NCBI RefSeq assembly: GCF_900114605.1
Contig: NZ_FOTP01000003.1
Span: forward strand, 372,001-436,000
Direction: 5' to 3'
Length of the DNA: 64,000 bases
Source: Bradyrhizobium sp. NFR13
GTDB lineage: Bacteria; Pseudomonadota; Alphaproteobacteria; Rhizobiales; Xanthobacteraceae
Part shown: piece by piece, positions 1 to 64,000 of the stretch
How positions within the stretch are numbered: position 1 is the stretch's first letter
How the letters are laid out: each line of letters opens with the position of its first letter
Notes under the pieces: model-generated
The model's input: only the letters and a program-made list of their open reading frames with translations
Told to the model about the DNA's origin: nothing
Databases searched by the model: none
Position numbers and translations under genes: made by a program

Positions 1-285
1 TTCGGCTACCTACTCACGAATATGTTGATGCACTCGTGATGTTTCGCAAACTTGACGCTCAATGACTTCAATGGGGTCCCTAGTTTGAAGATTTCGCTTC
101 TCTTCGCGCTTGTCCACAAGCAACTGTAAATCGTCTGGAACGCGTTTGTGCGGCCGCTACATGCCGCTCTTTGGATGCTTCCAGGACGCCCCGTAACAAG
201 CATCATGCGGCACCACCCGTGTGTACCAATGCAAAGCCTTCGATCTGGCTTATTTGTCTTGGAAAACAGAGGCTTGAGGGACCAA
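1..285. other. No gene recognised; A/T-richer stretch beside tRNA-Phe
   Basis: I see no convincing coding region or RNA here. The first 120 bases are visibly richer in A/T than the rest of the window. The stretch lies downstream of the minus-strand tRNA-Phe, a position where integrated elements often end, but no integrase, repeat or att-like copy of the tRNA end is visible. Confidence 0.4.
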
Positions 286-361
286 TGGTGCCCAGGGGCG
301 GGATCGAACCACCGACACTGCGATTTTCAGTCGCATGCTCTACCAACTGAGCTACCTGGGC
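286..361 (-). tRNA. tRNA-Phe (anticodon GAA)
   Basis: Read on the minus strand, a 7-bp acceptor stem (GCCCAGG with CCTGGGC), a D-arm with AGCTCAGTTGGTAGAGC, a CTGAAAA anticodon loop (anticodon GAA), a TTCGATC T-loop and an encoded 3' CCA form a complete 76-nt cloverleaf. It follows yacG on the same strand, a familiar arrangement in this bacterial group. Confidence 0.97.
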
Positions 362-519
362 GCCGCCCCGGATCATGTCCAGGGAGCGCCGGTTTATAGT
401 CAGGCAAATCGGCCCTGTCCACCCGCCCGATGGCATTTCTGTGAACGAAGATTTTGCCGTCAAAACAATGGGAAATGGCCGCTTCGGACTGGCTTGGGCG
501 GCGCGAATGCCCACCGGGC

Positions 520-696
520 CTATTCGGCATCCTCGTCATCCGTCGGTTTGCCGGGAATCGCATAGGAGCCCGACAGCCAGCGGTTGAGATCGACGTCACG
601 GCAGCGTTCGGAACAGAACGGCTTGGAAGCCTCCACCACGGGCTTGCCGCAGATCGGGCACGGCTTTTCGCCGGATTTGGACGCCTTAGCTTGCAT
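520..696 (-). CDS. yacG: DNA gyrase inhibitor YacG, small zinc-finger protein
   Basis: A 58-residue protein with four zinc-ligand cysteines as CPICG (C13, C16) and FCSERC (C28, C32), followed by the family's conserved [13 protein letters not shown] and an acidic tail. The YacG family binds DNA gyrase and inhibits its supercoiling activity. The ATG overlaps the end of maf by 11 bases, so the two are translationally linked. The maf-yacG-tRNA-Phe order supports the call. Confidence 0.93.
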
Positions 697-1309
697 TCAA
701 CCAGCCGAAACGGATCGGGAAGCCCTCGCCGCCGAGCAGGGAGACGGTCTCGTAGAGCGGCAGGCCCACGATATTGGTGTAGGAGCCGACCATCTTGACC
801 ACGAAGGAGCCGGCAATGCCCTGCACGGCATAACCACCGGCTTTGCCGCGCCACTCGCCGGAGCCGATATAGGTCGAGATGTCTTCTTCGTTGAGGCGCT
901 TGAAGCGCACCTTGGTCTCGATCAGGCGCTGCCGGAAGCTTTCCTTGGGGGTGACGATACAGATCGCCGTGTAGACACGGTGGTTGCGGCCTGACAGCAG
1001 CCGCAGGCACTGCGAAGCCTCATCGACCAGTTCCGCCTTGGGCAGGATGCGGCGGCCGACGGCCACCACGGTATCGGCAGCGAGAATGAACGAGCCGCGG
1101 AGTTCGTCGTCGAGCTGGACCGACTTGAGCGCGGCTTCCGCCTTCGCGCGGGCCAGCCGATTGGCGCAGGCACGCGGCAGTTCGCCCCGCTTCGGGGTTT
1201 CGTCGACATCGGCGGGGCGCAGCGCATCGGGCTCGATACCGGCCTGGTTGAGCAGGCTAAGACGGCGGGGCGAACCGGAGGCGAGAACGAATTTGGGACG
1301 GCCGAGCAT
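686..1309 (-). CDS. maf: Maf-like nucleoside triphosphate pyrophosphatase
   Basis: A 207-residue protein that starts, as the family does, just before the phosphate-binding LASGSPRR motif (residues 9-16). AADTVVAV carries the catalytic aspartate, and the C-terminal GYAVQG and GLPLYE blocks are typical. Maf proteins hydrolyse non-canonical or modified nucleotides to monophosphates in the cytoplasm. An upstream in-frame start would add 22 residues without family character, so I chose the ATG at 1309. It overlaps yacG downstream. Confidence 0.93.
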
Positions 1310-1384
1310 GCGGAGTCTGTGATCCTGGAAATGCGCGCGGAACCTATCGGAAGCCCCCTGCTTCGACAACCACACACGCAGTAT

Positions 1385-1852
1385 TTAGCCGCTGGCAGCG
1401 CTACCTTTGGCGAAACGTTTGCGGATCCGCAGCAAAAGCCCGTCGCAGACCTCGCGATATGCCGCCAGCTTCTGGTCGCGATTACCTTCAGTTCCCGTGG
1501 GATCCACCGTCGGCCAGTATTCGACCTCGGCGGCATCGGTGCGCGTCAGGTCCAGCGCCTTGTGATGCGCCTCCGGCGACAGAGTAATGATGAGATCGAA
1601 ATTGAGCCCTTCCCAGTCGTCGAGTTCCTCGAAGGTCATGGGCCTGTGTCTGGAAATGTCCTGGCCGAGTTCGGCCATCACGGCCACTGCGAAGGGATCG
1701 AGCTCCCCCTTTTTGACCCCGGCGGATTTCACATAAAGCGCCTGCGGGAACATCTGCTGCAACAGGCTGGCGGCCATCGGCGAGCGCACGCTGTTCTGGC
1801 CACAGGCAAACAACACCGCCTGCGGCGTGCGCGCGCGTGGCGGCGCGACCAT
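1385..1852 (-). CDS. Low-molecular-weight protein tyrosine phosphatase / arsenate reductase-like protein
   Basis: A 155-residue protein with the signature loop C17-GQNSV-R23-S near the N-terminus (CX5R) and a distal WPTVDP block holding the general-acid aspartate. This fold includes LMW tyrosine phosphatases and thioredoxin-coupled arsenate reductases. The sequence alone does not separate the two, and no ars genes are nearby. It lies between UPF0262 and maf in a same-strand run. Confidence 0.85.
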   Translation of the reverse strand: MVAPPRARTPQAVLFACGQNSVRSPMAASLLQQMFPQALYVKSAGVKKGELDPFAVAVMAELGQDISRHRPMTFEELDDWEGLNFDLIITLSPEAHHKALDLTRTDAAEVEYWPTVDPTGTEGNRDQKLAAYREVCDGLLLRIRKRFAKGSAASG

Positions 1853-1920
1853 GCGTTAGATTCCTTTGTGAAGAAGCATGGCCTTGTCGGAAAACCAGCC
1901 ACCACTTTTCCGGGCCATGC

Positions 1921-2418
1921 TTAACCTTTCCAATGAAGGACGGAGATCAACGTAAACAGCCGCCGCGACGTCTCGAAGTCGACCCGCACCTTGCCGGCCA
2001 GGCGTTCCTGCAGCGTCCGCGAACCTTCGTCATGGATGCCACGGCGGCCCATGTCGATGGCCTCGATCTTGTCGGGTGTGGCGGTACGGATCGCCTGATA
2101 GTAGCTGTCACAAATCATGAAGTAGTCCTTCACGATGCGGCGGAATGGCCCGAGCGACAAAAGGTGCGCGACGACAGGCGTGCCGTCCTCGCGGCGGATG
2201 TCGAACATCAGCCGGCTGCCGGTGATGCCGATATGCAGCGTAAACGGGCCGACATGCGCGCCTTCCGGCGCAAACAGATTCTGCTCGATCAGGTCATAGA
2301 TCGCGATCGCGCGCTCATGCTCGATATCCGGCCCGGAACGTCCGATCGATTCCTCATCGAGCGTCACCGCCACGATGCGATTATTGCTGTCATCCTCTGG
2401 TGGAGGGGCGTTACTCAT
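1921..2418 (-). CDS. UPF0262 family protein
   Basis: A 165-residue alphaproteobacterial conserved protein. Recognisable family blocks are the N-terminal [14 protein letters not shown], the central [14 protein letters not shown] and [14 protein letters not shown], and the C-terminal [11 protein letters not shown]. Function is unknown. The start MSNAPPPED overlaps the hisD stop (ATGA), which fixes the start and shows translational coupling. Its position between hisD and the phosphatase gene is the usual one. Confidence 0.9.
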
Positions 2419-3707
2419 CGCAAATTGAGGCGCAGTCCGACTGAACGTGCGTGGGCATCGAGGCCTTCGGCCTTGCCCAGCGTCATCGCAGCCGGTCCCA
2501 GCGCCCGCAGCTGATCTGGCCCACACTTCAGAATCGATGTTCGCTTCATGAAGTCAAGTACGCCGAGACCTGACGAGAACCGTGCCGAGCGCGCCGTCGG
2601 CAGTACGTGGTTGGAGCCACCGACATAGTCGCCGATCGCTTCCGGCGTATGGCCGCCAAGGAAGATGGCGCCGGCGTTGCGGATCTTCAGCGAGAACGCC
2701 TCTGCATCGGCGGTCATGATTTCGAGATGCTCGGCTGCGATGGCGTTGGCGAGCGGCACGGCCTCATCGAGCGTCTCGACCAGAATGACCGCGCCGAAAT
2801 CCTCCCACGACGCACGTGCGATCGCGGCGCGCGGCAGTGTGGTGAGCTGGGCCTCGACGGCAAGGATAACATCGTCCGCAAGACGCTCACTGTCCGTGAT
2901 CAGGATCGACTGCGCATTGGCGTCGTGCTCGGCCTGCGCCAGCAGATCTGCGGCAATCCAGTCGGCATTGGCGCTATCGTCTGCAACGATCAGCACTTCG
3001 GAAGGTCCGGCAATCATGTCGATGCCGACCTTGCCGAACACCTGACGCTTGGCGGCGGCTACGTAGGCATTACCAGGACCGACGATCTTGGCCACCGGCG
3101 CAATGGTCTCAGTGCCATAGGCCAAGGCGGCCACGGCCTGCGCGCCGCCGACGCGGTAGATTTCGGAAACGCCACCGAGCTTTGCGGCGGCCAGCACCAG
3201 CGGATTGAGCTTGCCGTCCGGCGATGGCACCACCATCACCACGCGCTCCACACCGGCGACCTTGGCCGGCACGGCATTCATCAAGACCGACGACGGGTAG
3301 GCAGCAGTCCCACCGGGCACATAGAGGCCAACGGCTTCGATGGCGCTCCAGCGCCAGCCGAGCTCGACACCCAGCGCATCGGTGAAGCGATCATCCTTGG
3401 GAAGCTGGCGCTTGTGGAACAGCTCGATGCGGTCGCGGGCGAATGTCAGGGCCTCAACGGTCTCGGCGTCGCAGGCGGCGACGGCGGCATCGACTTCGTC
3501 CGGGGTCACCCTCAGGCCGGAGGCCTTGAGGTCCAGCCGGTCGAACTTTCGGGTCGCCTCCAGCAGCGCTGCGTCGCCGCGAGCGGCGACGTCGTCGACA
3601 ATGGCGCGGGTGGCAGCTTCGATGTCAGCCGCGACTTCACGCTTCATGGTCAGGAAGGCATTGAAGCGCTGGGTGAAATCGGCGCTCGCGGTATCGATAC
3701 GAATTGG
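2415..3707 (-). CDS. hisD: Histidinol dehydrogenase
   Basis: A 430-residue protein matching the family over its full length. It catalyses the last two oxidations of histidine biosynthesis, L-histidinol to L-histidine, with NAD and zinc. Visible are the long signature from [12 protein letters not shown] through [12 protein letters not shown] to IDMIAGPSE, the AEHDANAQ and AEHLEI blocks that supply metal and catalytic residues, and NHVLPT. The start [12 protein letters not shown] is preceded by a GGA-type ribosome site. It stands outside a his operon, as is usual in this group. Confidence 0.97.
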
Positions 3708-3812
3708 CATTCTGGTGTTCCGGCGGGGCCTTGCCGGCCAAGGCCCCCTGCTCAATGGCGCGGCGGCAAAGGGCCGTCAACCCTGTGCTGCAATGGAAAG
3801 ATGAATAGCGGA

Positions 3813-4265
3813 TCAGACGTCCAGGCCGGAGGCCTCGGTGCCGGCCTCGGTTTCGCTGGCAAGGTCGTCGGGACCCAGGTCGGCCAGTTCGCATTCCAGA
3901 CACTCGACGTCCAGCCGGAGCGCACTCCCACCGGCAAAAATCAGGACGACGCTACCGCTAGGAAGCTCGGCGGGATGGAAGTCGATGCCGAGCAATTCCA
4001 GCGCGATGTCGCGCGTGTCGAGATCGATGTCCCGGGACTTGCAGGCCAGCACGCGATCGAAACGCAGCGCCGAAACCAGCCGGCGCGGCGTGACTTCCCC
4101 TGAAATCGTCTGATCCCAGTCGAGCCGGCTCATGCCGATCACGAGCCGCTTCTCGCTCTGCCGCCAGATGATGTCGCCAACATTGACGGCCGCATCCTGC
4201 ACATGCGCGGAAATCACCGCGAGGTCGTCAGCATCCAGTGCAATCAGCTTGCGTTGACCCGTCAC
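3813..4265 (-). CDS. DUF2948 family protein
   Basis: A 150-residue conserved alphaproteobacterial protein of unknown function. The pattern LIALDADDLAVISAHVQDA, followed by WRQSEKRLVIGMSRLDW and ending with SGSVVLIFAGGSALRLDVECLECELADLG, matches the family as I know it, which sits between murA and hisD in many relatives. It starts 21 bases after the murA stop, so the two genes are probably co-transcribed. Confidence 0.85.
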   Translation of the reverse strand: MTGQRKLIALDADDLAVISAHVQDAAVNVGDIIWRQSEKRLVIGMSRLDWDQTISGEVTPRRLVSALRFDRVLACKSRDIDLDTRDIALELLGIDFHPAELPSGSVVLIFAGGSALRLDVECLECELADLGPDDLASETEAGTEASGLDV

Positions 4266-4286
4266 GACGCCCCCTTTGAGAGAACC

Positions 4287-5576
4287 CTATCCGCTGATGC
4301 GCTCGATGGTGGCGCCGCAGGCGGACAGTTTTTCCTCGAGCCGCTCGAAGCCGCGATCGAGATGATAGATGCGGTTGACCATGGTCTCGCCTTCAGCGAC
4401 GAGGCCGGCGATCACTAGCGACACCGAGGCGCGCAAGTCGGTCGCCATCACCGGCGCGCCACGCAGCTTGGCCGTACCGTCGATAGTCGCAGTCTCGCCG
4501 TCGAGATGAATCCGCGCGCCGAAGCGTGCCAGCTCCTGCACATGCATGAAGCGGTTTTCGAAGATCGTCTCGGTGATATGCGACGACCCCTTCGCCGTGG
4601 TCATCAGCGCCATCAACTGCGCCTGAAGATCTGTCGGGAAACCCGGGAACGGTGCCGTTGACACGTTCACCGGCTTGATGCCGGCGCCATTGCGGGCGAC
4701 GCGGATTCCGTCGTTGTTCGGCGTCACCGTTGCGCCTGCTTCGACCAGCACATCGAGCGCTGCCTGCAGCAGTTCAGGCCGTGCGCCGGAGAGCTGCACA
4801 TCGCCACCGGTCATGGCCACAGCCATGGCATAGGTGCCGGTCTCGATGCGATCGGGCAGCACGGTGTGGCGCGTACCATGTAGCTTGGCCACGCCCTCGA
4901 CAGTGATCGTCGTGGTGCCCGCGCCGGTGATGCGTGCGCCCATCTTGTTCAGGCAGTCGGCGACGTCGACGATCTCCGGCTCGCACGCTGCATTGGTGAT
5001 GACGGTCGTGCCCTTGGCCAGCGTCGCGGCCATCAGCGCCACATGGGTGCCCGACACGGTGACCTTGGCAAAATCGATCTCGGCGCCCTTGAGGCCGCCC
5101 GGCGCCTTGGCGATGACATAGCCGCCATCGATAGTCAGCTCGGCACCGAGCTTCTCCAGCGCCATGATCAGCAGATCCACCGGACGGGTGCCGATGGCGC
5201 AGCCACCCGGCAACGAGACCTTGGCTTCATGCATGCGCGCCAGCAGCGGCGCGATCACCCAGAAGGAGGCACGCATCTTCGAGACCAGCTCATAGGGCGC
5301 CGTGGTGTCGATGATATTGGCGGCAGAGATGTGCAGGGTCTGGCCCTGATATTCATGGTCCCCCGGACGCTTGCCGGCCGACATGATGTCCACGCCGTGA
5401 TTGCCGAGAATGCGCTGCAACTGCGCGACGTCGGCCAGACGCGGCACGTTGTCCAGAATCAGTGTCTCGTCGGTCAGCAGACCGGCGATCATCAATGGCA
5501 GCGCCGCGTTTTTGGCACCAGAAATCGGGATCGTGCCATTGAGTTTGCTGCCGCCGACGATGCGAATGCGATCCAT
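4287..5576 (-). CDS. murA: UDP-N-acetylglucosamine 1-carboxyvinyltransferase MurA
   Basis: A 429-residue enzyme for the first committed step of peptidoglycan synthesis, moving enolpyruvate from PEP to UDP-GlcNAc in the cytoplasm. The N-terminal [19 protein letters not shown] and the [10 protein letters not shown] loop with the catalytic cysteine are intact. The C-terminal half carries [12 protein letters not shown] and [13 protein letters not shown]. The start at MDRIRIVGG follows a GGGAATCGGT ribosome site; an upstream in-frame extension lacks family similarity. Confidence 0.97.
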
Positions 5577-5680
5577 ACCGATTCCCGCTGATTGCTGTGC
5601 CCCGACTATAGGGCGGATGGCCTCTTTAAAGCAAAAGCGTTGAAATTTGCGGTTTTTCGATGAGGCCGGCAGCAAATCTG

Positions 5681-5700
5681 AAAAAGGGCCGAATCGGCCC
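5681..5700 (-). terminator. Rho-independent terminator after the NAD(P)-binding protein gene
   Basis: On the minus strand, directly after the stop codon at 5703, GGGCCGATTCGGCCC forms a GC-rich hairpin followed by TTTTT. Position, stem and U-run fit intrinsic termination of the 5703-6368 gene, separating it from murA. Confidence 0.8.
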
Positions 5701-5702
5701 GT

Positions 5703-6368
5703 TTACGCACCGACCAAGTTTATATCGAGTGTCTCCAGAATGGGCGTCGGATAGCCATTGCGAACCACTCGAATCATGGCGCGGCCGACATTTTCGGACG
5801 TGGTGACATATTTGGGGGCGATCCGGTTCAGCAGCGCCCAGAGCGGCGCCGTCGCGGTGTAAATGGCCTGAATCCATGCCGTCTTCGAGCGCACGCCATG
5901 CAACGGCTGAATACCGCCGGGGCGAAACATATAGGCCGCCTTGAAGGGCAGCTTGAGAAGGTCGTTCTCGGTTTTGCCCTTGACCCGCGCCCACATCACG
6001 CTGCCCTGCTCGGTACTGTCAGTGCTCTGGCCGGTGACATAGACGAAGGTCATCGCCGGATTGAGCCGCACCAGCGTATTCGCCACTACGAGGGTGATGT
6101 CGTAGGTGATGCGACGATAGTCCGGCTCGCTCATGCCCAGCGAAGAGACCCCGAGGCAAAACAGGCAGGCGTCGTAGCCCGTCAGGTCAGCCGCGATGAC
6201 CGACAGGTCGAAGAGATCGCCATGCGTGATCTCACGCAATTTGGCATCGCGTTGCCCGGTAGGACTGCGGCCGACCACAAGCACGGCTTCGACATCGGGA
6301 TCGAGCAGGCATTCGCGCAGCGCGCCTTGCCCGACCATGCCGGTCGCACCGAATATAATGACCTTCAT
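5703..6368 (-). CDS. NAD(P)H-binding atypical SDR / epimerase-like protein
   Basis: A 221-residue Rossmann protein. The N-terminal MKVIIFGATGMVGQGAL gives the GxxGxxG dinucleotide site. A middle block DACLFCLGVSSLG and VYVTGQSTDSTEQG followed by WARVKGKTEND resembles small atypical short-chain dehydrogenases (NmrA or epimerase type) rather than classical SDRs. The substrate is unknown. The start at 6368 was chosen because the Rossmann strand begins there. A terminator follows immediately, and the gene lies behind another SDR on the same strand. Confidence 0.8.
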   Translation of the reverse strand: MKVIIFGATGMVGQGALRECLLDPDVEAVLVVGRSPTGQRDAKLREITHGDLFDLSVIAADLTGYDACLFCLGVSSLGMSEPDYRRITYDITLVVANTLVRLNPAMTFVYVTGQSTDSTEQGSVMWARVKGKTENDLLKLPFKAAYMFRPGGIQPLHGVRSKTAWIQAIYTATAPLWALLNRIAPKYVTTSENVGRAMIRVVRNGYPTPILETLDINLVGA

Positions 6369-6410
6369 GAGACTTCCTTTGGATGACTGACAGTCGATCG
6401 CGCGACGCAA

Positions 6411-7346
6411 TCAGGCAGCAATTGCGACCTGATCAAACGACATGCCGGTGAGCGCAGCTGAGACCTCCCACAGCCGCGCGCCGACGGCGGCATCCTGAGC
6501 TCGCGGCATGATCTTCGCGGGAGCCGGCGGCCCCTTCATTTCGTAGACGCCGTTCGGGCCGTAATAGCCGGCTGGCTTCGCACCGGGTGAGGTGGCTGCA
6601 AACAAGGTCGGCAAGGCACCGGCGGCGGCTGAATGGCTCAGCGGACGCAGCAACCGGCTTCCGAGCCCCATCAAGCCCCCGCTGCCGGGACCGTTCGGAA
6701 TGAGATCGGTGAGCGCGAAACCGGGATGCGCGGCATTGCTCATCAGACTCCAGCCCGCGGCATCGCTGCGCCGCTGCAACTCGATCGCGAAGATCAGCAT
6801 GGCGAGCTTCGACTGCTGATAGGCTTTCCACGGCTTGTAGAATGTCGCGCCCTGAAGATCGTCGAAATCGATGAGGCCCGAACGATGCGCAAGACTGCTG
6901 AGATTGACCACACGCGGCGCCTTGTTGCGGCGAAGCACCGGGAGCAGACGCGCCGTGAGCGCATAGTGACCGAGATAATTGGTACCGAGCTGCATCTCGA
7001 AGCCGTCAGCAGTGGTCTGGCGCGCGGGCAGCGCCATCACGCCGGCATTGTTAATCAGGAGATCGAGCGACGCGTACATCGCATCGAAACGGCGCGCGAA
7101 AGCGGCGACAGAGTCCAGGCTGGCGAGATCGAGGTGCTCGTAGCTGATGATCGCATCGGGATATCGCTCGCAGATATGCTCGATTGCAGCACTGCCCTTG
7201 GCGTCGTTGCGGCCGGTCAGCACCACTTCGGCGCCGGCTCCCGCAAGCGCCATTGCCGTCTCGAAGCCGAGGCCGCCTGTCGCCCCTGTCACCACGGCCA
7301 GTTTGCCGGTCATGGGCGGAATATGGTCGATGCTCCAGTCCGTCAT
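6411..7346 (-). CDS. Short-chain dehydrogenase of the retinol dehydrogenase / WW-oxidoreductase type
   Basis: A 311-residue classical SDR. VVTGATGGLGFETA is the cofactor loop, NNAGVMALP the structural motif, and YQQSK supplies the catalytic Tyr and Lys. The length and the N-terminal extension before the Rossmann strand fit the retinol-dehydrogenase-like branch. It is transcribed divergently from a TetR regulator with a palindromic operator between them, so it is probably that regulator's target. The natural substrate is unknown. Confidence 0.88.
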   Translation of the reverse strand: MTDWSIDHIPPMTGKLAVVTGATGGLGFETAMALAGAGAEVVLTGRNDAKGSAAIEHICERYPDAIISYEHLDLASLDSVAAFARRFDAMYASLDLLINNAGVMALPARQTTADGFEMQLGTNYLGHYALTARLLPVLRRNKAPRVVNLSSLAHRSGLIDFDDLQGATFYKPWKAYQQSKLAMLIFAIELQRRSDAAGWSLMSNAAHPGFALTDLIPNGPGSGGLMGLGSRLLRPLSHSAAAGALPTLFAATSPGAKPAGYYGPNGVYEMKGPPAPAKIMPRAQDAAVGARLWEVSAALTGMSFDQVAIAA

Positions 7347-7403
7347 GCTTATATCTCCCCAGGATCGAGAATCGTTGCGCGGCGCGGCCGCCGGACATAA
7401 ATG

Positions 7404-7416
7404 TGCACTCAGTGCA
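7404..7416. promoter_or_regulatory. Palindromic operator, probably for the adjacent TetR regulator
   Basis: TGCACTCAGTGCA is a perfect inverted repeat (6-1-6) in the 128-bp space between the divergent SDR and TetR genes. TetR-family proteins bind symmetric sites of this kind and usually control themselves and a divergent neighbour. That this TetR binds here is inference. Confidence 0.65.
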
Positions 7417-7474
7417 AACTTGCAATAGGTGCAGATCGAGGATTGTTGTGACCGCCAGGACGCCGGCTAAGCCG

Positions 7475-8119
7475 ATGAAAACAGACACGGAATCGGTTGC
7501 GGCACCTGCTGCACCGCCGATCGGTCTGCGCGAAAGGAAGCGCCAGCAGACGCGGGAGCGGCTGACCAAGATCGCGATGGAGCTGTTTCTCAAGCGCGGT
7601 TTCGAGGAAACGACGCTGGACGACATTGCGGCCGCCGCAGAGATCTCGCGCCGCAGCTTCTTCCATTATTTCGCGTCGAAGGAAGACCTCGTTCTGGCGT
7701 GGCAGGATGCCAGCACGGATTTCCTTGTGGCCGCGATCGCCGCAAGGCCAGCGGACGAGCCGATGCTGCTGGCCGCGGAAAATGCCTTGCTCTCGATGGC
7801 ACAGCAGCTCGAGAGCTCCGAGGCGATCGCCATGGCGCGATTGAAGCACGGCAATCCCGCGCTGCGCGCGCGCGACCACGGGAAATACGAGAAGATGGAG
7901 CGTGCCATTGCCGCCGCGCTCGGCAATCGCGCTAAAGACAAATCCGGGCAATTACTGGCGCGGCTGGTCGCCATGATCACGACGGGCGCGATGCGGATTG
8001 GCGGCGAAATCTGGCTGGCGCAGGGCGCAAGCGAGAGACCCGAGGCACTTGTGAAGCGCACCTTCAGCGAGATACGGGCGATCCTCCAGGAATCGCCCGC
8101 CCGAAAAGGCAAAGCCTAG
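7475..8119 (+). CDS. TetR/AcrR family transcriptional regulator
   Basis: A 214-residue regulator with the TetR DNA-binding domain at residues 18-70 (RERLTKIAMELFLKRGFEETTLDDIAAAAEISRRSFFHYFASKEDLV). The C-terminal ligand domain is generic. The ATG at 7475 was chosen; a GTG at 7448 in the same frame is an alternative. The divergent SDR and the palindrome at 7404 suggest a local repressor. The inducer cannot be predicted. Confidence 0.92.
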   Translation: MKTDTESVAAPAAPPIGLRERKRQQTRERLTKIAMELFLKRGFEETTLDDIAAAAEISRRSFFHYFASKEDLVLAWQDASTDFLVAAIAARPADEPMLLAAENALLSMAQQLESSEAIAMARLKHGNPALRARDHGKYEKMERAIAAALGNRAKDKSGQLLARLVAMITTGAMRIGGEIWLAQGASERPEALVKRTFSEIRAILQESPARKGKA

Positions 8120-8150
8120 CGATTATCGGCGGAAGATCGCCACCCTGCGA

Positions 8151-8657
8151 TCAGGCGAAGCCGCCCGACAATGGGCGAAACTTCTTGATCGCGAGGAAGG
8201 TCGTGACGACGAAGAACACCAGCACAATGCCCTGAACGATCGCAAAAGGCGGCTCACTGGGTGGCACGCTCGGCGCCAGCGCATGCAGCGGCGGGACCTT
8301 CAGGAAACTCTGGATCACCAGCACGAACACATTGAGATAAAGCGAGATCATCGCAGTCAGCACGTAAATCCAGCGCCATGGCCCCACCAGCTTCTGGCCG
8401 TACAGCGCCAGACAGGCGACTGCCAGCAGCACCAGCGAAATGATGCCGATGACATGCGACGGCAGCAGTTTCTCGACCGGAAAGAAGAAGCCGGTCACGC
8501 TGGTCAGGATCGTCGTCAGCAGAAACAGACCGGTCCAGCCGGGCAGCGGCTTTGACTTCAGCAACCCGACCATTGCGACAAGGCCCGCGACGATGCCGAT
8601 CAGGCTGACCACCACATGAAGCAACGTGAACGTTGCCAAGCTCATTCCTAGAACCAT
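8151..8657 (-). CDS. Small integral membrane protein of unknown function
   Basis: A 168-residue hydrophobic protein with about four to five membrane segments: LHVVVSLIGIVAGLVAMVGLL, WTGLFLLTTILTSVTGFFF, IIGSIISLVLLAVACLAL-like, WIYVLTAMISLYLNVFVLV and a last one near PFAIVQGIVLVFFVV. It has no catalytic motif that I recognise. It converges with the TetR gene (31-bp gap). A GGGG ribosome site supports the start at 8657; an internal ATG four codons later is possible. Confidence 0.75.
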   Translation of the reverse strand: MVLGMSLATFTLLHVVVSLIGIVAGLVAMVGLLKSKPLPGWTGLFLLTTILTSVTGFFFPVEKLLPSHVIGIISLVLLAVACLALYGQKLVGPWRWIYVLTAMISLYLNVFVLVIQSFLKVPPLHALAPSVPPSEPPFAIVQGIVLVFFVVTTFLAIKKFRPLSGGFA

Positions 8658-8805
8658 GATGCACCCCTGCTTTAGAACTTTTCAAATCTTAGGGTGCAGC
8701 GCGGGAACTTGCCAACTGTTTTTGGCTGATACTCATCATATAGATTTGCGCGCAGGGCGCCGTTTTGTTCAAGACATTCGCGTTCGATCAATAGAGCCGC
8801 GCAAT

Positions 8806-9729
8806 CTACTTGTTGAGAAACTCGACCAGTTTCGGGATGACCTGATCGGGTGCTTCTTCCATCAGCCAGTGACCGGAGCCTTCGACGATAACGCCGTCCA
8901 CATTGCTGGCGACGAGGCGCCCTTGCTCGATCAGGAAGGATCCACCGGCCTTCTCACCGGAGAGAACCAGCATCGGCATTGGCAGTTTGGTCTTGGCAAG
9001 TTCAGCAAACTCTGCGGCATCTTTCTCAAAAGCTCGGAAGACCTCGAATCCAGCCGCCATGTGGCCCGGTTTGGCATAGGCCTTGGCGTAAAACACGCGG
9101 TCCTTTTCCGGCACCGACTTCTTCGGGTCCGCGGCGAAATCATTCCAGAAGTGCTCAAGGTAAATGCGCTCGCGGCCCGCGACCAGCGCCAGCGGCGTCT
9201 TGCCGTAGAAATGGAAATGCCAGAGATCGCGCAACAGCCAGACATGGGTCCAGTCGCCGACGCCGGGCAGGAACGCATCCATCAGCGCGATGCGATCGAC
9301 TTCGCTCGGATATTGCGCAGCATAGGCATAGGCGACCATCAGGCCGATATCGTGCCCGACAATTTTCACCTTGGGATATTTCAAGCCGATCACCAGCGCA
9401 TGGATATCGCGTGCCATCGCCGCTTTGGTGTAGCCATCAGCCGGCGCGTCGGAATCGCCGAAGCCACGCAGATCTGGCGCGATCACCGTATGACTGGCCG
9501 CAAGTTTCGCGATCAGCGGGCGCCACATATGGCTGGTCTCGGCATAGCCATGCAGCAGCACGATCGGATCGCCCTTGCCCGCAATGAGATAATGCAGCTT
9601 GACGCCGTTGATGGTGGCGAAGCGGCTTTGCGGAGCTTGCGCTGAAGCGGATACGGGGAGAAACGGCGCTGCCAGGACGGCCAGCAGCACACCCAACAAA
9701 GCCCGGCGTCCGATCGTAAGAATGTGCAT
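8806..9729 (-). CDS. Exported alpha/beta hydrolase, epoxide hydrolase / haloacetate dehalogenase type
   Basis: A 307-residue protein with an N-terminal signal peptide (GRRALLGVLLAVLAAPFLPVSASAQA), so probably periplasmic; the paired arginines allow Tat or Sec export. The hydrolase core has the oxyanion motif HGYAETSHMW, then DLRGFGDSDAP, and the nucleophile elbow GHDIGLM with aspartate, not serine, as nucleophile. SGHWLMEE holds the catalytic histidine. An aspartate nucleophile is characteristic of epoxide hydrolases and haloalkane/haloacetate dehalogenases. Substrate unknown. Confidence 0.85.
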   Translation of the reverse strand: MHILTIGRRALLGVLLAVLAAPFLPVSASAQAPQSRFATINGVKLHYLIAGKGDPIVLLHGYAETSHMWRPLIAKLAASHTVIAPDLRGFGDSDAPADGYTKAAMARDIHALVIGLKYPKVKIVGHDIGLMVAYAYAAQYPSEVDRIALMDAFLPGVGDWTHVWLLRDLWHFHFYGKTPLALVAGRERIYLEHFWNDFAADPKKSVPEKDRVFYAKAYAKPGHMAAGFEVFRAFEKDAAEFAELAKTKLPMPMLVLSGEKAGGSFLIEQGRLVASNVDGVIVEGSGHWLMEEAPDQVIPKLVEFLNK

Positions 9730-9768
9730 GAAGTCCCCACTGAAACGTCGCCCGAGTCGGGCGATCGC

Positions 9769-10077
9769 TCAGTAGTAGCGCGGAATCGGTCCGTTGTGCG
9801 GTGTCTTTCGATCCGACAAATCGAACATCACTTCATCGACATAGCACCACCCCCAACCTTCGGGCGGATCGTAACCTTCGATAATCGGATGCTTCGTGGC
9901 GTGGAAATGCTTGGTCGCGTGCTTGTTCGGGGAATCGTCGCAGCAGCCGACGTGACCGCAGGTCCGGCAGATCCGCAAATGCACCCACATACTGCCCGTC
10001 TTCAGGCATTCCTCGCAGCCGAGTGCGCTCGGTGTCACATCGCGAATGCCGGAAATATGCGTGCAGCCTTTGGGCAT
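9769..10077 (-). CDS. UBP-type zinc finger protein
   Basis: A 102-residue protein that is essentially one UBP (ZnF-UBP) domain: CTH near the start, then CEECL, CRTCGHVGCC and KHFHATKHPI, giving the expected Cys/His ligand series, with a WCYVDE end. In eukaryotes this fold binds ubiquitin C-termini; bacterial single-domain versions have no settled role. It starts 20 bases after the flavoprotein fusion gene ends, so the two are probably co-transcribed. I recall similar pairings in other bacteria. Confidence 0.88.
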   Translation of the reverse strand: MPKGCTHISGIRDVTPSALGCEECLKTGSMWVHLRICRTCGHVGCCDDSPNKHATKHFHATKHPIIEGYDPPEGWGWCYVDEVMFDLSDRKTPHNGPIPRYY

Positions 10078-10097
10078 GACGATCTCCCGTTTTGAGT

Positions 10098-11807
10098 TCA
10101 AAGGCTCGGTGTGGCCGTATCGCCGAGAAAACCATGCAGCGCCGCCACCACCTGGGCGCCCTCGCCGATCGCGCCGCCGACACGTTTCACCGAACCCGAG
10201 CGCACATCACCGACCGCAAAGACGCCGGACACTGACGTCTCCAGCGCTTGCACGCTGCGGCCATTGGTGGGGATGCCGGTGATGATAAAGCCATGACGAT
10301 CGAGAGTGACGCCGCAATCCGCCAGCCATTCGGTGGCCGGATCGGCGCCGACGAACAGGAACAGATTGCGGATGTCGGCGCAGGACTCCTCGCCGGACAG
10401 CCGGCTACGGGTACAGATCCGTTCGAGCCCCGCCTCCTGCGTCCCCTCCAGCGCCACGACTTCGGTGTTGAAGACCAGCTCGATATTCGGTGTCGCCTCG
10501 ATGCGCTCGATCAGATAGCGCGACATGCTGGCGCCGAGGCCGCCGCCGCGGATCACCATATGCACCTTGTTGGCCTGGCTCGCGAGAAACACCGCCGCCT
10601 GACCTGCCGAATTGCCACCGCCGACCAGGTAGATTTCCTGCTCCCTGCAGAGCCGGGCCTCGATCGGAGATGCCCAGTACCAGACGCCGCGACCTTCGAA
10701 ATCGGCGAGCCGCTCGATATCCGGCCGGCGATAGCGTGCGCCCGATGCCACCACGATGGCCTTGGCACGCATGACATCGCCGTCGTCAAGTTCAAGAGCG
10801 AACAGTCCGTCCTTGCGTGAACAGTCCAGCGACTTCACGGCCGCCGGGATCATGATATCGGCGCCGAACTTCTGCGCCTGGTTGAAGGCACGCGCCGTGA
10901 GTGCCATCCCGGAGATGCCGGTGGGGAAACCGAGATAGTTCTCGATCCGCGCGCTGGCACCGGCTTGGCCGCCGAATGACTTGGCATCGCACACCGCGAT
11001 CGACAGGCCTTCCGACGCGCCATACACCGCGGTGGACAGGCCAGCGGGTCCGCTGCCGACGATGGCGACGTCATAGGTCTTGCCCTTGGCGATATGGCTG
11101 ATCATGCCCATCGCGCGAGCGAGTTCGGAAAACGACGGGTTGCGCAGCACCGTGCCGTCGGCCACCACCACCAGCGGCAGATCCTCCGGCGACGGCGTAT
11201 AGCGTGCGATCAGATCCGCGGCGTCCTTGTCCGTTGCGGGATCGAGCAGATGATGCGGATAGCCGTTGCGGCTGAGAAAGCCCTGCAGGCGGATGACATC
11301 GCTGGAATTGGCCGCACCGATGAAAGCCGGACCGCCAGCGCTGCCCTGCAGGAGATTCACCCGACGCAGGATCAGCGCTCGCATGATGCGCTCGCCCAGA
11401 TCTGCTTCCGCGATCAGCAGTGCGCGCAGCCGTTCCGGCGGAATCAGCAGCGTTTCGACATCGCCTTCAGCGTGACCGTCAACCAGCGCGACACGGCCCG
11501 ACAGTTGCGCGATCTCGGCGACGAACTGTCCGGTGCACTGATCGGCAACCGGAGTGATGCGGCCGAAACCGTCGCGCTGGGTGATCGCCACATGTCCGGA
11601 CAACACCACGAACATGCCAGGACCGGGCTTGCCGGTCTCGAACAGGCAATCGCCATCCTTGTAATGCCGGATCTCACCGAAGCGGCGCATCCGCTCGATC
11701 TCTGCCGTCGTCAGCACGGGAAAAGTCTGATCGTGACGCGGCAGTGCCGCCCGCGGTGCATAGACCGGCAGTTCGGCACTGGAGGGGGCCTGGGATTCTG
11801 ATGACAT
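10098..11807 (-). CDS. Cyclic-nucleotide-domain / thioredoxin-reductase-like FAD oxidoreductase fusion
   Basis: A 569-residue fusion. Residues about 35-150 form a cNMP-binding (Crp-like sensor) domain, with no HTH. Residues about 168-235 look like a thioredoxin/glutaredoxin-type domain without a CxxC. From residue 245 a thioredoxin-reductase-like module follows: GSGPAGL for FAD, GGQAGASARIENYLGFP, and GGGNSAGQ for NAD(P). Where true thioredoxin reductases have CxxC, this protein reads YWASPIEARL, so disulfide reductase chemistry is unlikely. It probably senses a nucleotide or redox signal. The zinc-finger gene lies just downstream. Confidence 0.87.
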   Translation of the reverse strand: MSSESQAPSSAELPVYAPRAALPRHDQTFPVLTTAEIERMRRFGEIRHYKDGDCLFETGKPGPGMFVVLSGHVAITQRDGFGRITPVADQCTGQFVAEIAQLSGRVALVDGHAEGDVETLLIPPERLRALLIAEADLGERIMRALILRRVNLLQGSAGGPAFIGAANSSDVIRLQGFLSRNGYPHHLLDPATDKDAADLIARYTPSPEDLPLVVVADGTVLRNPSFSELARAMGMISHIAKGKTYDVAIVGSGPAGLSTAVYGASEGLSIAVCDAKSFGGQAGASARIENYLGFPTGISGMALTARAFNQAQKFGADIMIPAAVKSLDCSRKDGLFALELDDGDVMRAKAIVVASGARYRRPDIERLADFEGRGVWYWASPIEARLCREQEIYLVGGGNSAGQAAVFLASQANKVHMVIRGGGLGASMSRYLIERIEATPNIELVFNTEVVALEGTQEAGLERICTRSRLSGEESCADIRNLFLFVGADPATEWLADCGVTLDRHGFIITGIPTNGRSVQALETSVSGVFAVGDVRSGSVKRVGGAIGEGAQVVAALHGFLGDTATPSL

Positions 11808-11842
11808 TTAAACTCGCATGCTCACGCGGCGGACAGGGGCCA

Positions 11843-12055
11843 TCAATCCCGATCGGGATCGGCGGGTCTTGAACAGAAGTCCTGTATCTTATTGTCATCC
11901 GATGACGGCTCGACTGCGATGGCATCACCCGCCTGACTGGCACGCCCGCGCATTTGCACCTTTCGGCGCTTGAGATTTTCGCGCAGCGCCTGGCGCAGCC
12001 TGTCCTGACGGGCAGTTGCACTTTCCTTGGCGGGTTTGCTCGGCGTATCGGTCAT
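11843..12055 (-). CDS. Small conserved hypothetical protein
   Basis: A 70-residue, highly charged protein. Its basic segment ARQDRLRQALRENLKRRKVQMRGR resembles small conserved proteins of Bradyrhizobium-like genomes, as far as I remember. It has no signal peptide, membrane segment or known domain. The flanks are low-complexity and polar, suggesting a disordered or nucleic-acid-contacting protein. It starts upstream of the flavoprotein fusion on the same strand with a 35-bp gap. Confidence 0.6.
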   Translation of the reverse strand: MTDTPSKPAKESATARQDRLRQALRENLKRRKVQMRGRASQAGDAIAVEPSSDDNKIQDFCSRPADPDRD

Positions 12056-12388
12056 GGGCTGTTATGGTCGATCGCATGGCATACAGACGTGCGCCAGATT
12101 GAATCCTGTGACCCTATACATAACCACCTTCAACGGATCAGGCGAGATATCGACTTCGCAAGGATGATTCAGCCGGCAACGGCTCTTGCAGGCAGTTGGT
12201 GAGGCCATGGGGAACCGGATCGGCCCGCAACTGGCGAAGCTCAAAGCCACTGCAACCGCAACAGGCTGACCACAGCCCATTATAATGATGCATTCGATGT
12301 GTCACCCGCGCTTGCGCCGCCCGTGACCTTGTGGCAAGGATCGCCCCGCTTGGTAGGCGCCCTTGAGGCTGATTCCTGCACCCAGCAT
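12056..12388. other. Intergenic region before tRNA-Thr
   Basis: No coding region or RNA is supported here. It separates the minus-strand small gene from the plus-strand tRNA-Thr and presumably holds the tRNA promoter. I could not pick out a convincing -35/-10 pair. Confidence 0.4.
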
Positions 12389-12463
12389 GCTGCCGTAGCT
12401 CAGTGGTAGAGCACTCCATTGGTAATGGAGAGGTCGACAGTTCAATCCTGTCTGGCAGCACCA
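12389..12463 (+). tRNA. tRNA-Thr (anticodon GGT)
   Basis: The acceptor GCTGCCG pairs with TGGCAGC. The D-arm is TAGCTCAGTGGTAGAGC, the anticodon stem CTCCA/TGGAG encloses loop TTGGTAA (anticodon GGT), the T-arm contains TTCAATC, and CCA is encoded at 12461-12463. All arms of a 75-nt tRNA are present. It marks the change from core genes on the left to catabolic accessory genes on the right. Confidence 0.97.
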
Positions 12464-12946
12464 GCCTCTTTGGGCCCAATCCCCTTGTAATTGCTCATCA
12501 ATTCAAGTCTCGAGGGCGACTTTCGCGACGTCGCAGCTGCGCTCGCGTCTACTACGACAGAACAAAAAATGAACATACGGCGAGCGTGACCCAAATTTGG
12601 GATGCGTCCCGTAGCGACAAATCCGCCTCCCTGCCGAGTTCCAGGAGCGCTTCAGTGACCGGAAGCCCACCGGAGGCGCGCCCCACCATGCGGCTCGCTG
12701 CGCCCCCTCCACCCCTTTGACTAGCAACGGAACCCGGGTGCCAGCCGGGACAAGAGGGATCACCTTTTACCGCCCAGGCGTAACGGCGAAGATGGGCATC
12801 CCCCCTTCAATCGGGCCGAGCTTCGAGCTTCCATTCCGCATGCGAGGTATGAGGCCGGCGCGACTGTGACCTCGACCGCTCTGCTTCAGCGCGAAACGCA
12901 AGGAAGCGAAACGCGTAACAGCCACGATCTATCCAGCCGCGGCATT
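12464..12946. other. Gene-poor stretch downstream of tRNA-Thr
   Basis: About 480 bases without a supportable gene. Short open frames exist on both strands but look non-coding in composition. A CCCGG/CCGGG short inverted repeat is present near 12730. No integrase and no second copy of the tRNA 3' end are visible. Confidence 0.4.
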
Positions 12947-13462
12947 TCAATGAGACAGGGAATGCGCCGCCGAAGATGTATCGCCCCTACCCTGCTTCAC
13001 CAAAGCATTCACGAGGGGCAACTCGGTTGTCGACTTGATCTGCTCCATCGTGAACATCGACGACACGTCGTGCAGGTCAATCTTGGCAATCAACCGCTGA
13101 TAAAGATCGTCATAGGCCCGGATATCCGAGACCACGGCCCGGATCAGATAATCCACGTCACCGCTCAGGCGATAGAAATCGACCACCTCGGGGAAGCTGA
13201 CGACGATTTTCCGGAAACGCTGAACCCACTCCGCGTTATGCTGGTTCGTTCGCACGGCGATGAAAACGCTGACACCCAAATTCAGCTTGTCCGCATCGAG
13301 AAGTGCAACGCGTCGCTTGATGTAGCCAGAGCTTTCGAGCTTCTGGATGCGACGCCAACACGGCGTGGAGCTCAGGCCAACGCGATCAGCCAGGTCCTGC
13401 ATTGAAAGGCTGCTGTCTACCTGGAGTGCCGCCAGAATTTTGCGGTCGAGCTCGTCGAGCAT
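12947..13462 (-). CDS. Lrp/AsnC family transcriptional regulator
   Basis: A 171-residue regulator with the AsnC-type HTH at residues 1-60 (LDELDRKILAALQVDSSLSMQDLADRVGLSSTPCWRRIQKLE) and a RAM ligand domain after it, in which GDVDYLIRAVV is the typical amino-acid-sensing block. These proteins respond to amino acids and often control an adjacent amino-acid or peptide catabolic operon. It lies 224 bp downstream of the large minus-strand operon ending at 13687, which I infer to be its likely target. Confidence 0.92.
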   Translation of the reverse strand: MLDELDRKILAALQVDSSLSMQDLADRVGLSSTPCWRRIQKLESSGYIKRRVALLDADKLNLGVSVFIAVRTNQHNAEWVQRFRKIVVSFPEVVDFYRLSGDVDYLIRAVVSDIRAYDDLYQRLIAKIDLHDVSSMFTMEQIKSTTELPLVNALVKQGRGDTSSAAHSLSH

Positions 13463-13592
13463 AGTGGCCTCCGATGAAAGGTGTACGCAGAATATTTCTG
13501 CCGTTCATTGCCATCGTGACGCAATGCTATTGCGAGATTTGAAAGTTCGCGAGCATAAACAATTGTCACCGCTGCGCATTCGAGCAGCAGGC

Positions 13593-13612
13593 TGGCGTCA
13601 AAAGCGACGCCA
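13593..13612. repeat. Short perfect hairpin between the Lrp gene and the SDR
   Basis: TGGCGTC and GACGCCA are perfect 7-bp arms around a 6-base loop. It lies 75 bp beyond the stop of the SDR that ends the long operon. It has no T-run on either side, so it is at best a factor-dependent terminator or a 3' stabilising structure. Confidence 0.4.
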
Positions 13613-13686
13613 CCGCTAACGCAGCGCCAAGATGAATGCGCCGCCGCGTGTCGTGATATCGGCTCGTTGATTGAACGCGTGGCCTC

Positions 13687-14448
13687 TTAAAGTCGCTGGC
13701 CACCACTGGCATCGATCTGCTGGCCAGTGACCCATCCCGCTTCGTCCGACGCGAGAAAGGCGACGACCCTTGCTATATCGTCGGGTTGCCCGATCCGGCC
13801 GAGCGCGACTGTCTCAGCCACTGCGCGGCTCGCCACCGGATCGCGCGAAACGATGTTCATGTCGGTCGCGGTCGCACCGGGCATCACGGAATTCACCGTG
13901 ATCTGCCGGCCGCCGAGATGAACGGCCAGCAATCGGCTCAGCGCTTCCAGACCCGCTTTGGCCGGCGCGTAGGCCGCCATGGTCGGATAGGCCGAACGCG
14001 TCCCCATCGACGATATATTGATAATGCGGCCGCCGTTGCGCAGGTGCGGCATCAGCGCCTTGATCAGAAAGAATGGCGATTTCAGATTGGTCTGCAGCAG
14101 GAGATCGAAGTCGTCCTCAGAAATATCCTCGATGGTTGCGCGTTTTCCAACGCCGGCGTTGTTGACGAGAATGTCGAATGCAGGACTGCCATGGCGCCCT
14201 GTCAGTTCGGCACCAAGATCCGCGGCCAAGGCGGCTGCGCCACCGCGTTCCGAGAGGTCGGCCTTGATGGCAAAGGCATTGCCACCAGCGGTGGCGATGG
14301 CCGCCACCGTCGCATTCGCGGCATCGACCGAGGCATTGTAATGGACCGCGACTGTTGCGCCGTCTTTCGCCAAGCGAAGTGCGATCGCCTGGCCGATCCC
14401 CCGACTGGCGCCAGTGACCAGCGCGACCTTCCCTGCGAGCCCGCTCAT
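13687..14448 (-). CDS. SDR family oxidoreductase (3-oxoacyl-ACP reductase-like)
   Basis: A 253-residue classical SDR with VTGASRGIGQAIA (NAD(P) loop), LVNNAGVG, the catalytic YAPAK, and VNSVMPG after it. The family reduces or oxidises hydroxy/keto groups, often on acyl thioesters. The ATG overlaps the stop of the acyl-CoA ligase gene (ATGA), so the two are coupled. It is the last gene of the 12-gene operon, which suggests it handles the CoA ester made by that ligase; this is inference. Confidence 0.9.
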   Translation of the reverse strand: MSGLAGKVALVTGASRGIGQAIALRLAKDGATVAVHYNASVDAANATVAAIATAGGNAFAIKADLSERGGAAALAADLGAELTGRHGSPAFDILVNNAGVGKRATIEDISEDDFDLLLQTNLKSPFFLIKALMPHLRNGGRIINISSMGTRSAYPTMAAYAPAKAGLEALSRLLAVHLGGRQITVNSVMPGATATDMNIVSRDPVASRAVAETVALGRIGQPDDIARVVAFLASDEAGWVTGQQIDASGGQRL

Positions 14449-15953
14449 GCGGACCAGCCGTGGCTGGCTTCCAGGCTCCGCGCCCGATCGATCAACGCCT
14501 TGCGATCGATCTTGTTGGTGCCCGCCCAAGGCAGCTCGTGGACGAACTCAACCCGCCGCGGATGCTGATATGCCGGACCATTGGCGATGGCGAACTGACG
14601 AATATCGTCGAAGCTCGGCGTGGGCTGCTCGCGCGTGACGATAAAGGCGACCGGCACCTGACTACGCTCTTCGTCGGGCAACGGCACCACCGCGGCCTGC
14701 TGGACCTGCGGGTGACGCTCCAACAGCTTCTCGACTTCGCCCGGATAAATGTTCTCGCCGGAGCAGACGAACATGTCATCGGCACGGCCAACGAAGAAAT
14801 AGAATCCGTTGGCATCGCGTCGCATCACGTCGCCGCTGTAGTACCAGCCATCGGTCAGCACCTTGACGGTCTGTTGCGGCAGATTGTGATAGTGGTCCAG
14901 CACCGCGGGATTGCGCATCAACAGCACGCCTTCGTTCTCGGTGCCGTTGACGAGCCGGACATCCTCCAGACGGATCGGATAGCCCAGGCCTAATGGCGGC
15001 GTCGGAATCTTGTCGGGATGCGGACCGAACACAGCCGGCCCTGCTTCCGTGGTACCATAGCCCATCGTCATCACGACGTTGGGCAGCGCCTGCTTGATCC
15101 TGTCCCACAGACCCATGGTCATTGGCGCCGATCCAAGCATCAGGCGACGAACCGAGGTGATATCATTCTTCGCCAGCAGTTCCGTTTCCTTGACGACACG
15201 GGCCCACATGGTGGGAACGGCCGTGGCAGCGGTCACCTTGTACTTGGCGATTGCCTCGATATAGCTGCGGGTCTCGAACGACGGCAATATTACGACCGAC
15301 GCATTCTGAGCGAAGATCGTCTTGATGGCGAACAGGCCGTTCATGTGAAACAGCGGCTGCGCGATGATGTAGCGATCATCCGGGTTGAGCGCGCCGCTGG
15401 TCCGCGTCGAGATCGCCCAGAGTTGTCCGTAATGCGATAGCGGTACGCCTTTGGGCCGGCCGGTGGAGCCGGACGTATAGAGCATCTGCCCGACCTCCTC
15501 CCGCGTGGTTTCGACCGCTGTAAACGAGGCGGGCTTGATCGTCGCGAAAAAGCCCTCCGGGCCGTTGTCGTCGAAATTGATGACCGGAATGCCGTCGCGC
15601 ACCATCGGCCGGTTGGCATTATCGACGAACGCGAGCGCGATCTTCGCGTCATCCATCACAAAATCGACCGTGTCGCGCGCAGCCTTGATATTGACTGGAA
15701 CAGCAATGCATCCGGCGCGCATGATGCCGAAATAGCACATGATGTATTCGGCGCGGTTAAGCGACAGAATCGCGATATGTGTGCCGCGCTTGTAACCGTT
15801 ATCGACCAGATACCTCGCGACCCCGTTTGCCATGTCGTCGATTTGACGGTGCGTATAGTGCCTGGGGTGCGCGGGATCGATCAGATCGATGACCGCCTCA
15901 CGATCAAGGTCACCGCTGCGATCGATCAGGTCGCCGAGATTGTTCCACCGCAT
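14445..15953 (-). CDS. AMP-binding acyl-CoA ligase
   Basis: A 502-residue ANL-superfamily ligase that activates a carboxylic acid as acyl-AMP and transfers it to CoA. The P-loop-like LYTSGSTGRPKGVP, the TTEAGPAVFGPH block, GDVMRRDANGFYFFVGRADDMFVCSGENIYPGEVE and the C-terminal catalytic-lysine region AGTNKIDRKAL are all intact. Length and motifs fit medium-chain or aryl acid ligases; the acid is unknown. It follows the ABC ATPase gene by 24 bases in the same operon. Confidence 0.92.
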   Translation of the reverse strand: MRWNNLGDLIDRSGDLDREAVIDLIDPAHPRHYTHRQIDDMANGVARYLVDNGYKRGTHIAILSLNRAEYIMCYFGIMRAGCIAVPVNIKAARDTVDFVMDDAKIALAFVDNANRPMVRDGIPVINFDDNGPEGFFATIKPASFTAVETTREEVGQMLYTSGSTGRPKGVPLSHYGQLWAISTRTSGALNPDDRYIIAQPLFHMNGLFAIKTIFAQNASVVILPSFETRSYIEAIAKYKVTAATAVPTMWARVVKETELLAKNDITSVRRLMLGSAPMTMGLWDRIKQALPNVVMTMGYGTTEAGPAVFGPHPDKIPTPPLGLGYPIRLEDVRLVNGTENEGVLLMRNPAVLDHYHNLPQQTVKVLTDGWYYSGDVMRRDANGFYFFVGRADDMFVCSGENIYPGEVEKLLERHPQVQQAAVVPLPDEERSQVPVAFIVTREQPTPSFDDIRQFAIANGPAYQHPRRVEFVHELPWAGTNKIDRKALIDRARSLEASHGWSA

Positions 15954-15977
15954 TGGCTATGCTCCACTTCTGAGAAT

Positions 15978-16967
15978 TCAATTAGCCACTCGCGCGACAC
16001 GCGGCAGCGCCGCAGGTTGTTTGAGCAGATCGTAATGACAGGCCACTCTGCGGCCACCGGAGACATCGCGCAGGATCGGTCGCTCTTCGCGGCAAAGCGC
16101 CTGTGCATAGGGGCAGCGCGTGCTGAAGCTGCAGCCCGGCGGCGGATTGAGCGGGCTCGGCAACTCGCCCTGCAGCACACTGCGGGCTTGGCTCCGTGCG
16201 GCACGCGGATCGGCGATCGGCGCCGCGGCGAGCAAGGCCTCCGTATAAGGATGCGCCGGTCTATCCCAGACATCCTCGCTGCGGCCTGTCTCTACGATGC
16301 GACCGAGATACATCACGATCAGCCGATCTGAAATATGCTCGACGACGGAAAGATCGTGCGAGATGAACAGATACGACACACCCGTCGCCTGCTGCAGGTC
16401 CTCAAGCAGATTGATGACTTGCGCACGCACCGAAACGTCCAGCGCCGAGACCGGCTCATCGCAGATGATAACCTTCGGTTTAAGCGCGAGCGCCCGGGCA
16501 ATGCCGAGGCGCTGACGCTGGCCGCCGGAGAACTCGTGTGGATAGCGTCGCATCGCCTCAGCCGGCAGACCCACCTGCCCCAACAGCTCAATGACACGAT
16601 CCTTGATATCGCGGCGCGACCAGCCGGCGACGCTGAGCGGTTGACCTACGATGGTGCCGACGTCGTGGCGTGGATTGAGAGACCCATAGGGATCCTGAAA
16701 GATCATCTGCATCGATTTTCGCGAGGCCTTCAGCGCGCCGGCCTGCATCCGCGTGACATCGTCACCATCAAGGAAGACGCGTCCATCGGATGTCGGCACG
16801 AGGCGCATGATCGCCTTGCCGAGGGTGGACTTTCCGCAACCGGATTCCCCGACCAGACCTACGGTCTCGCCGGGCTCGAGGTCGAAACTCACATCGTCGA
16901 CCGCCCGCACAACGCCCTGTGCACTCTGATATTGGACGCAGAGACTAAGCACCGATAACAGCGGCAT
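15978..16967 (-). CDS. Oligopeptide-type ABC transporter ATP-binding protein (OppF-like)
   Basis: A 329-residue ATPase with Walker [10 protein letters not shown], signature FSGGQRQRLGIARAL, Walker B VIICDEPVSALDVS, and the C-terminal oligo/dipeptide domain including CSFSTRCPYAQALC. It energises import with its partner OppD-like ATPase. The start MPLLSVLSL lies 22 bases inside the end of the partner gene, showing tight coupling. The leading in-frame sequence upstream lacks family character. Confidence 0.93.
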   Translation of the reverse strand: MPLLSVLSLCVQYQSAQGVVRAVDDVSFDLEPGETVGLVGESGCGKSTLGKAIMRLVPTSDGRVFLDGDDVTRMQAGALKASRKSMQMIFQDPYGSLNPRHDVGTIVGQPLSVAGWSRRDIKDRVIELLGQVGLPAEAMRRYPHEFSGGQRQRLGIARALALKPKVIICDEPVSALDVSVRAQVINLLEDLQQATGVSYLFISHDLSVVEHISDRLIVMYLGRIVETGRSEDVWDRPAHPYTEALLAAAPIADPRAARSQARSVLQGELPSPLNPPPGCSFSTRCPYAQALCREERPILRDVSGGRRVACHYDLLKQPAALPRVARVAN

Positions 16968-17973
16968 CGCGCGATAACTCCTTCTCGGCAGCAAAACAGG
17001 CGGCAGAACGGTGCGGCAACAACGGCGCCAACTGCGGCCGCTCGGCGCGGCAGCGATCGAACACATCGGGACAACGGTTCTGGAAGGCGCAGCCTTTCGG
17101 CAGATCTGATAGGGCCGGTACGTTGCCGGCGATTTCGACTAGGCGGCCGCCACGACGGCGCTGCGCCGATGGCGTCGCGCCGAGCAGGCCCCGCGTGTAG
17201 CGATGTAGCGGCCGCTCGAACAACGCTTCAACTGGCGCATCCTCAACCTTGCGGCCGGCATACATCACGGCCACACGGTCAGCGATCTCGGCAACCACGC
17301 CGAGGTCGTGGGTGATGATGATGAGCCCCATGTCGGAACTGGACTGCAACTCCTTCATCAGCTCGATGATCTGCGCCTGGATGGTAACGTCGAGCGCCGT
17401 GGTCGGCTCATCTGCGATCAGGAGCTTCGGCCCGCATGCAATCGCCATGGCGATCATCACGCGCTGGCTCATGCCACCGGACATCTGGTGTGGATAGTCG
17501 TTGAGACGGCGCTCGGCGTCGGGAATACGGACGCGGCGCAGCAGCTCGACGGCACGGTTATGGGCTTCGGCGCGCGATACATCAGTATGCCGCCGGATTG
17601 CCTCAACGAGCTGGTCTCCAACCGTGACGACAGGATTCAGTGACGTCATCGGATCCTGGAAGATCATCGAGATGTCCTTGCCGCGCACGCGCTGCATCTC
17701 GCGCTCGGACAGGGATGCGAGATCACGTCCCATGAAACGCACCTGACCACTGACGATCTTGGCCGGTGGCCACGGCAGCAGCCGCATGATGGCCAGTGCG
17801 GTCAGCGACTTGCCGCAGCCGGACTCGCCGACGATCGCCAGGGTCTCGCCGGCCGAGACTGTCAACGACAGTCCATCAACCGCGGGCAATACGCCGCGCC
17901 GCGTGAACAGCGAGACCGAGAGATCCTGAAGCGACAAAATCGGCATCTGATCCGCAAGGACTGGATCGGCCAT
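16945..17973 (-). CDS. Oligopeptide-type ABC transporter ATP-binding protein (OppD-like)
   Basis: A 342-residue ATPase with Walker [10 protein letters not shown], the Q-loop [13 protein letters not shown], signature [14 protein letters not shown], Walker [15 protein letters not shown] and the C-terminal GCAFQNRCP of the peptide subfamily. The start MADPVLADQ begins one base after the permease stop. It forms a heterodimeric ATPase with the following OppF-like protein. Confidence 0.93.
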
Positions 17974-17974
17974 G

Positions 17975-18820
17975 TCAGCGATCCCGAAGCTTGGGGTTGA
18001 GCGCATCGTTCAGCCCGTCGCCCACCAGATTGAGCGCAAGCACTGTCAGCATGATTGCCAATCCAGGCACTGCGCAGATGTACCAGGAGGTGCGAATGAG
18101 GGTGCGACCGTCACCGATCAATTGGCCCCAACTCGTCACGTTGGGATCGCCAAGACCGAGAAACGCCACTGCCGACTCGAACAACACGGCACCAGCGATC
18201 ACCAGCGACGACAGCACGATGACCGGCGGCAATGCATTCGGCAGGATTTCGCCGAACATGATGCGCAGACTGCCCATGCCCATCGACCGACAGGCTTGCA
18301 CGAATTCACGATCGCGCAGCGACATGAATTCAGCACGCGTCATGCGCGCGATCGGCGTCCAGGTCACTACACCCACGGCGATGGTGACATATTCGATCTT
18401 CTGCCCGAGAATCGAAACAATGGTCAGCACGAAGATCAGGTTCGGGATGGTCTGGAACAATTCGGTCAGGCGCATCAACAGCTCGTCGACCCAACCGCCG
18501 ACATAAGCCGCAGTGGCGCCAACGGTGATGCCGATGATGGTGGCGGTCAGGCTGGCGCAGAGGCCGATCAGCAGCGTGGTGCGGGCACCGTGGGCGATCA
18601 TCGCTGCAATGTCGCGGCCCAGAGAATCCGTGCCGAGCGGATAACGCGACGACATGAAGGGCCAGATCTCCGGCCGCCCGACAATACGAAGCGGGTTACG
18701 CGGGAACCACCATGGCGCGGCAATAGCAACACCGACGACGACCAGAACGAGAAACAGCCCGACCAACGCCGCACGGTTGCGGGCGAAGCGCCGGACGAAG
18801 TCGAAGAACAATGTCAGCAT
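17975..18820 (-). CDS. Oligopeptide-type ABC transporter permease (OppC-like)
   Basis: A 281-residue inner-membrane permease with an N-terminal segment after FVRRFARNRAALVGL, then the PLGTDSLGRDIAAMIAHGARTTLLIGL block diagnostic for DppC/OppC, further membrane helices, and the EAA-like loop EFVQACRSMGMGSLRIMFGEILPNA. It sits between the OppB-like permease (3 bp) and the OppD-like ATPase (1 bp). Confidence 0.93.
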   Translation of the reverse strand: MLTLFFDFVRRFARNRAALVGLFLVLVVVGVAIAAPWWFPRNPLRIVGRPEIWPFMSSRYPLGTDSLGRDIAAMIAHGARTTLLIGLCASLTATIIGITVGATAAYVGGWVDELLMRLTELFQTIPNLIFVLTIVSILGQKIEYVTIAVGVVTWTPIARMTRAEFMSLRDREFVQACRSMGMGSLRIMFGEILPNALPPVIVLSSLVIAGAVLFESAVAFLGLGDPNVTSWGQLIGDGRTLIRTSWYICAVPGLAIMLTVLALNLVGDGLNDALNPKLRDR

Positions 18821-18823
18821 GAC

Positions 18824-19792
18824 CTACCTCGCCTTGATCCGGGGATCGAGCCGCAAGTACAGCAAATCGACGCTGGCGTTGCAGACGGCGACCAGCAGTG
18901 AACCGAGGACGAGCACGCCAAGCACCATCGGAAAATTGCGGCTCATCACACTGTCGAACAGCAGGCTGCCGATGCCAGGCCAACTGAACACGGCCTCGAT
19001 GACGACGCTGCCGCCGAGCATAGTGCCAAGCTGCAATCCAAGCAGCGTGACGATCGGCAACATCGCGTTGCGCATCACATGCGCCAGGACCACGCGACCG
19101 CCCGACAAGCCCTTGGCCCGCGCCGTTCGCACGAAATCCAGCCGGGCCACCTCCAGCATTGAAGCCCGCATCACGCGGGCGAAGGTCGCAGCGTAGAACA
19201 GTCCGAGTGCCGTTGCGGGAAGGACGAGATGATGCATCACATCCAGAACGGCACCGAAGGCACTTTCGTCGACGCCGATGGTGCGCATGCCGCCCACCGG
19301 AAACCAGCCGAGCTTCACCGCAAACATCACCGTCATCATGATGCCGAGCCAGAAGCTCGGCGCGGCAAAAAAGAACACCGCGCCAAGCGAGATCAAATTA
19401 TCCCAGATCGTATTGACCTTGATCGACGCCAGTACACCAGCCGTGACGCCGACGAGCAACGCGATCCCGACGGCCGCCAGCATCAGGATCAGTGTCGCCG
19501 GAAGCTGTTGCATGATCACATCAAACACCGGCGCGTTCTGCCGGTACGAATAGCCGAGATCGAGCCGCATCACCGACCAGATATATTTGGCAAGCTGCAC
19601 CGACACCGGCTGATCGACGCCGTAGGTGTGACGCAGCTGATCCAGCATCTTCGGGTCGGTGATCTGCTGTTCGGACGTCATCACGTCGAACAGACTCCCC
19701 GGCGCCAGATGGATCAGAACAAAATTCATCACAATGACCGCGAAGATCAGCGGGATGATTTGCACGAGCCTGCGGATGATGATGCGACGCAC
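18824..19792 (-). CDS. Oligopeptide-type ABC transporter permease (OppB-like)
   Basis: A 322-residue permease. The N-terminus IIIRRLVQIIPLIFAVIVMNFVLIHLAPG and the later DFVRTARAKGLSGGRVVLAHVMRNAMLPIVTLLG are classic DppB/OppB elements, ending in EAVFSWPGIGSLLFDSVMSRNFPM. It pairs with the OppC-like protein to form the membrane channel of the importer and follows the binding-protein gene by 14 bases. Confidence 0.93.
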   Translation of the reverse strand: MRRIIIRRLVQIIPLIFAVIVMNFVLIHLAPGSLFDVMTSEQQITDPKMLDQLRHTYGVDQPVSVQLAKYIWSVMRLDLGYSYRQNAPVFDVIMQQLPATLILMLAAVGIALLVGVTAGVLASIKVNTIWDNLISLGAVFFFAAPSFWLGIMMTVMFAVKLGWFPVGGMRTIGVDESAFGAVLDVMHHLVLPATALGLFYAATFARVMRASMLEVARLDFVRTARAKGLSGGRVVLAHVMRNAMLPIVTLLGLQLGTMLGGSVVIEAVFSWPGIGSLLFDSVMSRNFPMVLGVLVLGSLLVAVCNASVDLLYLRLDPRIKAR

Positions 19793-19806
19793 GTTTGCCT
19801 CCGCTC

Positions 19807-21411
19807 TCAGCGGTCCAGCCAGACCTCGGCCCAGCTTTCGCCCATGAAGTCCGCTGTCAGCGAATGATCGCGGACATCAGAACGAGCGATCGTCACGGGT
19901 TCAAGGTCGACCATCGGAAGGACGGGCGCGTCGCTCGCTGCGAGCTTGTCGAACTCGTGCACCAGCGATACGCGCTTCTTCTCATCGGTCTCGATCGCCA
20001 TCTTGCTGACGGTTTCGTCCATCTTCGGATTGGAATAGCCCGTGGCGTTGCGGAAGGCCGCCCCCTTCACGATACCGTCGGTGGTGTAGTATTGCGTTGT
20101 CTGCGGGATCGGCTCGATGCTGGCTGAATTGTTCGACACCGCGACGTCGTAGTCATAGTCGGTGTAGATGCGTTTCAGCGAGGTCGCGCGATCGGGGATC
20201 GCCAGATCGACGGTGATGTCGACGTCCTCGAAGGCTTGCTTCAGGTACTGACCGATCTTGACGTTTTCCTCGAACCACCCGGCCGATACTAGGCTCATCT
20301 TGAATCGCGAGCCGGATTTCACCGGATAGCCGGCAGCATCGAGCAACGCCGCGGCCTTTTTGACGTCGAACGGATAATCCTGGACGTCCTTGGTGAAGAA
20401 GATCGAATTCGAGAAGTGGAGCGCGCCAAGCGAGGGACGCGCGCGACCGAAGAAAACCGTATCCGCGATGAAGCTGCGATCGATCGCATGAAGCAGGGCC
20501 TGACGCACCTCGCGCTTCTTGAAGATCTCGCGACGCTGGTTGAACTCGACACTCGTGATCCACGCCGAATTCGAATAGCCCTTGGTCTCGGCAACGAACT
20601 TTTTGGTTGCCGTCAGGCGCGCGATGTCCGGCGCAGGGATCGGATTGAACGTGCCTATATCAAGCTGGCCAGCCTCGAACGCGGCCGACCGCGACGCCGG
20701 ATCTCGCCACCAGCGGATCACCAGCTTGTCGAGATAGGGCAAGCCCGAATTCCAGTAATTGTCATTGCGGGCATATTCGACGTGACTGCCGCGCACCCAC
20801 TCCTTGACCTTGAACGGACCGGTGCCGATCGGCGTGTTGTTGATCGGGTTCGTAATGATGTTCGATCCGTCATAGATATGCTTGGGAATGACGAGGCCGG
20901 CCTTGCCGGCCAGCACGGACTTGAGGAAGAATTCTGGCACCGGCACTTTGAATTTCAGCACCACGGTCAGCGGATCCACAGCCTCCGCGGTCTGCAGCGC
21001 ATCGAGCGTGACGCCAGCAGAGATCGGCTTCCAGTACTGGATCGCATTGAAGACCAGATCGTCCGCGGTCAGTGGCTTGCCATCATGCCAGGAGACGTTC
21101 GGACGTAGCTTGATCGTGTAGCTGCGGAAATCCTCTGCCGGTTCGATCCCGAGAGCCAGCACCGGTTCGAACTTGAGATCGGCGGTCAGGCGGATCAGCC
21201 GCTCGAACACCTTGGTCGACGTGAAATACGGGCTGGAGCCGCCACCCGCTGGAACGAACAGCGATTGCGGCTCAAATCCGCCCCATGTGCCGACCAGCGT
21301 GCCGCCGCGCTTCGGCGTGGCCGTTGCAGCACTGGAAGAGCCGGCGAGGCCGGACGCCAGAACGGCGCCGGCTGTCGTCATCAGAAAATCACGTCTGCTA
21401 AAACCGCTCAT
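19807..21411 (-). CDS. Peptide/opine-type ABC transporter substrate-binding protein, Tat-exported
   Basis: A 534-residue SBP_bac_5 (DppA-type) protein. The N-terminus SRRDFLMTTAGAVLASGLAG has the twin-arginine pattern, so export is probably by Tat. Downstream are SYTIKLRPNVSWHDGKPLTADDLVF and INNTPIGTGPFKVKEW, typical of this family. It delivers the substrate to the permease and ATPase pair encoded directly after it. Family members bind peptides, nickel, opines or sugars, so the substrate is open. Confidence 0.92.
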   Translation of the reverse strand: MSGFSRRDFLMTTAGAVLASGLAGSSSAATATPKRGGTLVGTWGGFEPQSLFVPAGGGSSPYFTSTKVFERLIRLTADLKFEPVLALGIEPAEDFRSYTIKLRPNVSWHDGKPLTADDLVFNAIQYWKPISAGVTLDALQTAEAVDPLTVVLKFKVPVPEFFLKSVLAGKAGLVIPKHIYDGSNIITNPINNTPIGTGPFKVKEWVRGSHVEYARNDNYWNSGLPYLDKLVIRWWRDPASRSAAFEAGQLDIGTFNPIPAPDIARLTATKKFVAETKGYSNSAWITSVEFNQRREIFKKREVRQALLHAIDRSFIADTVFFGRARPSLGALHFSNSIFFTKDVQDYPFDVKKAAALLDAAGYPVKSGSRFKMSLVSAGWFEENVKIGQYLKQAFEDVDITVDLAIPDRATSLKRIYTDYDYDVAVSNNSASIEPIPQTTQYYTTDGIVKGAAFRNATGYSNPKMDETVSKMAIETDEKKRVSLVHEFDKLAASDAPVLPMVDLEPVTIARSDVRDHSLTADFMGESWAEVWLDR

Positions 21412-21472
21412 CGTTCTTCCTTTGTTGCAAACAGGAACCGGACGCCGTCGCCAGTTCCTGCTATTATTTTTC

Positions 21473-21898
21473 TTAAAGCGTGGAATAGGTGCCGCGACCA
21501 ATGGCGAGCAGCGCCCCCTTCTCGTCAAACACATCGACGTCGGCGACGCCGACGCTCTTGCCGGCTCGACGCACCCGCGACACTGCGATCAAGGCGGTAT
21601 CGACAGCCGGCTTCAGGTAGTCGACCCGGAAGTTCACGGTCGGAAGGCCGCGCCCGACCATCATGCCGACAGCAAAGTCACCGACGGTATCGATGACCGA
21701 CGCAATGACGCCGCCATGCCACTGCTTGGAGCCCGGCCTGCGCTCGAATTCCGGCTTCATCGGCGAGCGCATCGTCACTTCCTGGGTCTCCGGATCGGCC
21801 TTGATGACTTCGAGGCCGAGAAACAGGTTGAACGGCGAAACGTCCAGCATCTGCTGAATCTCGGCAGCTGTCAGTGTCTTGACGTCGGGCTTGCTCAC
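21473..21898 (-). CDS. PaaI family (hotdog) thioesterase
   Basis: A 141-residue hotdog protein. QWHGGVIASVIDTVGDFAVGMM is the core helix with its HGG motif, followed by TVNFRVDYLKPA and the acid DVDVFDEKGALLAIGRGTYS strand. PaaI-type enzymes hydrolyse acyl- or aryl-CoA thioesters, here possibly relieving CoA trapping by the operon's own ligase. The GTG start overlaps the dehydrogenase stop by four bases. Confidence 0.88.
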   Translation of the reverse strand: MSKPDVKTLTAAEIQQMLDVSPFNLFLGLEVIKADPETQEVTMRSPMKPEFERRPGSKQWHGGVIASVIDTVGDFAVGMMVGRGLPTVNFRVDYLKPAVDTALIAVSRVRRAGKSVGVADVDVFDEKGALLAIGRGTYSTL

Positions 21899-22908
21899 GG
21901 CGTCACCACGACTTTGCCGAAGACCGCACGGTCCTCGATGACGCGCACCGCTTCCTTCGCTTCTTCCAGCGGATAGGTCTTGTCGATCAGAACCTGCAGC
22001 TTCTTGGCTGCGACGAGATCGAACAGCTTGGTGATATCGTCACGTTCCCAGCCGTTGGAGCCCTTGATCTCCAGTTCGAAGGTCCAGATGAAGCGAAGAT
22101 CTTCAGTAGGCGAGTAGCCGGCAGTCGCACCGCAAGTCAGAATGCGGCCGCCGAGCTTCAGGCAACGCAGCGATTTGACCCAGGTATCACCGCCGGTGAA
22201 ATTGACGACGACATCGACACCGCCGCCTTCGACGAAGCGACGGCGATGCGGCTTGCCGTGGCGCTCATAGATCGTCTTCATGAAGTCGGACTGCGTGTAG
22301 AGGATGATCTCGTCCGCGCCGAGCTCCGTGAGCCGCTTGCCCTTCTCCTCGCTGCCGGCACAGGCGATCACGTAAGCGCCGGCCAGCTTGGCGAGCTGGA
22401 CACAGCACACGCCGACGCCGCCGCTGGCGCCGAGGATCAGGACCTTCTCGCCGGCCTTGATCTGGCCGATGGTGTTCATCATGCGGATAGCAGTGCCATA
22501 GGCGACCGGCAACGCGGCGGCCTGCTCGAAGCTGACACCTTCCGGAATCTTGACGAGCTGATGCGCCTTGGCGCGGCAGAATTCGGCGAGTCCGCCATCC
22601 TGCGTCTCGCCCATCAGACCGCCCTCGACGCGGTTGACCGGATCGATCAGCACGCGATCACCGATGTTCCAACCAGTGACGCCCGCGCCAAGTTCTGTGA
22701 TCTCGCCGGCCACATCGAGGCCAATGATGACAGGCAGCGGCACCTTGATGCCGGGCATACCACGGCGGGTGAAGACGTCGTGATAATTGATCGACGATGC
22801 CCGCACGCGGATGACAACGTCGCCCTCGCCGGCCTTTGGCGTCGGATAATCCGCCGTGAATTGCAGCTTATCGTTATCGCCGTGTTCGTGAAGGACAACT
22901 GCTCGCAT
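21895..22908 (-). CDS. MDR-family dehydrogenase (quinone oxidoreductase / zinc-type alcohol dehydrogenase-like)
   Basis: A 337-residue medium-chain dehydrogenase/reductase. An N-terminal GroES-like domain (GLDVAGEITELGAGVTGWNIGDRV) precedes a Rossmann domain with LGASGGVGVCCVQLAKLAGA. The usual catalytic zinc cysteine/histidine set is not evident, so it may be a zinc-free quinone-oxidoreductase-type enzyme. It is translationally coupled to the thioesterase. The substrate is presumably an intermediate of the operon's pathway. Confidence 0.87.
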   Translation of the reverse strand: MRAVVLHEHGDNDKLQFTADYPTPKAGEGDVVIRVRASSINYHDVFTRRGMPGIKVPLPVIIGLDVAGEITELGAGVTGWNIGDRVLIDPVNRVEGGLMGETQDGGLAEFCRAKAHQLVKIPEGVSFEQAAALPVAYGTAIRMMNTIGQIKAGEKVLILGASGGVGVCCVQLAKLAGAYVIACAGSEEKGKRLTELGADEIILYTQSDFMKTIYERHGKPHRRRFVEGGGVDVVVNFTGGDTWVKSLRCLKLGGRILTCGATAGYSPTEDLRFIWTFELEIKGSNGWERDDITKLFDLVAAKKLQVLIDKTYPLEEAKEAVRVIEDRAVFGKVVVTP

Positions 22909-22929
22909 GGTCTGTTTCGCTCCGTCGGT

Positions 22930-24051
22930 TCAGGCTGCGGCGGAAAGGGACCAGCTCGCCAGCCCCTCTACCGCCTGTTGGGTGATTGAAATCGCTTGTT
23001 CGGTGGTCTCTTCGCGCCAGTGCGACGACACCGGGACGAAACAGTCATGCAGGTCCGCGCGCAGCATGCGAACGCGCTCACTGTCTTTCTCGGCCTTGAA
23101 CTTCAGCCAGAGATCGAGCTGCAGGGCGCGACGAACCTTGGTGCCGCGCGTGCCAAATTCGATCACTGCGCCGACCATCGGTCGCGCGCCGAGGAATCTG
23201 GTCATGCCGTGAAACACCAGGCCCTGATAATTGGGCCGCGCAAAGTTGTTCGGCTTCTGGCCGACGATGCGGTCACGACCCCACCAGCGCACGGCTTCCG
23301 CATGAAGCGCACCACCTTCAGGGTTGAAGCAGAGAAAGAAGGACTCGCCGAAATCACCGATGCCTGTATGCCAATCGATGAAGCCGACGCGCTCGGCCGC
23401 GCCGAGATGATCGGCGACGATGGTCTCCAGAGTCAGATTGGACCACTCGCGCCCGGCGCCGCCATAGTTGGAGCCATCCGGGAAGTCGTACTGCCCGCGC
23501 GCCAGCGTATCGAACAGACCGTCGTCACCATGCGCCTCCTTGAAGGCTTCGACGGCGTCGGCGTAGATCTGCAGCGCTGCCGGCGTCCAGTCCTCCGGAA
23601 GAAGATGCGGATACAGCGTTGCATAACCCGGATTGGCCGGGCGGGGGATGGAGAAATCGATGAAGTTGCGATTGAGATCGACATTGTTCTCTGTAGTCCG
23701 CGTACCCCAGGCAAAGCCGTAGGGATTGATCGCGTGGACGAAGAGAACCGACACGCCGCGCGGAAGGGCGCGCGCAAAATCGCTCCGCATCCAGCCGATC
23801 TGCGTCGCCGAACCGCTGAGGCCTTCGAGGCCGTGAGTACCACTGAGGATCACCAGTTGCGACGCCGCGCGCGGATCACCTAGCCGTGCTACATCGATGC
23901 ACAGATCCTGACCATTCGGGCCCTTCAGCGCCGGATGAGTATAGGTGGTCAACGTAGCGCCGACGTCATCTGCAGCGCTGCGAAATTTCACGCGCGCACC
24001 ATCATAGTCGAGTGCGAAGCTTCGAGTGAAATCGTTGGGCAGCACCGCCAT
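22930..24051 (-). CDS. DUF2817 family M14-like metallopeptidase domain protein
   Basis: A 373-residue protein of the DUF2817 family, related to M14 carboxypeptidase-like zinc hydrolases. SGTHGLEGLSGSA supplies the first His/Glu metal motif, NPYGFAWGTRTTENNVDLNRNFIDF matches the substrate-binding Asn-Arg block, and DWHTGIGDFGESFF gives the second histidine. It probably cleaves an amide or C-terminal amino acid. The ATG overlaps the preceding VOC stop (TGATG). A peptidase-type enzyme fits a peptide-type importer in the same operon. Confidence 0.85.
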   Translation of the reverse strand: MAVLPNDFTRSFALDYDGARVKFRSAADDVGATLTTYTHPALKGPNGQDLCIDVARLGDPRAASQLVILSGTHGLEGLSGSATQIGWMRSDFARALPRGVSVLFVHAINPYGFAWGTRTTENNVDLNRNFIDFSIPRPANPGYATLYPHLLPEDWTPAALQIYADAVEAFKEAHGDDGLFDTLARGQYDFPDGSNYGGAGREWSNLTLETIVADHLGAAERVGFIDWHTGIGDFGESFFLCFNPEGGALHAEAVRWWGRDRIVGQKPNNFARPNYQGLVFHGMTRFLGARPMVGAVIEFGTRGTKVRRALQLDLWLKFKAEKDSERVRMLRADLHDCFVPVSSHWREETTEQAISITQQAVEGLASWSLSAAA

Positions 24052-24911
24052 CACGCCGTGAACCCCAGAGCGACATTGGCGGCGTCGGTATGCGACACGA
24101 TGATGCCGCCGGCATAGGGCTTGAAGGAAATGCCGGCCGCATCGAATACAGCGCGCGGCGTATCGAGCGACGCGACCTTGAACACCAGAACGACCATACG
24201 GTCTGTGCCGTCCTCGCTGACCAACGCCGCACCGGCATAGCGATCGGCAACGGCTGCAGGATCGAGTACGAAGATCGTCGCAGCACCAGCACTGAACGAA
24301 AATCCGCCAGCTACCGGCGTTAATAGCGGCGCACCAAACATGCGCTCATACAGCGCTGCAGTTCGCGCCAGCTGCGGCGAGGCGATAACGAATTCGACAA
24401 TTTCGGTGGCACCATTGGCATGCGCCTGCCATTCCGGGCGCCACACCAGTTCCGGCGTATCGTGATGACAGAAGAAAGTGCGCCCATTCTGCACTTCCTC
24501 ACCCGCGACACGAATAACCTTGAAACGCGCATCTTGGGCGCCGCCGGGCAATTCGACCGGCCGCGCAAAGCTCATTGGCTCCATGACGGGAACCGCATTG
24601 TCTTTCAGCGTCGCATAGACCAGATCGGCATCGACGGATTTGAACACAAGCCCGCTCAATCCCGGCGGATGCGCCCAGAGATCGGCACGCATCGTTTCGC
24701 GCCCCGGCAGATAACCGAGCAATTCGAGATAGTTCGTGCCAAAGATCGCAAGGTTGTTACTGGAGCCGAGCGTATGGTGACCGCGCTCCGTCAGCTGAAA
24801 GCCGAGGCGAGCATATTGCGCAGCAGCCTCATCGAGCTGGCCCATCACGTTGATGACGACGTGATCGAGGACCGGCGATATCTTACGCTGGACAGCACGC
24901 ATATCACTCAT
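24051..24911 (-). CDS. VOC superfamily protein (glyoxalase-like domain)
   Basis: A 286-residue protein with a VOC module at the N-terminus, PVLDHVVINVMGQLDEAAAQYARLGFQLTERGHHTLGSSNNLAIFG, and a second related half from about residue 140 (EIVEFVIASPQLARTAALYERMFG). This is the larger glyoxalase-like type found in catabolic operons. Metal-ligand histidines or glutamates are plausible, but the reaction (lyase, dioxygenase or epimerase) cannot be assigned. It is coupled to the DUF2817 gene. Confidence 0.82.
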   Translation of the reverse strand: MSDMRAVQRKISPVLDHVVINVMGQLDEAAAQYARLGFQLTERGHHTLGSSNNLAIFGTNYLELLGYLPGRETMRADLWAHPPGLSGLVFKSVDADLVYATLKDNAVPVMEPMSFARPVELPGGAQDARFKVIRVAGEEVQNGRTFFCHHDTPELVWRPEWQAHANGATEIVEFVIASPQLARTAALYERMFGAPLLTPVAGGFSFSAGAATIFVLDPAAVADRYAGAALVSEDGTDRMVVLVFKVASLDTPRAVFDAAGISFKPYAGGIIVSHTDAANVALGFTA

Positions 24912-24985
24912 ACAGAAATCTCATTCCGTCCAAATTCGTGAGTTCAGCAAGATTGGTGCCAGTCCGGACATCAATCGCAACGGTG

Positions 24986-25711
24986 TCATGCAGCACGTGG
25001 TCGCGGCTCTTCTTTCGACGTTGAAAAGGCGAGCGCCGCATCCGCATGCAGAATGGTTGAATCGAAGACCGGAAGATCGATGTGCTCGGGGCCGACCAGA
25101 AGGCAGATCTCGGTACAACCAAGAATTACGCCGTCAGCGCCACGCTCTTTTCCTCGCGCAATCGCGTCGAGATAGAGACGGCGCGAATCCTCGCGAACAA
25201 CCCCCTGGCATAGTTCATCGAAGATGATGTCGTGAATGAACGCACGATCATCCTCAGCGGGAATAACGGGATCCAGCCCGAACCCCTCGCGCAATCGGGT
25301 CACATAGAAATCCTGTTCCATGGTGTAGCGCGTCGCCAGAAGCAGCGGCCGCTGCAGCCCTGCGGCCTTCACCGCAGCGCCCGTCACGTCGGCGATATGC
25401 AGAAGCGGGATCGACACTGCTTGCTGCACTTCGTCGGCAAGCTTGTGCATCGTATTGGTGCAGATCAGAATGCAGCCAGCCCCGCCTCCTTCCAGATCGC
25501 GGGCAATATCAGCAAGAACCTGGGAGGCCTCGTCCCAACGCCCCTGCTTCTGCAAGCTCACAATCGCGTCGAAATTGATCGAGCGCATCAGAATATCCGC
25601 GGAGTGAAGCCCGCCGAATTCGGCTCGCACCTGCTCATTCAGCCGACGGTAGTAAACCGCAGTACTTTCCCAGCTCATTCCGCCAATCAAACCAATCGTG
25701 CGCATTGCCAT
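24986..25711 (-). CDS. Aspartate/glutamate racemase family protein
   Basis: A 241-residue protein with the YgeA-type start MRTIGLIGGMSWEST, the first catalytic-cysteine motif ILICTNTMHKL and the second LGCTEICLLVGPE, giving the cofactor-independent two-cysteine racemase arrangement. It interconverts D and L forms of an amino acid, probably acidic or broad-range. It is the first gene of the long minus-strand operon, suggesting the imported substrate contains or yields a D-amino acid. Start chosen at MAMRTIG. Confidence 0.9.
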   Translation of the reverse strand: MAMRTIGLIGGMSWESTAVYYRRLNEQVRAEFGGLHSADILMRSINFDAIVSLQKQGRWDEASQVLADIARDLEGGGAGCILICTNTMHKLADEVQQAVSIPLLHIADVTGAAVKAAGLQRPLLLATRYTMEQDFYVTRLREGFGLDPVIPAEDDRAFIHDIIFDELCQGVVREDSRRLYLDAIARGKERGADGVILGCTEICLLVGPEHIDLPVFDSTILHADAALAFSTSKEEPRPRAA

Positions 25712-26302
25712 TGCTCGTTCTGTCCAGTCGATGTGCTTGACGGGAACGATAGCATTGGGACCGCGCAACCCGATTGCGGATCTCGGTCATCATACTCAGT
25801 TTACCTGAGAAGAAACTTCATAGTTCGATCGATCGGCGGAATAGGATTTCAAGTTTTTCATTCCGCCGCATCAACGTTTCTTCGCTCGATGCTGACAGAC
25901 CAGAATGATGCAACGACGTGAAGCGCGCCGGGATTGCCGTGCGTCGCGTGAAATCTCACTGCTTGAGAAGAACGCGGAGGTCGATCTGAACCAGCGGTAG
26001 AATTCAGTGCAACTCAACACGTATGCGGATTGGCGATCGTCTTGCTCAGAAGCGAACGAGGTCGCCTCCTGGAGGGAAAGGCGACCTCGTGGATCGCGCG
26101 AATGCCCTCGCGCCGTCCATGTGCTCTGGGGAAGAGCACCATATTTGATCATGCCGCCCGCCCTGGCGTGTGACGACGACATGACACGGCGTGTGACAGT
26201 TGATCGCATCGACGGCGTATCACTTGTGCTCGCCCGACCTGCCTTCTTCACGGTCAACATGTTTTTGATTACAGCGCACCGTGCGGTTGCTGAACGTTTC
26301 AT
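25712..26302. other. Intergenic region, no gene recognised
   Basis: About 590 bases with no supportable coding region. It must hold the promoter of the racemase-led minus operon and the 3' end of the benzoate-side operon. Its one clear structure is a 12-bp-arm hairpin at 26056-26090, listed separately. Confidence 0.5.
26056..26090. repeat. Long perfect inverted repeat (12-bp arms)
   Basis: ACGAGGTCGCCT at 26056-26067 is repeated exactly in reverse complement as AGGCGACCTCGT at 26079-26090, around an 11-base loop. No T-run follows on either strand, so it is not a standard intrinsic terminator. It could be a factor-dependent terminator, an RNA-stability structure or one copy of a dispersed palindromic repeat. 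Confidence 0.75.
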
Positions 26303-28192
26303 CTAGGCATGGCGAGCGTATTGCTTGATACTCGCGCAAAATATCACGCGGCTTGAGACGCCTCTGTTGAGATCGTCGAGGTCGGCAGCGCGGCGCGCCA
26401 GAACGGCGCGCTGGTTGACATACCCCTTGTCAGTAATCTCGCCGTCATCGACAGATAACGGCTCTGCCAGCAGAAGTGCGCAAGTCGCATAGGTGGAAGA
26501 GCCTCCACCTGCCAGCTTCAGTTGGCCAAGCCCCTTCTCGATGGACGAACGTACATTTTCGCAACCGAGCACAGCATCGATGCTCGCTGTTTCCGGCAGA
26601 CCGGACACCGTGCGGCAGGCAGCCAGATTGGGAACAAGAAGGAAGCGCACATCCTCGCCGCCATGGCCGGCCACGACAATATCCTGAACTAGCGGCGCCA
26701 GTGCGGAGATTCCTGCCACGCGCAGCGCTCCGACATTGACCCATGTGCCCGATGTCAGCTTGAAGTCCTCGGCGAGGCGTCCGTCGAACAGCAACCCGTG
26801 CTCAGGACGGGTCGGGTCTGCAAATGCAACGGCATCACCGATCAGATAGAAGCCATCCGCGTCAAAAGCTTTCGCGGTGAGGTCCGGCGCCTTCCAGTAA
26901 CCCGGCATGACATTGGGCCCGCGCACCCGCACCTCGAACTTGCCGTCCGATGGCACGAGCTTGAGCTCCGTACCGGGAATCGGCACGCCTATATTGCCTG
27001 ATCGTGGCGCCTGAAAATGACAGTCGGTCGCGAGTGGCGATGTTTCCGTCGATCCCCAGGCGGAGACCATCGGCAGCGGGCGCCCGATTGTCTCGATGGA
27101 AAGTGTCTCCAGCGCCGACCATGTGCTCTGCGGCAGAGCCGCACCGGCATAGAAGACGAACTTCACCTCGCTGAAGAAACGCTCTCGTAACCCATCGTCC
27201 TTCCGCAGGGCTGCAATAAGCATGTCGAAGCCACGCGGCACGTTGAAATAGACCGTCGGCATGACGCTGCGCAGATTGGCGATCGACGTCGCGAACAATC
27301 CGGGCGCGGGCTTGCCGCTGTCGATGTACAGCGTTCCGCCGTTGCGCAGCACCATATTGAAATTGTGATTTCCGCCGAAGGTATGACTCCATGGCAGCCA
27401 ATCCAGAAGAACGAGTTCGCTCTGCTGAGTTTCGAGAAACGGCCAGGTCTGCGCCTTGGCCTGCTGGCTCGAGGTCAGCATGCGCTGGGTATTGATGACC
27501 GCCTTCGGCGCGCCGGTCGATCCCGACGTGAACAGGAATTTGGCGATCGTGTCGGCATCGACCGCTGCGAAGGCATGATAGATCGCTGCGCTCACCGGCG
27601 TCGTGATCACATCGGCGTATGAGTATCCCACTCCGGCAGCCGCGCCACCGCCGATGATGGCGGCGGTGTGAAACGGGCCTATCGCAGCAAGGGCCGGACC
27701 GAACTGATGCAAGTTCGAGACGTAGATGGCACCGGGATCTAGAAGTTGAATCGTGCCACGCAGCTTTTCGAAATCCTTCGACATCAGCGAATAGGCCGGC
27801 GAAATCGCGGCGACGGGCACGCCGACATGCATCGCTGCCAGAGCGAGAACCGCATGCTCGATGCCGTTGTCCGAGAGTACCGCGAGAGGCCGCTGCGCAC
27901 TCATCTCCTGTGCAAGAATCCAGCTTCCCGCGCCGCGCACCCGTCGAAGCGTCTCGGCATAGCTCAACGTCACCCAGGGCAGATCCAGACTGGATCGCTC
28001 CGCCAGAAAGATCCGCTCCGGTGCCTCTTGTGCCCAACGCTCCAGCCACTCTCCAGTGCAACGCGCATAGGGACGCAGCGCTGTATCGGATCGAAGCACG
28101 ATCGTTCCATCGGTATGCGGTTCAGTGATTACGGACGGTGTCAGGAAGAATACACTGTGCGTGTCAGGTCCATCGCTGCCGCTCAAAGCCAT
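26303..28192 (-). CDS. Feruloyl-CoA synthase-like AMP-dependent ligase
   Basis: A 629-residue ANL ligase. The opening TDGTIVLRSDTALRPYARCTGEWLERWA and length resemble the feruloyl-CoA synthase branch. The ATP motif LFTSGSTGAPKAVINTQRM, AWGSTETSPLATDC and the C-terminal LLFDGRLAEDFKLTSGTWVNVG are intact. It probably activates an aromatic or phenylpropenoid acid to its CoA ester. No hydratase/lyase that would release vanillin is in the window. It is the last gene downstream of boxA (93-bp gap), with a GGGGGAGAG ribosome site. Confidence 0.82.
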   Translation of the reverse strand: MALSGSDGPDTHSVFFLTPSVITEPHTDGTIVLRSDTALRPYARCTGEWLERWAQEAPERIFLAERSSLDLPWVTLSYAETLRRVRGAGSWILAQEMSAQRPLAVLSDNGIEHAVLALAAMHVGVPVAAISPAYSLMSKDFEKLRGTIQLLDPGAIYVSNLHQFGPALAAIGPFHTAAIIGGGAAAGVGYSYADVITTPVSAAIYHAFAAVDADTIAKFLFTSGSTGAPKAVINTQRMLTSSQQAKAQTWPFLETQQSELVLLDWLPWSHTFGGNHNFNMVLRNGGTLYIDSGKPAPGLFATSIANLRSVMPTVYFNVPRGFDMLIAALRKDDGLRERFFSEVKFVFYAGAALPQSTWSALETLSIETIGRPLPMVSAWGSTETSPLATDCHFQAPRSGNIGVPIPGTELKLVPSDGKFEVRVRGPNVMPGYWKAPDLTAKAFDADGFYLIGDAVAFADPTRPEHGLLFDGRLAEDFKLTSGTWVNVGALRVAGISALAPLVQDIVVAGHGGEDVRFLLVPNLAACRTVSGLPETASIDAVLGCENVRSSIEKGLGQLKLAGGGSSTYATCALLLAEPLSVDDGEITDKGYVNQRAVLARRAADLDDLNRGVSSRVIFCASIKQYARHA

Positions 28193-28285
28193 TATTTCTC
28201 TCCCCCGTGACAGGCCCGCTTTTATTTTTATTCGGGCTATTCAATCGATCCCGCTATTTCCGGGTCGGATCGGATACGACGTCGG

Positions 28286-29479
28286 TCAGTACGTCTCGAC
28301 ATGATATCGCCCACTGCTGCGCATCACTGTTTTCAACTCCGCCCAATCCATCGATGCCGCGCGGCAGATATCCGCGAAAGCCTCTTCGACGCCGCCTTCC
28401 ATGCCTTTCAACCCGCAGATATAAATGTGAGTATGCCCGTTCTGCAGGAGAGACGTGATCGCCGCAGCCTCACTCCGAATTCGATCCTGCACATAGACCC
28501 GCGGTTCGCCGGGGACACGCGAATAGCAGAAATGTTTGCCCAGCAACGCATCAGGGACTTTCTGCAGCGGGCCGAAATAAGGAAGCTCCTCGGGGCGGCG
28601 CGCGCCGAAGAACAGCAACAGTCGTCCTGGCGCGTCGGGCATCGCGCGGCGGCGCCGCTCGGTGAAGCCACGGAATGGCGCAGAGCCTGTGCCCGTGCAG
28701 ACCATCAACACATTTGCCGCGGGGTCGTTCGGCAGAAGGAAGGTGGCGCCGAACGGTCCGGTGACCTCGACCTTGGCGCCGCGCGGCAGATCGCACAGGT
28801 AATTCGAACACACCCCGTCGGGCTCGCGCTTTACCGTCAACGCGAGATTGTTGGTGTTCGGCTTCTCGCCATCGCGCGAGCTCGCGATGGAATAGAGCCG
28901 CACCTGATGCGGCTTGCCGTCCGCGCCCGAGCCCGGCACGACAATGCCGATGCTCTGACCTTCGAGGATGGGGAACGGCTGCTCGCCGAAATCCAGGATG
29001 ATGTGGCGCACGTCCGAGTCGGCCGTCGTATGGGTGAGCCGGAAATTTCCGGTCACCGTGGCCAGCGCAGGCTTGCCACGGTTATAAAGATTGACCGACG
29101 CCTTGCTCGATGACGGCGGCGCCACCGGCTTGCCGCCCAGCCCTTTGCGCGCTTCCTCGAGCAGCGCACCGATTTCATCCTCGAGTGCTTCGATGGCTCC
29201 CGCACCAGCGCTATTGTCTGCGATCTCCTCCTGCGCCGGCAGATCGCTCCAGGAGAACTGCTCGTCGAGCGAATACGGCGTCGCAACGACGCGCCAATTG
29301 TCGATCGCGCCGGTCGGGCACGGCGAGATGCAGTCCATGCAGTAATTGCAGATTTCGGCGTTGACGACATAATTGTTGTCGTCATGCGTCACTGCATCGA
29401 CCGGGCAGCTCTCCTCGCAGGTATTGCACCTGATGCAGATTTCCGGATCGATCAGGTGCTGTTTGAAAGGGGCATTCAT
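28286..29479 (-). CDS. boxA: Benzoyl-CoA epoxidase reductase component BoxA
   Basis: A 397-residue protein. Residues 15-54 hold two [4Fe-4S] clusters, [12 protein letters not shown] (C15, C18, C21, C25) and [12 protein letters not shown] (C44, C47, C50, C54). After a linker with an acidic helix, a ferredoxin-NADP reductase module begins near residue 150, with RLYSIASS for FAD and [10 protein letters not shown] for NADPH. BoxA passes electrons from NADPH to the BoxB oxygenase, which epoxidises benzoyl-CoA. Start [10 protein letters not shown] chosen because the ferredoxin domain begins at once. Confidence 0.95.
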
Positions 29480-29559
29480 GACAAATCCCACGCGCGCCAT
29501 CTGGACCGGCAAGCGGCGAAGTGGCTTTGACGACAGCCCGCTCGCCGCCTGCAAACGGT

Positions 29560-31005
29560 CTAGGCCGCAATCTTCACGTATTCGAAATCGCCGGGCTTAT
29601 TGTCGATGCCGACTTTCGGCGCCGAAATCCAGCTGGCGAACTTGCCCGGCTCGCTCACCGGCGTCATCAGCGACGCGATGAAATCACCGTCTTCGTCTGA
29701 CGGCAGATACTCGTTCTTCGCCTTCGCCCAGGCGGCATCGCTCATGATGATCCCCTTCGGCGAGGCGTTCACATCGCGGAATTCACCGATCTGGCGATGG
29801 AACGCGGTGTGAGGCAGATCGAAGCGGAAATTGACGCCAGCCTTTTCGATAATCTTGTTCCAGCGCTCGACGCCCTTGGCGCAGTCCGCCGTGTAATCGT
29901 CGCGCAGGCGCATGTTGAGAGCAGTCAAGGCCGGCTCATCGACCAGCTTGATCTCACCGTCGACAAATTTCAGGACCTGATAGATGTCGTTGGTGAGCTG
30001 GTGATCGTCCTCGATCTTGGTTTCCTGGAATCTTCCCTTCAGCCCGGAATTGTAGAAATTCGCGGCATTGGTCGACACTTCCGAACCGAACAGATCGAGC
30101 GACAGCGAATAATGCAGGTTCATCTTCTTCTGCATGGTCGGCAGATCGATCACGCCGAGCGCGCGGATTTTCTCGATGGCATTGGGATCCTCGATCCCTG
30201 CCGCCTTCATCGCTTCGCAGGTTCGCTGCAACACGCGGCCGACACCGGTCTCACCGACAAACATATGATGCGCTTCTTCCGTCAACATGAAGCGACAGGT
30301 TCGCGACAGCGGATCGAAGCCGGATTGGGCGAGGCTCTCAAGCTGCATCTTGCCGTCGCGATCGGTGAAGAAGGTGAACATGAAGAAGGACAGCCAGTCC
30401 GGCGTGGCCTCGTTGAATGCACCGAGCATGCGCGGCGCATCGGCATCACCCGAGCGGCGACGGAGAAGATCGTCGGCCTCCTCGCGGCCGTCGCGGCCGA
30501 AATATTTCTGGAGCAGATAGACCATCGCCCAGAGATGACGCCCCTCCTCCACATTGACCTGAAACAGGTTGCGCAAGTCGTATAGCGACGGCGCGGTCTG
30601 GCCGAGATGACGCTGCTGCTCGACCGAAGCCGGCTCGGTATCGCCCTGGATCACAACGAGGCGGCGGAGCATCGCACGATATTCGCCAGGGACTTCCTGC
30701 CACGCGGGTTCGCCCATGTGCCGCCCGAAATTCACCTTGCGCTCGGTGTCCTGCGGCGCCAGCAACACGCCCCATCGGTACTCGGGCATCTTCACATAGT
30801 CGAACTTCGCCCAGCCTTTGGGATCGACTGAAATTGCGGTGCGCAGATAAACGAGGGATTCCTGAAAGCCCTCGGGGCCCATGTCGTTCCACCAATCAAG
30901 ATAGCCGGGATGCCAGCCCTCGAGTGCCTTCAGCACCTGCCGATCCTCGGCGAGATTCACATTGTTCGGGATCTTCGTGCTGTAATCGACGTTCATGATG
31001 TTCAT
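29560..31005 (-). CDS. boxB: Benzoyl-CoA 2,3-epoxidase oxygenase component BoxB
   Basis: A 481-residue di-iron oxygenase. Iron-ligand-rich helices are visible in [21 protein letters not shown] and [19 protein letters not shown], and the N-terminus [28 protein letters not shown] is characteristic of BoxB. With BoxA and O2 it forms 2,3-epoxybenzoyl-CoA in the cytoplasm. The start at 31005 follows a CGGGAGATCC ribosome site; the in-frame region upstream is non-family. boxA lies 80 bases downstream. Confidence 0.96.
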
Positions 31006-31109
31006 GACTGGGATCTCCCGCTGTATTTCTGATCGTTCGGATTGGGCAAGCCGCCGACTTGCATTTGTCTGTTGCGTGACACATTGCGCGCCGTTCCGGT
31101 TGCGGTGCG

Positions 31110-32798
31110 CTAAACGCGTGTCATATCGAACTGCGCCTTCTGACCGGTGCCGTAGCGACCAAGCGCCCCGTTCTCGCCGACCGCGTTGGGCCGCTGGAAG
31201 ATCCAGTTCTGCCACGCCGTCAGCCGCGAGAAGATCTTCGATTCCATCGTCTCCGGCCCGACAAAGCGCAGATTGGCTTCCATGCCCGTAAGGCTATCGG
31301 GTGAGAAGCTGCAGCGTTCTTCGAAGAACACGCGCACCTCGTCATCCCAATCGATGTCATCAAGCGCGAAAGTGATGAGCCCGAGCTGCTCGGCGGTTTC
31401 CGCATCGAGCGGCTCGCCGATCTTCGCCTCGGCACGCGTGACATCCTCCGGATCGGCCTGGAAGCGCGACTGCAGCCGCGTCAGCCCGTGGCTCATCGGA
31501 TAAGGGCCGAAATTCATCGCGCTCAATACGATGGCCGGCGGCGCGCGGTTGTCACCCTGTTTCTGGCCGACCAGCATGTAGGAGCGGTCCGCAGCGAAGA
31601 CGAGTTCGGCCAGCGTGCCCACAAAGCACGACCCCGGCTCGACCAGCGTCACCAGCGTGCGCGATGTCACATCGATGCGCTTCAGCACCCGCTTCCAGTA
31701 TTGCCGGATCTCATTGACCAGCCAATGCGCCTTGTGCGCTTCGAGGAAGGCGTCATGAGCCAGTACATTGGCGCCGTCGCCATGCGACTTGAACACCAGC
31801 ATGGCTGTCTCAAGTTCATTGATCCGCAGATGCAGAATGGCGTCGTCCAGCTCGCGCGCCACCTGCAGCGGCCAGAAGGCGGCGCCCTGCGCGATCAGTC
31901 CCCCGATATCTGACGATGCCGGACCTTCGGGAGCCTTGATGGAGATGGTGGCAATCCGCTCAGCGCGATTGATATCGACATTGACCAGACCGTAACGAAT
32001 GCCGCCATCGTCGAAGAGGCGTTTCAGCGGCGCCAGCTTGAGGCCTTCGCCAGTCCCATTGCGCTTTGATGTCGTCAGGAATTCCTTGGTCCGCTCCGCG
32101 ACCTTGGCTTCGAGCTTGCTGTTCGGAATGATGTCATCGATCAGCCGCCATGCCACTGCGCGCTTGCCTTTGATGCCTTCCTCGATGGTGCAGAAATAAT
32201 CTGCATGATCGCGGCGCACCTTGCGCTTGTCGACGACACGCGTCAGGCCGCCGGTGCCGGGCAGTACCGCCAGCAACGGCACTTCCGGCAGCGCCACCGC
32301 CGCGGAGCCGTCGTCTGCCATAATGATGTGATCGGTAGCCAGCGCGAGTTCGTAACCACCGCCCGCAGCGGTGCCGTTGATCACCGAAATGAAATGCTGA
32401 CCGGAATTTTCGCTCGAGTCTTCAAAACCGTTGCGGGTCTCGTTGGTGAATTTGCAGAAATTGACCTTGTGGGCGTGGGTCGCGCCGGCCAGCATGCGGA
32501 TATTGGCGCCAGCGCAGAACACGCGGTTCTTGCCCGAGCGCAGCAGCACGACCTTGACCTCGGGATATTCGAAGCGAAGCCGCTGCACGGCATCCGCCAG
32601 TTCGATATCGACGCCAAGATCGTAGGAATTCAGTTTGAGCTGATAGCCCTCGAACAGACCGCCATTCTCATCGACATCCATGGTGAGCGTTGCCACGTCG
32701 CCATCGACACTGAGGTGCCAGTGGCGGTAGCGCGACGGATCGGTCTGGAAGTCGATAAACTTGGCGCCGTTCGAGAGAACGCGTTGCTCTGCGGCCAT
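31110..32798 (-). CDS. boxC: 2,3-epoxybenzoyl-CoA dihydrolase (benzoyl-CoA-dihydrodiol lyase) BoxC
   Basis: A 562-residue enzyme of the enoyl-CoA hydratase/isomerase superfamily in its double-length BoxC form. Crotonase-type blocks are seen in LLRSGKNRVFCAGANIRMLAG and VINGTAAGGGYELALATDHII. It hydrolyses 2,3-epoxybenzoyl-CoA to 3,4-dehydroadipyl-CoA semialdehyde plus formate. Transcription order is boxC, boxB, boxA. A motif half-site shared with the boxR promoter region lies about 57 bases upstream, so boxC may have its own promoter. Confidence 0.96.
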   Translation of the reverse strand: MAAEQRVLSNGAKFIDFQTDPSRYRHWHLSVDGDVATLTMDVDENGGLFEGYQLKLNSYDLGVDIELADAVQRLRFEYPEVKVVLLRSGKNRVFCAGANIRMLAGATHAHKVNFCKFTNETRNGFEDSSENSGQHFISVINGTAAGGGYELALATDHIIMADDGSAAVALPEVPLLAVLPGTGGLTRVVDKRKVRRDHADYFCTIEEGIKGKRAVAWRLIDDIIPNSKLEAKVAERTKEFLTTSKRNGTGEGLKLAPLKRLFDDGGIRYGLVNVDINRAERIATISIKAPEGPASSDIGGLIAQGAAFWPLQVARELDDAILHLRINELETAMLVFKSHGDGANVLAHDAFLEAHKAHWLVNEIRQYWKRVLKRIDVTSRTLVTLVEPGSCFVGTLAELVFAADRSYMLVGQKQGDNRAPPAIVLSAMNFGPYPMSHGLTRLQSRFQADPEDVTRAEAKIGEPLDAETAEQLGLITFALDDIDWDDEVRVFFEERCSFSPDSLTGMEANLRFVGPETMESKIFSRLTAWQNWIFQRPNAVGENGALGRYGTGQKAQFDMTRV

Positions 32799-32854
32799 GC
32801 TCCACCCTTTGACAGTCTTGATTTGTGCGCATGTGCGCCTTGGTTATATGCACA

Positions 32855-32863
32855 ATAATTCAT
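32855..32863. promoter_or_regulatory. Candidate BoxR half-site upstream of boxC
   Basis: ATAATTCAT matches exactly one half plus flank of the palindrome in the benzoate-CoA ligase/boxR promoter region (35868) and of the copy before the Liv operon (42181). The other half is degenerate here (CACA). A TGCA lies just beside it. Binding by BoxR is inference. Confidence 0.4.
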
Positions 32864-32910
32864 GAAAGCGGGGGCGTCTAGAGAAATTAGACGAAAACAT
32901 GCATTTTCTT

Positions 32911-33405
32911 TCATATTGGCATGATATCGATCAGACCCCGCTTAGCCTCGTCGATTGCCAGTTGATGCGCGATCGCAGACGCCAGCACCGCGATGGGAAA
33001 GTGCTCGGAAAAGCTTCCGGCAATACCCGCTGGCGGGCGGCGGGCGAGTTCATCGAGTTCGGACAATGCGTCCTGCAACAATCGACGTGCCGCGCGCGGC
33101 CGCTGCAGACTGAGTTTCAGATTGGCATTGGCAACCTGAATACAGGCGCGAAGCAGAATCCGATCGCGCCCTCTTTGCGGCGCGACCTTCCAGACGGCCT
33201 CGAGAATTTCGTGAGCCTCCCAGAAGAAGCCGGCATCGTTGAGCGCGAGCCCGTAGCGCAACGCCCGATCGTCCGCGGGGACGAACCCTGCATAACGCAT
33301 CGGGACCAGTGCCTTGGCCTGCGCGAGCGTGTCGTGATCAGCCTCTGTCTTTCTGTCGAGCCGATAGGGCCAGCGCGGCATCGCGAGATCCGGAGCCCTC
33401 ACCAC
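32911..33405 (-). CDS. DUF309 family protein
   Basis: A 164-residue protein. LNDAGFFWEAHEILEAVWKVAPQ is the DUF309 helix with its conserved HE pair, and LLRACIQVANANLKLSLQRPRAARRLLQDAL forms the second helical repeat. The family's function is unknown. Its place between the alpha/beta hydrolase (12-bp gap) and boxC suggests co-transcription with the benzoate genes. The start could also be an internal ATG near residue 9. Confidence 0.78.
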   Translation of the reverse strand: MVRAPDLAMPRWPYRLDRKTEADHDTLAQAKALVPMRYAGFVPADDRALRYGLALNDAGFFWEAHEILEAVWKVAPQRGRDRILLRACIQVANANLKLSLQRPRAARRLLQDALSELDELARRPPAGIAGSFSEHFPIAVLASAIAHQLAIDEAKRGLIDIMPI

Positions 33406-33417
33406 GACCTTGCCCGC

Positions 33418-34236
33418 TCAGGCTGCGCGCAATTCGCCCTCGCCGTGAAACCGCAACAGACGATTGGCGAATTCCGCCACGGCATTCAGCGTGACCTCAG
33501 GGGCTTCGCGATGCGGCGAATGCGCAGCGTGCGGAATGATTGTCACGTCCACCGGGCAATAGCACTCTGTCTCGGCGATCTCGATTTGCTTCATGGTGCC
33601 GTAGTGATCGTCCGCGCCCTGCAAAATCTGCACAGGCACGCGCACATAAGCGAGATAGTCGGAAATATCCCAGTCACGGAACTGCGGATCGAGCCATGCG
33701 CCGTTCCAGCCATAAAACGCATTGTCGACGTCATCATGCCAGCGCGCCAGCTTGGCTTTCAGGTCACCCTGTTCGTAGGCTGTCTTGATGTCGGCGATCG
33801 ATGTGACCGAAATATCCTCGACGACGAAATGCGGCGCGATCATCGAGACGCCGCGGATGCGATGGTCCTGAATGCCGCCGGCGTAGATCGCTGCGATGGA
33901 TCCGCCATCGGAATGACCGACCAGCAAGCCGCGGCGAAAGCCGATGGCATCGAGCAGCTGCGGCAGCACGTCGAGCGCTTCCACATGCATGTAGTCCAGC
34001 GGCCGCGGCAGCACGACCGGCGTCGATGCGCCGTAACCAGCGCGCGAATAGACGAGGACGCCGGCCCCGGTCGCCGCCTGAAGTTTGTCCGGAAAGTCGC
34101 CCCACAGCGCGACGGAGCCCAGACCTTCATGCAGCAGCACAATGGTCGGCGCCACATCCGGTTGCGGACCGATCATGCGGTATTCGAGTTCGGACGCACC
34201 GATGGTCAGCCGTCCCGCAGATTTCAATGCGCTCAT
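33418..34236 (-). CDS. Alpha/beta hydrolase in the box operon
   Basis: A 272-residue alpha/beta hydrolase: LLHEGLGSVALWGDFP as oxyanion-hole region, YSRAGYG, the nucleophile elbow GHSDGGSIAAIYAGG with serine, ILQGADDHYG carrying the acid, and HAAHSPHREAPE with the catalytic histidine. Hydrolases of this kind occur in some box clusters and may hydrolyse a lactone or CoA ester side product; that role is inferred. The start MSALKSAGR has a GGGGATGAC ribosome site and begins 16 bases after the ligase stop. Confidence 0.85.
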   Translation of the reverse strand: MSALKSAGRLTIGASELEYRMIGPQPDVAPTIVLLHEGLGSVALWGDFPDKLQAATGAGVLVYSRAGYGASTPVVLPRPLDYMHVEALDVLPQLLDAIGFRRGLLVGHSDGGSIAAIYAGGIQDHRIRGVSMIAPHFVVEDISVTSIADIKTAYEQGDLKAKLARWHDDVDNAFYGWNGAWLDPQFRDWDISDYLAYVRVPVQILQGADDHYGTMKQIEIAETECYCPVDVTIIPHAAHSPHREAPEVTLNAVAEFANRLLRFHGEGELRAA

Positions 34237-34252
34237 CTTGTCATCCCCGGTT

Positions 34253-35803
34253 TCAGGCTGCCGCTCCATCGCGCAGTTTGAAGCGCTGGATTTTTCCGGT
34301 CGCGGTCTTGGGAAGGGAATCGACCACCTCGATCCAGCGTGGATACTTCCACGGACCGATCCGTTGCTTGACGTGATCCTTGAGCGATTCGCGCAGACCT
34401 TCCTGTACAGCATTCGGCTTCAGGACCACGAAGGCCTTCGGCTTCAGCAGCCCCTCGGCGTCGGCCGCCGGCACGACCGCCGCTTCGGATACGGCGGGAT
34501 GCGCAATCAGCGCGCTCTCCACCTCGAACGGGGAAACCCAGATGCCGGACACCTTGAACATGTCATCGGCACGCCCGCAGAACGTATAGCGCCCGTCGGC
34601 ATCGCGCACATATTTGTCGCCGGTACGCGTCCAATGACCTTCAAAGGTGCGACGACTCTTGCTGCGCTGATTCCAGTATCCCTCACCGGCGGAAGGTGCA
34701 TCAACGAGCATCTCGCCGATTTCTCCATCGGCGATATCGAGGCCCGCCTCATCGACGAGCCGCACGCGATAACCTGGCACCGGCCGGCCGGACGTACCGT
34801 ATTTGATATCGCCGGGAGCATTCGACAGAAAGATATGCAGCAGTTCTGTTGAGCCGACGCCATCGAGAATATCGACGCCGAAACGGCTCTTCCATCCGTT
34901 CCCCACCGGTTCCGGCAGCGCCTCGCCGGCCGAGGTGCAAATGCGCAGGCGCGGAAGGCGAACTTCCGTTTTGAATGCCTCATCGTTCAGCATCGCCGCG
35001 AACAATGTCGGCACCCCGAAAAAGATACTCGGCTGATAACGGCGCATCAGGCCGAAGATGGTGGCCGGTGTCGGGCGCTCCGAATTGAGCACCGTCGTGG
35101 CGCCGACCGACATGGGAAATGTCATGGCGTTGCCGAGACCGTAAGCGAAATACAGTTTGGCCGCAGACAGCCCGACGTCATCCTCGCGGATGCCGAGAAC
35201 CTGCTTTCCATAGGTCGACGCTGTCGCTTCCAGACTGGCGTGCAGATGGCGAACGCCCTTCGGCATGCCCGTGGATCCGGATGAATACAACCAGAAGGCC
35301 GGCTCATCCGCATGGGTCGCGACCGTCGTGAAGGTCTTGCTCTCGTCGCTGATTTGATCCGCGAAACTCTTGTGACCTTTGGCATCGCCATTGACGACGA
35401 TGACGTGTTCAAGATCCGGCAAACGACCAAGCATGTCATCGACCACAGGCAACAGCGCCGCGGAGATGAACAGCACGCGCGCCCGGCAATCGGCCAGCAC
35501 ATAGGCGTATTGTTCCGAGGTCAGCAGCGTATTGAGTGGTACCGGGACGATGCCGGCCCGGATCGCACCAAGGAACACCACCGGAAAGTCGACAGTGTCG
35601 AGCATGATCATCGCGACGCGTTCCTCGCGCCGGACGCCGAGCCGCTTCAGCAGATTGGCCAATTGGCAGCTTTTTGCCTGCAGGTCGCCATAGGTCAGCT
35701 CGGTCACGGTATCGGTGAAAGCCAGCTTGCTGCCGCGGCCCTCATCGATGTTGCGGTCGAGAAGCCAGGTCACCGCATTGTAAGAATTGGACGGCCCACT
35801 CAT
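34253..35803 (-). CDS. Benzoate-CoA ligase
   Basis: A 516-residue ANL-family ligase of the benzoate-CoA ligase branch. Visible are LYSSGSTGMPKGVRHLH, SAAKLYFAYGLGNAMTFPMSVGATTVL, the GVGSTELLHIFLSN motif, TGDKYVRDADGRYTFCGRADDMFKVSGIWVSP and the terminal PKTATGKIQRFKLR with the catalytic lysine. It makes benzoyl-CoA from benzoate, ATP and CoA, the entry reaction for BoxABC. It is the first gene of the minus-strand benzoate operon, divergent from boxR. Confidence 0.95.
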   Translation of the reverse strand: MSGPSNSYNAVTWLLDRNIDEGRGSKLAFTDTVTELTYGDLQAKSCQLANLLKRLGVRREERVAMIMLDTVDFPVVFLGAIRAGIVPVPLNTLLTSEQYAYVLADCRARVLFISAALLPVVDDMLGRLPDLEHVIVVNGDAKGHKSFADQISDESKTFTTVATHADEPAFWLYSSGSTGMPKGVRHLHASLEATASTYGKQVLGIREDDVGLSAAKLYFAYGLGNAMTFPMSVGATTVLNSERPTPATIFGLMRRYQPSIFFGVPTLFAAMLNDEAFKTEVRLPRLRICTSAGEALPEPVGNGWKSRFGVDILDGVGSTELLHIFLSNAPGDIKYGTSGRPVPGYRVRLVDEAGLDIADGEIGEMLVDAPSAGEGYWNQRSKSRRTFEGHWTRTGDKYVRDADGRYTFCGRADDMFKVSGIWVSPFEVESALIAHPAVSEAAVVPAADAEGLLKPKAFVVLKPNAVQEGLRESLKDHVKQRIGPWKYPRWIEVVDSLPKTATGKIQRFKLRDGAAA

Positions 35804-35867
35804 GATGCATTTGCACCTTGGGCGATTCCACGACCGTTGTTCACGGTGCTCTCCCTGTCGTCTTTTT

Positions 35868-35881
35868 TGAATTATAATTCA
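35868..35881. promoter_or_regulatory. Perfect 14-bp palindrome in the divergent benzoate-CoA ligase / boxR promoter region
   Basis: TGAATTATAATTCA is its own reverse complement and sits in the 158-bp divergent intergenic region. It embeds TATAAT-like hexamers in both directions, so a bound protein could block both promoters. A second near-identical copy lies before the Liv importer operon. TGCA repeats also occur near 35806-35815; from memory, operators of the related BzdR/BoxR regulators contain TGCA repeats. Confidence 0.6.
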
Positions 35882-35961
35882 TATAAAGTCACCAACTCCG
35901 GTTGCTGTCAATCGCATCCGGAATTATCTTTCCTGAAATCCTCGACGAGCAGACACGCCCC

Positions 35962-36873
35962 ATGACCGACCAGGCCGATCCCGAAACCGCCTTTCTCGAA
36001 CAGCTCGGCCAGCGTGTCCGCACCATGCGCGGCCTGCGCGGTATGTCGCGAAAGGTGCTGGCGAAAGTGTCGGGGATTTCGGAGCGCTACATTGCGCAAC
36101 TGGAGAGCGGCAAGGGCAACGTGTCTATCGTGCTGCTGCGCCGGGTGTCCGGCGCCATGGGCGCTCATCTCGAAGATCTGATTCCAGCGGGCGACCTGAC
36201 GACGGAATGGCCGGTCATTCGCGACCTCGTTCGCAACGCGACACCGAACCAGATCGCCGAGGCCAAGGATGTTCTCGCCGGCCGCGGGCACAGCCCGTTT
36301 CAGAACTATATGTCATTCAGCGGCATCGCGCTGATCGGGCTGCGCGGCGCCGGAAAATCGACGCTCGGGAAATTGCTGGCGGACAAGATCGGCTGGACCT
36401 TCGTCGAACTCAACAAGGAGATCGAGCAGCACAACGGGCTATCGGTCGCCGAGATCATCGCGCTCTACGGACAGGAAGGCTTTCGCCGTATGGAACAGGC
36501 CGCACTGAACGGCCTACTGGGGCGCAAGGAGCCCATCGTCCTTGCGACCGGCGGCGGTATTGTCTCGGAACCCGTGACCTTCGACCGCGTATTGTCATCG
36601 TTCTACACGATCTGGCTCAAGGCCAAGCCCGAAGAACATATGGCACGCGTTCGCCGCCAGGGTGACTTGCGCCCGATGGCGGACGACCGCTCCGCGATGC
36701 AGGAATTACGCACGATCCTGCTCAGCCGTGAACCGCTCTATGCCCGCGCCTCCGCCATTGTCGATACGGCCGGCCTCAGCAAGGACAAGGCTGCAGCGCA
36801 ACTGGTCGGCGCGGTGTCACGTGTGTTGAACACCAATGCCCAGGCCTTCGGACTGAGAAGCGCTGCGTCGTGA
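35962..36873 (+). CDS. boxR: BoxR: XRE-type HTH regulator with shikimate-kinase-like effector domain
   Basis: A 303-residue protein. Residues about 13-72 are an XRE HTH (LGQRVRTMRGLRGMSRKVLAKVSGISERYIAQLESGKGN). From residue 120 a shikimate-kinase-like domain follows with a complete Walker A GLRGAGKST (126-134) and LATGGGIVSEP. This architecture defines the BzdR/BoxR family, where the kinase-like domain senses benzoyl-CoA and releases DNA. Start MTDQADPETAF chosen; an in-frame upstream extension overlaps the promoter. It probably represses the divergent benzoate operon. Confidence 0.94.
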   Translation: MTDQADPETAFLEQLGQRVRTMRGLRGMSRKVLAKVSGISERYIAQLESGKGNVSIVLLRRVSGAMGAHLEDLIPAGDLTTEWPVIRDLVRNATPNQIAEAKDVLAGRGHSPFQNYMSFSGIALIGLRGAGKSTLGKLLADKIGWTFVELNKEIEQHNGLSVAEIIALYGQEGFRRMEQAALNGLLGRKEPIVLATGGGIVSEPVTFDRVLSSFYTIWLKAKPEEHMARVRRQGDLRPMADDRSAMQELRTILLSREPLYARASAIVDTAGLSKDKAAAQLVGAVSRVLNTNAQAFGLRSAAS

Positions 36874-37343
36874 CACTGGGCGAGCTTCTGCAGGCACGCG
36901 GCTTCGATCCCGTCGGTGCAACGGCGATCCGTAATAGCCTGCACTCCGAGGACGTCTCGAACGATTTCCGCGATCTCGCCGATGTCATCAGCGCCAATGC
37001 GCTGCCGATGTATGACCGGATGCAGGACGGCCCGCGCATCGCGCATCAAGCTGCCGTGCTTTCCTTTGCCGCTACCGACGGCGGGCGGGCACGCCTGACA
37101 GGTCTGCGCACCTTCCTGCTGCGCAAGCCGGGAAGTGTTCCCGGCGATATCGTCTATGACTACGACGCCGCGCACCTGCTGCACAGCTTCATCGCGCGCG
37201 CCACGACGCCCTGCTTTTACGACGCCATCGAACGGGACGAACTCAACGATCTGTTCGGCCGCCTCGTGGTGCAATGGCCGGAACCGTTATCCGACAATAT
37301 TCTTGCGGCCAATGACGATGCATTGACCGTCGTCGTGGCCTGA
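36870..37343 (+). CDS. Unknown protein co-transcribed with boxR
   Basis: A 157-residue protein I do not recognise. The GTG start overlaps the boxR stop (GTGA), so it is translationally coupled. It has no signal peptide, membrane helix or clear catalytic motif. Conserved-looking stretches are LGELLQARGFDPVGATAIRNSLHSED and the aromatic-rich middle around TTPCFYDAIERDELND. The N-terminus is faintly like the start of some proteins carrying GIY-YIG nuclease domains, but no such nuclease motif is seen. The gene converges on livF with only four bases between stops. Confidence 0.7.
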   Translation: MTLGELLQARGFDPVGATAIRNSLHSEDVSNDFRDLADVISANALPMYDRMQDGPRIAHQAAVLSFAATDGGRARLTGLRTFLLRKPGSVPGDIVYDYDAAHLLHSFIARATTPCFYDAIERDELNDLFGRLVVQWPEPLSDNILAANDDALTVVVA

Positions 37344-37347
37344 TCGC

Positions 37348-38058
37348 TCAAACGCCGAGATGGCGCTCCAGCACACCCGGTTGCGCGGCCAATGCCGCGG
37401 GCGTTCCGTCGAATACCACGCAACCCTTCGACAGGATCACCATGCGGTCGGCGACTTTCGCGAGACTCCGAAAATCCTTGTCGACGACGATGGTCGCGAT
37501 GCCCTCGTCCCGAACGATCGCCAGCGTTCGCCAGATCGACTGCGCCACCAGCGGCGCCAAACCTTCGGTGGCCTCATCGATCATGATCATATCGGGATTG
37601 GTCATCAGCGCGCGACCGATGGTGAGCATCTGCTGTTCACCGCCCGACAATTGATGCCCTCCATTATTGCGGCGTTCATGCAGACGCGGAAACAGCTCGA
37701 AGATTTTCGGCAGGGTCCAGGATTGACGCCCGTAATTGTCTGGTCGCGCAGCCATCACCAGATTTTCGGTCACCGACAGCGATCCGAAAATACCTCTGCC
37801 CTCCGGCACCAGCGCCATCCCGCATCGCGCGATCGTTTCGGGCGCTGCATTGCGGATGTCGCGGCCATGGAAGCGCAGATCGCCGCGGCAGAGGGGCATC
37901 AATCCCATCAACGAACGCAGCAGCGTGGTCTTGCCCATGCCATTGCGACCGATCAGCGCCACCTGCTCTCCCGGTGCGAAGGCCAGATCGACGCCATGCA
38001 GAATCTGGCTGGCCCCGTAAAAGGCATCGAGCTTCTCCACCTCGAGCAACGCCGTCAT
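37348..38058 (-). CDS. livF: Branched-chain-amino-acid-type ABC transporter ATPase (LivF)
   Basis: A 236-residue ATPase with Walker A GRNGMGKTTL, signature LSGGEQQMLTIGRAL and Walker B MIMIDEATEGLAP, the LivF-type pattern. Its ATG overlaps the livG stop (ATGA). In this setting the importer probably carries benzoate or a related aromatic acid rather than branched-chain amino acids, as Liv-type systems do in other aromatic gene clusters. Confidence 0.93.
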   Translation of the reverse strand: MTALLEVEKLDAFYGASQILHGVDLAFAPGEQVALIGRNGMGKTTLLRSLMGLMPLCRGDLRFHGRDIRNAAPETIARCGMALVPEGRGIFGSLSVTENLVMAARPDNYGRQSWTLPKIFELFPRLHERRNNGGHQLSGGEQQMLTIGRALMTNPDMIMIDEATEGLAPLVAQSIWRTLAIVRDEGIATIVVDKDFRSLAKVADRMVILSKGCVVFDGTPAALAAQPGVLERHLGV

Positions 38059-38813
38059 GCGATGCCTCCGTCAGCACCGAGATAGGCGGCGCGCACGCCG
38101 GGATCCACGCGCACGTCCTGCGGCAAACCTGTGGCAATGACACGACCGTCCTGCATCACCGTCAACCGATCCGCGAGTTCGAACACAGCGTCCATGTCGT
38201 GTTCCACCACCAACACCGCACGGTCGGCCTTCAAGGAGGCGATCAATCCGATGATACCCCGCGCTTCCGATGGCCCCATGCCGGCCAGCGGCTCGTCGAG
38301 CAAAATGACCCGCGGATTGGTCGCCAGCACCATCGCGATTTCGAGCTGGCGCTGTTCGCCGTGACTCAGTTTATCGGCAATGATCTGCGACCGTGCAGAC
38401 AACCCGACTCGGTCGATCGCATCGGTGACCAATTGGAGATATGGCCGGTCGCATCGCGTGCCGCCAAACATCCGGAGCGGCGTGGTTGAACGAGCCTGCG
38501 CCGCCAGGCGCACATTCTCATACACGCTGAATTGCGCAAACAACGTCGTCTTCTGATAGGCGCGCCCGAGGCCAGCACGCGCGCGGCGGTCCGGCGACAA
38601 CGACGTGATATCCGCACCATTCAGCAGGACCTCACCCGAGGTTGGCAGAAGTTCGCCGGCCAGCAGATTGATCAGTGTGGATTTTCCGGCGCCGTTCGGG
38701 CCGATCACCGCATGGATCTCGCCCGCACGAATGTCGATCGACACATTGGAGACGGCCAGCAAGCCTCCGAAGCGCTTCTGCAATCCAGCGGCACGCAGCG
38801 CAACGTCATGCAT
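38055..38813 (-). CDS. livG: Branched-chain-amino-acid-type ABC transporter ATPase (LivG)
   Basis: A 252-residue ATPase with Walker A GPNGAGKSTL, signature LSHGEQRQLEIAMVLATNP and Walker B VILLDEPLAGMGPSEARG, the LivG-type pattern. It starts inside the last codons of livM and overlaps livF, so the ATPase pair is translationally coupled. The start MHDVALRAAGL gives normal family length. Confidence 0.93.
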   Translation of the reverse strand: MHDVALRAAGLQKRFGGLLAVSNVSIDIRAGEIHAVIGPNGAGKSTLINLLAGELLPTSGEVLLNGADITSLSPDRRARAGLGRAYQKTTLFAQFSVYENVRLAAQARSTTPLRMFGGTRCDRPYLQLVTDAIDRVGLSARSQIIADKLSHGEQRQLEIAMVLATNPRVILLDEPLAGMGPSEARGIIGLIASLKADRAVLVVEHDMDAVFELADRLTVMQDGRVIATGLPQDVRVDPGVRAAYLGADGGIA

Positions 38814-39810
38814 GACGAGCCTCCGCAGCTGCAGGCTTGATCTCGGCCGCGCGTTGCGGCGATGCCCCGAACACCATCGACCAGATCTGCCGGACACCAT
38901 TGGGCAGCAGGATGACGATGCCAATGATGATCAAGCCTTCGACAAGCTTCCAGTTGTCGAGATGCGCCTTCAGCACCTCTTCCATGCCGATCAAAACCAG
39001 CGCACCGACCAGCGGCCCGGTGACCGAGCGCAAACCACCGATCAGCACCATGACAAGGATTGTCGCCGACTGGTGCCATCCCAGCATCTGCGGCGCAACG
39101 AAGCCGAACTGGGCCGCGGCCAGATAACCGGCAAGGCCGGCCAGCGCGCCAGACAGGGTGAATGCCGTCAGGCGAAGACGAAAGATCGGAAAGCCGAGCG
39201 ACCGCGCCCGGCGCTCATTGTCCCGGGCTGCCGCCAGCGCCCGCCCGAAAGGTGAGCGAACCACCATCGTAAGCAGAGCGATCACGCCCACCAGGAAACC
39301 CAGCACGACAAAGTAGAAAGTCATGGTCTTGTCGAGATCGAGCAATTGACGGCCGGCCACGGCGATCTCGGGCCGGATGTTGATGGAGATGCCATCCGAT
39401 CCGCCCGCGAATTTGGTATCGTGGAAGAAGAAGAACAGCATCTCGCCAAAGGCAAGCGTCACCATGATGAAATAGACGCCGCGGGTACGCAGCACCAGCG
39501 CGCCAATCAGCAGGGCCGCGGTGCCGGAGCACAGGATCGCAACCGGAAGCGTCGTTAACAGTGACGCTGCATCATAACGAGGCGACAACAGCGCAAGTAC
39601 GTATCCGGCGAGGCCGAAAAAAGCGGCATGGCAGAGGCTCACCAGGCCGCCATGGCCGACCACGAGATTCAGTGACATGGCGAGCATGCCCATGATGAGC
39701 GCCTTGGCAAAGAATTGCGTGTAATAGGTCGATACATAGAATGGCAGCGCAATCGCTATTGCCAGACAGGCGATGCCGAACAATCGAACCCGCAGATTGG
39801 GCATGCTCAT
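38806..39810 (-). CDS. livM: Branched-chain-amino-acid-type ABC transporter permease (LivM)
   Basis: A 334-residue permease with about eight to ten membrane segments. Family marks are MSLNLVVGHGGLVSLCHAAFFGLAGYVLALL, VLRTRGVYFIMVTLAFGEMLFFF and the loop RALAAARDNERRARSLGFP. It pairs with LivH to form the importer channel. The ATG at 39810 lies one base after the livH stop; two earlier in-frame starts are possible. Confidence 0.93.
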   Translation of the reverse strand: MSMPNLRVRLFGIACLAIAIALPFYVSTYYTQFFAKALIMGMLAMSLNLVVGHGGLVSLCHAAFFGLAGYVLALLSPRYDAASLLTTLPVAILCSGTAALLIGALVLRTRGVYFIMVTLAFGEMLFFFFHDTKFAGGSDGISINIRPEIAVAGRQLLDLDKTMTFYFVVLGFLVGVIALLTMVVRSPFGRALAAARDNERRARSLGFPIFRLRLTAFTLSGALAGLAGYLAAAQFGFVAPQMLGWHQSATILVMVLIGGLRSVTGPLVGALVLIGMEEVLKAHLDNWKLVEGLIIIGIVILLPNGVRQIWSMVFGASPQRAAEIKPAAAEARHA

Positions 39811-39811
39811 A

Positions 39812-40684
39812 TCAAGCATCCTGACGTCCGAGAATTCCACTCGGCCGCCACAGCAACACAACTGCCATCAACACATAAATCAGAATGCTGGACACGCTGG
39901 GAAAGAACACCTTTCCAAACGTATCCGTGAGGCCGATCAGCAGTGCGCCGACGGCTGCGCCACCGACCGAACCGATGCCACCGAGCACGACCACGACAAA
40001 GGACAGAATCAGCATGCCGTCCCCCATGCCGGGAAACACTGTCGAGATCGGCGCGATCAGGATGCCGCCGAGCGCCGCCAGCGCGATGCCGGCAGCGAAG
40101 ACGTAGCGATTGACCCGGTCGAACTTGATGCCGAGCACGCGCGCCATCTCACGATTTTCCGAACCCGCCCGCACGATCATGCCGATTTTGGTGCGCGCGA
40201 TCACGAAGAAGATGGCGAGTGCCGCCATCAGGCAGAACACGCAGATCGCCAGCCGGTAAACCGGATAGGACAGGTTATCGGTCAACTGGATCGATCCCGA
40301 CAACCACGCCGGTGGAGCGACCGCGTGCACGTCCTTGCCGAACAACACCTGCCTGATTTCATCGATGACCAGGATGAGGCCGAAGCTGAGCAGCACCTGT
40401 GCCAGATGATCCCGGCCATAGAGAAGACGAACGAAGACGGTCTCGAGCAAAATACCGACGACAAAGGCAACCAGCACGCCGCCAAGCAGGGCGACGACAA
40501 AACTGCCGGTCATCAACGTGATCCAGTAAGCCAGATAGGCGCCGAGCATATAGAAGGCGCCATGGGCGAGATTGATAACCCCTAGAATGCCGAACACCAG
40601 TGTCAGACCGCTCGCAACAAGGAACAGAACCGCGCCGTACTGAACCGCATTCAGCAACTGAACGCCTAGTGTGATGAAGTCCAT
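39812..40684 (-). CDS. livH: Branched-chain-amino-acid-type ABC transporter permease (LivH)
   Basis: A 290-residue permease: LVASGLTLVFGILGVINLAHGAFYMLGAYLAY near the N-terminus and VRAGSENREMARVLGIKFDRVNRYVFAAGIALAALGG later are hallmark LivH blocks. The start at MDFITLGVQLLNA is preferred because the first membrane helix follows. It is separated from the upstream binding-protein gene by 154 bases with no visible terminator. Confidence 0.93.
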   Translation of the reverse strand: MDFITLGVQLLNAVQYGAVLFLVASGLTLVFGILGVINLAHGAFYMLGAYLAYWITLMTGSFVVALLGGVLVAFVVGILLETVFVRLLYGRDHLAQVLLSFGLILVIDEIRQVLFGKDVHAVAPPAWLSGSIQLTDNLSYPVYRLAICVFCLMAALAIFFVIARTKIGMIVRAGSENREMARVLGIKFDRVNRYVFAAGIALAALGGILIAPISTVFPGMGDGMLILSFVVVVLGGIGSVGGAAVGALLIGLTDTFGKVFFPSVSSILIYVLMAVVLLWRPSGILGRQDA

Positions 40685-40838
40685 CAGATCAATCCAACCA
40701 TGTCGGGCCACATTCGGTCGTCGGCACAGTCAGGCATGAGGCCACGTCTGACTGCGCCGCGGCATCTCCTTCACCGAAGGCGCCACGCGCAACAGGCTTC
40801 GACGACTCGATCTCCGTCGACTGACCGGCAACGATGCT

Positions 40839-42047
40839 TCAGGTCATCTTGCAGCCCCGCGCGGGATCGTCGACATCGGCCTGGGCGACCGAGATCATCT
40901 CGTTCCGCCCGTTGCGAACCTCGCGCAGATAGATGTTCTGGATCGGGTTATGCGCCTTGTTGAAAGACAATGGCCCGCGCGGACTGTCGATCTTCGCAGC
41001 CCCCATCGCCGCAATCATCTTGTCGCGCGCAGTGAAGTCGCCGCCGACGGCCGTCAGCCCGATATCCAGTAGCGCCGCACCATCGTAGCCCTGTACGGCA
41101 TAGATATCGCCGTCCTTGCCTGTCTTGGCCTTGAAGGCCTTGAGGAAAGCGAGATTGGCGGGATTGTCGAGATTGTCCGCGTAATGCAGCGTCGTCCTGA
41201 TGCCCTTGGCGGCTTCGCCCTGCGCTTCGATGGTACCGTCGGTGAGAAAGCCTGCGCCATAAAGCGGAATGGTCTTGTTCAGACCCGCCGCCGCATAGTC
41301 CTTGACGAACTTCACCGCGCCACCGCCAGCAAAGAAGCTGAACACGGCATCGGGCTTTAACTGCGCGATCTGCGTGATCAGTGCCTGAAATTCCACCTCC
41401 GGAAATGGCACCGTCAGGTCCGCGACGATCTTGCCGCCGTTCTTGGTGAAGTTTTCAGCGAAGGCGCCGATCATCTCGGCACCGGCCGTGTAACGCCATG
41501 TGATCGTGACCACGTTCTTGATGCCGGCATCGGCCATTACCTTGCCCATCGGGTAGGTGCTCTGCCAGTTCGAGAACGACGTGCGGAAGATGTTCGGCGC
41601 GCAGGCGGGACCGGTCGCATCATTGGCGCCGGCATTCGGAATGATCAGCAGCGTCTTGGTGTCGCGCGCAACCTTGACCATGGCCATGGCCACGCCGGAA
41701 TGCACGGTGCCGACAACGACATCGGCCTTCTCGCGACCAACCAACCGGTTCATGTTGTCGGTGGCTGCTTCCGGTTTCGATTCATCGTCCACCTGCACGA
41801 ACGCAATGTCGCGCCCGCCGAGCTTGCCGCCCTTCTGTTCGACATAGAGGCGGAAGCCGTCATCGATGAACTGGCCAAGCTTCGCATAGGTGCCGGTGTA
41901 GGGAAGCATCATCCCCACTTTCAATGGCGCGTTCTGCGCGATGGCCGGGCTATGAAGCGGTGACGTCGCAATGAATGTTGCTGCACCGGCGGTTCCGGAG
42001 AGCATGGCGCGGCGCGTCAGCGGACGCAGTAACCCCTTGGTGGTCAT
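40839..42047 (-). CDS. Liv-type ABC transporter substrate-binding protein, likely aromatic acid binding
   Basis: A 402-residue type I periplasmic binding protein. The N-terminus LTRRAMLSGTAGAATFIATSPLHSPAIA is a Tat-like signal with cleavage after AIA. The core PLKVGMMLPYTGTYAKLGQFIDDGFRLYVEQKGGKLGGR and NAGANDATGPACAPNIFRTSFSNWQ resembles binders of benzoate-like compounds more than leucine binders. It is the first gene of the importer operon, preceded at 42181 by a copy of the benzoate-operon palindrome. The ligand is inferred. Confidence 0.9.
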   Translation of the reverse strand: MTTKGLLRPLTRRAMLSGTAGAATFIATSPLHSPAIAQNAPLKVGMMLPYTGTYAKLGQFIDDGFRLYVEQKGGKLGGRDIAFVQVDDESKPEAATDNMNRLVGREKADVVVGTVHSGVAMAMVKVARDTKTLLIIPNAGANDATGPACAPNIFRTSFSNWQSTYPMGKVMADAGIKNVVTITWRYTAGAEMIGAFAENFTKNGGKIVADLTVPFPEVEFQALITQIAQLKPDAVFSFFAGGGAVKFVKDYAAAGLNKTIPLYGAGFLTDGTIEAQGEAAKGIRTTLHYADNLDNPANLAFLKAFKAKTGKDGDIYAVQGYDGAALLDIGLTAVGGDFTARDKMIAAMGAAKIDSPRGPLSFNKAHNPIQNIYLREVRNGRNEMISVAQADVDDPARGCKMT

Positions 42048-42180
42048 CGACTCTCTCCCCTCGGAATAATTGATGACCGGTTGATCCGGCCTACCAATGC
42101 AGACAGAGGCCAGGTGCTAGGATTGCCCTCCACCCGCGCTCGCATCTCTGCAGCATAATGCACGAAATTGGAAAAGATCA

Positions 42181-42194
42181 AGAATTATAATTCA
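42181..42194. promoter_or_regulatory. Second copy of the benzoate-cluster palindrome, before the Liv operon
   Basis: AGAATTATAATTCA matches the 14-bp palindrome at 35868 in 13 of 14 positions and keeps the symmetric core GAATTATAATTC. It is 134 bases upstream of the binding-protein start. On the minus strand a possible promoter TTGATC-N18-TATGCT lies immediately downstream of it. This suggests shared control of uptake and degradation. Confidence 0.5.
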
Positions 42195-42229
42195 TGGTCA
42201 GCGACAACGGATAGCCACGCTCATTCACT

Positions 42230-43450
42230 TCAGTCGCTGTTGACCATCATGGAGGCCGCTGGCGTCGCCGGCGCATAGTTGCGCAAGGCAGCAAGAATGG
42301 ACCGGGCGCCGCGCCGCGCGCCTTCGGTCTGCACCCAGATCAGCGACAGGATAAGTTCAAGCCCGGGATCAACCGGCAGCGCCACGAGGCGTGCATCGAA
42401 TGAGACGAGCGCGCTTTCCGGCAGGACCGAAACGAAGCCGAAATCCAGCATCAGGTTGGCGATGATCGGAATCGAGTCGATTTCCGTGATTGTCAGCGCA
42501 TCGATCTCCGGCTGAGGCAGCAATTGCGCGAGCAGTCTGTGGGCGGCCTGCCCGAGGCCGGTACGTCGGCTGGGTAGCGCAAGCGGTTGCTGCCGAAGCA
42601 CCCGCGTAACATCAGGCTGGTCACCGAGCACTTCGCGCGCACCGACGACCACAAGCTTCGAACGCACCAAGGCACGCGACGACACATCGGCAGGGATCGT
42701 ATCGCTGTCGATCAGCGCCACATCGCAGCGCTTGTCCTTCAGACCGGTGAGCAGATCCTCTGCCGTGCCATTGGTGACAAATAGCGGCTGCGTCGGCCGA
42801 TCCCGTTGCCAGGCAGCGACTAGAAAGGCCAGCAGCCGCGCGACATTGCTTTCATGACCGAGCGGCATCACCGCCCCCAGCCTGATGGTGGCATTGGTCG
42901 AACGGAAACGTTCGCGCGCACGCCGCGACAGTCGCTGCATGGTTTTTTCAAGTTCACCGAGCGATGCGATCAGCAACTGGCAGGACGTCGTCGGCGTGAC
43001 GCCGAGCCGCGAACGATCGAACAGCACGCGGCCGAGCTCGTCTTCCACCCGCGCAATCTGCCGCGCGAGCTGCGGCTGACCGAGGCGAATGATCCGCGCT
43101 GCGCGCCGTACACTGCCGGTCTCGGCCACCAGCGCAACACGTTGCAGGGCCGTGAGGCTGATGTCGCGTGAGGCGCAAAACGTAAGCGCAGCATCCGCGG
43201 CCAGACGCGGCGCGATCATCGCGCGCGCGATATCAGATGCTGCTTCGATGTCATTCAGCATGCGCCGCGCTTCAAGCGTAAGAAAGCTTGCCGCGCCCGC
43301 CCGGTTCAGCAGTGGCGCAGCAATGGAGCGCTCGAACCGTTTCACCGCCGCCGAGATCGTGCTGGGCGCCCGGTTCAGCTGGCGCGCGGCTTCACGCACA
43401 TTGCCGCAGCGAAGCACCGCCGCCGTCATCACCAGAGTTGCGATGTCCAT
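42230..43450 (-). CDS. LysR-type regulator with two tandem N-terminal HTH domains
   Basis: A 406-residue regulator with an unusual layout. Residues about 3-53 form one LysR HTH (IATLVMTAAVLRCGNVREAARQLNRAPSTISAAVKRFE), residues about 98-150 a second (LTALQRVALVAETGSVRRAARIIRLGQPQLARQIARVEDELG), followed by a LysR substrate-binding domain (about 188-406). Ordinary LysR proteins have one HTH and about 300 residues. It is divergent from the polar-amino-acid importer operon and probably controls it. An in-frame start at 43516 is possible, but 43450 puts the HTH at the usual distance. Confidence 0.88.
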   Translation of the reverse strand: MDIATLVMTAAVLRCGNVREAARQLNRAPSTISAAVKRFERSIAAPLLNRAGAASFLTLEARRMLNDIEAASDIARAMIAPRLAADAALTFCASRDISLTALQRVALVAETGSVRRAARIIRLGQPQLARQIARVEDELGRVLFDRSRLGVTPTTSCQLLIASLGELEKTMQRLSRRARERFRSTNATIRLGAVMPLGHESNVARLLAFLVAAWQRDRPTQPLFVTNGTAEDLLTGLKDKRCDVALIDSDTIPADVSSRALVRSKLVVVGAREVLGDQPDVTRVLRQQPLALPSRRTGLGQAAHRLLAQLLPQPEIDALTITEIDSIPIIANLMLDFGFVSVLPESALVSFDARLVALPVDPGLELILSLIWVQTEGARRGARSILAALRNYAPATPAASMMVNSD

Positions 43451-43518
43451 TCCATTATTGTCCGGGTCTGTAGTCGAATTTTTCTGCGCTGCAGCGAGAG
43501 CGTATAGGTTGTCCATCA

Positions 43519-43537
43519 AATGGGATATCCCCCCATT
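43519..43537. promoter_or_regulatory. Inverted repeat in the LysR / ABC importer divergent promoter
   Basis: AATGGG and CCCATT are perfect 6-bp arms separated by 7 bases, about midway between the divergent starts at 43450 and 43618. A second small dyad, ATTGCACAAT, overlaps its right arm (43535-43544). Location and symmetry fit a LysR-family operator; this is inference. Confidence 0.45.
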
Positions 43538-43617
43538 GCACAATTGCGCTAGCCTTCGTGACAGGGACCGCGGAGCCAGATGCCGGCTTGGCCTGGCCGC
43601 GCCAATGGAGGTGTTCG

Positions 43618-44451
43618 ATGAAAGCAATGATCGTTGCCGCCGGGCTTCTGGCTTTGGCCAGCCCCGCATTCGCGCAGTCGCAGGAACCGCTGAAGTCTGC
43701 GATCGACTCAACCTTCGCACCGCATGCGATGCCCAAACTGTCGGGCGGCCTCGAAGGCTTCAATATCGACGTCGTCGATGAGATGTCGAAGCGCATCAAG
43801 CGCCCTATCACGGTGGAAGGCGCGCAATTCGCCGGCCTCCTTCCGGCGCTTCAGGCCGGCACCTACGACTTCCTCGCCGCTGTGGTCACTGTCACGCCCG
43901 AGCGCGCGCAGCAGTTGTTGTTCATGGAAGGCTTCGTCGACGCCGACTATCGCTTCATGACGCTTGCCTCGGCGCCGCCGATCACCAAGCTCGAAGATCT
44001 CTCCGGCAAGACCATCGCCGTACAGAAGGGCGCGATCTACGAGAAATGGGTCAACGACAATGCCGCCAAATATGGCTGGAAGTCGGAATCCTTCGCCACC
44101 AGCACCGACGCGGCACAAGCCGTGCTCGCCGGCCGTGCCGACGCCAACATCTCGGCTGCCACCGTCGTCGCCTGGATCGTGAAGAACAATCCGCGGCTGA
44201 AGAATGCCTATCTCTACAAGACGGGCCTCGTCTGGAGCATGCCGCTCCGCAACGGCAATACTGAATTGCGCAACAAGCTCGAAGACGCGCTGGTCTGCAT
44301 GAAGCAGGACGGCACGCTGAAGAAACTCTACGTGAAGTGGTTCGGTGTCGAGCCGGAGGCCGGTTCGGCAACCACCACAATCTATCCGGGCTACGGCGCA
44401 CCGGGCGTCGCCGGCTATGACGCGACAGAGCAGAAGCCGACCTGTTCATGA
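43618..44451 (+). CDS. Polar amino acid-type ABC transporter substrate-binding protein
   Basis: A 277-residue SBP_bac_3 protein with signal peptide [21 protein letters not shown] and [37 protein letters not shown] and [19 protein letters not shown] as family blocks. It binds a polar amino acid or similar zwitterion in the periplasm. GGAGG precedes the ATG. It opens the operon containing the hydantoinase-like, DUF917 and urocanase-like enzymes, so its ligand is probably their substrate. Confidence 0.92.
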
Positions 44452-45224
44452 GTTCGGCAGCGGCAGCGCCCGAGTCCTTTTCGCCCATGTCGCGTTATCT
44501 GCTGGAAGCGCGCGGCGTCCGGAAGCGCTTCGGCTCCACCGAAGTCCTGAAGGGTGTCGATCTTTTGGTCGAGCCGGGCAAGCTGGTCTTTCTGATCGGC
44601 CCATCCGGTTCGGGCAAGAGTACCTTGCTGCGCTGCTGCAATCGTCTGGAGGAGCCGGATGGCGGCTCCATCATCATGGACAATGTCGATCTCCTGTCGC
44701 CGCGCACCGATATCAATGCGGCACGGCGGCAGATCGGCATGGTGTTCCAGAGCTTCAACCTCTATCCGCACCTCACGGTGCAGAAAAACATCACACTGGC
44801 CCTGCGCAAGGTCGCCGGTATGAGCACCGCCGACGCCAATGCCCGTGCCGCGGAAATGCTGGCGCTGGTCGGCCTGCCCGACAAGGCGGCCGCCTATCCC
44901 ACGCAACTCTCCGGCGGCCAGCAGCAGCGCATCGGCATTGCGCGCTCGCTCGCGCTGAACCCGAAGATCATCCTGATGGACGAACCGACTTCGGCGCTCG
45001 ACCCGGAACTGGTCGGCAGCGTGCTCGCCGTCGTGAAGGACCTGCGCGACCGCGGCATCACCATGGTCATCGCCAGCCACGAGATGAATTTCGCCCGTGA
45101 AGCCGCCGATCAGGTCGTTTTCCTCGATGGCGGACTCGTCATCGAGCAAGGCAGCGCCGAAGACATTTTCCTGCGTCCGCAGGAAGAACGTACCAAACGT
45201 TTTCTCGCGCAGATCAGGCACTAG
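44448..45224 (+). CDS. Polar amino acid ABC transporter ATP-binding protein
   Basis: A 258-residue ATPase of the GlnQ/HisP type: Walker [35 protein letters not shown], signature [15 protein letters not shown], Walker [18 protein letters not shown] and the switch [14 protein letters not shown]. The ATG overlaps the stop of the binding-protein gene (ATGA). It energises uptake with the two permeases that follow. Confidence 0.95.
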
Positions 45225-45227
45225 GCC

Positions 45228-45929
45228 ATGACCGCCGCCGACGCGATGAGCAACTGGGACCGCTTCGTCTTCACCTTCTTCAACGCGGATATCGCGATGA
45301 AGTATGGCTGGGAGATCCTGCAGGGCGCCGGCGTTACCATTCTTGCCGGCCTCGCCGTGGTTATCACCGGCATCGGCGCCGGATTCGGCCTCGCGGCGCT
45401 CCGGGCGATCGGCTGGAAGCCCATCAACTTCTTCATCATCGTGTTCGTCGATATCTTCCGCTCGCTGCCGCCGCTGGCGATCATCCTGGTCCTGTTCTTC
45501 GGATTTCCCAGTATCGGCATCGTGCTGCCCAGCCTGGTCGTGCTGTGGATGTCGCTAGGTGCCGTGCTCGCCGCCTTCGCGGAGGAGATTTTCTGGGCCG
45601 GCATCACCTCGGTACCCAAGGGCCAATGGCTGGCCGCGCGCTCCACGGGCCTCACTTTCGCGCAGACCTTGCGCTACGTAATCCTGCCGCAGGCCGTTCG
45701 CCTTGGCATCCCGCCGCTGACCAACCGCGCCATCTCCATCACCAAGAATCTCGCGCTCGGCAGTGCCATCGGCGTCAACGAGATTCTCGGCCGCGCCAAT
45801 TCGGCGTTGTCGATGTCTGCCAATGCGACACCGCTCACCATGGGCGCCCTGCTCTATGTGCTGGTGTTTATCCCGCTGGTGATCGCCTCCCGCACGCTCG
45901 AACGCAACTATCGGTGGGGTGAGCACTGA
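45228..45929 (+). CDS. Polar amino acid ABC transporter permease 1
   Basis: A 233-residue permease. GWEILQGAGVTILAGLAVVITGIGAGFGLAALR, DIFRSLPPLAIILVLFFGFP and the EAA loop GQWLAARSTGLTFAQTLRYVILPQAVR are typical of the His/Glu/Gln/Arg/opine permease family. It starts three bases after the ATPase stop and overlaps the next permease by one base. Confidence 0.94.
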   Translation: MTAADAMSNWDRFVFTFFNADIAMKYGWEILQGAGVTILAGLAVVITGIGAGFGLAALRAIGWKPINFFIIVFVDIFRSLPPLAIILVLFFGFPSIGIVLPSLVVLWMSLGAVLAAFAEEIFWAGITSVPKGQWLAARSTGLTFAQTLRYVILPQAVRLGIPPLTNRAISITKNLALGSAIGVNEILGRANSALSMSANATPLTMGALLYVLVFIPLVIASRTLERNYRWGEH

Positions 45930-46588
45930 TGGAGCAGTTCACACAGGAATTCTTCAATCTCGACGTCATGACGAAGGTCGCACCGTTCCTGCTGCAGGGA
46001 CTGCTGCAGACGCTGCTGTTGTGTTCGTTCCTGATCCCGATCGGCCTCGTCAGCGGCATCCTCGTAATGCTGCTCACCACCAGCCCCTATCGCCTGTTGC
46101 GCTGGCCGGCGATCGTCGCCGTCGATTTCTTCCGCGCCTTTCCGCCGCTGGTGCTGCTGGTCTTTGTTTATGCGGGCCTGCCCTTTATCGGACTGCGCGT
46201 GCCCGCGCTGGTGGCCGTGGCCGTCGCCTTCCTGATCAATTCGGCAAGTTACTACGGCGAGATCTACCGCGCCGGCATGGTCAGCGTGCCCAAGGGCCAG
46301 CGCGAGGCCGCGCGGTCGACCGGCCTCTCCGCGACGCAGACATTGCTTTACGTGACGCTGCCGCAGGCGATCCGCAACGTTCTGCCCGATCTGCTCTCAA
46401 ACACGGTCGAATTGGTGAAGCTCACGACGCTGGCCAGCGTCATCTCGGTGCCGGAGCTGCTGCATTCCGCCAATCTGGCGCGCTCGCTCACCTACAACTC
46501 ATCGCCGCTAATCCTCGCGGCGATCATCTATCTGCTCCTGCTGTTGCCGGTCGTGCGGCTGATCGCGCGGCTGGAACACAGACTCTAG
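45929..46588 (+). CDS. Polar amino acid ABC transporter permease 2
   Basis: A 219-residue permease with FLLQGLLQTLLLCSFLIPIGLVSGILVMLL, DFFRAFPPLVLLVFVYAGLP and the EAA loop GQREAARSTGLSATQTLLYVTLPQAIRNVLPDLLSNTVELVKLTTLAS. It is paired with the previous gene to form a heterodimeric channel. Its start overlaps the stop of permease 1 (TGATG). Confidence 0.94.
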   Translation: MEQFTQEFFNLDVMTKVAPFLLQGLLQTLLLCSFLIPIGLVSGILVMLLTTSPYRLLRWPAIVAVDFFRAFPPLVLLVFVYAGLPFIGLRVPALVAVAVAFLINSASYYGEIYRAGMVSVPKGQREAARSTGLSATQTLLYVTLPQAIRNVLPDLLSNTVELVKLTTLASVISVPELLHSANLARSLTYNSSPLILAAIIYLLLLLPVVRLIARLEHRL

Positions 46589-46595
46589 GACATAC

Positions 46596-46609
46596 GGTCC
46601 CGCGGGACC
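46596..46609. promoter_or_regulatory. GC-rich palindrome between transporter and enzyme genes
   Basis: GGTCCCGCGGGACC is a perfect 14-bp palindrome eight bases after the permease stop and 44 bases before the amidohydrolase start. It has no T-run after it. It may form a short RNA hairpin that separates transporter and enzyme expression. Confidence 0.35.
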
Positions 46610-46652
46610 ATCACGACAAGCCGGCTCGCCGGCGGCGAATGTGGAGTTGCCC

Positions 46653-48032
46653 ATGGATTTCGATCTGGTTCTCACCGGCAAGGTGATCGGTCACGACAGC
46701 ATCATCGAGAATGGCTGGGTCGCGGTCCGAGACGGGCGCGTGGGCGCGGTCGGCGAAGGCACGCCGCCTGCCGCGCGCGAGCGGAAGGATTTCAAGTCCG
46801 GCATGATCCTGCCGGGCGCCATCGACGCGCAGGTGCACTCGCTGTCGCAGCGCAATCAGGAAGATTTCATCTGGTCGACGCGCTCCGCCGCAGCCGGCGG
46901 TGTAACCACCATCGTCGACATGCCCTATGATGAAGGCGATCTAGTCTGTTCCGCTGCCGCCGTCGAGCGCAAGATCGCCCATGCGAGCAAACAGGCGCGC
47001 GTGGATTTCGCGCTCTATGGTACCATTGATCCCCAGGAAGGCCCGGCACGTATCGCCGAACAAGCGAAGGCTGGCGTCGCGGCCTTCAAGTTCTCCACCT
47101 TCGGCACTGATCCAAAGCGCTTTCCACGCATCCCTGCGCCGCTGCTCGCCGATTGCTTCGCCGCCATTGCGCCGACCGGCCTCGCCGCCGGTGTCCACAA
47201 TGAGGACGACGAATTCATCCGCGACGCCGTCGCCAAGGTGAAGGCAAAAGGCATCACCGACTGGCGCGCGCATGCCATGTCGCGCCCGCCGCTCGCTGAA
47301 ATCCTGGCGATGCTGCAGATCTATGAGACCGGCGCCGAGACCGGTTGTCCCGCCCATGTGGTGCATTGTTCTGTCGCGCGCGGTTACGACATTGCAGCCT
47401 GGTATCGCTCCGAGGGTCATCACGCCACGGTGGAATGTTGCATCCACTATCTCGTGCTCGACGAGGAGAACGACGTCTCTCGATTGGGCGGTAAGGCCAA
47501 GATCAATCCGCCGGTGCGCCCGCGTGCCGATGTCGAGGCGCTCTGGGCAGAGCTTGCAGCCGGACGCGTCTCGCTGGTCTCCACCGATCACGTCAGTTGG
47601 TCGGAGGATCGCAAGGTCAATCCGGACATGCTCGCCAACGCGTCCGGCATCCCGGGCCTGGAGGCCATGGTGCCGCTGCTGGTGAAGGGTCTCGTCGAAC
47701 GCAAACTGCCGCTGACCCATGCCGCGAAGCTGATGTCGTTCAATCCGGCGCGGCACTTCCGCATCGACGATCGCAAGGGCGCGCTTGCGCCCGGCCTCGA
47801 CGCCGACATCACCGTGCTGGTGGACAAGCCCGTCGTCTACGATGCCGCAGCGAGCGGCAACAATGTGGTCGGCTGGTCGCCCTATAACGGCATCACGCTG
47901 CCATGGACCGTGGCCGCGACCTATGTGCGCGGCAAGCTCGCATTCGATGGCAGCAAGGTTCTCGGCGAGCCCGGCAGCGGGCAATTCGTGCGACCGCCGC
48001 TGCTTCTCTCGGAGCGACTGCCGGTGGCGTAA
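46653..48032 (+). CDS. Hydantoinase/dihydropyrimidinase/allantoinase-type amidohydrolase
   Basis: A 459-residue cyclic amidohydrolase. PGAIDAQVHS (55-63) is the metal motif, where the family has HxH; here the first histidine is Gln60 and only His62 remains. The other ligands are in place: carboxylatable Lys146 (AAFKFS), His182 (GVHNED), His238 (HVVHCS) and Asp312 (STDHVS). AGGVTTIVDMP and KAKINPPVRP fit the family. It probably opens a hydantoin or imidazolone ring. The metal centre may be mononuclear. Start at MDFDLVLTGK. Confidence 0.88.
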   Translation: MDFDLVLTGKVIGHDSIIENGWVAVRDGRVGAVGEGTPPAARERKDFKSGMILPGAIDAQVHSLSQRNQEDFIWSTRSAAAGGVTTIVDMPYDEGDLVCSAAAVERKIAHASKQARVDFALYGTIDPQEGPARIAEQAKAGVAAFKFSTFGTDPKRFPRIPAPLLADCFAAIAPTGLAAGVHNEDDEFIRDAVAKVKAKGITDWRAHAMSRPPLAEILAMLQIYETGAETGCPAHVVHCSVARGYDIAAWYRSEGHHATVECCIHYLVLDEENDVSRLGGKAKINPPVRPRADVEALWAELAAGRVSLVSTDHVSWSEDRKVNPDMLANASGIPGLEAMVPLLVKGLVERKLPLTHAAKLMSFNPARHFRIDDRKGALAPGLDADITVLVDKPVVYDAAASGNNVVGWSPYNGITLPWTVAATYVRGKLAFDGSKVLGEPGSGQFVRPPLLLSERLPVA

Positions 48033-48096
48033 CGCCCGCCGTTCCGATCACCGAACACGTATCGAACACAAGAACATCTGCCGAGGAGACATTCCG

Positions 48097-49185
48097 ATGG
48101 GACGTATTCTGACCGAACGCGATATTGAAGCCGCCGTGCGCGGCGGCGGTGTCTACGCTGCCGGCGGTGGTGGCTGGGCGGATCACGGGCGCATGCTCGG
48201 CCGCGCCGCCATTCTTGTCGGCAAGCCCGAACTCGTGTCGATCGACGAACTCGATGATGACGACTGGGTGGCCACGGCCGCTGCCATCGGCGCACCGGCA
48301 TCGACCACCGCCTGGGAGATGCAGGGCAAGGATTACGTTCGTGCGGTGCAACTGTTGCAGGACGCACTTGGCGAACCGGTAAAGGGCCTCATCATCGGCC
48401 AGAACGGCAAGTCGTCCACCATGAATGCGTGGCTGCCATCGGCATTGCTCGGCACCAAGGTGGTCGATGCCGTGGGCGATATGCGCGCGCATCCGACCGG
48501 CGACATGGGATCGATCGGCCTCGCCGGTTCCCCCGAGCCGATGATCCAGACCGCGGCCGGCGGCAACCGCGCCGAGAACCGCTACATCGAACTCACCGTA
48601 CGCGGTGCCACCGCCAAGGTGTCACCGATCCTGCGCACGGCCGGCGACATGTCCGGCGGCTTCATCGCCTCCTGCCGCAATCCGGTCCGCGCCTCCTATG
48701 TACGCGATAACGCTGCGCTCGGCGGCATCTCCTTGGCGCTGCGCCTCGGCGAAGCCATTCTCGCTGCCGAACCTAAAGGTCCGTCTGCCGTGATCGATGC
48801 GATCTGCAAGGATACCGGCGGCTCCATCCTCGGCAGCGGCAAGATCACTGCGAAGAACGTGGTCTATACACCGGAGGCCTTCGATATCGGCACGCTCACC
48901 GTCGGCAGCGGCGACAAGGCCATCACACTGCATGTGATGAACGAGTATATGGCCATCGTCGATGCAACTGGTAAGCGCCTCGCGACCTTCCCGGACATCA
49001 TCGCCACGCTGTCTAACGACGCCGAGCCGATGAGCGTCGGCCATCTCGAAGTCGGCATGAACGTGCATCTGTTCCACGTGCCGAAGACGATCATTCCGCT
49101 CGCCTCCAGCGTCAAGGACCCGGCGGTCTATCCGTCCGTCGAGCGCGCCATGGGCATCGAGATCGCGCGCTACGCACTGGCCTGA
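48097..49185 (+). CDS. DUF917 family protein, possible thiohydantoin desulfurase
   Basis: A 362-residue DUF917 protein. The N-terminus LTERDIEAAVRGGGVYAAGGGGWADHGRM has the family's glycine-rich loop, followed by GKPELVSIDELDDDDWVATAAAIGAPAS and DMRAHPTGDMGSIGLAGSP. I recall that this family has been tied to S-methyl thiohydantoin desulfurase activity in ergothioneine-related degradation, and its neighbours here fit that. DUF917 is also found beside hydantoinases in general, so the activity is a hypothesis. GAGGAGAC precedes the ATG. Confidence 0.85.
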   Translation: MGRILTERDIEAAVRGGGVYAAGGGGWADHGRMLGRAAILVGKPELVSIDELDDDDWVATAAAIGAPASTTAWEMQGKDYVRAVQLLQDALGEPVKGLIIGQNGKSSTMNAWLPSALLGTKVVDAVGDMRAHPTGDMGSIGLAGSPEPMIQTAAGGNRAENRYIELTVRGATAKVSPILRTAGDMSGGFIASCRNPVRASYVRDNAALGGISLALRLGEAILAAEPKGPSAVIDAICKDTGGSILGSGKITAKNVVYTPEAFDIGTLTVGSGDKAITLHVMNEYMAIVDATGKRLATFPDIIATLSNDAEPMSVGHLEVGMNVHLFHVPKTIIPLASSVKDPAVYPSVERAMGIEIARYALA

Positions 49186-49207
49186 GGCATTACGACAGGA
49201 CCCCGCC

Positions 49208-50866
49208 ATGACATCAGCGAATCCACGGCATCCCGACTTTCCCATTCCCGGTGGCCCGCAATTGCGCGCCAAGGGCTGGCGGCAGGAAGGTCTGTTGCGG
49301 CTGCTGGAAAATGTGCTGGCGGTCGGTGAGGATCCGTCGAGCCTCGTCGTCTATGCGGCGCTGGGTCGCGCCGCCCGCAACTGGCCGGCGCACAAGGCGA
49401 TCGTGCAAGCGCTGACAACGATGGAAGAAGACCAGACGCTGGTTATCCAGTCCGGCAAGCCGGTCGGACTGCTCCGCACCCACGCCAAGGCGCCGCTGGT
49501 GATCATGGCGAATTGCAACATTGTCGGGCAATGGGCGAAGGCCGAGATCTTCTATGAGCTAGAACGCAAGGGCCTGATCTGCTGGGGCGGTCTCACCGCC
49601 GGCGCCTGGCAGTATATCGGCTCCCAGGGCGTCATCCAGGGAACCTATGAGATCTTCATGCGCATCGCCGAGCGCCGTTTTGGCGGCACGCTCGCCGGGC
49701 GCTTCATCCTCACCGCCGGGCTCGGCGGCATGGGCGGCTCGCAGCCGCTCGCCGGACGCATGGCCGGCGCGGCGATCCTCACCATCGACGTCGATCCGGA
49801 GCGCGCGCGCAAGCGCAAGGAAATCGGTTATCTCGAAGTGATCGCCCCCGATCTTGATTCAGCGCTGGAGATGATCGCTACTGCGAAGGCCGAGCGTCGC
49901 GCGTTGTCTGTCGGCCTCGTCGGCAACGCCGCCGATATCTATCCGGAAATCGCCCGGCGCGGCGTCATCCCCGATGTCGTCACTGATCAGACCGCAGCCC
50001 ACGATCTGGTTTATGGCTACGTGCCCCGCACGCGCTCGCTCGACGAGGCACGCGCCATGCGCAAGACGGCGCCGGAACAATTGATGGTGGAGAGCCGCGC
50101 GTCGATTGTCGATCATGTCCGCGCCATGCTGACCTTCCAGGCGCGCGGCGCAGAAGTATTCGATAACGGCAATCTGATCCGCACGCACGCGAGAGACGGC
50201 GGGGTTGTCAACGCCTTCGATATCCCGATCTTCACGGAAGCCTATCTGCGCCCGCTATTTGCACGCGCCATTGGTCCGTTCCGCTGGATGGCACTGTCGG
50301 GCGATCCCGACGATATCCGTGCCATCGACGATCTCGTGCTGCGCCTGTTCGGCGACAACCAAATCGTCTCGAACTGGATCAAGCTCGCGCGTCAATACGT
50401 GCCTTTCGAAGGCTTGCCGGCACGCATCGCCTGGCTCGGTCATGGCGAGCGCAGCGAACTGGCGCTGGGCGTGAATGAACTCGTCGCCAATGGCACGCTC
50501 AAGGGACCGGTCGCCTTCTCGCGCGATCATCTCGACGCCGCCGGCATGGCACATCCGAACATCATGACCGAGAACATGCGCGACGGCTCCGATGCCATCG
50601 CCGACTGGCCGCTGCTCGACGCGATGGCGTTGTGTTCATCCCAGGCTGATCTCGTCGCCATTCATTCCGGCGGCGGCGGCTATGCCGGCTACATGACCAG
50701 CGCCGGGGTCACCCTGATCGCCGACGGCACGGCCACCGCGGCGGAGCGTCTCGCCATGAGCCTCGACAACGACACGGGCCTCGGCGTCATCCGCTACGCG
50801 GATGCCGGGTATGCCGAGGCCATCGACGAGGTCTCGCTGAAGCACGTTCCGCATATACAACTCTAA
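49208..50866 (+). CDS. Urocanase (urocanate hydratase) paralogue with altered active site
   Basis: A 552-residue protein colinear with urocanase: GWRQEGLLRLLENVL, VVYAALGRAARNWPAH, QSGKPVGLLRTH, the NAD loop GLGGMGGSQPLAGRMA (171-186) and VTDQTAAHD. Residues that I remember as constant in true urocanases differ: FDYGNNIRQ is FDNGNLIRT (318-326), the Cys of FCxGxGPFRW is Ala352, NRETE is NIMTE (451-455), and HHGGG(V)GxGYSxH is HSGGGGYAGYMTS (486-498). The NAD-dependent hydration is probably kept on a substrate other than urocanate. No other hut gene is present. Confidence 0.9.
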   Translation: MTSANPRHPDFPIPGGPQLRAKGWRQEGLLRLLENVLAVGEDPSSLVVYAALGRAARNWPAHKAIVQALTTMEEDQTLVIQSGKPVGLLRTHAKAPLVIMANCNIVGQWAKAEIFYELERKGLICWGGLTAGAWQYIGSQGVIQGTYEIFMRIAERRFGGTLAGRFILTAGLGGMGGSQPLAGRMAGAAILTIDVDPERARKRKEIGYLEVIAPDLDSALEMIATAKAERRALSVGLVGNAADIYPEIARRGVIPDVVTDQTAAHDLVYGYVPRTRSLDEARAMRKTAPEQLMVESRASIVDHVRAMLTFQARGAEVFDNGNLIRTHARDGGVVNAFDIPIFTEAYLRPLFARAIGPFRWMALSGDPDDIRAIDDLVLRLFGDNQIVSNWIKLARQYVPFEGLPARIAWLGHGERSELALGVNELVANGTLKGPVAFSRDHLDAAGMAHPNIMTENMRDGSDAIADWPLLDAMALCSSQADLVAIHSGGGGYAGYMTSAGVTLIADGTATAAERLAMSLDNDTGLGVIRYADAGYAEAIDEVSLKHVPHIQL

Positions 50867-51166
50867 ACGGTCGTCCCGACCATCTGTCTGGCGCGTGAGG
50901 CGAGCCTGAGCCCGGACAGGCGTCAGGAACCTCGCCTTGGGCCCGCTCGCAGGCCCTATCGTCCTTACGCGACCGGGAAAATCGAAAAACTCAGGGAGCA
51001 CAGGGCTCGCGCACCGGCAAAAGCCACCTCCAATGGCAGAAGAGCCAGTTGGATCCGGAAGCGGGGAACACCGCTGTCAGGTGGTTGAAATTGCGCAGCT
51101 CTCTCTATAGACCGACGGAGCCAAAGCGATCCGCGGGCCCGCCCCGCCCGTTGTCGCCTCGGCCGT

Positions 51167-51241
51167 TGGGGCGTAGCCAAGCGGTAAGGCAGGGGATTTT
51201 GATTCCCCCATTCGGAGGTTCGATCCCTCCCGCCCCAGCCA
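51167..51241 (+). tRNA. tRNA-Gln (anticodon TTG)
   Basis: TGGGGCG pairs with CGCCCCA, the D-arm is TAGCCAAGCGGTAAGGC, the anticodon stem GGGGA/TCCCC frames loop TTTTGAT (anticodon TTG), the T-arm holds GGTTCGATCC, and CCA is encoded. It is a complete 75-nt tRNA. The 300 bases between the urocanase-like gene and this tRNA hold nothing else I can support. Confidence 0.97.
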
Positions 51242-51673
51242 AGCAGTACGGCCAAACGGCAGATTGCCCTAATTTTTGGAAAAAGGTCCGTATTTGGCGG
51301 CATTTTAGACGAGTGGGAAAGTCTCCGGAGGCCAAATTGGCCCTACACCCCGTCCAATTCCCAAAAGTCTCCGACGAACATCGACGAAATTCCCGTTTCG
51401 GGAGACTGCGCGCGGAGACTTAATACGATCTTCGCTGGATGGCCGGCCCAGAGTGGGCTTCTCGCGCGTCTCCAAACGCAATAGGCCGATTTTGGGGTTT
51501 TCCGCTTCGTGCTGCCGCCGTGGCCACAGTCATTTTCACCGTTCTTTTCGGTTGATCAATGGCCGTATCGGTAGTCGTCGGTCCTGCACTACCGCCCGAG
51601 GGATGGCATAGCGCAAGGCCTGTCGCGACCCAGCCTCCAGTCTCATGAAACCGGATCTGATGGTGGGCTGATC
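51242..51673. other. Gene-poor region between tRNA-Gln and a truncated gene
   Basis: About 430 bases with no coding region I can support. Short motifs such as AAGTCTCCG occur twice (near 51318 and 51366). Together with the truncated gene on its right side and the tRNA on its left, this looks like the scar of a lost or decayed insertion, but no integrase fragment or second tRNA end is visible. Confidence 0.4.
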
Positions 51674-51967
51674 TCAATCTTTGACGCGGGCATGGGCCGT
51701 GGTGGGAGATGCGACCGAGACGCTGACGATCTCGTCCCCGCGCGGATCGTTCCGTGACGCCGATGACGGGCGAGCAGCGACCATGCTCATGTAGGTTTCG
51801 AGATCGAGATTGATCAGATTGCCGTCGGTGGCCGAGAACAGCCGCACCTGCGGATGAAGCACTTTGCGGAATCCTGCGACGTCGCCGTGATAGAGCGCAT
51901 CGAAATAGCCGGTGATGACCGCGCGGATGTCCTGTTCGTCTTGCATGGGCGAGGCTTGCATCTTCAT
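51674..51967 (-). pseudogene. SnoaL/NTF2-like protein, apparently truncated at the C-terminus
   Basis: A 97-residue frame: QDEQDIRAVITGYFDALYHGDVAGFRKVLHPQVRLFSATDGNLINLDLETYMSMVAARPSS is the front of a SnoaL/DUF4440-like fold, continuing through SVSVASPTTAHARVKD to an early stop. Related proteins of about 125 residues continue from here with a further beta-strand pair (typically a LTLVK..GRW block). No such sequence is seen downstream in any frame, so the 3' end is missing. It lies 16 bases after the aminotransferase stop. Confidence 0.65.
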
Positions 51968-51983
51968 TCTCTGCTGGCGTGTT

Positions 51984-53297
51984 TCAGTTGAGGCCACCGG
52001 AACGTGCGTGTTCCTGGTCGGCGAGTTCGAGCCCGTGATCCAGCGCTTCGAGCAATCGCTCGGCGTCCGCTTCACTGATGATCAGCGGCGGCGCCAGGAA
52101 CAACGAGGTCTGCTCGCCGCTGGTACCGATCACGGCGCCGGCCTCCATCGCCCGTGCGGCGACCCGTGAGGCGATCGGGTTTTCGACCGTGTCCGCCGCC
52201 CAGTTGCGCCAGTCCGGCCCGTGCAGTTCGACTGTCCAGTGAAGACCCTGTCCCGCGACGCGGCTGACGCTCGGATGATTGCGCGCGATCTCAAGCAGGC
52301 GCTTCTTGAAATACGCTTCCATCGTGCGCACCCGCGCCAGGATATCCTCTTCGGTCACCACTTTTAGATAGGCGCTGATCGCCGCCATGCTGATCGGGTG
52401 GCCGCGCAGCGTGCCGTAGTTCTGCCAGCTCGCTCCCTTGAGTTGCTCGACAATCTTCTTCGACACCACGACGGCAGCCACTGCCGCAGCGCCGCCACCG
52501 AGCGACTTGCCCATGGTGACGATGTCAGGACGGCTCGATGCGCCCTGGAAGGCGAACCAGCGCCCGGCGCGACCCGCACCGGTGACGACTTCGTCGGCGA
52601 TCCAGATCGACTTGGCAGCGGCCGCATGGCGCGCCACCTCGTCCTGATATTCGCCATCGTAATAGTTGCCGCCCTGGGTGTAGTCGATGATGGTCGCGGC
52701 CGTATCTGCGAGTGTCGTGCCGGCATCAGCAAGGCGCTCCACCGTCGGGCGATTGTCGGGTAACCCACCATAGATCGCCCCGTCAGGTGCAGGCAGGATC
52801 TTCACCGGTGCCATCGGAGCTGGCAGACGTGAACCGCCGGCCTGGACCGCGAGGCCACCATGCCAGTGCGGCTGCACCGTCATGCTGCGCGACAGGCCGA
52901 CGAGGCCGTGATAAGCGCGCTCGCGCGTCGCCAGCGCGGATTTCTGCGACAGCGCCTGGCAGAGCGACAGCGCCATGTCGTTGGCCTCAGAGCCGCTAAT
53001 ACAGAAACGCACGCCGCCGACCCAATCTTCCTCGCCGGCGAAAGCCGTGCTCATGAGATCGTCGGCAGCCTTCTCGCGACCGATCCAGGTCCAGCCTTCA
53101 TTGACCACCGGCGTATCCGCCGCGGCACGAATGGCTTCCACCATTTTCGGGTGACGATGGCCGAGGCCGCCGCCAGTATTACTGCCGTCGATCAGCTTGC
53201 GGCCGTCCTGCAGGTGGAAATAGACGCCTTCGCCGCCGACGACGGTCAAGGGGGCACTGTCGCCGGCATTAAGGCCGGTTCGCAAAAGTCTGCTCAT
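51984..53297 (-). CDS. Class III (omega) PLP-dependent aminotransferase
   Basis: A 437-residue fold-type I aminotransferase of class III. ISGSEANDMAL binds the cofactor phosphate, YHGLVGLSRS is a typical block, IADEVVTGAGRAG holds Asp235, and TMGKSLGGG places the Schiff-base lysine at Lys264. It removes an amino group from an omega-amino acid, a D-amino acid or a similar compound, or acts as an aminomutase. It begins 13 bases after the hyuB stop, so it shares the hydantoinase operon. Confidence 0.92.
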   Translation of the reverse strand: MSRLLRTGLNAGDSAPLTVVGGEGVYFHLQDGRKLIDGSNTGGGLGHRHPKMVEAIRAAADTPVVNEGWTWIGREKAADDLMSTAFAGEEDWVGGVRFCISGSEANDMALSLCQALSQKSALATRERAYHGLVGLSRSMTVQPHWHGGLAVQAGGSRLPAPMAPVKILPAPDGAIYGGLPDNRPTVERLADAGTTLADTAATIIDYTQGGNYYDGEYQDEVARHAAAAKSIWIADEVVTGAGRAGRWFAFQGASSRPDIVTMGKSLGGGAAAVAAVVVSKKIVEQLKGASWQNYGTLRGHPISMAAISAYLKVVTEEDILARVRTMEAYFKKRLLEIARNHPSVSRVAGQGLHWTVELHGPDWRNWAADTVENPIASRVAARAMEAGAVIGTSGEQTSLFLAPPLIISEADAERLLEALDHGLELADQEHARSGGLN

Positions 53298-53310
53298 CGC
53301 TCGTCTTTCT

Positions 53311-54885
53311 TTAAACTTCCGGGCCAAAGCCGCCGCCGCCGCACATTTCGATGGTCACGAGATCGTCCTGCTGCAGCACGAGGTTCGACTTGCCGTCGAT
53401 CTCCGTGGTCTCGCCGCCGCGCGAGAGCGTCAGGCGCGCCGTCTTGCCGGGCAAGCCCCCATGCAGGCCGAATGGCGCAATGACCTTGCGTTCGACGCTG
53501 CTGGTGAGATGCATGCTCGGCGCGAGCACGCGATAGCTGCGCACGACGCCGTCGCCGCCGTGATATTTGCCGCCACCGCCCGAGCCCCAGCGGATCGCCT
53601 GCTTTTCGACAAGGATGTTGTAATTGGCCTCGATCATCTCGGCCGGCGTGTTCGATGTGTTGGTGAGATGCACGCGGGTTGCAGAACAACCGATACGGTT
53701 GTGGCGGGCGCCCTCGCCGCCGGCATGGACTTCGTAGAGCATCTTCCACGAGCCATCGGCGCGCGGCTCGGCGAAGGAGATCATGCCGGACGTGGTGGCG
53801 CCGCCCGACGACAGCCGCTCCGGGATGACGTCCTTCATGGCGAGGAAAATCGCATCGACGATGCGCAGTGATGTCTCGTGATTGCCCGCCGCGACCGGCG
53901 CGGTGAGACCGGGATCGAGGATCGATCCGGGCCGGGTGATGATATTGAGGGGGCGTAGCGCACCACCGTTCTGCTGCATCTCACGGCCGCTCATGATGCG
54001 GGCGGAATAGGCCACCGCGGAGCGCGCGATGAACAACGTCGTGTTGCAGAAGTTCGAGACGCGATCGCAACTGCCGGACAGATCGAAGGTCGCCTCGTCG
54101 CCCTTGATGATGATCTTGACATGAATACGCGCCGGCTCGTCGCCGGGGCCGCCGTCGTCCATGAAGTCTTCGCCCTCATAGACGCCATCGGGCAATGCCA
54201 GAATAGCCTCGCGCATTTCGGCTTCGGAGAGATCATGCAGGCGCGACAGTGTCGCCACGAACATATCTCTGCCGTGCACCTTGCACAGCTCGATGATGCG
54301 CTTCTCGCCGGCCAGCGTGCAGGCGATCTGGCCGAGCAGGTCGCCCTCGCAGGATTCGGGATCTCGCACATTGGCCTTGAGGAACTGGACCACGGCATCG
54401 CTGATCCCCGCCGCGGTGGCGACGCGGATCGGCGGGATGCGCAGCGCTTCCTGGAATGTATCGATCGCCTTGGCGTAATAGCTGCCGGGCCAGAAACCGC
54501 CGATATCCGGCCAATGCGCGAGACTGACGGCGAAAGCAACGATCTCGCCTTCGAAGAACACCGGGCGTACAACCTTGACGTCGTTGAGATGATTGCCGCC
54601 GAGTTCGGCGACATTGTAGATCAGCACGTCGCCTTCCTTCAGCGTCGACGCAGGCACGCGCTTCAGCGTCTCGCTGACCGTATAGGCCATGGCGCCGAGA
54701 TGAACCGGGATGTCACGCCCCTGGCCGACCAGTTCGCCCTGCGCATCGGTGATCGCCGACGACAGATCGCCGGCCTCGCGCAGCAGCGGCGAGCGCGCCG
54801 AGCGAGTCATCACCAGGCTCATCTCTTCAGCCGCTGCCGACAGGCCATGGCGGATCACTTCGACGGCAAACGGATCGAGTTTCAT
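53311..54885 (-). CDS. Hydantoinase B / N-methylhydantoinase B-type subunit (HyuB)
   Basis: A 524-residue HyuB-family protein: PFAVEVIRHGLSAAAEEMSLVMTRSARSPLLREAGDLSSAI at the start, HLGAMAYTV, GDVLIYN, and the late GCSATRVHLTNTSNTPAEMIEANYNI with the glycine-rich GSGGGGKYHGGDGVVRSYR. With HyuA it forms an ATP-dependent enzyme; relatives open hydantoins or 5-oxoproline, or carboxylate ketones. The start overlaps the hyuA stop by four bases. Confidence 0.92.
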   Translation of the reverse strand: MKLDPFAVEVIRHGLSAAAEEMSLVMTRSARSPLLREAGDLSSAITDAQGELVGQGRDIPVHLGAMAYTVSETLKRVPASTLKEGDVLIYNVAELGGNHLNDVKVVRPVFFEGEIVAFAVSLAHWPDIGGFWPGSYYAKAIDTFQEALRIPPIRVATAAGISDAVVQFLKANVRDPESCEGDLLGQIACTLAGEKRIIELCKVHGRDMFVATLSRLHDLSEAEMREAILALPDGVYEGEDFMDDGGPGDEPARIHVKIIIKGDEATFDLSGSCDRVSNFCNTTLFIARSAVAYSARIMSGREMQQNGGALRPLNIITRPGSILDPGLTAPVAAGNHETSLRIVDAIFLAMKDVIPERLSSGGATTSGMISFAEPRADGSWKMLYEVHAGGEGARHNRIGCSATRVHLTNTSNTPAEMIEANYNILVEKQAIRWGSGGGGKYHGGDGVVRSYRVLAPSMHLTSSVERKVIAPFGLHGGLPGKTARLTLSRGGETTEIDGKSNLVLQQDDLVTIEMCGGGGFGPEV

Positions 54886-56882
54886 GCTGCCACCCTGGTC
54901 ATATAGAGATTGCCGCCAGCATCGGGCGCGGCCTGCCAGCCCGGCGGCACCACCACCGTCGACCAAGCGTCCTCGATAATTGCGGGACCGGTGATTACGG
55001 CCGACATAGTGCCGCGATCAATGACGTCGGTCATGACGTCATGGGCATTGTCGAACGAACATTTGCGCGGCACGAATTCGGTGCGCCTTGTGTCGATGCC
55101 TGGTCGGCCTACCTGGGTGGTCGAGGGCTGGCGTGCCTGCACGCGCACGGATTCGATGACGCAGGGCTCGGTCGTGGCATAGCCGAACAGTTCGCGATGC
55201 TTCTTGAGGAATTGCTCACGCAGGAAATCCGGATCGAGCGGCAGCGTGAACGGCACCGGAATGGCGTCAGCCTGCGCAGCATAGCGCATCAGCGCGACCA
55301 GATCGACTTCGATCGAGGACTTCGCAATACCGTTGGCGAGCAGCGGCTCCAGCGTCAGTGCGACCATGGCGTGGATCCGCTCGGAAACTTTGGCGAGATC
55401 GATGCCGTCTAGCGGTGCGCGGAGCGTCTGCTGCTGCAGGAAGCTGAAATCGGCGGTGAGACAGCCCAGCGCCGAGAACGCGCTCGATGCCGCCGGCACC
55501 ACGATCTCGGTGATCCCGTAGAGATCGGCGAGACCCGCCGCATGCATCGGGCCGCCGCCGCCGAAAGCCAGGAGTGTGCAGTCGCGGCCGTCGATGCCGC
55601 GCTCCACAGTGACGCGGCGCAGCGCGCGCGCCATGGTCGCGTTGGCGACCTTGATGATGCCAAGCGCGGTTTCCATCAGGCTGAGGCCGAGCCGGTCGGC
55701 GATAGGCTGAACCGCATGGGCGGCAGCCTCGAGATCGATGCCGATGCGGTCGCCAAGCTTGGTCGCGGGGTTGAGATAGCCAAGCAGCGCATTGGCGTCA
55801 GTGATGGTCGGCTCGTTGCCGCCACGGCCGTAGCAGGCCGGACCGGGCTCGGAGCCGGCGCTTTCCGGTCCGACCGTCAGACCGCCGGCACCAGCGCGCA
55901 CGATGGAGCCACCGCCGGCGCCGATCGAATGCACGGCGAGCATCGGCTGGCGCAGCGGCCGATCAGCGAGCAGCTTGCCGTCGGTCATTTCGGCCTGGCC
56001 GTCGACGATCAGGCAGACATCGGTCGTCGTGCCGCCCATGTCGAAAGTGAGCACGCGGGACTTACCGAGCTGGCGTGCGATACTGACAGAGGCAGAGACG
56101 CCCGCCGCGGGACCGGACATCGCCATCACCAATGGACGGCGCTTCACCGCCGAGATCGGGATCATCGCGCCGGCGGAGTGAAACACCTGCAGACCCGCGC
56201 CGAGCGGCAGTCGCTCCTCGAGCTCACTGAGATATTCAACTGCAATGGGCATCGCCGCGGCGTTAAACACCGTCGATGACGTCCGCTCGTATTCGCGCGC
56301 CTCGGCATTCACCTCATGGGATAATGAGACATAAGGCACGACGTCCTTCAGCCGTTCGGCCAGCATCTTTTCGTGTGCCGGATTGGCATAGGCATGCAAC
56401 AGCGATACCGCGACGCTCTGCGCGCTAGTGCCCTTGAGCCAGGTGACGAGACGTTCGATTTCGACCTCTTCCAGCGCCTGCAGCACCCGGCCGTCATGGG
56501 TCATGCGCTCGTTCAGCGCGAAGCACAGCTCGCGCGGCACCAGCGATTTCGCCTTCGGAACGATGTCGAGACGATAGAGATCGCGCCGACGATAGCGGCC
56601 GATCTCCAGCACATCCTCGAAGCCTTTGGTGGCGATCAGCGCCACTTTCGGCAGGCGCTCTTCGACAATGGCATTGGTGATCCGGGTGGTGCCGTGAATG
56701 AAGCGCTTCACGTCGCTCTTGCGGAGACCAACCGCCTCGATCGCTTCCAGCATCGCCTGCACCGGTGCGTGGGCGCGCGACGGCACCTTGGCGATCCGCG
56801 TCTCTGACGTGTCGCGCCGGATGGCGATGATATCGGTGAAGGTGCCACCGATGTCGGTTCCGATTTCCCAGATATTCGTCAC
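54882..56882 (-). CDS. Hydantoinase A / oxoprolinase-type subunit (HyuA)
   Basis: A 666-residue HyuA-family protein of the actin-like ATPase fold. GTDIGGTFTD (8-17) is the phosphate-1 loop, HGTTRITNAIVEERLPKVALIATKGFEDVLEIGR follows, and FDMGGTTTDVCLI and AFGGGGPMHAAGLAD are later nucleotide loops. The family couples ATP hydrolysis to cyclic-amide opening or ketone carboxylation. It starts with GTG. Length is slightly short of the usual 690 but all motifs are present. It follows the binding-protein gene region by 74 bases. Confidence 0.93.
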   Translation of the reverse strand: MTNIWEIGTDIGGTFTDIIAIRRDTSETRIAKVPSRAHAPVQAMLEAIEAVGLRKSDVKRFIHGTTRITNAIVEERLPKVALIATKGFEDVLEIGRYRRRDLYRLDIVPKAKSLVPRELCFALNERMTHDGRVLQALEEVEIERLVTWLKGTSAQSVAVSLLHAYANPAHEKMLAERLKDVVPYVSLSHEVNAEAREYERTSSTVFNAAAMPIAVEYLSELEERLPLGAGLQVFHSAGAMIPISAVKRRPLVMAMSGPAAGVSASVSIARQLGKSRVLTFDMGGTTTDVCLIVDGQAEMTDGKLLADRPLRQPMLAVHSIGAGGGSIVRAGAGGLTVGPESAGSEPGPACYGRGGNEPTITDANALLGYLNPATKLGDRIGIDLEAAAHAVQPIADRLGLSLMETALGIIKVANATMARALRRVTVERGIDGRDCTLLAFGGGGPMHAAGLADLYGITEIVVPAASSAFSALGCLTADFSFLQQQTLRAPLDGIDLAKVSERIHAMVALTLEPLLANGIAKSSIEVDLVALMRYAAQADAIPVPFTLPLDPDFLREQFLKKHRELFGYATTEPCVIESVRVQARQPSTTQVGRPGIDTRRTEFVPRKCSFDNAHDVMTDVIDRGTMSAVITGPAIIEDAWSTVVVPPGWQAAPDAGGNLYMTRVAA

Positions 56883-56956
56883 GCGCGTTGGTCCCGCTTT
56901 CGTTCAGGGCCGGCGATGCAGCACAAGGGCTACATCGTCGGGTCGTTCGTCTTCGC

Positions 56957-58567
56957 TTACTTGCGGGCGAGATCGCGGAAGTCGACCTGGCGGTGAAACC
57001 AGTAGGTGTAGCCATCGAGTTGCGGGATCATCACGGCGTCCTGGTTCGCCTGCCACAAGAGCACCAGCGGAATTTCCTTGACGTATTCCGCGATCATCTG
57101 CTTGCCCATCTCGTCATACTTGGCCTGATCCTGCTCGAACCGAGCCTGATTGGCCAGTTTCACCACCAGCTCGTCATTCCAGGAGCTGTAATTCCAGCGC
57201 TGGTTACCGGTGAAGAAATTGCGGAAGAAGTAATCGGTGGTCGGCAGCCAGGCGGTGGAACCTTCGGTGAAGAACGGCAGCTTCTTCTCGGTGATCTGCG
57301 TCGACATCTGCGAGTCCGGAAGCTTCTGCACGTCGACCTCAATGTTGAGCTTCGCCAGCGCCTCCTTCAGCAGCGCCGCCATCGGCTCGGTGACCGCGGC
57401 GGAGCCGACATTGATGCTGAAAGTGGTCTTGAAGCCCTTCTCGAAACCGGCTTCAGCCAGAAGCTGCTTGGCCTTGGCCATATCGGTCTTCGCCGGCATC
57501 GGCTGCGGGAAATCACCATTTGGTGGCGACGTCCACGACGCGCCGAACAGCGGGAAGCCGCGTTTGAAGATCGCTGCGCTGAACATGTCGTTATAGGGCA
57601 GCGCCATGGCGATGGCCTGACGGACCTTGAGATTGTCGAACGGCGCCATCTGCGTGTTGAAGGCAATCATGGTGAAGCCGTTGGTCTGCGGCGACGACTC
57701 CACCTTGACCTTGCCGCGCTGCTGCAGCGACGGTACGTCGCTGGCCTGCAGATCGGTGGCGATGTCGGCATCGCCCTTCTCGATCAGATTGGCACGCGTG
57801 GCGGGATCGCCGATGGTCTGTTCGATGACGCGCTTGAAGTAAGGCAGCTTGCCGTCACGGCCGCTCTTCCAGTCGTCGTTGCGCTTCAGGACCAACTGTT
57901 CACCCGGCTTGAACATCTCGACCGTGTAGGCGCCTGAGCCGGCGGTGTTGGTCTTCAGCCATTCCTGAGCCCAGGGATCCTCGGCTGTCGCATGCTGCTT
58001 CGCGAGCTTGCTGTTGAAGATCGGCGCCAGCGGCGTGGCGAGATTGGCCAGCGCCAGACGATCCGCCTTGGGCAGCGTCACCGTGACGGTGCGCTCATCG
58101 ACGATGGCGAACTGTTCGGCCTTCGTCAGGGAGCCGGTGCCCATCTGTCCCGCGGCAATGGATTTGGCCGTGACGGCACGATCGAGCGACCATTTCACGT
58201 CTTCTGCGGTGACGGGCGTGCCATCGTGCCACTTGGTATCGCGCAGCTTGAAGGTGATCTTCAAACCGTCCGGGCTGACCTCATAACTCTCCGCCAATTC
58301 GCCGCGGATCTTGCTGCGGTCGAATACCCAGACGCCGTTTTCGTCGCGCTTGCGGTCGAAGGCCACAAGGCGGTCATAGATGCTGGTCGAGACGCCAAAG
58401 GCCTCACGCGTCGCGCCCGGCGTGGTGGGGTCCAGCGTCGGGATATTGTTGCCGGTCACCTGGCGTAGGGTCTCGGCCCGCGTCTGCGCCTGTGCCGCCG
58501 CTGGCGTGAGCGCCATCAGCAGCACGCTGCCCGTCAATCTCAACAAACGCCCGCGATCAGCCATCAT
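56957..58567 (-). CDS. Peptide-type ABC transporter substrate-binding protein without a local transporter
   Basis: A 536-residue SBP_bac_5 protein. A signal peptide LLRLTGSVLLMALTPAAAQAQ ends the N-terminus. GLKITFKLRDTKWHDGTPVTAEDVKWSLDRAV and GSGAYTVEMFKPGEQLVLKRNDDW are family blocks. No permease or ATPase genes accompany it, so it may work with the complete peptide-type importer at 15978-21411 or one elsewhere. It is the first gene of the hyuAB-aminotransferase operon, which suggests that its ligand feeds those enzymes. Confidence 0.9.
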   Translation of the reverse strand: MMADRGRLLRLTGSVLLMALTPAAAQAQTRAETLRQVTGNNIPTLDPTTPGATREAFGVSTSIYDRLVAFDRKRDENGVWVFDRSKIRGELAESYEVSPDGLKITFKLRDTKWHDGTPVTAEDVKWSLDRAVTAKSIAAGQMGTGSLTKAEQFAIVDERTVTVTLPKADRLALANLATPLAPIFNSKLAKQHATAEDPWAQEWLKTNTAGSGAYTVEMFKPGEQLVLKRNDDWKSGRDGKLPYFKRVIEQTIGDPATRANLIEKGDADIATDLQASDVPSLQQRGKVKVESSPQTNGFTMIAFNTQMAPFDNLKVRQAIAMALPYNDMFSAAIFKRGFPLFGASWTSPPNGDFPQPMPAKTDMAKAKQLLAEAGFEKGFKTTFSINVGSAAVTEPMAALLKEALAKLNIEVDVQKLPDSQMSTQITEKKLPFFTEGSTAWLPTTDYFFRNFFTGNQRWNYSSWNDELVVKLANQARFEQDQAKYDEMGKQMIAEYVKEIPLVLLWQANQDAVMIPQLDGYTYWFHRQVDFRDLARK

Positions 58568-58910
58568 CTGCCATCGTCCCCTGTCGAACCTCGTTCTGCA
58601 AATCTTGGCGCGTCGCGCGCATCCGGATAGAGCCAGACTCACTGGAAACGACTAGGCCAGATTGCCGGACGCAGCGTAACGCGCGAGCGATGGGCCAAGG
58701 TGCTTGGTTACAGTGCAAATGCTGCACGCGAATGCAGCAACGATCTCATCGGCGCGCCGATCCATTCAGGCGCAGGATGTGCGGCAGTTATCGCGCTATC
58801 GATGGTTCGACGAGATCGCGCCTGTGCGGCGGCAAGGGAGCTACCCGCCGAAGATTGCGCAATTCGCAGGCGCGCCCGCCATTGCTGGGAACCGCATATG
58901 GCGGATCGGA
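58568..58910. promoter_or_regulatory. Promoter region of the hyuAB operon with an inverted repeat
   Basis: This 343-base region lies between the MocR gene's stop and the operon's first start, with no supported gene. TGCTGCA (58718-58724) and TGCAGCA (58731-58737) form a perfect 7-bp-arm dyad with a 6-base spacer, about 150 bases upstream of the binding-protein start. It is a candidate operator, possibly for the neighbouring MocR protein. Confidence 0.4.
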
Positions 58911-60386
58911 TTATTTTTTCGCTGCAGACGGCTCCACACCGAGAATCTGCGCCATTTTCGCGATCAGGCGCGTCGCATCGGTGGGCTTGAGGCGACCATA
59001 GCCCAACACGAGACCGGCATAGATCGGCGTCTCCAAATGATTCTGCGATAGCGGCTGCACGTGGAGACCCCCTTGCTTCAACAGCCGTGCCGCCTCCACA
59101 TCGCTCATCCGCGCCTTCAGGCGCTCGGTGAACAGAGCGACGAGATGAAGACCGGTTGCACAGGGAGCGACAGTGAGATCATCAGGCAAATACTGACGGA
59201 TCGCATCCATCAGAGCCTTCTGCCGCTCCGCATAGACTTTTCGCATGCGGCGGAGATGGCGCAGCAGATGGCCCTCGCGCATGAATTCGGCGAGCGCGCG
59301 CTGGCCGATGCCGGAACTGTGCACGTCGATACGCGCGCGGCCCCTGGTGAAGATCTCGACGAAGCGCTCCGGCGCGACGATGTAGCCTAAGCGCAAGCTC
59401 GGCATCATGATCTTGGAGAAGGTGCCGAGATAGATCACGCGCTGCTCGCGGTCGAGCGACTTCAGCGACGCGATCATACTGTCCTGATGCCGGAACTCGG
59501 AATTGTAGTCGTCCTCGACAATCCAGACGTCGTTGCGATTGGCCCAGTCGAGCAATTCCAGCCGCCGCTCCAGCCCCATGCTGACGCCGAGCGGATATTG
59601 ATGCGACGGCGTCACCACGATCAGCTTCGCATTCGGCGCGCGGCGAATGCCCTCGGTGACGCACAGCCCCTTGTCGTCCACCGGTATCGGCACCAGTTTA
59701 CCGCCCGCCGCTGTCAGCGACCACTGCGCCTCGACGAAGCCCGGTTCCTCCACCCAGACTTCGTCGCCATGATCGAGGATCATGCGACTGCACAGGTCGA
59801 GCGCGCTGGACGTGCCCGAGGTCACGACGATCTGCTCAGGCGTGCAGACGAGACCACGTACCGCGCCGAGGAAATCCGCGATCTCGCGCCGAAGCTCGGG
59901 AAGCCCGGCGGGGGACAAATCGAGGCATTCCTCCTTGTCGGGGTGCAGCGACGTCTGGCGCAGCAACCGAGCCCAGTCGCCGAACGGAAAGGTCGAGATA
60001 TCGGGCGCACCGGGGCTGAAATCGGACGCCCAATTGGTCTCGTAGGTAAAGCCAATCAGCGACTGCCAGCGCTGAGAGATAGGACCGGCGATGCGAGACG
60101 TATCCGCAGACGCGCCCGCCGACGATGCCGCGTTGCGGCTGACTGCGGCGACCGAGACACCGCCGCGCGGCGTCGATTCCAGATAGCCTTCGGCGTAGAG
60201 GATGTCCCAGGCACTCAGCACCACCATGCGCGAGCAACCGAGTTCGCGCGCTATCTCCCGCGAACCGAGAAACTGGGTGCCCGCCGGCAGCGTCCCGCGC
60301 AGAATCCCCTCGCGCATCTGCGCTGCGATCTGCTGGGGCAATGCAACTGACGAAGCCCGGTCAAGACGGATGCCTGCCAGCGACAT
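58911..60386 (-). CDS. MocR-type regulator (GntR HTH plus aminotransferase-like domain)
   Basis: A 491-residue MocR/PdxR-type regulator. Residues about 13-80 are a GntR winged helix (ALPQQIAAQMREGILRGTLPAGTQFLGSREIARELGCSRMVVLSAW). A fold-type I aminotransferase-like domain follows, with VEDDYNSEF and the PLP lysine at Lys325 (GTFSKIMMPSLRLGY). Such proteins use PLP and an amino compound as effectors. It lies upstream of, and on the same strand as, the hyuAB-aminotransferase operon, so it is the probable controller. Confidence 0.92.
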   Translation of the reverse strand: MSLAGIRLDRASSVALPQQIAAQMREGILRGTLPAGTQFLGSREIARELGCSRMVVLSAWDILYAEGYLESTPRGGVSVAAVSRNAASSAGASADTSRIAGPISQRWQSLIGFTYETNWASDFSPGAPDISTFPFGDWARLLRQTSLHPDKEECLDLSPAGLPELRREIADFLGAVRGLVCTPEQIVVTSGTSSALDLCSRMILDHGDEVWVEEPGFVEAQWSLTAAGGKLVPIPVDDKGLCVTEGIRRAPNAKLIVVTPSHQYPLGVSMGLERRLELLDWANRNDVWIVEDDYNSEFRHQDSMIASLKSLDREQRVIYLGTFSKIMMPSLRLGYIVAPERFVEIFTRGRARIDVHSSGIGQRALAEFMREGHLLRHLRRMRKVYAERQKALMDAIRQYLPDDLTVAPCATGLHLVALFTERLKARMSDVEAARLLKQGGLHVQPLSQNHLETPIYAGLVLGYGRLKPTDATRLIAKMAQILGVEPSAAKK

Positions 60387-61111
60387 CCGTCTCCTCTGGC
60401 CAGTGGAATTCTGCATGCGAAACGGGGCTCAGACAAACGATCGAGATGAATGCAGCCGAACAGGTAGCAGCACGGAAGGCCGGACGTCCACATCGCACAG
60501 CCCAAATGGCTGGGTTCGCCAGGCGCCCTGCACACGGTTTGAGATCGGAGCCAAGGCGCTTCCAGCGCTAAAATGTCGATCGCAATACCGGCCTCTCGCA
60601 AGACGCGAAATCCGGACCTCTGCCTCAAATCATTCGAAGAGATCCGGCGCCTGGAGGCGTCGGGCGTGTCAGTGATCTGCAACCGCGGCCGCACCAATGG
60701 CAGACCCTCCGCAAGGGACCCGCTTTTACGAATGAATGTCCGCCTTGCGCCAGGAGCTGCCAATCGCCCAAGCTCCCGAAAAGCCCACTGCTTCACGCGA
60801 GCACGTGGCTGTCGTATCACCAGCCCCATTGCCGTTAATTAGAGGCACATGTGGGCGCCAACGGCGAGCCCCACCTTCCAGCTCATTTCGCTTCTACGGC
60901 TGCAGCTCGGCGTTGATGCGGGGTTGATGTCACTAATTGCAAAATGGCGAAATCACACCGAGTTAGCTGATCGCCGATAACTGTACAGGAAAATGCAGTT
61001 TTCTATACAGTTATCGCCGTGGATGAATTCTCATGTTTCTTAGTTCAGCAATGATCGTCAAACTATCCCGCTCCTCGAACTGATTGCGGCTGTTTCGAAG
61101 CGGGTTCAAAG
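60387..61111. other. Long gene-poor region between MocR and the SDR
   Basis: About 725 bases with no coding region I trust; open frames on both strands lack normal composition and ribosome sites. The right part, from about 60930, is A/T-rich and contains the long inverted repeat at 60975-61016. Confidence 0.45.
60975..61016. repeat. Long inverted repeat in an A/T-rich region
   Basis: CGATAACTGTA (60975-60985) is repeated exactly in reverse complement as TACAGTTATCG (61006-61016). The interior is also largely self-complementary (GGAAAA near the left, TTTTCT near the right, TGCAG in the middle), so nearly the whole 42 bases can fold. No T-run follows on either strand. It may be an operator pair or a structured element. 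Confidence 0.65.
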
Positions 61112-61867
61112 CTACACCGCCCTCGTCAGTGCACCGTCGATGATGAGGTTGGTACCCGAGATGCGGCTCGCGATCGGGCTAGCCACGAAAACGACCCCGG
61201 CGGCCACTTCCTCCGCGGTTCCCATTCGACCGGTCGGATTCAAGCTCATGGCCGTTTTGTAAAGCTCGGGCGAGCCGTGTTCTATGCCCTGCCATATGCC
61301 GCCCTCGAAATAGGTGTTGCCGGGCGACACCGCGTTGACGCGGATGCCTTTACCGGCGAGCTGAATGCTCAATCCCTTGGCATAGTGGATCAGTGCAGCC
61401 TTAAAGGCGCCGTAGGAGCCGGCGGCGAAATCGACCTCGAACCCGGAGACGCTGGAGACGATTACGATCGATGGCGTCATCGATTTTTCCAGGTAAGGAA
61501 GCGCGGCCGCCACCGCATTGACCGTGTGCATCATGTCGATGCGGAATGACTTTTCCCAGGTTTCTGCGGTGTCGCCGACGGCCAGCGCGCTGACATTGCA
61601 GACAAGTATGTCGACGCCGTCGAGTTCGGCGGCCGCGCCGTCAACCCATTGCTTCAGGGCGACGGGGTCAGCAACATCTGTCTGCTTCCCCCAGACCTTG
61701 ACGCTTTTTGCCTGCAAGGCCGTAACGACCTTGTCGATCTGCTCCTGTTGTCGCGCACAGATGGCGACGTTGGCGCCCTCGGTAGCGAACATATCCGCAA
61801 TCGCACGACCGATTCCCTTGCTTCCGCCCGTCACGAGAGCGTTCTTGCCCTTCAATCCCAGATCCAT
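61112..61867 (-). CDS. SDR family oxidoreductase
   Basis: A 251-residue classical SDR: VTGGSKGIGRAIADMFATEGA as NAD(P) loop, LVCNVSALAVGDTAE in place of the usual NNAG, and YGAFKAALIHYAKGL carrying Tyr and Lys (YGAFK). Replacement of the NAG motif by CNVS is uncommon but seen in a subgroup of SDRs. A GGAG ribosome site precedes the ATG. It is the last gene of the acetamidase/nitrilase operon (70-bp gap). Confidence 0.88.
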   Translation of the reverse strand: MDLGLKGKNALVTGGSKGIGRAIADMFATEGANVAICARQQEQIDKVVTALQAKSVKVWGKQTDVADPVALKQWVDGAAAELDGVDILVCNVSALAVGDTAETWEKSFRIDMMHTVNAVAAALPYLEKSMTPSIVIVSSVSGFEVDFAAGSYGAFKAALIHYAKGLSIQLAGKGIRVNAVSPGNTYFEGGIWQGIEHGSPELYKTAMSLNPTGRMGTAEEVAAGVVFVASPIASRISGTNLIIDGALTRAV

Positions 61868-61937
61868 GGTTCACTCCTCGGTTGAGATGCCTGACTACTC
61901 CGCTTGCGTGATTGTCATCGGTTTTCTCGCGCGCATA

Positions 61938-63674
61938 TCATCTCGCGGCCTTCTTGATCAATGCGCGGTAGCTGTGCGGCATCCGCATCGCGATCAGATC
62001 TTTCCGGCGCACGATGTTGGTCGGATAGACGCTGCCGAGATTCGTGGTGTCCACCATCGCAGACGCTGTGCCTTCGGCGTCCACCGCAATTGCCTCGCGA
62101 CGCGGAAATTCGAAAGTGTCGGGGCCGAACACGCCGCTGAGGCCCGGATATCCGTTGACAGGATCGAACACATTTGAGAACGCAAAAAACACATTGTTCT
62201 CGCCAGCGCGAACCCGGAAATGATGCCAGTGATAGGGATCGGCGCCAGTCGGGATCGGATAGTTCTGCGATACAAGCGATCCCGCATGCGGGGTGCTGAA
62301 AGGTTCCTTCATAGCTGCCGCGCAGACGATGAGATCACACCCCCGCAGCGCTAGGATGCGGCCGGCTTCGGGAAACGACGCATCGTGACCGATCAGGAGA
62401 CCGACACGCCCGACCGGCGTGTCGGCCACCACCCAATCATCGCCAGGGCTCGCCCAGGCGCCCTCGGCTTCCGTCAAGTGCGTCTTGCGGTACACCGCGA
62501 CGAGGCCTTCAGGCCCGATCAGGCACGCGCTGTTGTAGATCGCGTCACGGCCGCGCTCGGCAACGCCGACGACAAGATGCATCTTGAGCTGAGCGGCCAA
62601 GCGGCAGAGCTGATCGGTCACGGGCCCCGGAATAGCCTGCGCTTGCGCACCAGGATCGGTAAGACCGCTCACCGCAAGCTCCGGAAACACGACGAGGTCG
62701 GCTTTATCCTCAAGCTTCGCCTGTCGCATAACCGAGGTGATGCGAGCGAGATTTGCTTCGATCTCGTCACCGGGTCTCATCTGCGCGACCGCGACCCGCG
62801 ACGTCCGCCCCGTCGGCCAGGGCTTGTGGCCGTATAACTTGAAAAAATCGTGAGGATTCCAGCTGAACGTATCGGACAGCAGCCCCGCGTAGAGTTCGGG
62901 ACGGCGCTGAGAGAACACGGCTTCACCGCCAACGCACCGCGCGCGGGACGCGTCCAGATCCATATCCGCCAACGCAAAGCCGTCGCCGCCATCGATCACA
63001 GCCACGACAGTTCCGTCCGGCGCGATGACGCAACTGCCGCCGCTAAACTGGACCGTGCGCTCAAGCCCCCAGCGATTGCTTTCGATCAGATAGCAACCGT
63101 TCTCATATGCCCGACTGATCCAGTAGGGAGCCGGTGCGCGCTCCGCCAGCCAGTTCGAGATATGGCAGATCACGTCGGCACCCTGCAGAGCGACAAGACG
63201 CGCTGTCTCCACAAAGTGGATATCCATGCAGATCAGGAGCGCGATGCGCCCGATCGGCGTATCGAAGACCTGATGACCGAGATCGCCCGCCGCCGACCAT
63301 TTCGGCTCCGAAATATAGGGATGCGTTTTGCGGTGCCGGCCGACGACACCTTCGGGTCCGATCAGCACCGCACAATTGAAATAGATGCCGTCGCAATCGA
63401 CCTCCGGCATGCCGACAACGATGTAACAGTCATGTCTCCGCGCAAGCGCTGCGAACCGATCCGTGGTCGGTCCCGGGATCGTCTCGACGAAAGGCGTGAC
63501 CTCAGCCCGGTCGAACCAACAATAGCCTGTGGTGCCCATCTCCGGCGTAACGATGAGCCGGGCGCCGGCTTTCGCCGCCGCCTCGCAGAGTTCGATTAGC
63601 CGCGCGATATTGCGCTCCTTCTCGAACATGGTCGGTTCGAATTGAACTGTGGCGACCTTGTGCACGCGCGACAT
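61938..63674 (-). CDS. Double-domain carbon-nitrogen hydrolase with an inactive second domain
   Basis: A 578-residue protein of two nitrilase-superfamily domains. Domain 1 (about 5-250) has the full triad Glu45 (TPEMG), Lys116 (HRKTHP) and Cys149 (LLICMD). Domain 2 (about 292-540) has Glu332 (FPELA) and Lys397 (YRKTH), but Gly429 (LLIGHD) at the cysteine position, so it cannot do the normal chemistry. Domain 1 probably hydrolyses an amide, N-carbamoyl compound or nitrile. An acetamidase gene lies 14 bases upstream. Confidence 0.9.
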   Translation of the reverse strand: MSRVHKVATVQFEPTMFEKERNIARLIELCEAAAKAGARLIVTPEMGTTGYCWFDRAEVTPFVETIPGPTTDRFAALARRHDCYIVVGMPEVDCDGIYFNCAVLIGPEGVVGRHRKTHPYISEPKWSAAGDLGHQVFDTPIGRIALLICMDIHFVETARLVALQGADVICHISNWLAERAPAPYWISRAYENGCYLIESNRWGLERTVQFSGGSCVIAPDGTVVAVIDGGDGFALADMDLDASRARCVGGEAVFSQRRPELYAGLLSDTFSWNPHDFFKLYGHKPWPTGRTSRVAVAQMRPGDEIEANLARITSVMRQAKLEDKADLVVFPELAVSGLTDPGAQAQAIPGPVTDQLCRLAAQLKMHLVVGVAERGRDAIYNSACLIGPEGLVAVYRKTHLTEAEGAWASPGDDWVVADTPVGRVGLLIGHDASFPEAGRILALRGCDLIVCAAAMKEPFSTPHAGSLVSQNYPIPTGADPYHWHHFRVRAGENNVFFAFSNVFDPVNGYPGLSGVFGPDTFEFPRREAIAVDAEGTASAMVDTTNLGSVYPTNIVRRKDLIAMRMPHSYRALIKKAAR

Positions 63675-63688
63675 GATCGGCTTGCCCC

Positions 63689-64000
63689 CTACGCCAGGAA
63701 CGATTTCTTGATCGAGGCACCGAGCGTGTATTTCGGATCCACCATATTGCCGAGCCGAACGCGGCCGGCCTGGGTCAGCAACATGTAGGCATCGATCTCT
63801 TCAAAGCCGTAATCGGCTGTCATCCAGCGGCACAGCTCACGATAGGCGATGCGCGCGGCATCCTCCATCGGCCGCGCCGAGCCGATCGTCATGATGAAGT
63901 CCTTGGTCTCCAACCGCGGCCAGGCAATGCTCCAGCCCTTGATCAAGTCGATCTGGACCGTGGTCACGGTTGGATGCTCGATCGCGACACCGCAGAGTTC
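63689..64000 (-). CDS. Acetamidase/formamidase family protein, cut by the window edge
   Basis: The frame is open to base 64000, so only the C-terminal 103 residues are present. ELCGVAIEHPTVTTVQIDLIKG leads into DFIMTIGSARPMEDAARIAYRELCRWMTADYGFEEIDAYMLLTQAGRVRLGNMVDPKYTLGASIKKSFL, which matches the C-terminus of the FmdA/AmdA family (AYMLLS, GNVVDP, GASI). These enzymes release ammonia from short amides. It is the first visible gene of an operon with the nitrilase-like protein and an SDR. Confidence 0.88.
   Translation of the reverse strand, partial: ELCGVAIEHPTVTTVQIDLIKGWSIAWPRLETKDFIMTIGSARPMEDAARIAYRELCRWMTADYGFEEIDAYMLLTQAGRVRLGNMVDPKYTLGASIKKSFLA

Follow-up and report, generated by a model that had tools for sequence, protein, structure and literature searches.

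A lyase-less, importer-headed gene cluster in Bradyrhizobium sp. NFR13 predicted to encode the lower half of the ergothioneine-utilization pathway

Introduction

Bacterial ergothioneine utilization (Ert) begins with ergothionase, a trimethylamine lyase of the histidine ammonia-lyase (HAL) fold that lacks the MIO triad; the solved example (6s7j) is from Treponema denticola. Its product, thiourocanate, is the substrate of a urocanase-family hydratase solved from Paenibacillus sp. Soil724D2 (7ned). An S-methylthiourocanate hydratase from Variovorax sp. RA8 (8q9v) belongs to the same enzyme family and performs parallel chemistry. Later Ert enzymes are represented by NCBIfam equivalog models for thiohydantoin desulfurase, the hydantoin-5-propionate amidohydrolase ErtD, and the N-carbamoyl-L-glutamate hydrolase ErtE. 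A recent survey of ergothioneine breakdown, which starts from the first enzyme, also reports thiourocanate cross-feeding between gut bacteria (PMC13405746). Searches keyed on that enzyme would miss the cluster described here.

Results

The window analyzed here, meaning the whole 64,000-nucleotide stretch of contig NZ_FOTP01000003.1, comes from a soil bacterium related to Tardiphaga. An earlier note on this DNA described a LysR-type regulator divergent from an ABC importer, an amidohydrolase, a DUF917 protein, and a urocanase paralogue. All of these genes are present as placed, and every frame is open:

42230..43450, minus strand: LysR-type regulator (Pfam HTH_1 in two stretches, LysR_substrate)
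43618..44451, plus strand: periplasmic substrate-binding protein, SBP_bac_3, resembling Lys/Arg/Orn-, Gln-, and His-binders (Pfam SBP_bac_3, 2.9e-27)
44448..45224, plus strand: ABC transporter ATPase (Pfam ABC_tran, 2.1e-36 over 44490-45224)
45228..45929, plus strand: ABC permease (Pfam BPD_transp_1)
45929..46588, plus strand: ABC permease (Pfam BPD_transp_1)
46653..48032, plus strand: predicted hydantoin-5-propionate amidohydrolase, ErtD type (NCBIfam NF058538; tree)
48097..49185, plus strand: predicted thiohydantoin desulfurase, DUF917/S-Me-THD family (NCBIfam NF058529)
49208..50866, plus strand: predicted thiourocanate hydratase, urocanase family (NCBIfam NF058530; structure match 7ned; tree)

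The ATPase start was picked from an ATGA overlap, in which its ATG overlaps the stop codon of the binding-protein gene. Gaps between the plus-strand genes are at most 64 bp, so a single operon is likely. The divergent LysR protein, which carries a pair of HTH_1 domains and a single substrate domain, is likely the regulator of the adjoining operon; relatives with two HTH domains also lie beside lyase-type clusters (L094 and L093). Several neighboring genes were named by eye from sequence, and on that footing no hut genes were seen among those called from 31110 to 63674; the earlier note had reported no hutH, hutI, hutF, or hutG nearby. Two flanking groups were set aside. Liv-type ABC genes (37348-42047) adjoin genes that by eye resemble the benzoyl-CoA (box) pathway, and an uptake role for them is unlikely, although L041, L042, and L158 also keep their binding protein next to the cluster. 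The second group, the aminotransferase and HyuB/HyuA genes (51984-56882), is by eye not seen behind the cluster in either L041 or L042.

The urocanase-family product (gene at 49208) exceeded the cut-off of the thiourocanate hydratase model NF058530 (1025.8 bits; cut-off 930) but fell below that of the S-methylthiourocanate hydratase model NF058531 (746.8 bits; cut-off 880). Against the HutU model TIGR01228 it scored 676.8 bits (cut-off 375), but this model is broad: proteins of the thiourocanate and S-methyl types that were tested from other genomes exceed its cut-off as well. A fold search gave 7ned as the best structure match (64% identity, TM 0.95). A tree was built from 38 rows, comprising the window's protein, 34 of the 109 collected rows, and three PDB chains; the truncated HutU rows L183 and L186 were dropped, and HutU rows were distinguished by motif and tree. 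The window's protein grouped with 7ned (27 rows, 100/99) and was nested among proteins of lyase-type clusters (16 rows, 98/94, inside 18 rows, 99/99). HutU occupied a separate starred clade with 1x87 (four rows), in keeping with the earlier placement of the paralogue outside HutU, and 8q9v a further one (seven rows). Residue 452 is Ile, as in 7ned, where HutU has an Arg aligned to R450 of the S-methyl enzyme. Assignment to HutU is rejected on the tree, the motif, and a separate hut operon in this genome, and assignment to the S-methyl enzyme on the tree and the NF058531 score. The protein is predicted to be a thiourocanate hydratase.

Both downstream enzymes gave matching assignments. The DUF917 product (48097) scored 593.2 bits against the thiohydantoin desulfurase model NF058529 (cut-off 440) and 276.5 bits against its S-methyl counterpart NF058532 (cut-off 450); a fold search with its model returned a single significant entry, the uncharacterized 2o3i. 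The amidohydrolase (46653) scored 778.7 bits against the ErtD model NF058538 (cut-off 600) and falls on the lyase-type side of its tree; the amidohydrolase motif pattern was unmatched in 9 of 104 rows. The DUF917 and amidohydrolase trees (25 and 21 chosen rows, respectively) repeat the split of the urocanase tree, and show a split rather than nesting because they have no outgroup. From these family assignments, thiohydantoin desulfurase and ErtD activities are predicted. Of the thio-imidazole catabolism proposed in the earlier note, the order of hydratase, desulfurase, and hydantoinase reactions stands, with three equivalog models passed, whereas the S-methyl series falls with both S-methyl cut-offs.

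The cluster was compared with 80 loci (Rhizobium, Ensifer, Devosia, and others) fetched with the urocanase-like protein, in which gene content was counted by tblastn because greedy gene calls are rough in GC-rich DNA. The amidohydrolase, DUF917, and urocanase genes occur together in 77, which is more than a chance grouping, the amidohydrolase being undetected in L047, L078, and L120. An ergothionase-like lyase of at least 59% identity is present in 75; the five exceptions include L055 and L078, whose genomes have a full copy elsewhere, and L089, whose genome has a partial one. Importer types vary among clusters, including family 3 and OsmF-like systems and, by eye, Liv-like, TRAP-like, and Ssu-like ones. 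The OsmF-like type occurs in 7 of the 80 loci, with a Devosia representative that exceeds the cut-off of NF049931 (484.6 versus 400 bits). A UbiD decarboxylase adjoins the hydratase in sister clusters L160, L161, and L175 and lies between the desulfurase and an M20 gene in L162. An MIO-type HAL relative accompanies the same enzymes directly in L127, and in L162 about 3 kb away behind transporter genes. A close cluster (DUF917 at least 69% identical) was found in 12 of the 198 family genomes drawn. Because the Tardiphaga enzymes arise within the clade that bears the lyase, that gene was lost or left behind.

The earlier note had assigned the elimination of an imported betaine to an ammonia-lyase-like enzyme encoded elsewhere, possibly an ergothionase. 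The genome search did not bear this out: the only PF00221 protein is an MIO-type histidine ammonia-lyase (C6:1605077), which is unlinked, has an intact MIO triad, and is 27% identical to the Rhizobium lyase; the ergothionase type occurs instead in sister clusters of other bacteria. No ergothionase-like lyase was found in the host genome or in the 12 of 198 Nitrobacteraceae genomes with the close cluster, and the same draw gave the same negative for four congeners of the host with this cluster. The search relied on a single Pfam family and a single Rhizobium protein and could have missed very distant lyases, and the host could conceivably have a lyase of unfamiliar fold. Distant MIO-less lyases do occur in G467 and G548 (176 and 131 bits), members of the family that lack a close cluster, so the statement that there is no lyase applies only to the Rhizobium type and to genomes with the cluster. 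Within that scope, the sequence comparisons establish the cluster's gene content and family memberships, the failure to find a lyase homologue, and descent from lyase-bearing clusters.

The last step fared differently. The earlier note had listed the final N-carbamoyl hydrolase as missing, which is true of the cluster but not of the genome, where an unlinked M20 protein on contig C2 (L201:9864-11144) passes the ErtE model NF058540 (564.6 bits; cut-off 520). The route from thiourocanate to glutamate thus looks complete. It shares 69% identity with a cluster-encoded M20 of the same family. The M20 tree includes an L165 row that begins within the gene, and very long branches lead to the two further M20 rows of the host. 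Apart from the window's protein, a single urocanase of this genome exceeds the Pfam cut-off, a HutU whose gene lies on contig C6 in a hut operon with hutC, hutF, hutI, and hutD (named by eye). The genome also encodes EgtD, adjoining an EgtB-like gene (the latter by eye), so the host probably makes ergothioneine and the lower pathway could serve internal turnover.

Among the loci searched, copies of the importer's binding protein at 98.6% identity occur in L041, L042, and L158, all Tardiphaga, and in no others. Its best solved relatives are mostly amino-acid binders. Thiourocanate or a close relative is proposed as its ligand; the kinship with amino-acid binders suits a betaine or free amino acid no less than thiourocanate.

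Discussion

We favor, as the probable account, that the cluster represents the lower half of the Ert pathway and scavenges imported thiourocanate, or a close relative, that other organisms have produced. Ergothionase-bearing neighbors would release thiourocanate, and the ABC importer would take it up. Since the genome yielded no counterpart of the trimethylamine-releasing lyase that accompanies these enzymes in other alphaproteobacteria, the compound should have lost its amino group before uptake. The predicted hydratase would convert thiourocanate to thiohydantoin propionate, the DUF917 enzyme would strip the sulfur to give hydantoin-5-propionate, ErtD would open the ring to N-carbamoyl-glutamate, and the unlinked M20 hydrolase would free glutamate. 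The two-HTH LysR protein probably senses a pathway intermediate. All activities, the imported compound, and the scavenging are inferred.

Other entries to the same enzymes can be envisaged. The importer might take up ergothioneine itself, with an unrelated or very distant trimethylamine lyase elsewhere making thiourocanate. The hydratase does branch inside the clade of clusters with ergothionase-like lyases, the OsmF-like importers of related loci are of betaine type, and family 3 binding proteins include the ectoine binder EhuB, although the window's protein scores 40.9 bits against the EhuB model, far under its cut-off of 190.9. Since this genome and its four cluster-bearing congeners among those drawn yielded no ergothionase-like protein, and the sole PF00221 protein is an MIO histidine ammonia-lyase, complete ergothioneine catabolism appears unlikely. 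That MIO enzyme could itself supply thiourocanate from an imported free amino acid such as 2-thiohistidine, for which the polar amino acid type of importer and the HAL-linked clusters of two other genomes speak. However, it is unlinked to the cluster and is needed for histidine, as the only HutH candidate found for the C6 hut operon, and the HAL-linked hydratases have Asp at position 133 where the window's has Ala; such an entry is distinctly unlikely.

It is improbable that the enzymes have been re-purposed for a different 2-substituted urocanate or imidazole acid. The variation in importers and the UbiD genes of several sister clusters, which imply a step outside the known pathway, would suit this idea, but the window's proteins and the sister proteins tested (L160, L127, L159, and L163) all pass thiourocanate-pathway equivalog cut-offs. 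Catabolism of S-methyl-ergothioneine, for which the heading of the earlier note leaves room and which is suggested by the naming of the DUF917 protein's Pfam family after S-Me-THD, is highly improbable given the two S-methyl cut-offs failed, the position of the hydratase outside the 8q9v clade, and its lack of the Arg that was mutated in 8q9u.

Part of the Nitrobacteraceae (the 12 of 198 genomes drawn) may tentatively be viewed as a guild of thiourocanate scavengers, with lower Ert enzymes, no close ergothionase-like lyase, and varied recruited importers, which would feed on a by-product discarded by neighbors with ergothionase. Versions linked to an MIO lyase, in G483 and, beyond this family, in G086, would open a second, non-betaine entry from 2-thiohistidine. 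No report of such an entry was found in the literature by title. Nor was any description of clusters of this kind found in the open literature by title or start of abstract, the main enzyme papers being in subscription journals; within that scope, the pathway is already known and the lyase-less, importer-headed variant is new. Should the lower half travel and work alone, genomes without ergothionase would join ergothioneine turnover, thiourocanate would become common property in the soil and the rhizosphere, and lyase-keyed surveys would undercount that turnover. The MIO-linked and UbiD-linked sister clusters hint at further entry substrates.

Set against described systems, the hydratase is closest to 7ned, with which it shares a clade and the HPNIMTE signature, 7ned itself being the long-branched basal member of the thiourocanate hydratase group; 8q9v is 53% identical and in a separate clade. 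The S-methyl desulfurases of NF058532 likewise belong to the family of the window's DUF917 protein and perform parallel chemistry, at a cut-off that protein does not reach. Among solved proteins, ergothionase 6s7j comes nearest to the Rhizobium lyase (169 bits); the two lack the MIO triad (SIGEGDI and SIGCADI versus SVGASGDL in HAL), and no counterpart was found in the window's genome. Clusters of Rhizobium, Ensifer, and Devosia carry an ergothionase-like lyase and an M20 gene, unlike the window's; that of R. johnstonii 3841 (L080) nevertheless has the same amidohydrolase, DUF917, and urocanase order, at 73%, 77%, and 78% identity, respectively. Compared with the Ert pathway of NCBIfam, whose models are passed by the window's desulfurase and ErtD and by the host's unlinked ErtE, the host differs in having no first-step lyase found, an ErtE encoded outside the cluster, and an importer of the SBP_bac_3 type.

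Gene Cluster and Predicted Enzymes

The window (positions 372001-436000 of contig C8, in a 6.2-Mb genome) carries a divergent LysR gene and seven plus-strand genes, with every frame open and intergenic gaps of at most 64 bp:

42230-43450, minus strand, LysR-type regulator with two HTH_1 domains
43618-44451, plus strand, family-3 binding protein, amino-acid type
next, plus strand, ATPase and two permeases
46653-48032, plus strand, amidohydrolase
48097-49185, plus strand, DUF917 protein
49208-50866, plus strand, urocanase family protein

NCBIfam release 20.0 contains equivalog models for the ergothioneine-utilization (Ert) pathway, each with a bit-score cut-off. The amidohydrolase exceeded the cut-off for ErtD, hydantoin-5-propionate amidohydrolase (778.7 bits vs. 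600). The earlier note proposed degradation of a modified imidazole or thiohydantoin, possibly ergothioneine or its S-methyl derivative; the DUF917 protein scored over the cut-off for thiohydantoin desulfurase (593.2 vs. 440) and under that for the S-methyl thiohydantoin enzyme (276.5 vs. 450), and the urocanase relative was likewise over the thiourocanate hydratase cut-off (1025.8 vs. 930) and under the S-methyl hydratase cut-off (746.8 vs. 880). It also passed the broad hutU model (676.8 vs. 375), as did all other tested proteins of the thiourocanate and S-methyl types; HutU of the same genome, encoded in a hut operon on a different contig, reached 965.2 bits against that cut-off of 375. In a Foldseek search with an AlphaFold2 model of the urocanase relative (mean pLDDT 90), the top match was 7ned, the thiourocanate hydratase of Paenibacillus (64% identity); the S-methyl enzyme of Variovorax ranked lower, at 53%, as did HutU structures from bacteria, at 47-49%. 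We consider it very likely that the predicted chemistry of the cluster belongs to the thiourocanate series. The nearest named copies of the hydratase, at 96%, are from Tardiphaga robiniae Vaf-07 and Tardiphaga sp. P9-11.

A tree of 38 urocanase-family proteins resolved three starred groups: HutU (4 rows), the group of the S-methylthiourocanate hydratase 8q9v (7 rows), and a group containing 7ned and the window protein (27 rows, 100/99). The residue aligned with R450 in the S-methyl enzyme, for which an R450A variant was crystallized (8q9u), is Arg in the 12 HutU-type and S-methyl-type rows and Ile, within HP[ND]IMTE, in the other 97 of 109 rows; the 109 rows include copies of one gene from overlapping loci. 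The paralogue, which belongs to a separate tree group and has Ile at this residue, thus falls outside true HutU, the placement that the earlier note named as counting against its reading.

The first metal-binding motif of hydantoinase-like amidohydrolases is HxH; residues 60-62 of the amidohydrolase replace it with QxH (DAQVH), as do 95 of 104 related rows, the pattern being unmatched in the other nine.

Regulators with two HTH_1 domains adjoin several cluster types.

LysR regulators with two HTH_1 domains
Both HTH_1 in first half, 406-429 aa: window 42230-43450; L094:2957-4246 and L093:12427-13686 (lyase-type loci)
Second HTH_1 at about residue 310-370, 607-616 aa: L159:16419-18260; L160:17893-19716; L161:4266-6107; L165:1234-3084 (Asp-type and S-methyl-type loci)

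Elsewhere in the window, 31110-42047 holds box-like benzoyl-CoA ring cleavage genes, a ligase, a BoxR-like regulator and a Liv-type ABC importer (named by eye). On the minus strand, 51984-58525 encodes a class III aminotransferase and HyuB (Pfam), together with genes that by eye resemble HyuA and a family-5 binding protein; this is a separate module, not seen at the corresponding place in the Tardiphaga loci L041 and L042.

Missing Lyase and Hydrolase

The initial lyase and N-carbamoyl hydrolase that the earlier note found missing from the segment are both present in sister clusters; the hydrolase also has an unlinked candidate in the genome itself, on contig C2, and the lyase was not found there. 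Among 80 loci retrieved with the urocanase-like protein, 75 contained the lyase, 77 the M20 carbamoyl hydrolase gene, 77 the amidohydrolase and 80 DUF917. In 74 of these 75 loci the lyase gene is upstream of the hydratase gene, and in L093 it is downstream. The lyase is HAL-like, and its best solved relative is ergothionase 6s7j (169 bits vs. at most 139 for HAL structures). At the position of the MIO-forming SVGASGDL of HAL, lyase rows read SIGCADI or SMGCADI; the pattern was not matched by L129, the most distant row (36%). Four lyases scanned were named by no NCBIfam model and hit only HAL-type models, far under cut-offs. Two of the five loci without a lyase have one elsewhere in the genome (L055, 90% identity; L078, 75%), and a third, L089, has a partial one. 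In the L041 and L042 genomes the lyase search matched HAL alone (26-27%).

In the Bradyrhizobium genome, a PF00221 search returned a single protein, a MIO-type HAL, and the Rhizobium lyase as query matched that HAL alone (27%). The sole HAL gene (L004, C6:1605077) shares its contig with hutU, which is about 765 kb away, and adjoins a gene resembling that of the flagellar ATPase FliI (by eye). The M20 protein on C2 exceeded the ErtE cut-off (564.6 vs. 520), shares 69% identity with the M20 that family member G565 encodes within its cluster, and forms a group with the M20s of G565 and G568 (100/100); its gene is near cobalamin-like genes (by eye). Since this adds an unlinked hydrolase, the genome appears to encode candidates for the full route from thiourocanate to glutamate.

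Among 198 Nitrobacteraceae genomes, 12 (own included) had DUF917 at 69% or more, and no lyase match in these 12 exceeded 125 bits or 30%. Eight genomes outside the family had DUF917 at 73% or more. In seven of them the cluster adjoins the lyase gene, and in G086 a MIO-type HAL gene occupies that place. The best lyase matches among the 198 genomes (G467, 176 bits; G548, 131 bits) are MIO-less and without a close cluster. The Rhizobium wenxiniae genome has a second lyase, distant and MIO-less (32%, GSIGAGDL), whose gene follows those for a QAT-type importer and a pair of luciferase-like monooxygenases (by eye; L203:2331-11125); this may be the ergothioneine sulfonate route that PMC13405746 cites.

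Two Kinds of Lyase-Less Cluster

In the urocanase tree, the window protein and two Tardiphaga kin are nested in the lyase-bearing group (16 rows, 98/94, inside 18 rows, 99/99), and the other lyase-less family clusters (G538, G565, G454, G388, G401 and G568) group with the MIO-linked G483 (7 rows, 91/88). G086 stands next to the G483 group without a resolved place, and inside it in the DUF917 tree. Position 133 is Asp in all eight, and Ala, or Cys in L126, in the 89 other 7ned-type rows. The split was repeated in the DUF917 (100/99) and amidohydrolase (100/100) trees. Because the window cluster is nested among lyase-bearing ones and the Asp type stands apart in three trees, the window cluster most likely arose from a lyase-bearing one through transfer or loss, independently of the Asp-type clusters. 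Ten other same-genus genomes were among the family draw: the cluster is of the window type in four (97-98%) and of the Asp type in G538, and five gave no close match.

Partner genes in sister clusters
UbiD-family decarboxylase adjoining hydratase, lyase-less cluster: L160:6507-7868 (Pfam); L161:6101-7465 (Pfam); L175:631-1749 (by eye)
UbiD-family decarboxylase between desulfurase and M20: L162:10201-11601 (Pfam)
UbiD-family decarboxylase some kb from cluster: L164:2143-3708 (Pfam); L165:3280-4683 (by eye)
MIO-type HAL relative at thiourocanate hydratase and desulfurase genes: L127:8089-9699 (G086); L162:2593-4206 (G483)

All six UbiD genes belong to lyase-less sister clusters; the Ert route is not known to include a decarboxylation. 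Both HAL relatives scored over the HAL subfamily cut-off and under the hutH equivalog cut-off, and are possible thiohistidine ammonia-lyases. In G086, five tandem HAL/PAL-like genes (L128:11081-18459; three matched to HAL by tblastn, two by eye) follow the genes for an S-methyl-type hydratase and a DUF917 protein.

Proposed Uptake of Thiourocanate

The simplest reading, which we favor by a modest degree, is that thiourocanate released by other organisms would be taken up by the importer and degraded via the lower route, because that route looks complete, no lyase was found and the importer was confined to Tardiphaga among the loci searched. Against this stand the amino-acid type of the binding protein and the presence of EgtD with an EgtB-like gene (by eye); judged from these genes, the organism probably makes ergothioneine itself. 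Two reports show that thiourocanate cross-feeding happens in other systems: Bacteroides xylanisolvens was supported by thiourocanate from an ergothionase-bearing gut bacterium (cited in PMC13405746), and a thiourocanate desulfhydrase was also reported. A review statement, citing work with Alcaligenes extracts, holds that thiourocanate can be degraded to glutamate (PMC7653990). The Ert pathway and its lower enzymes are already known and present in NCBI models. Within the reach of the searches, what is new is a cluster form that lacks the lyase and has an importer of its own, the spread of this form within a single family, and the association of sister clusters with MIO-lyase and UbiD genes.
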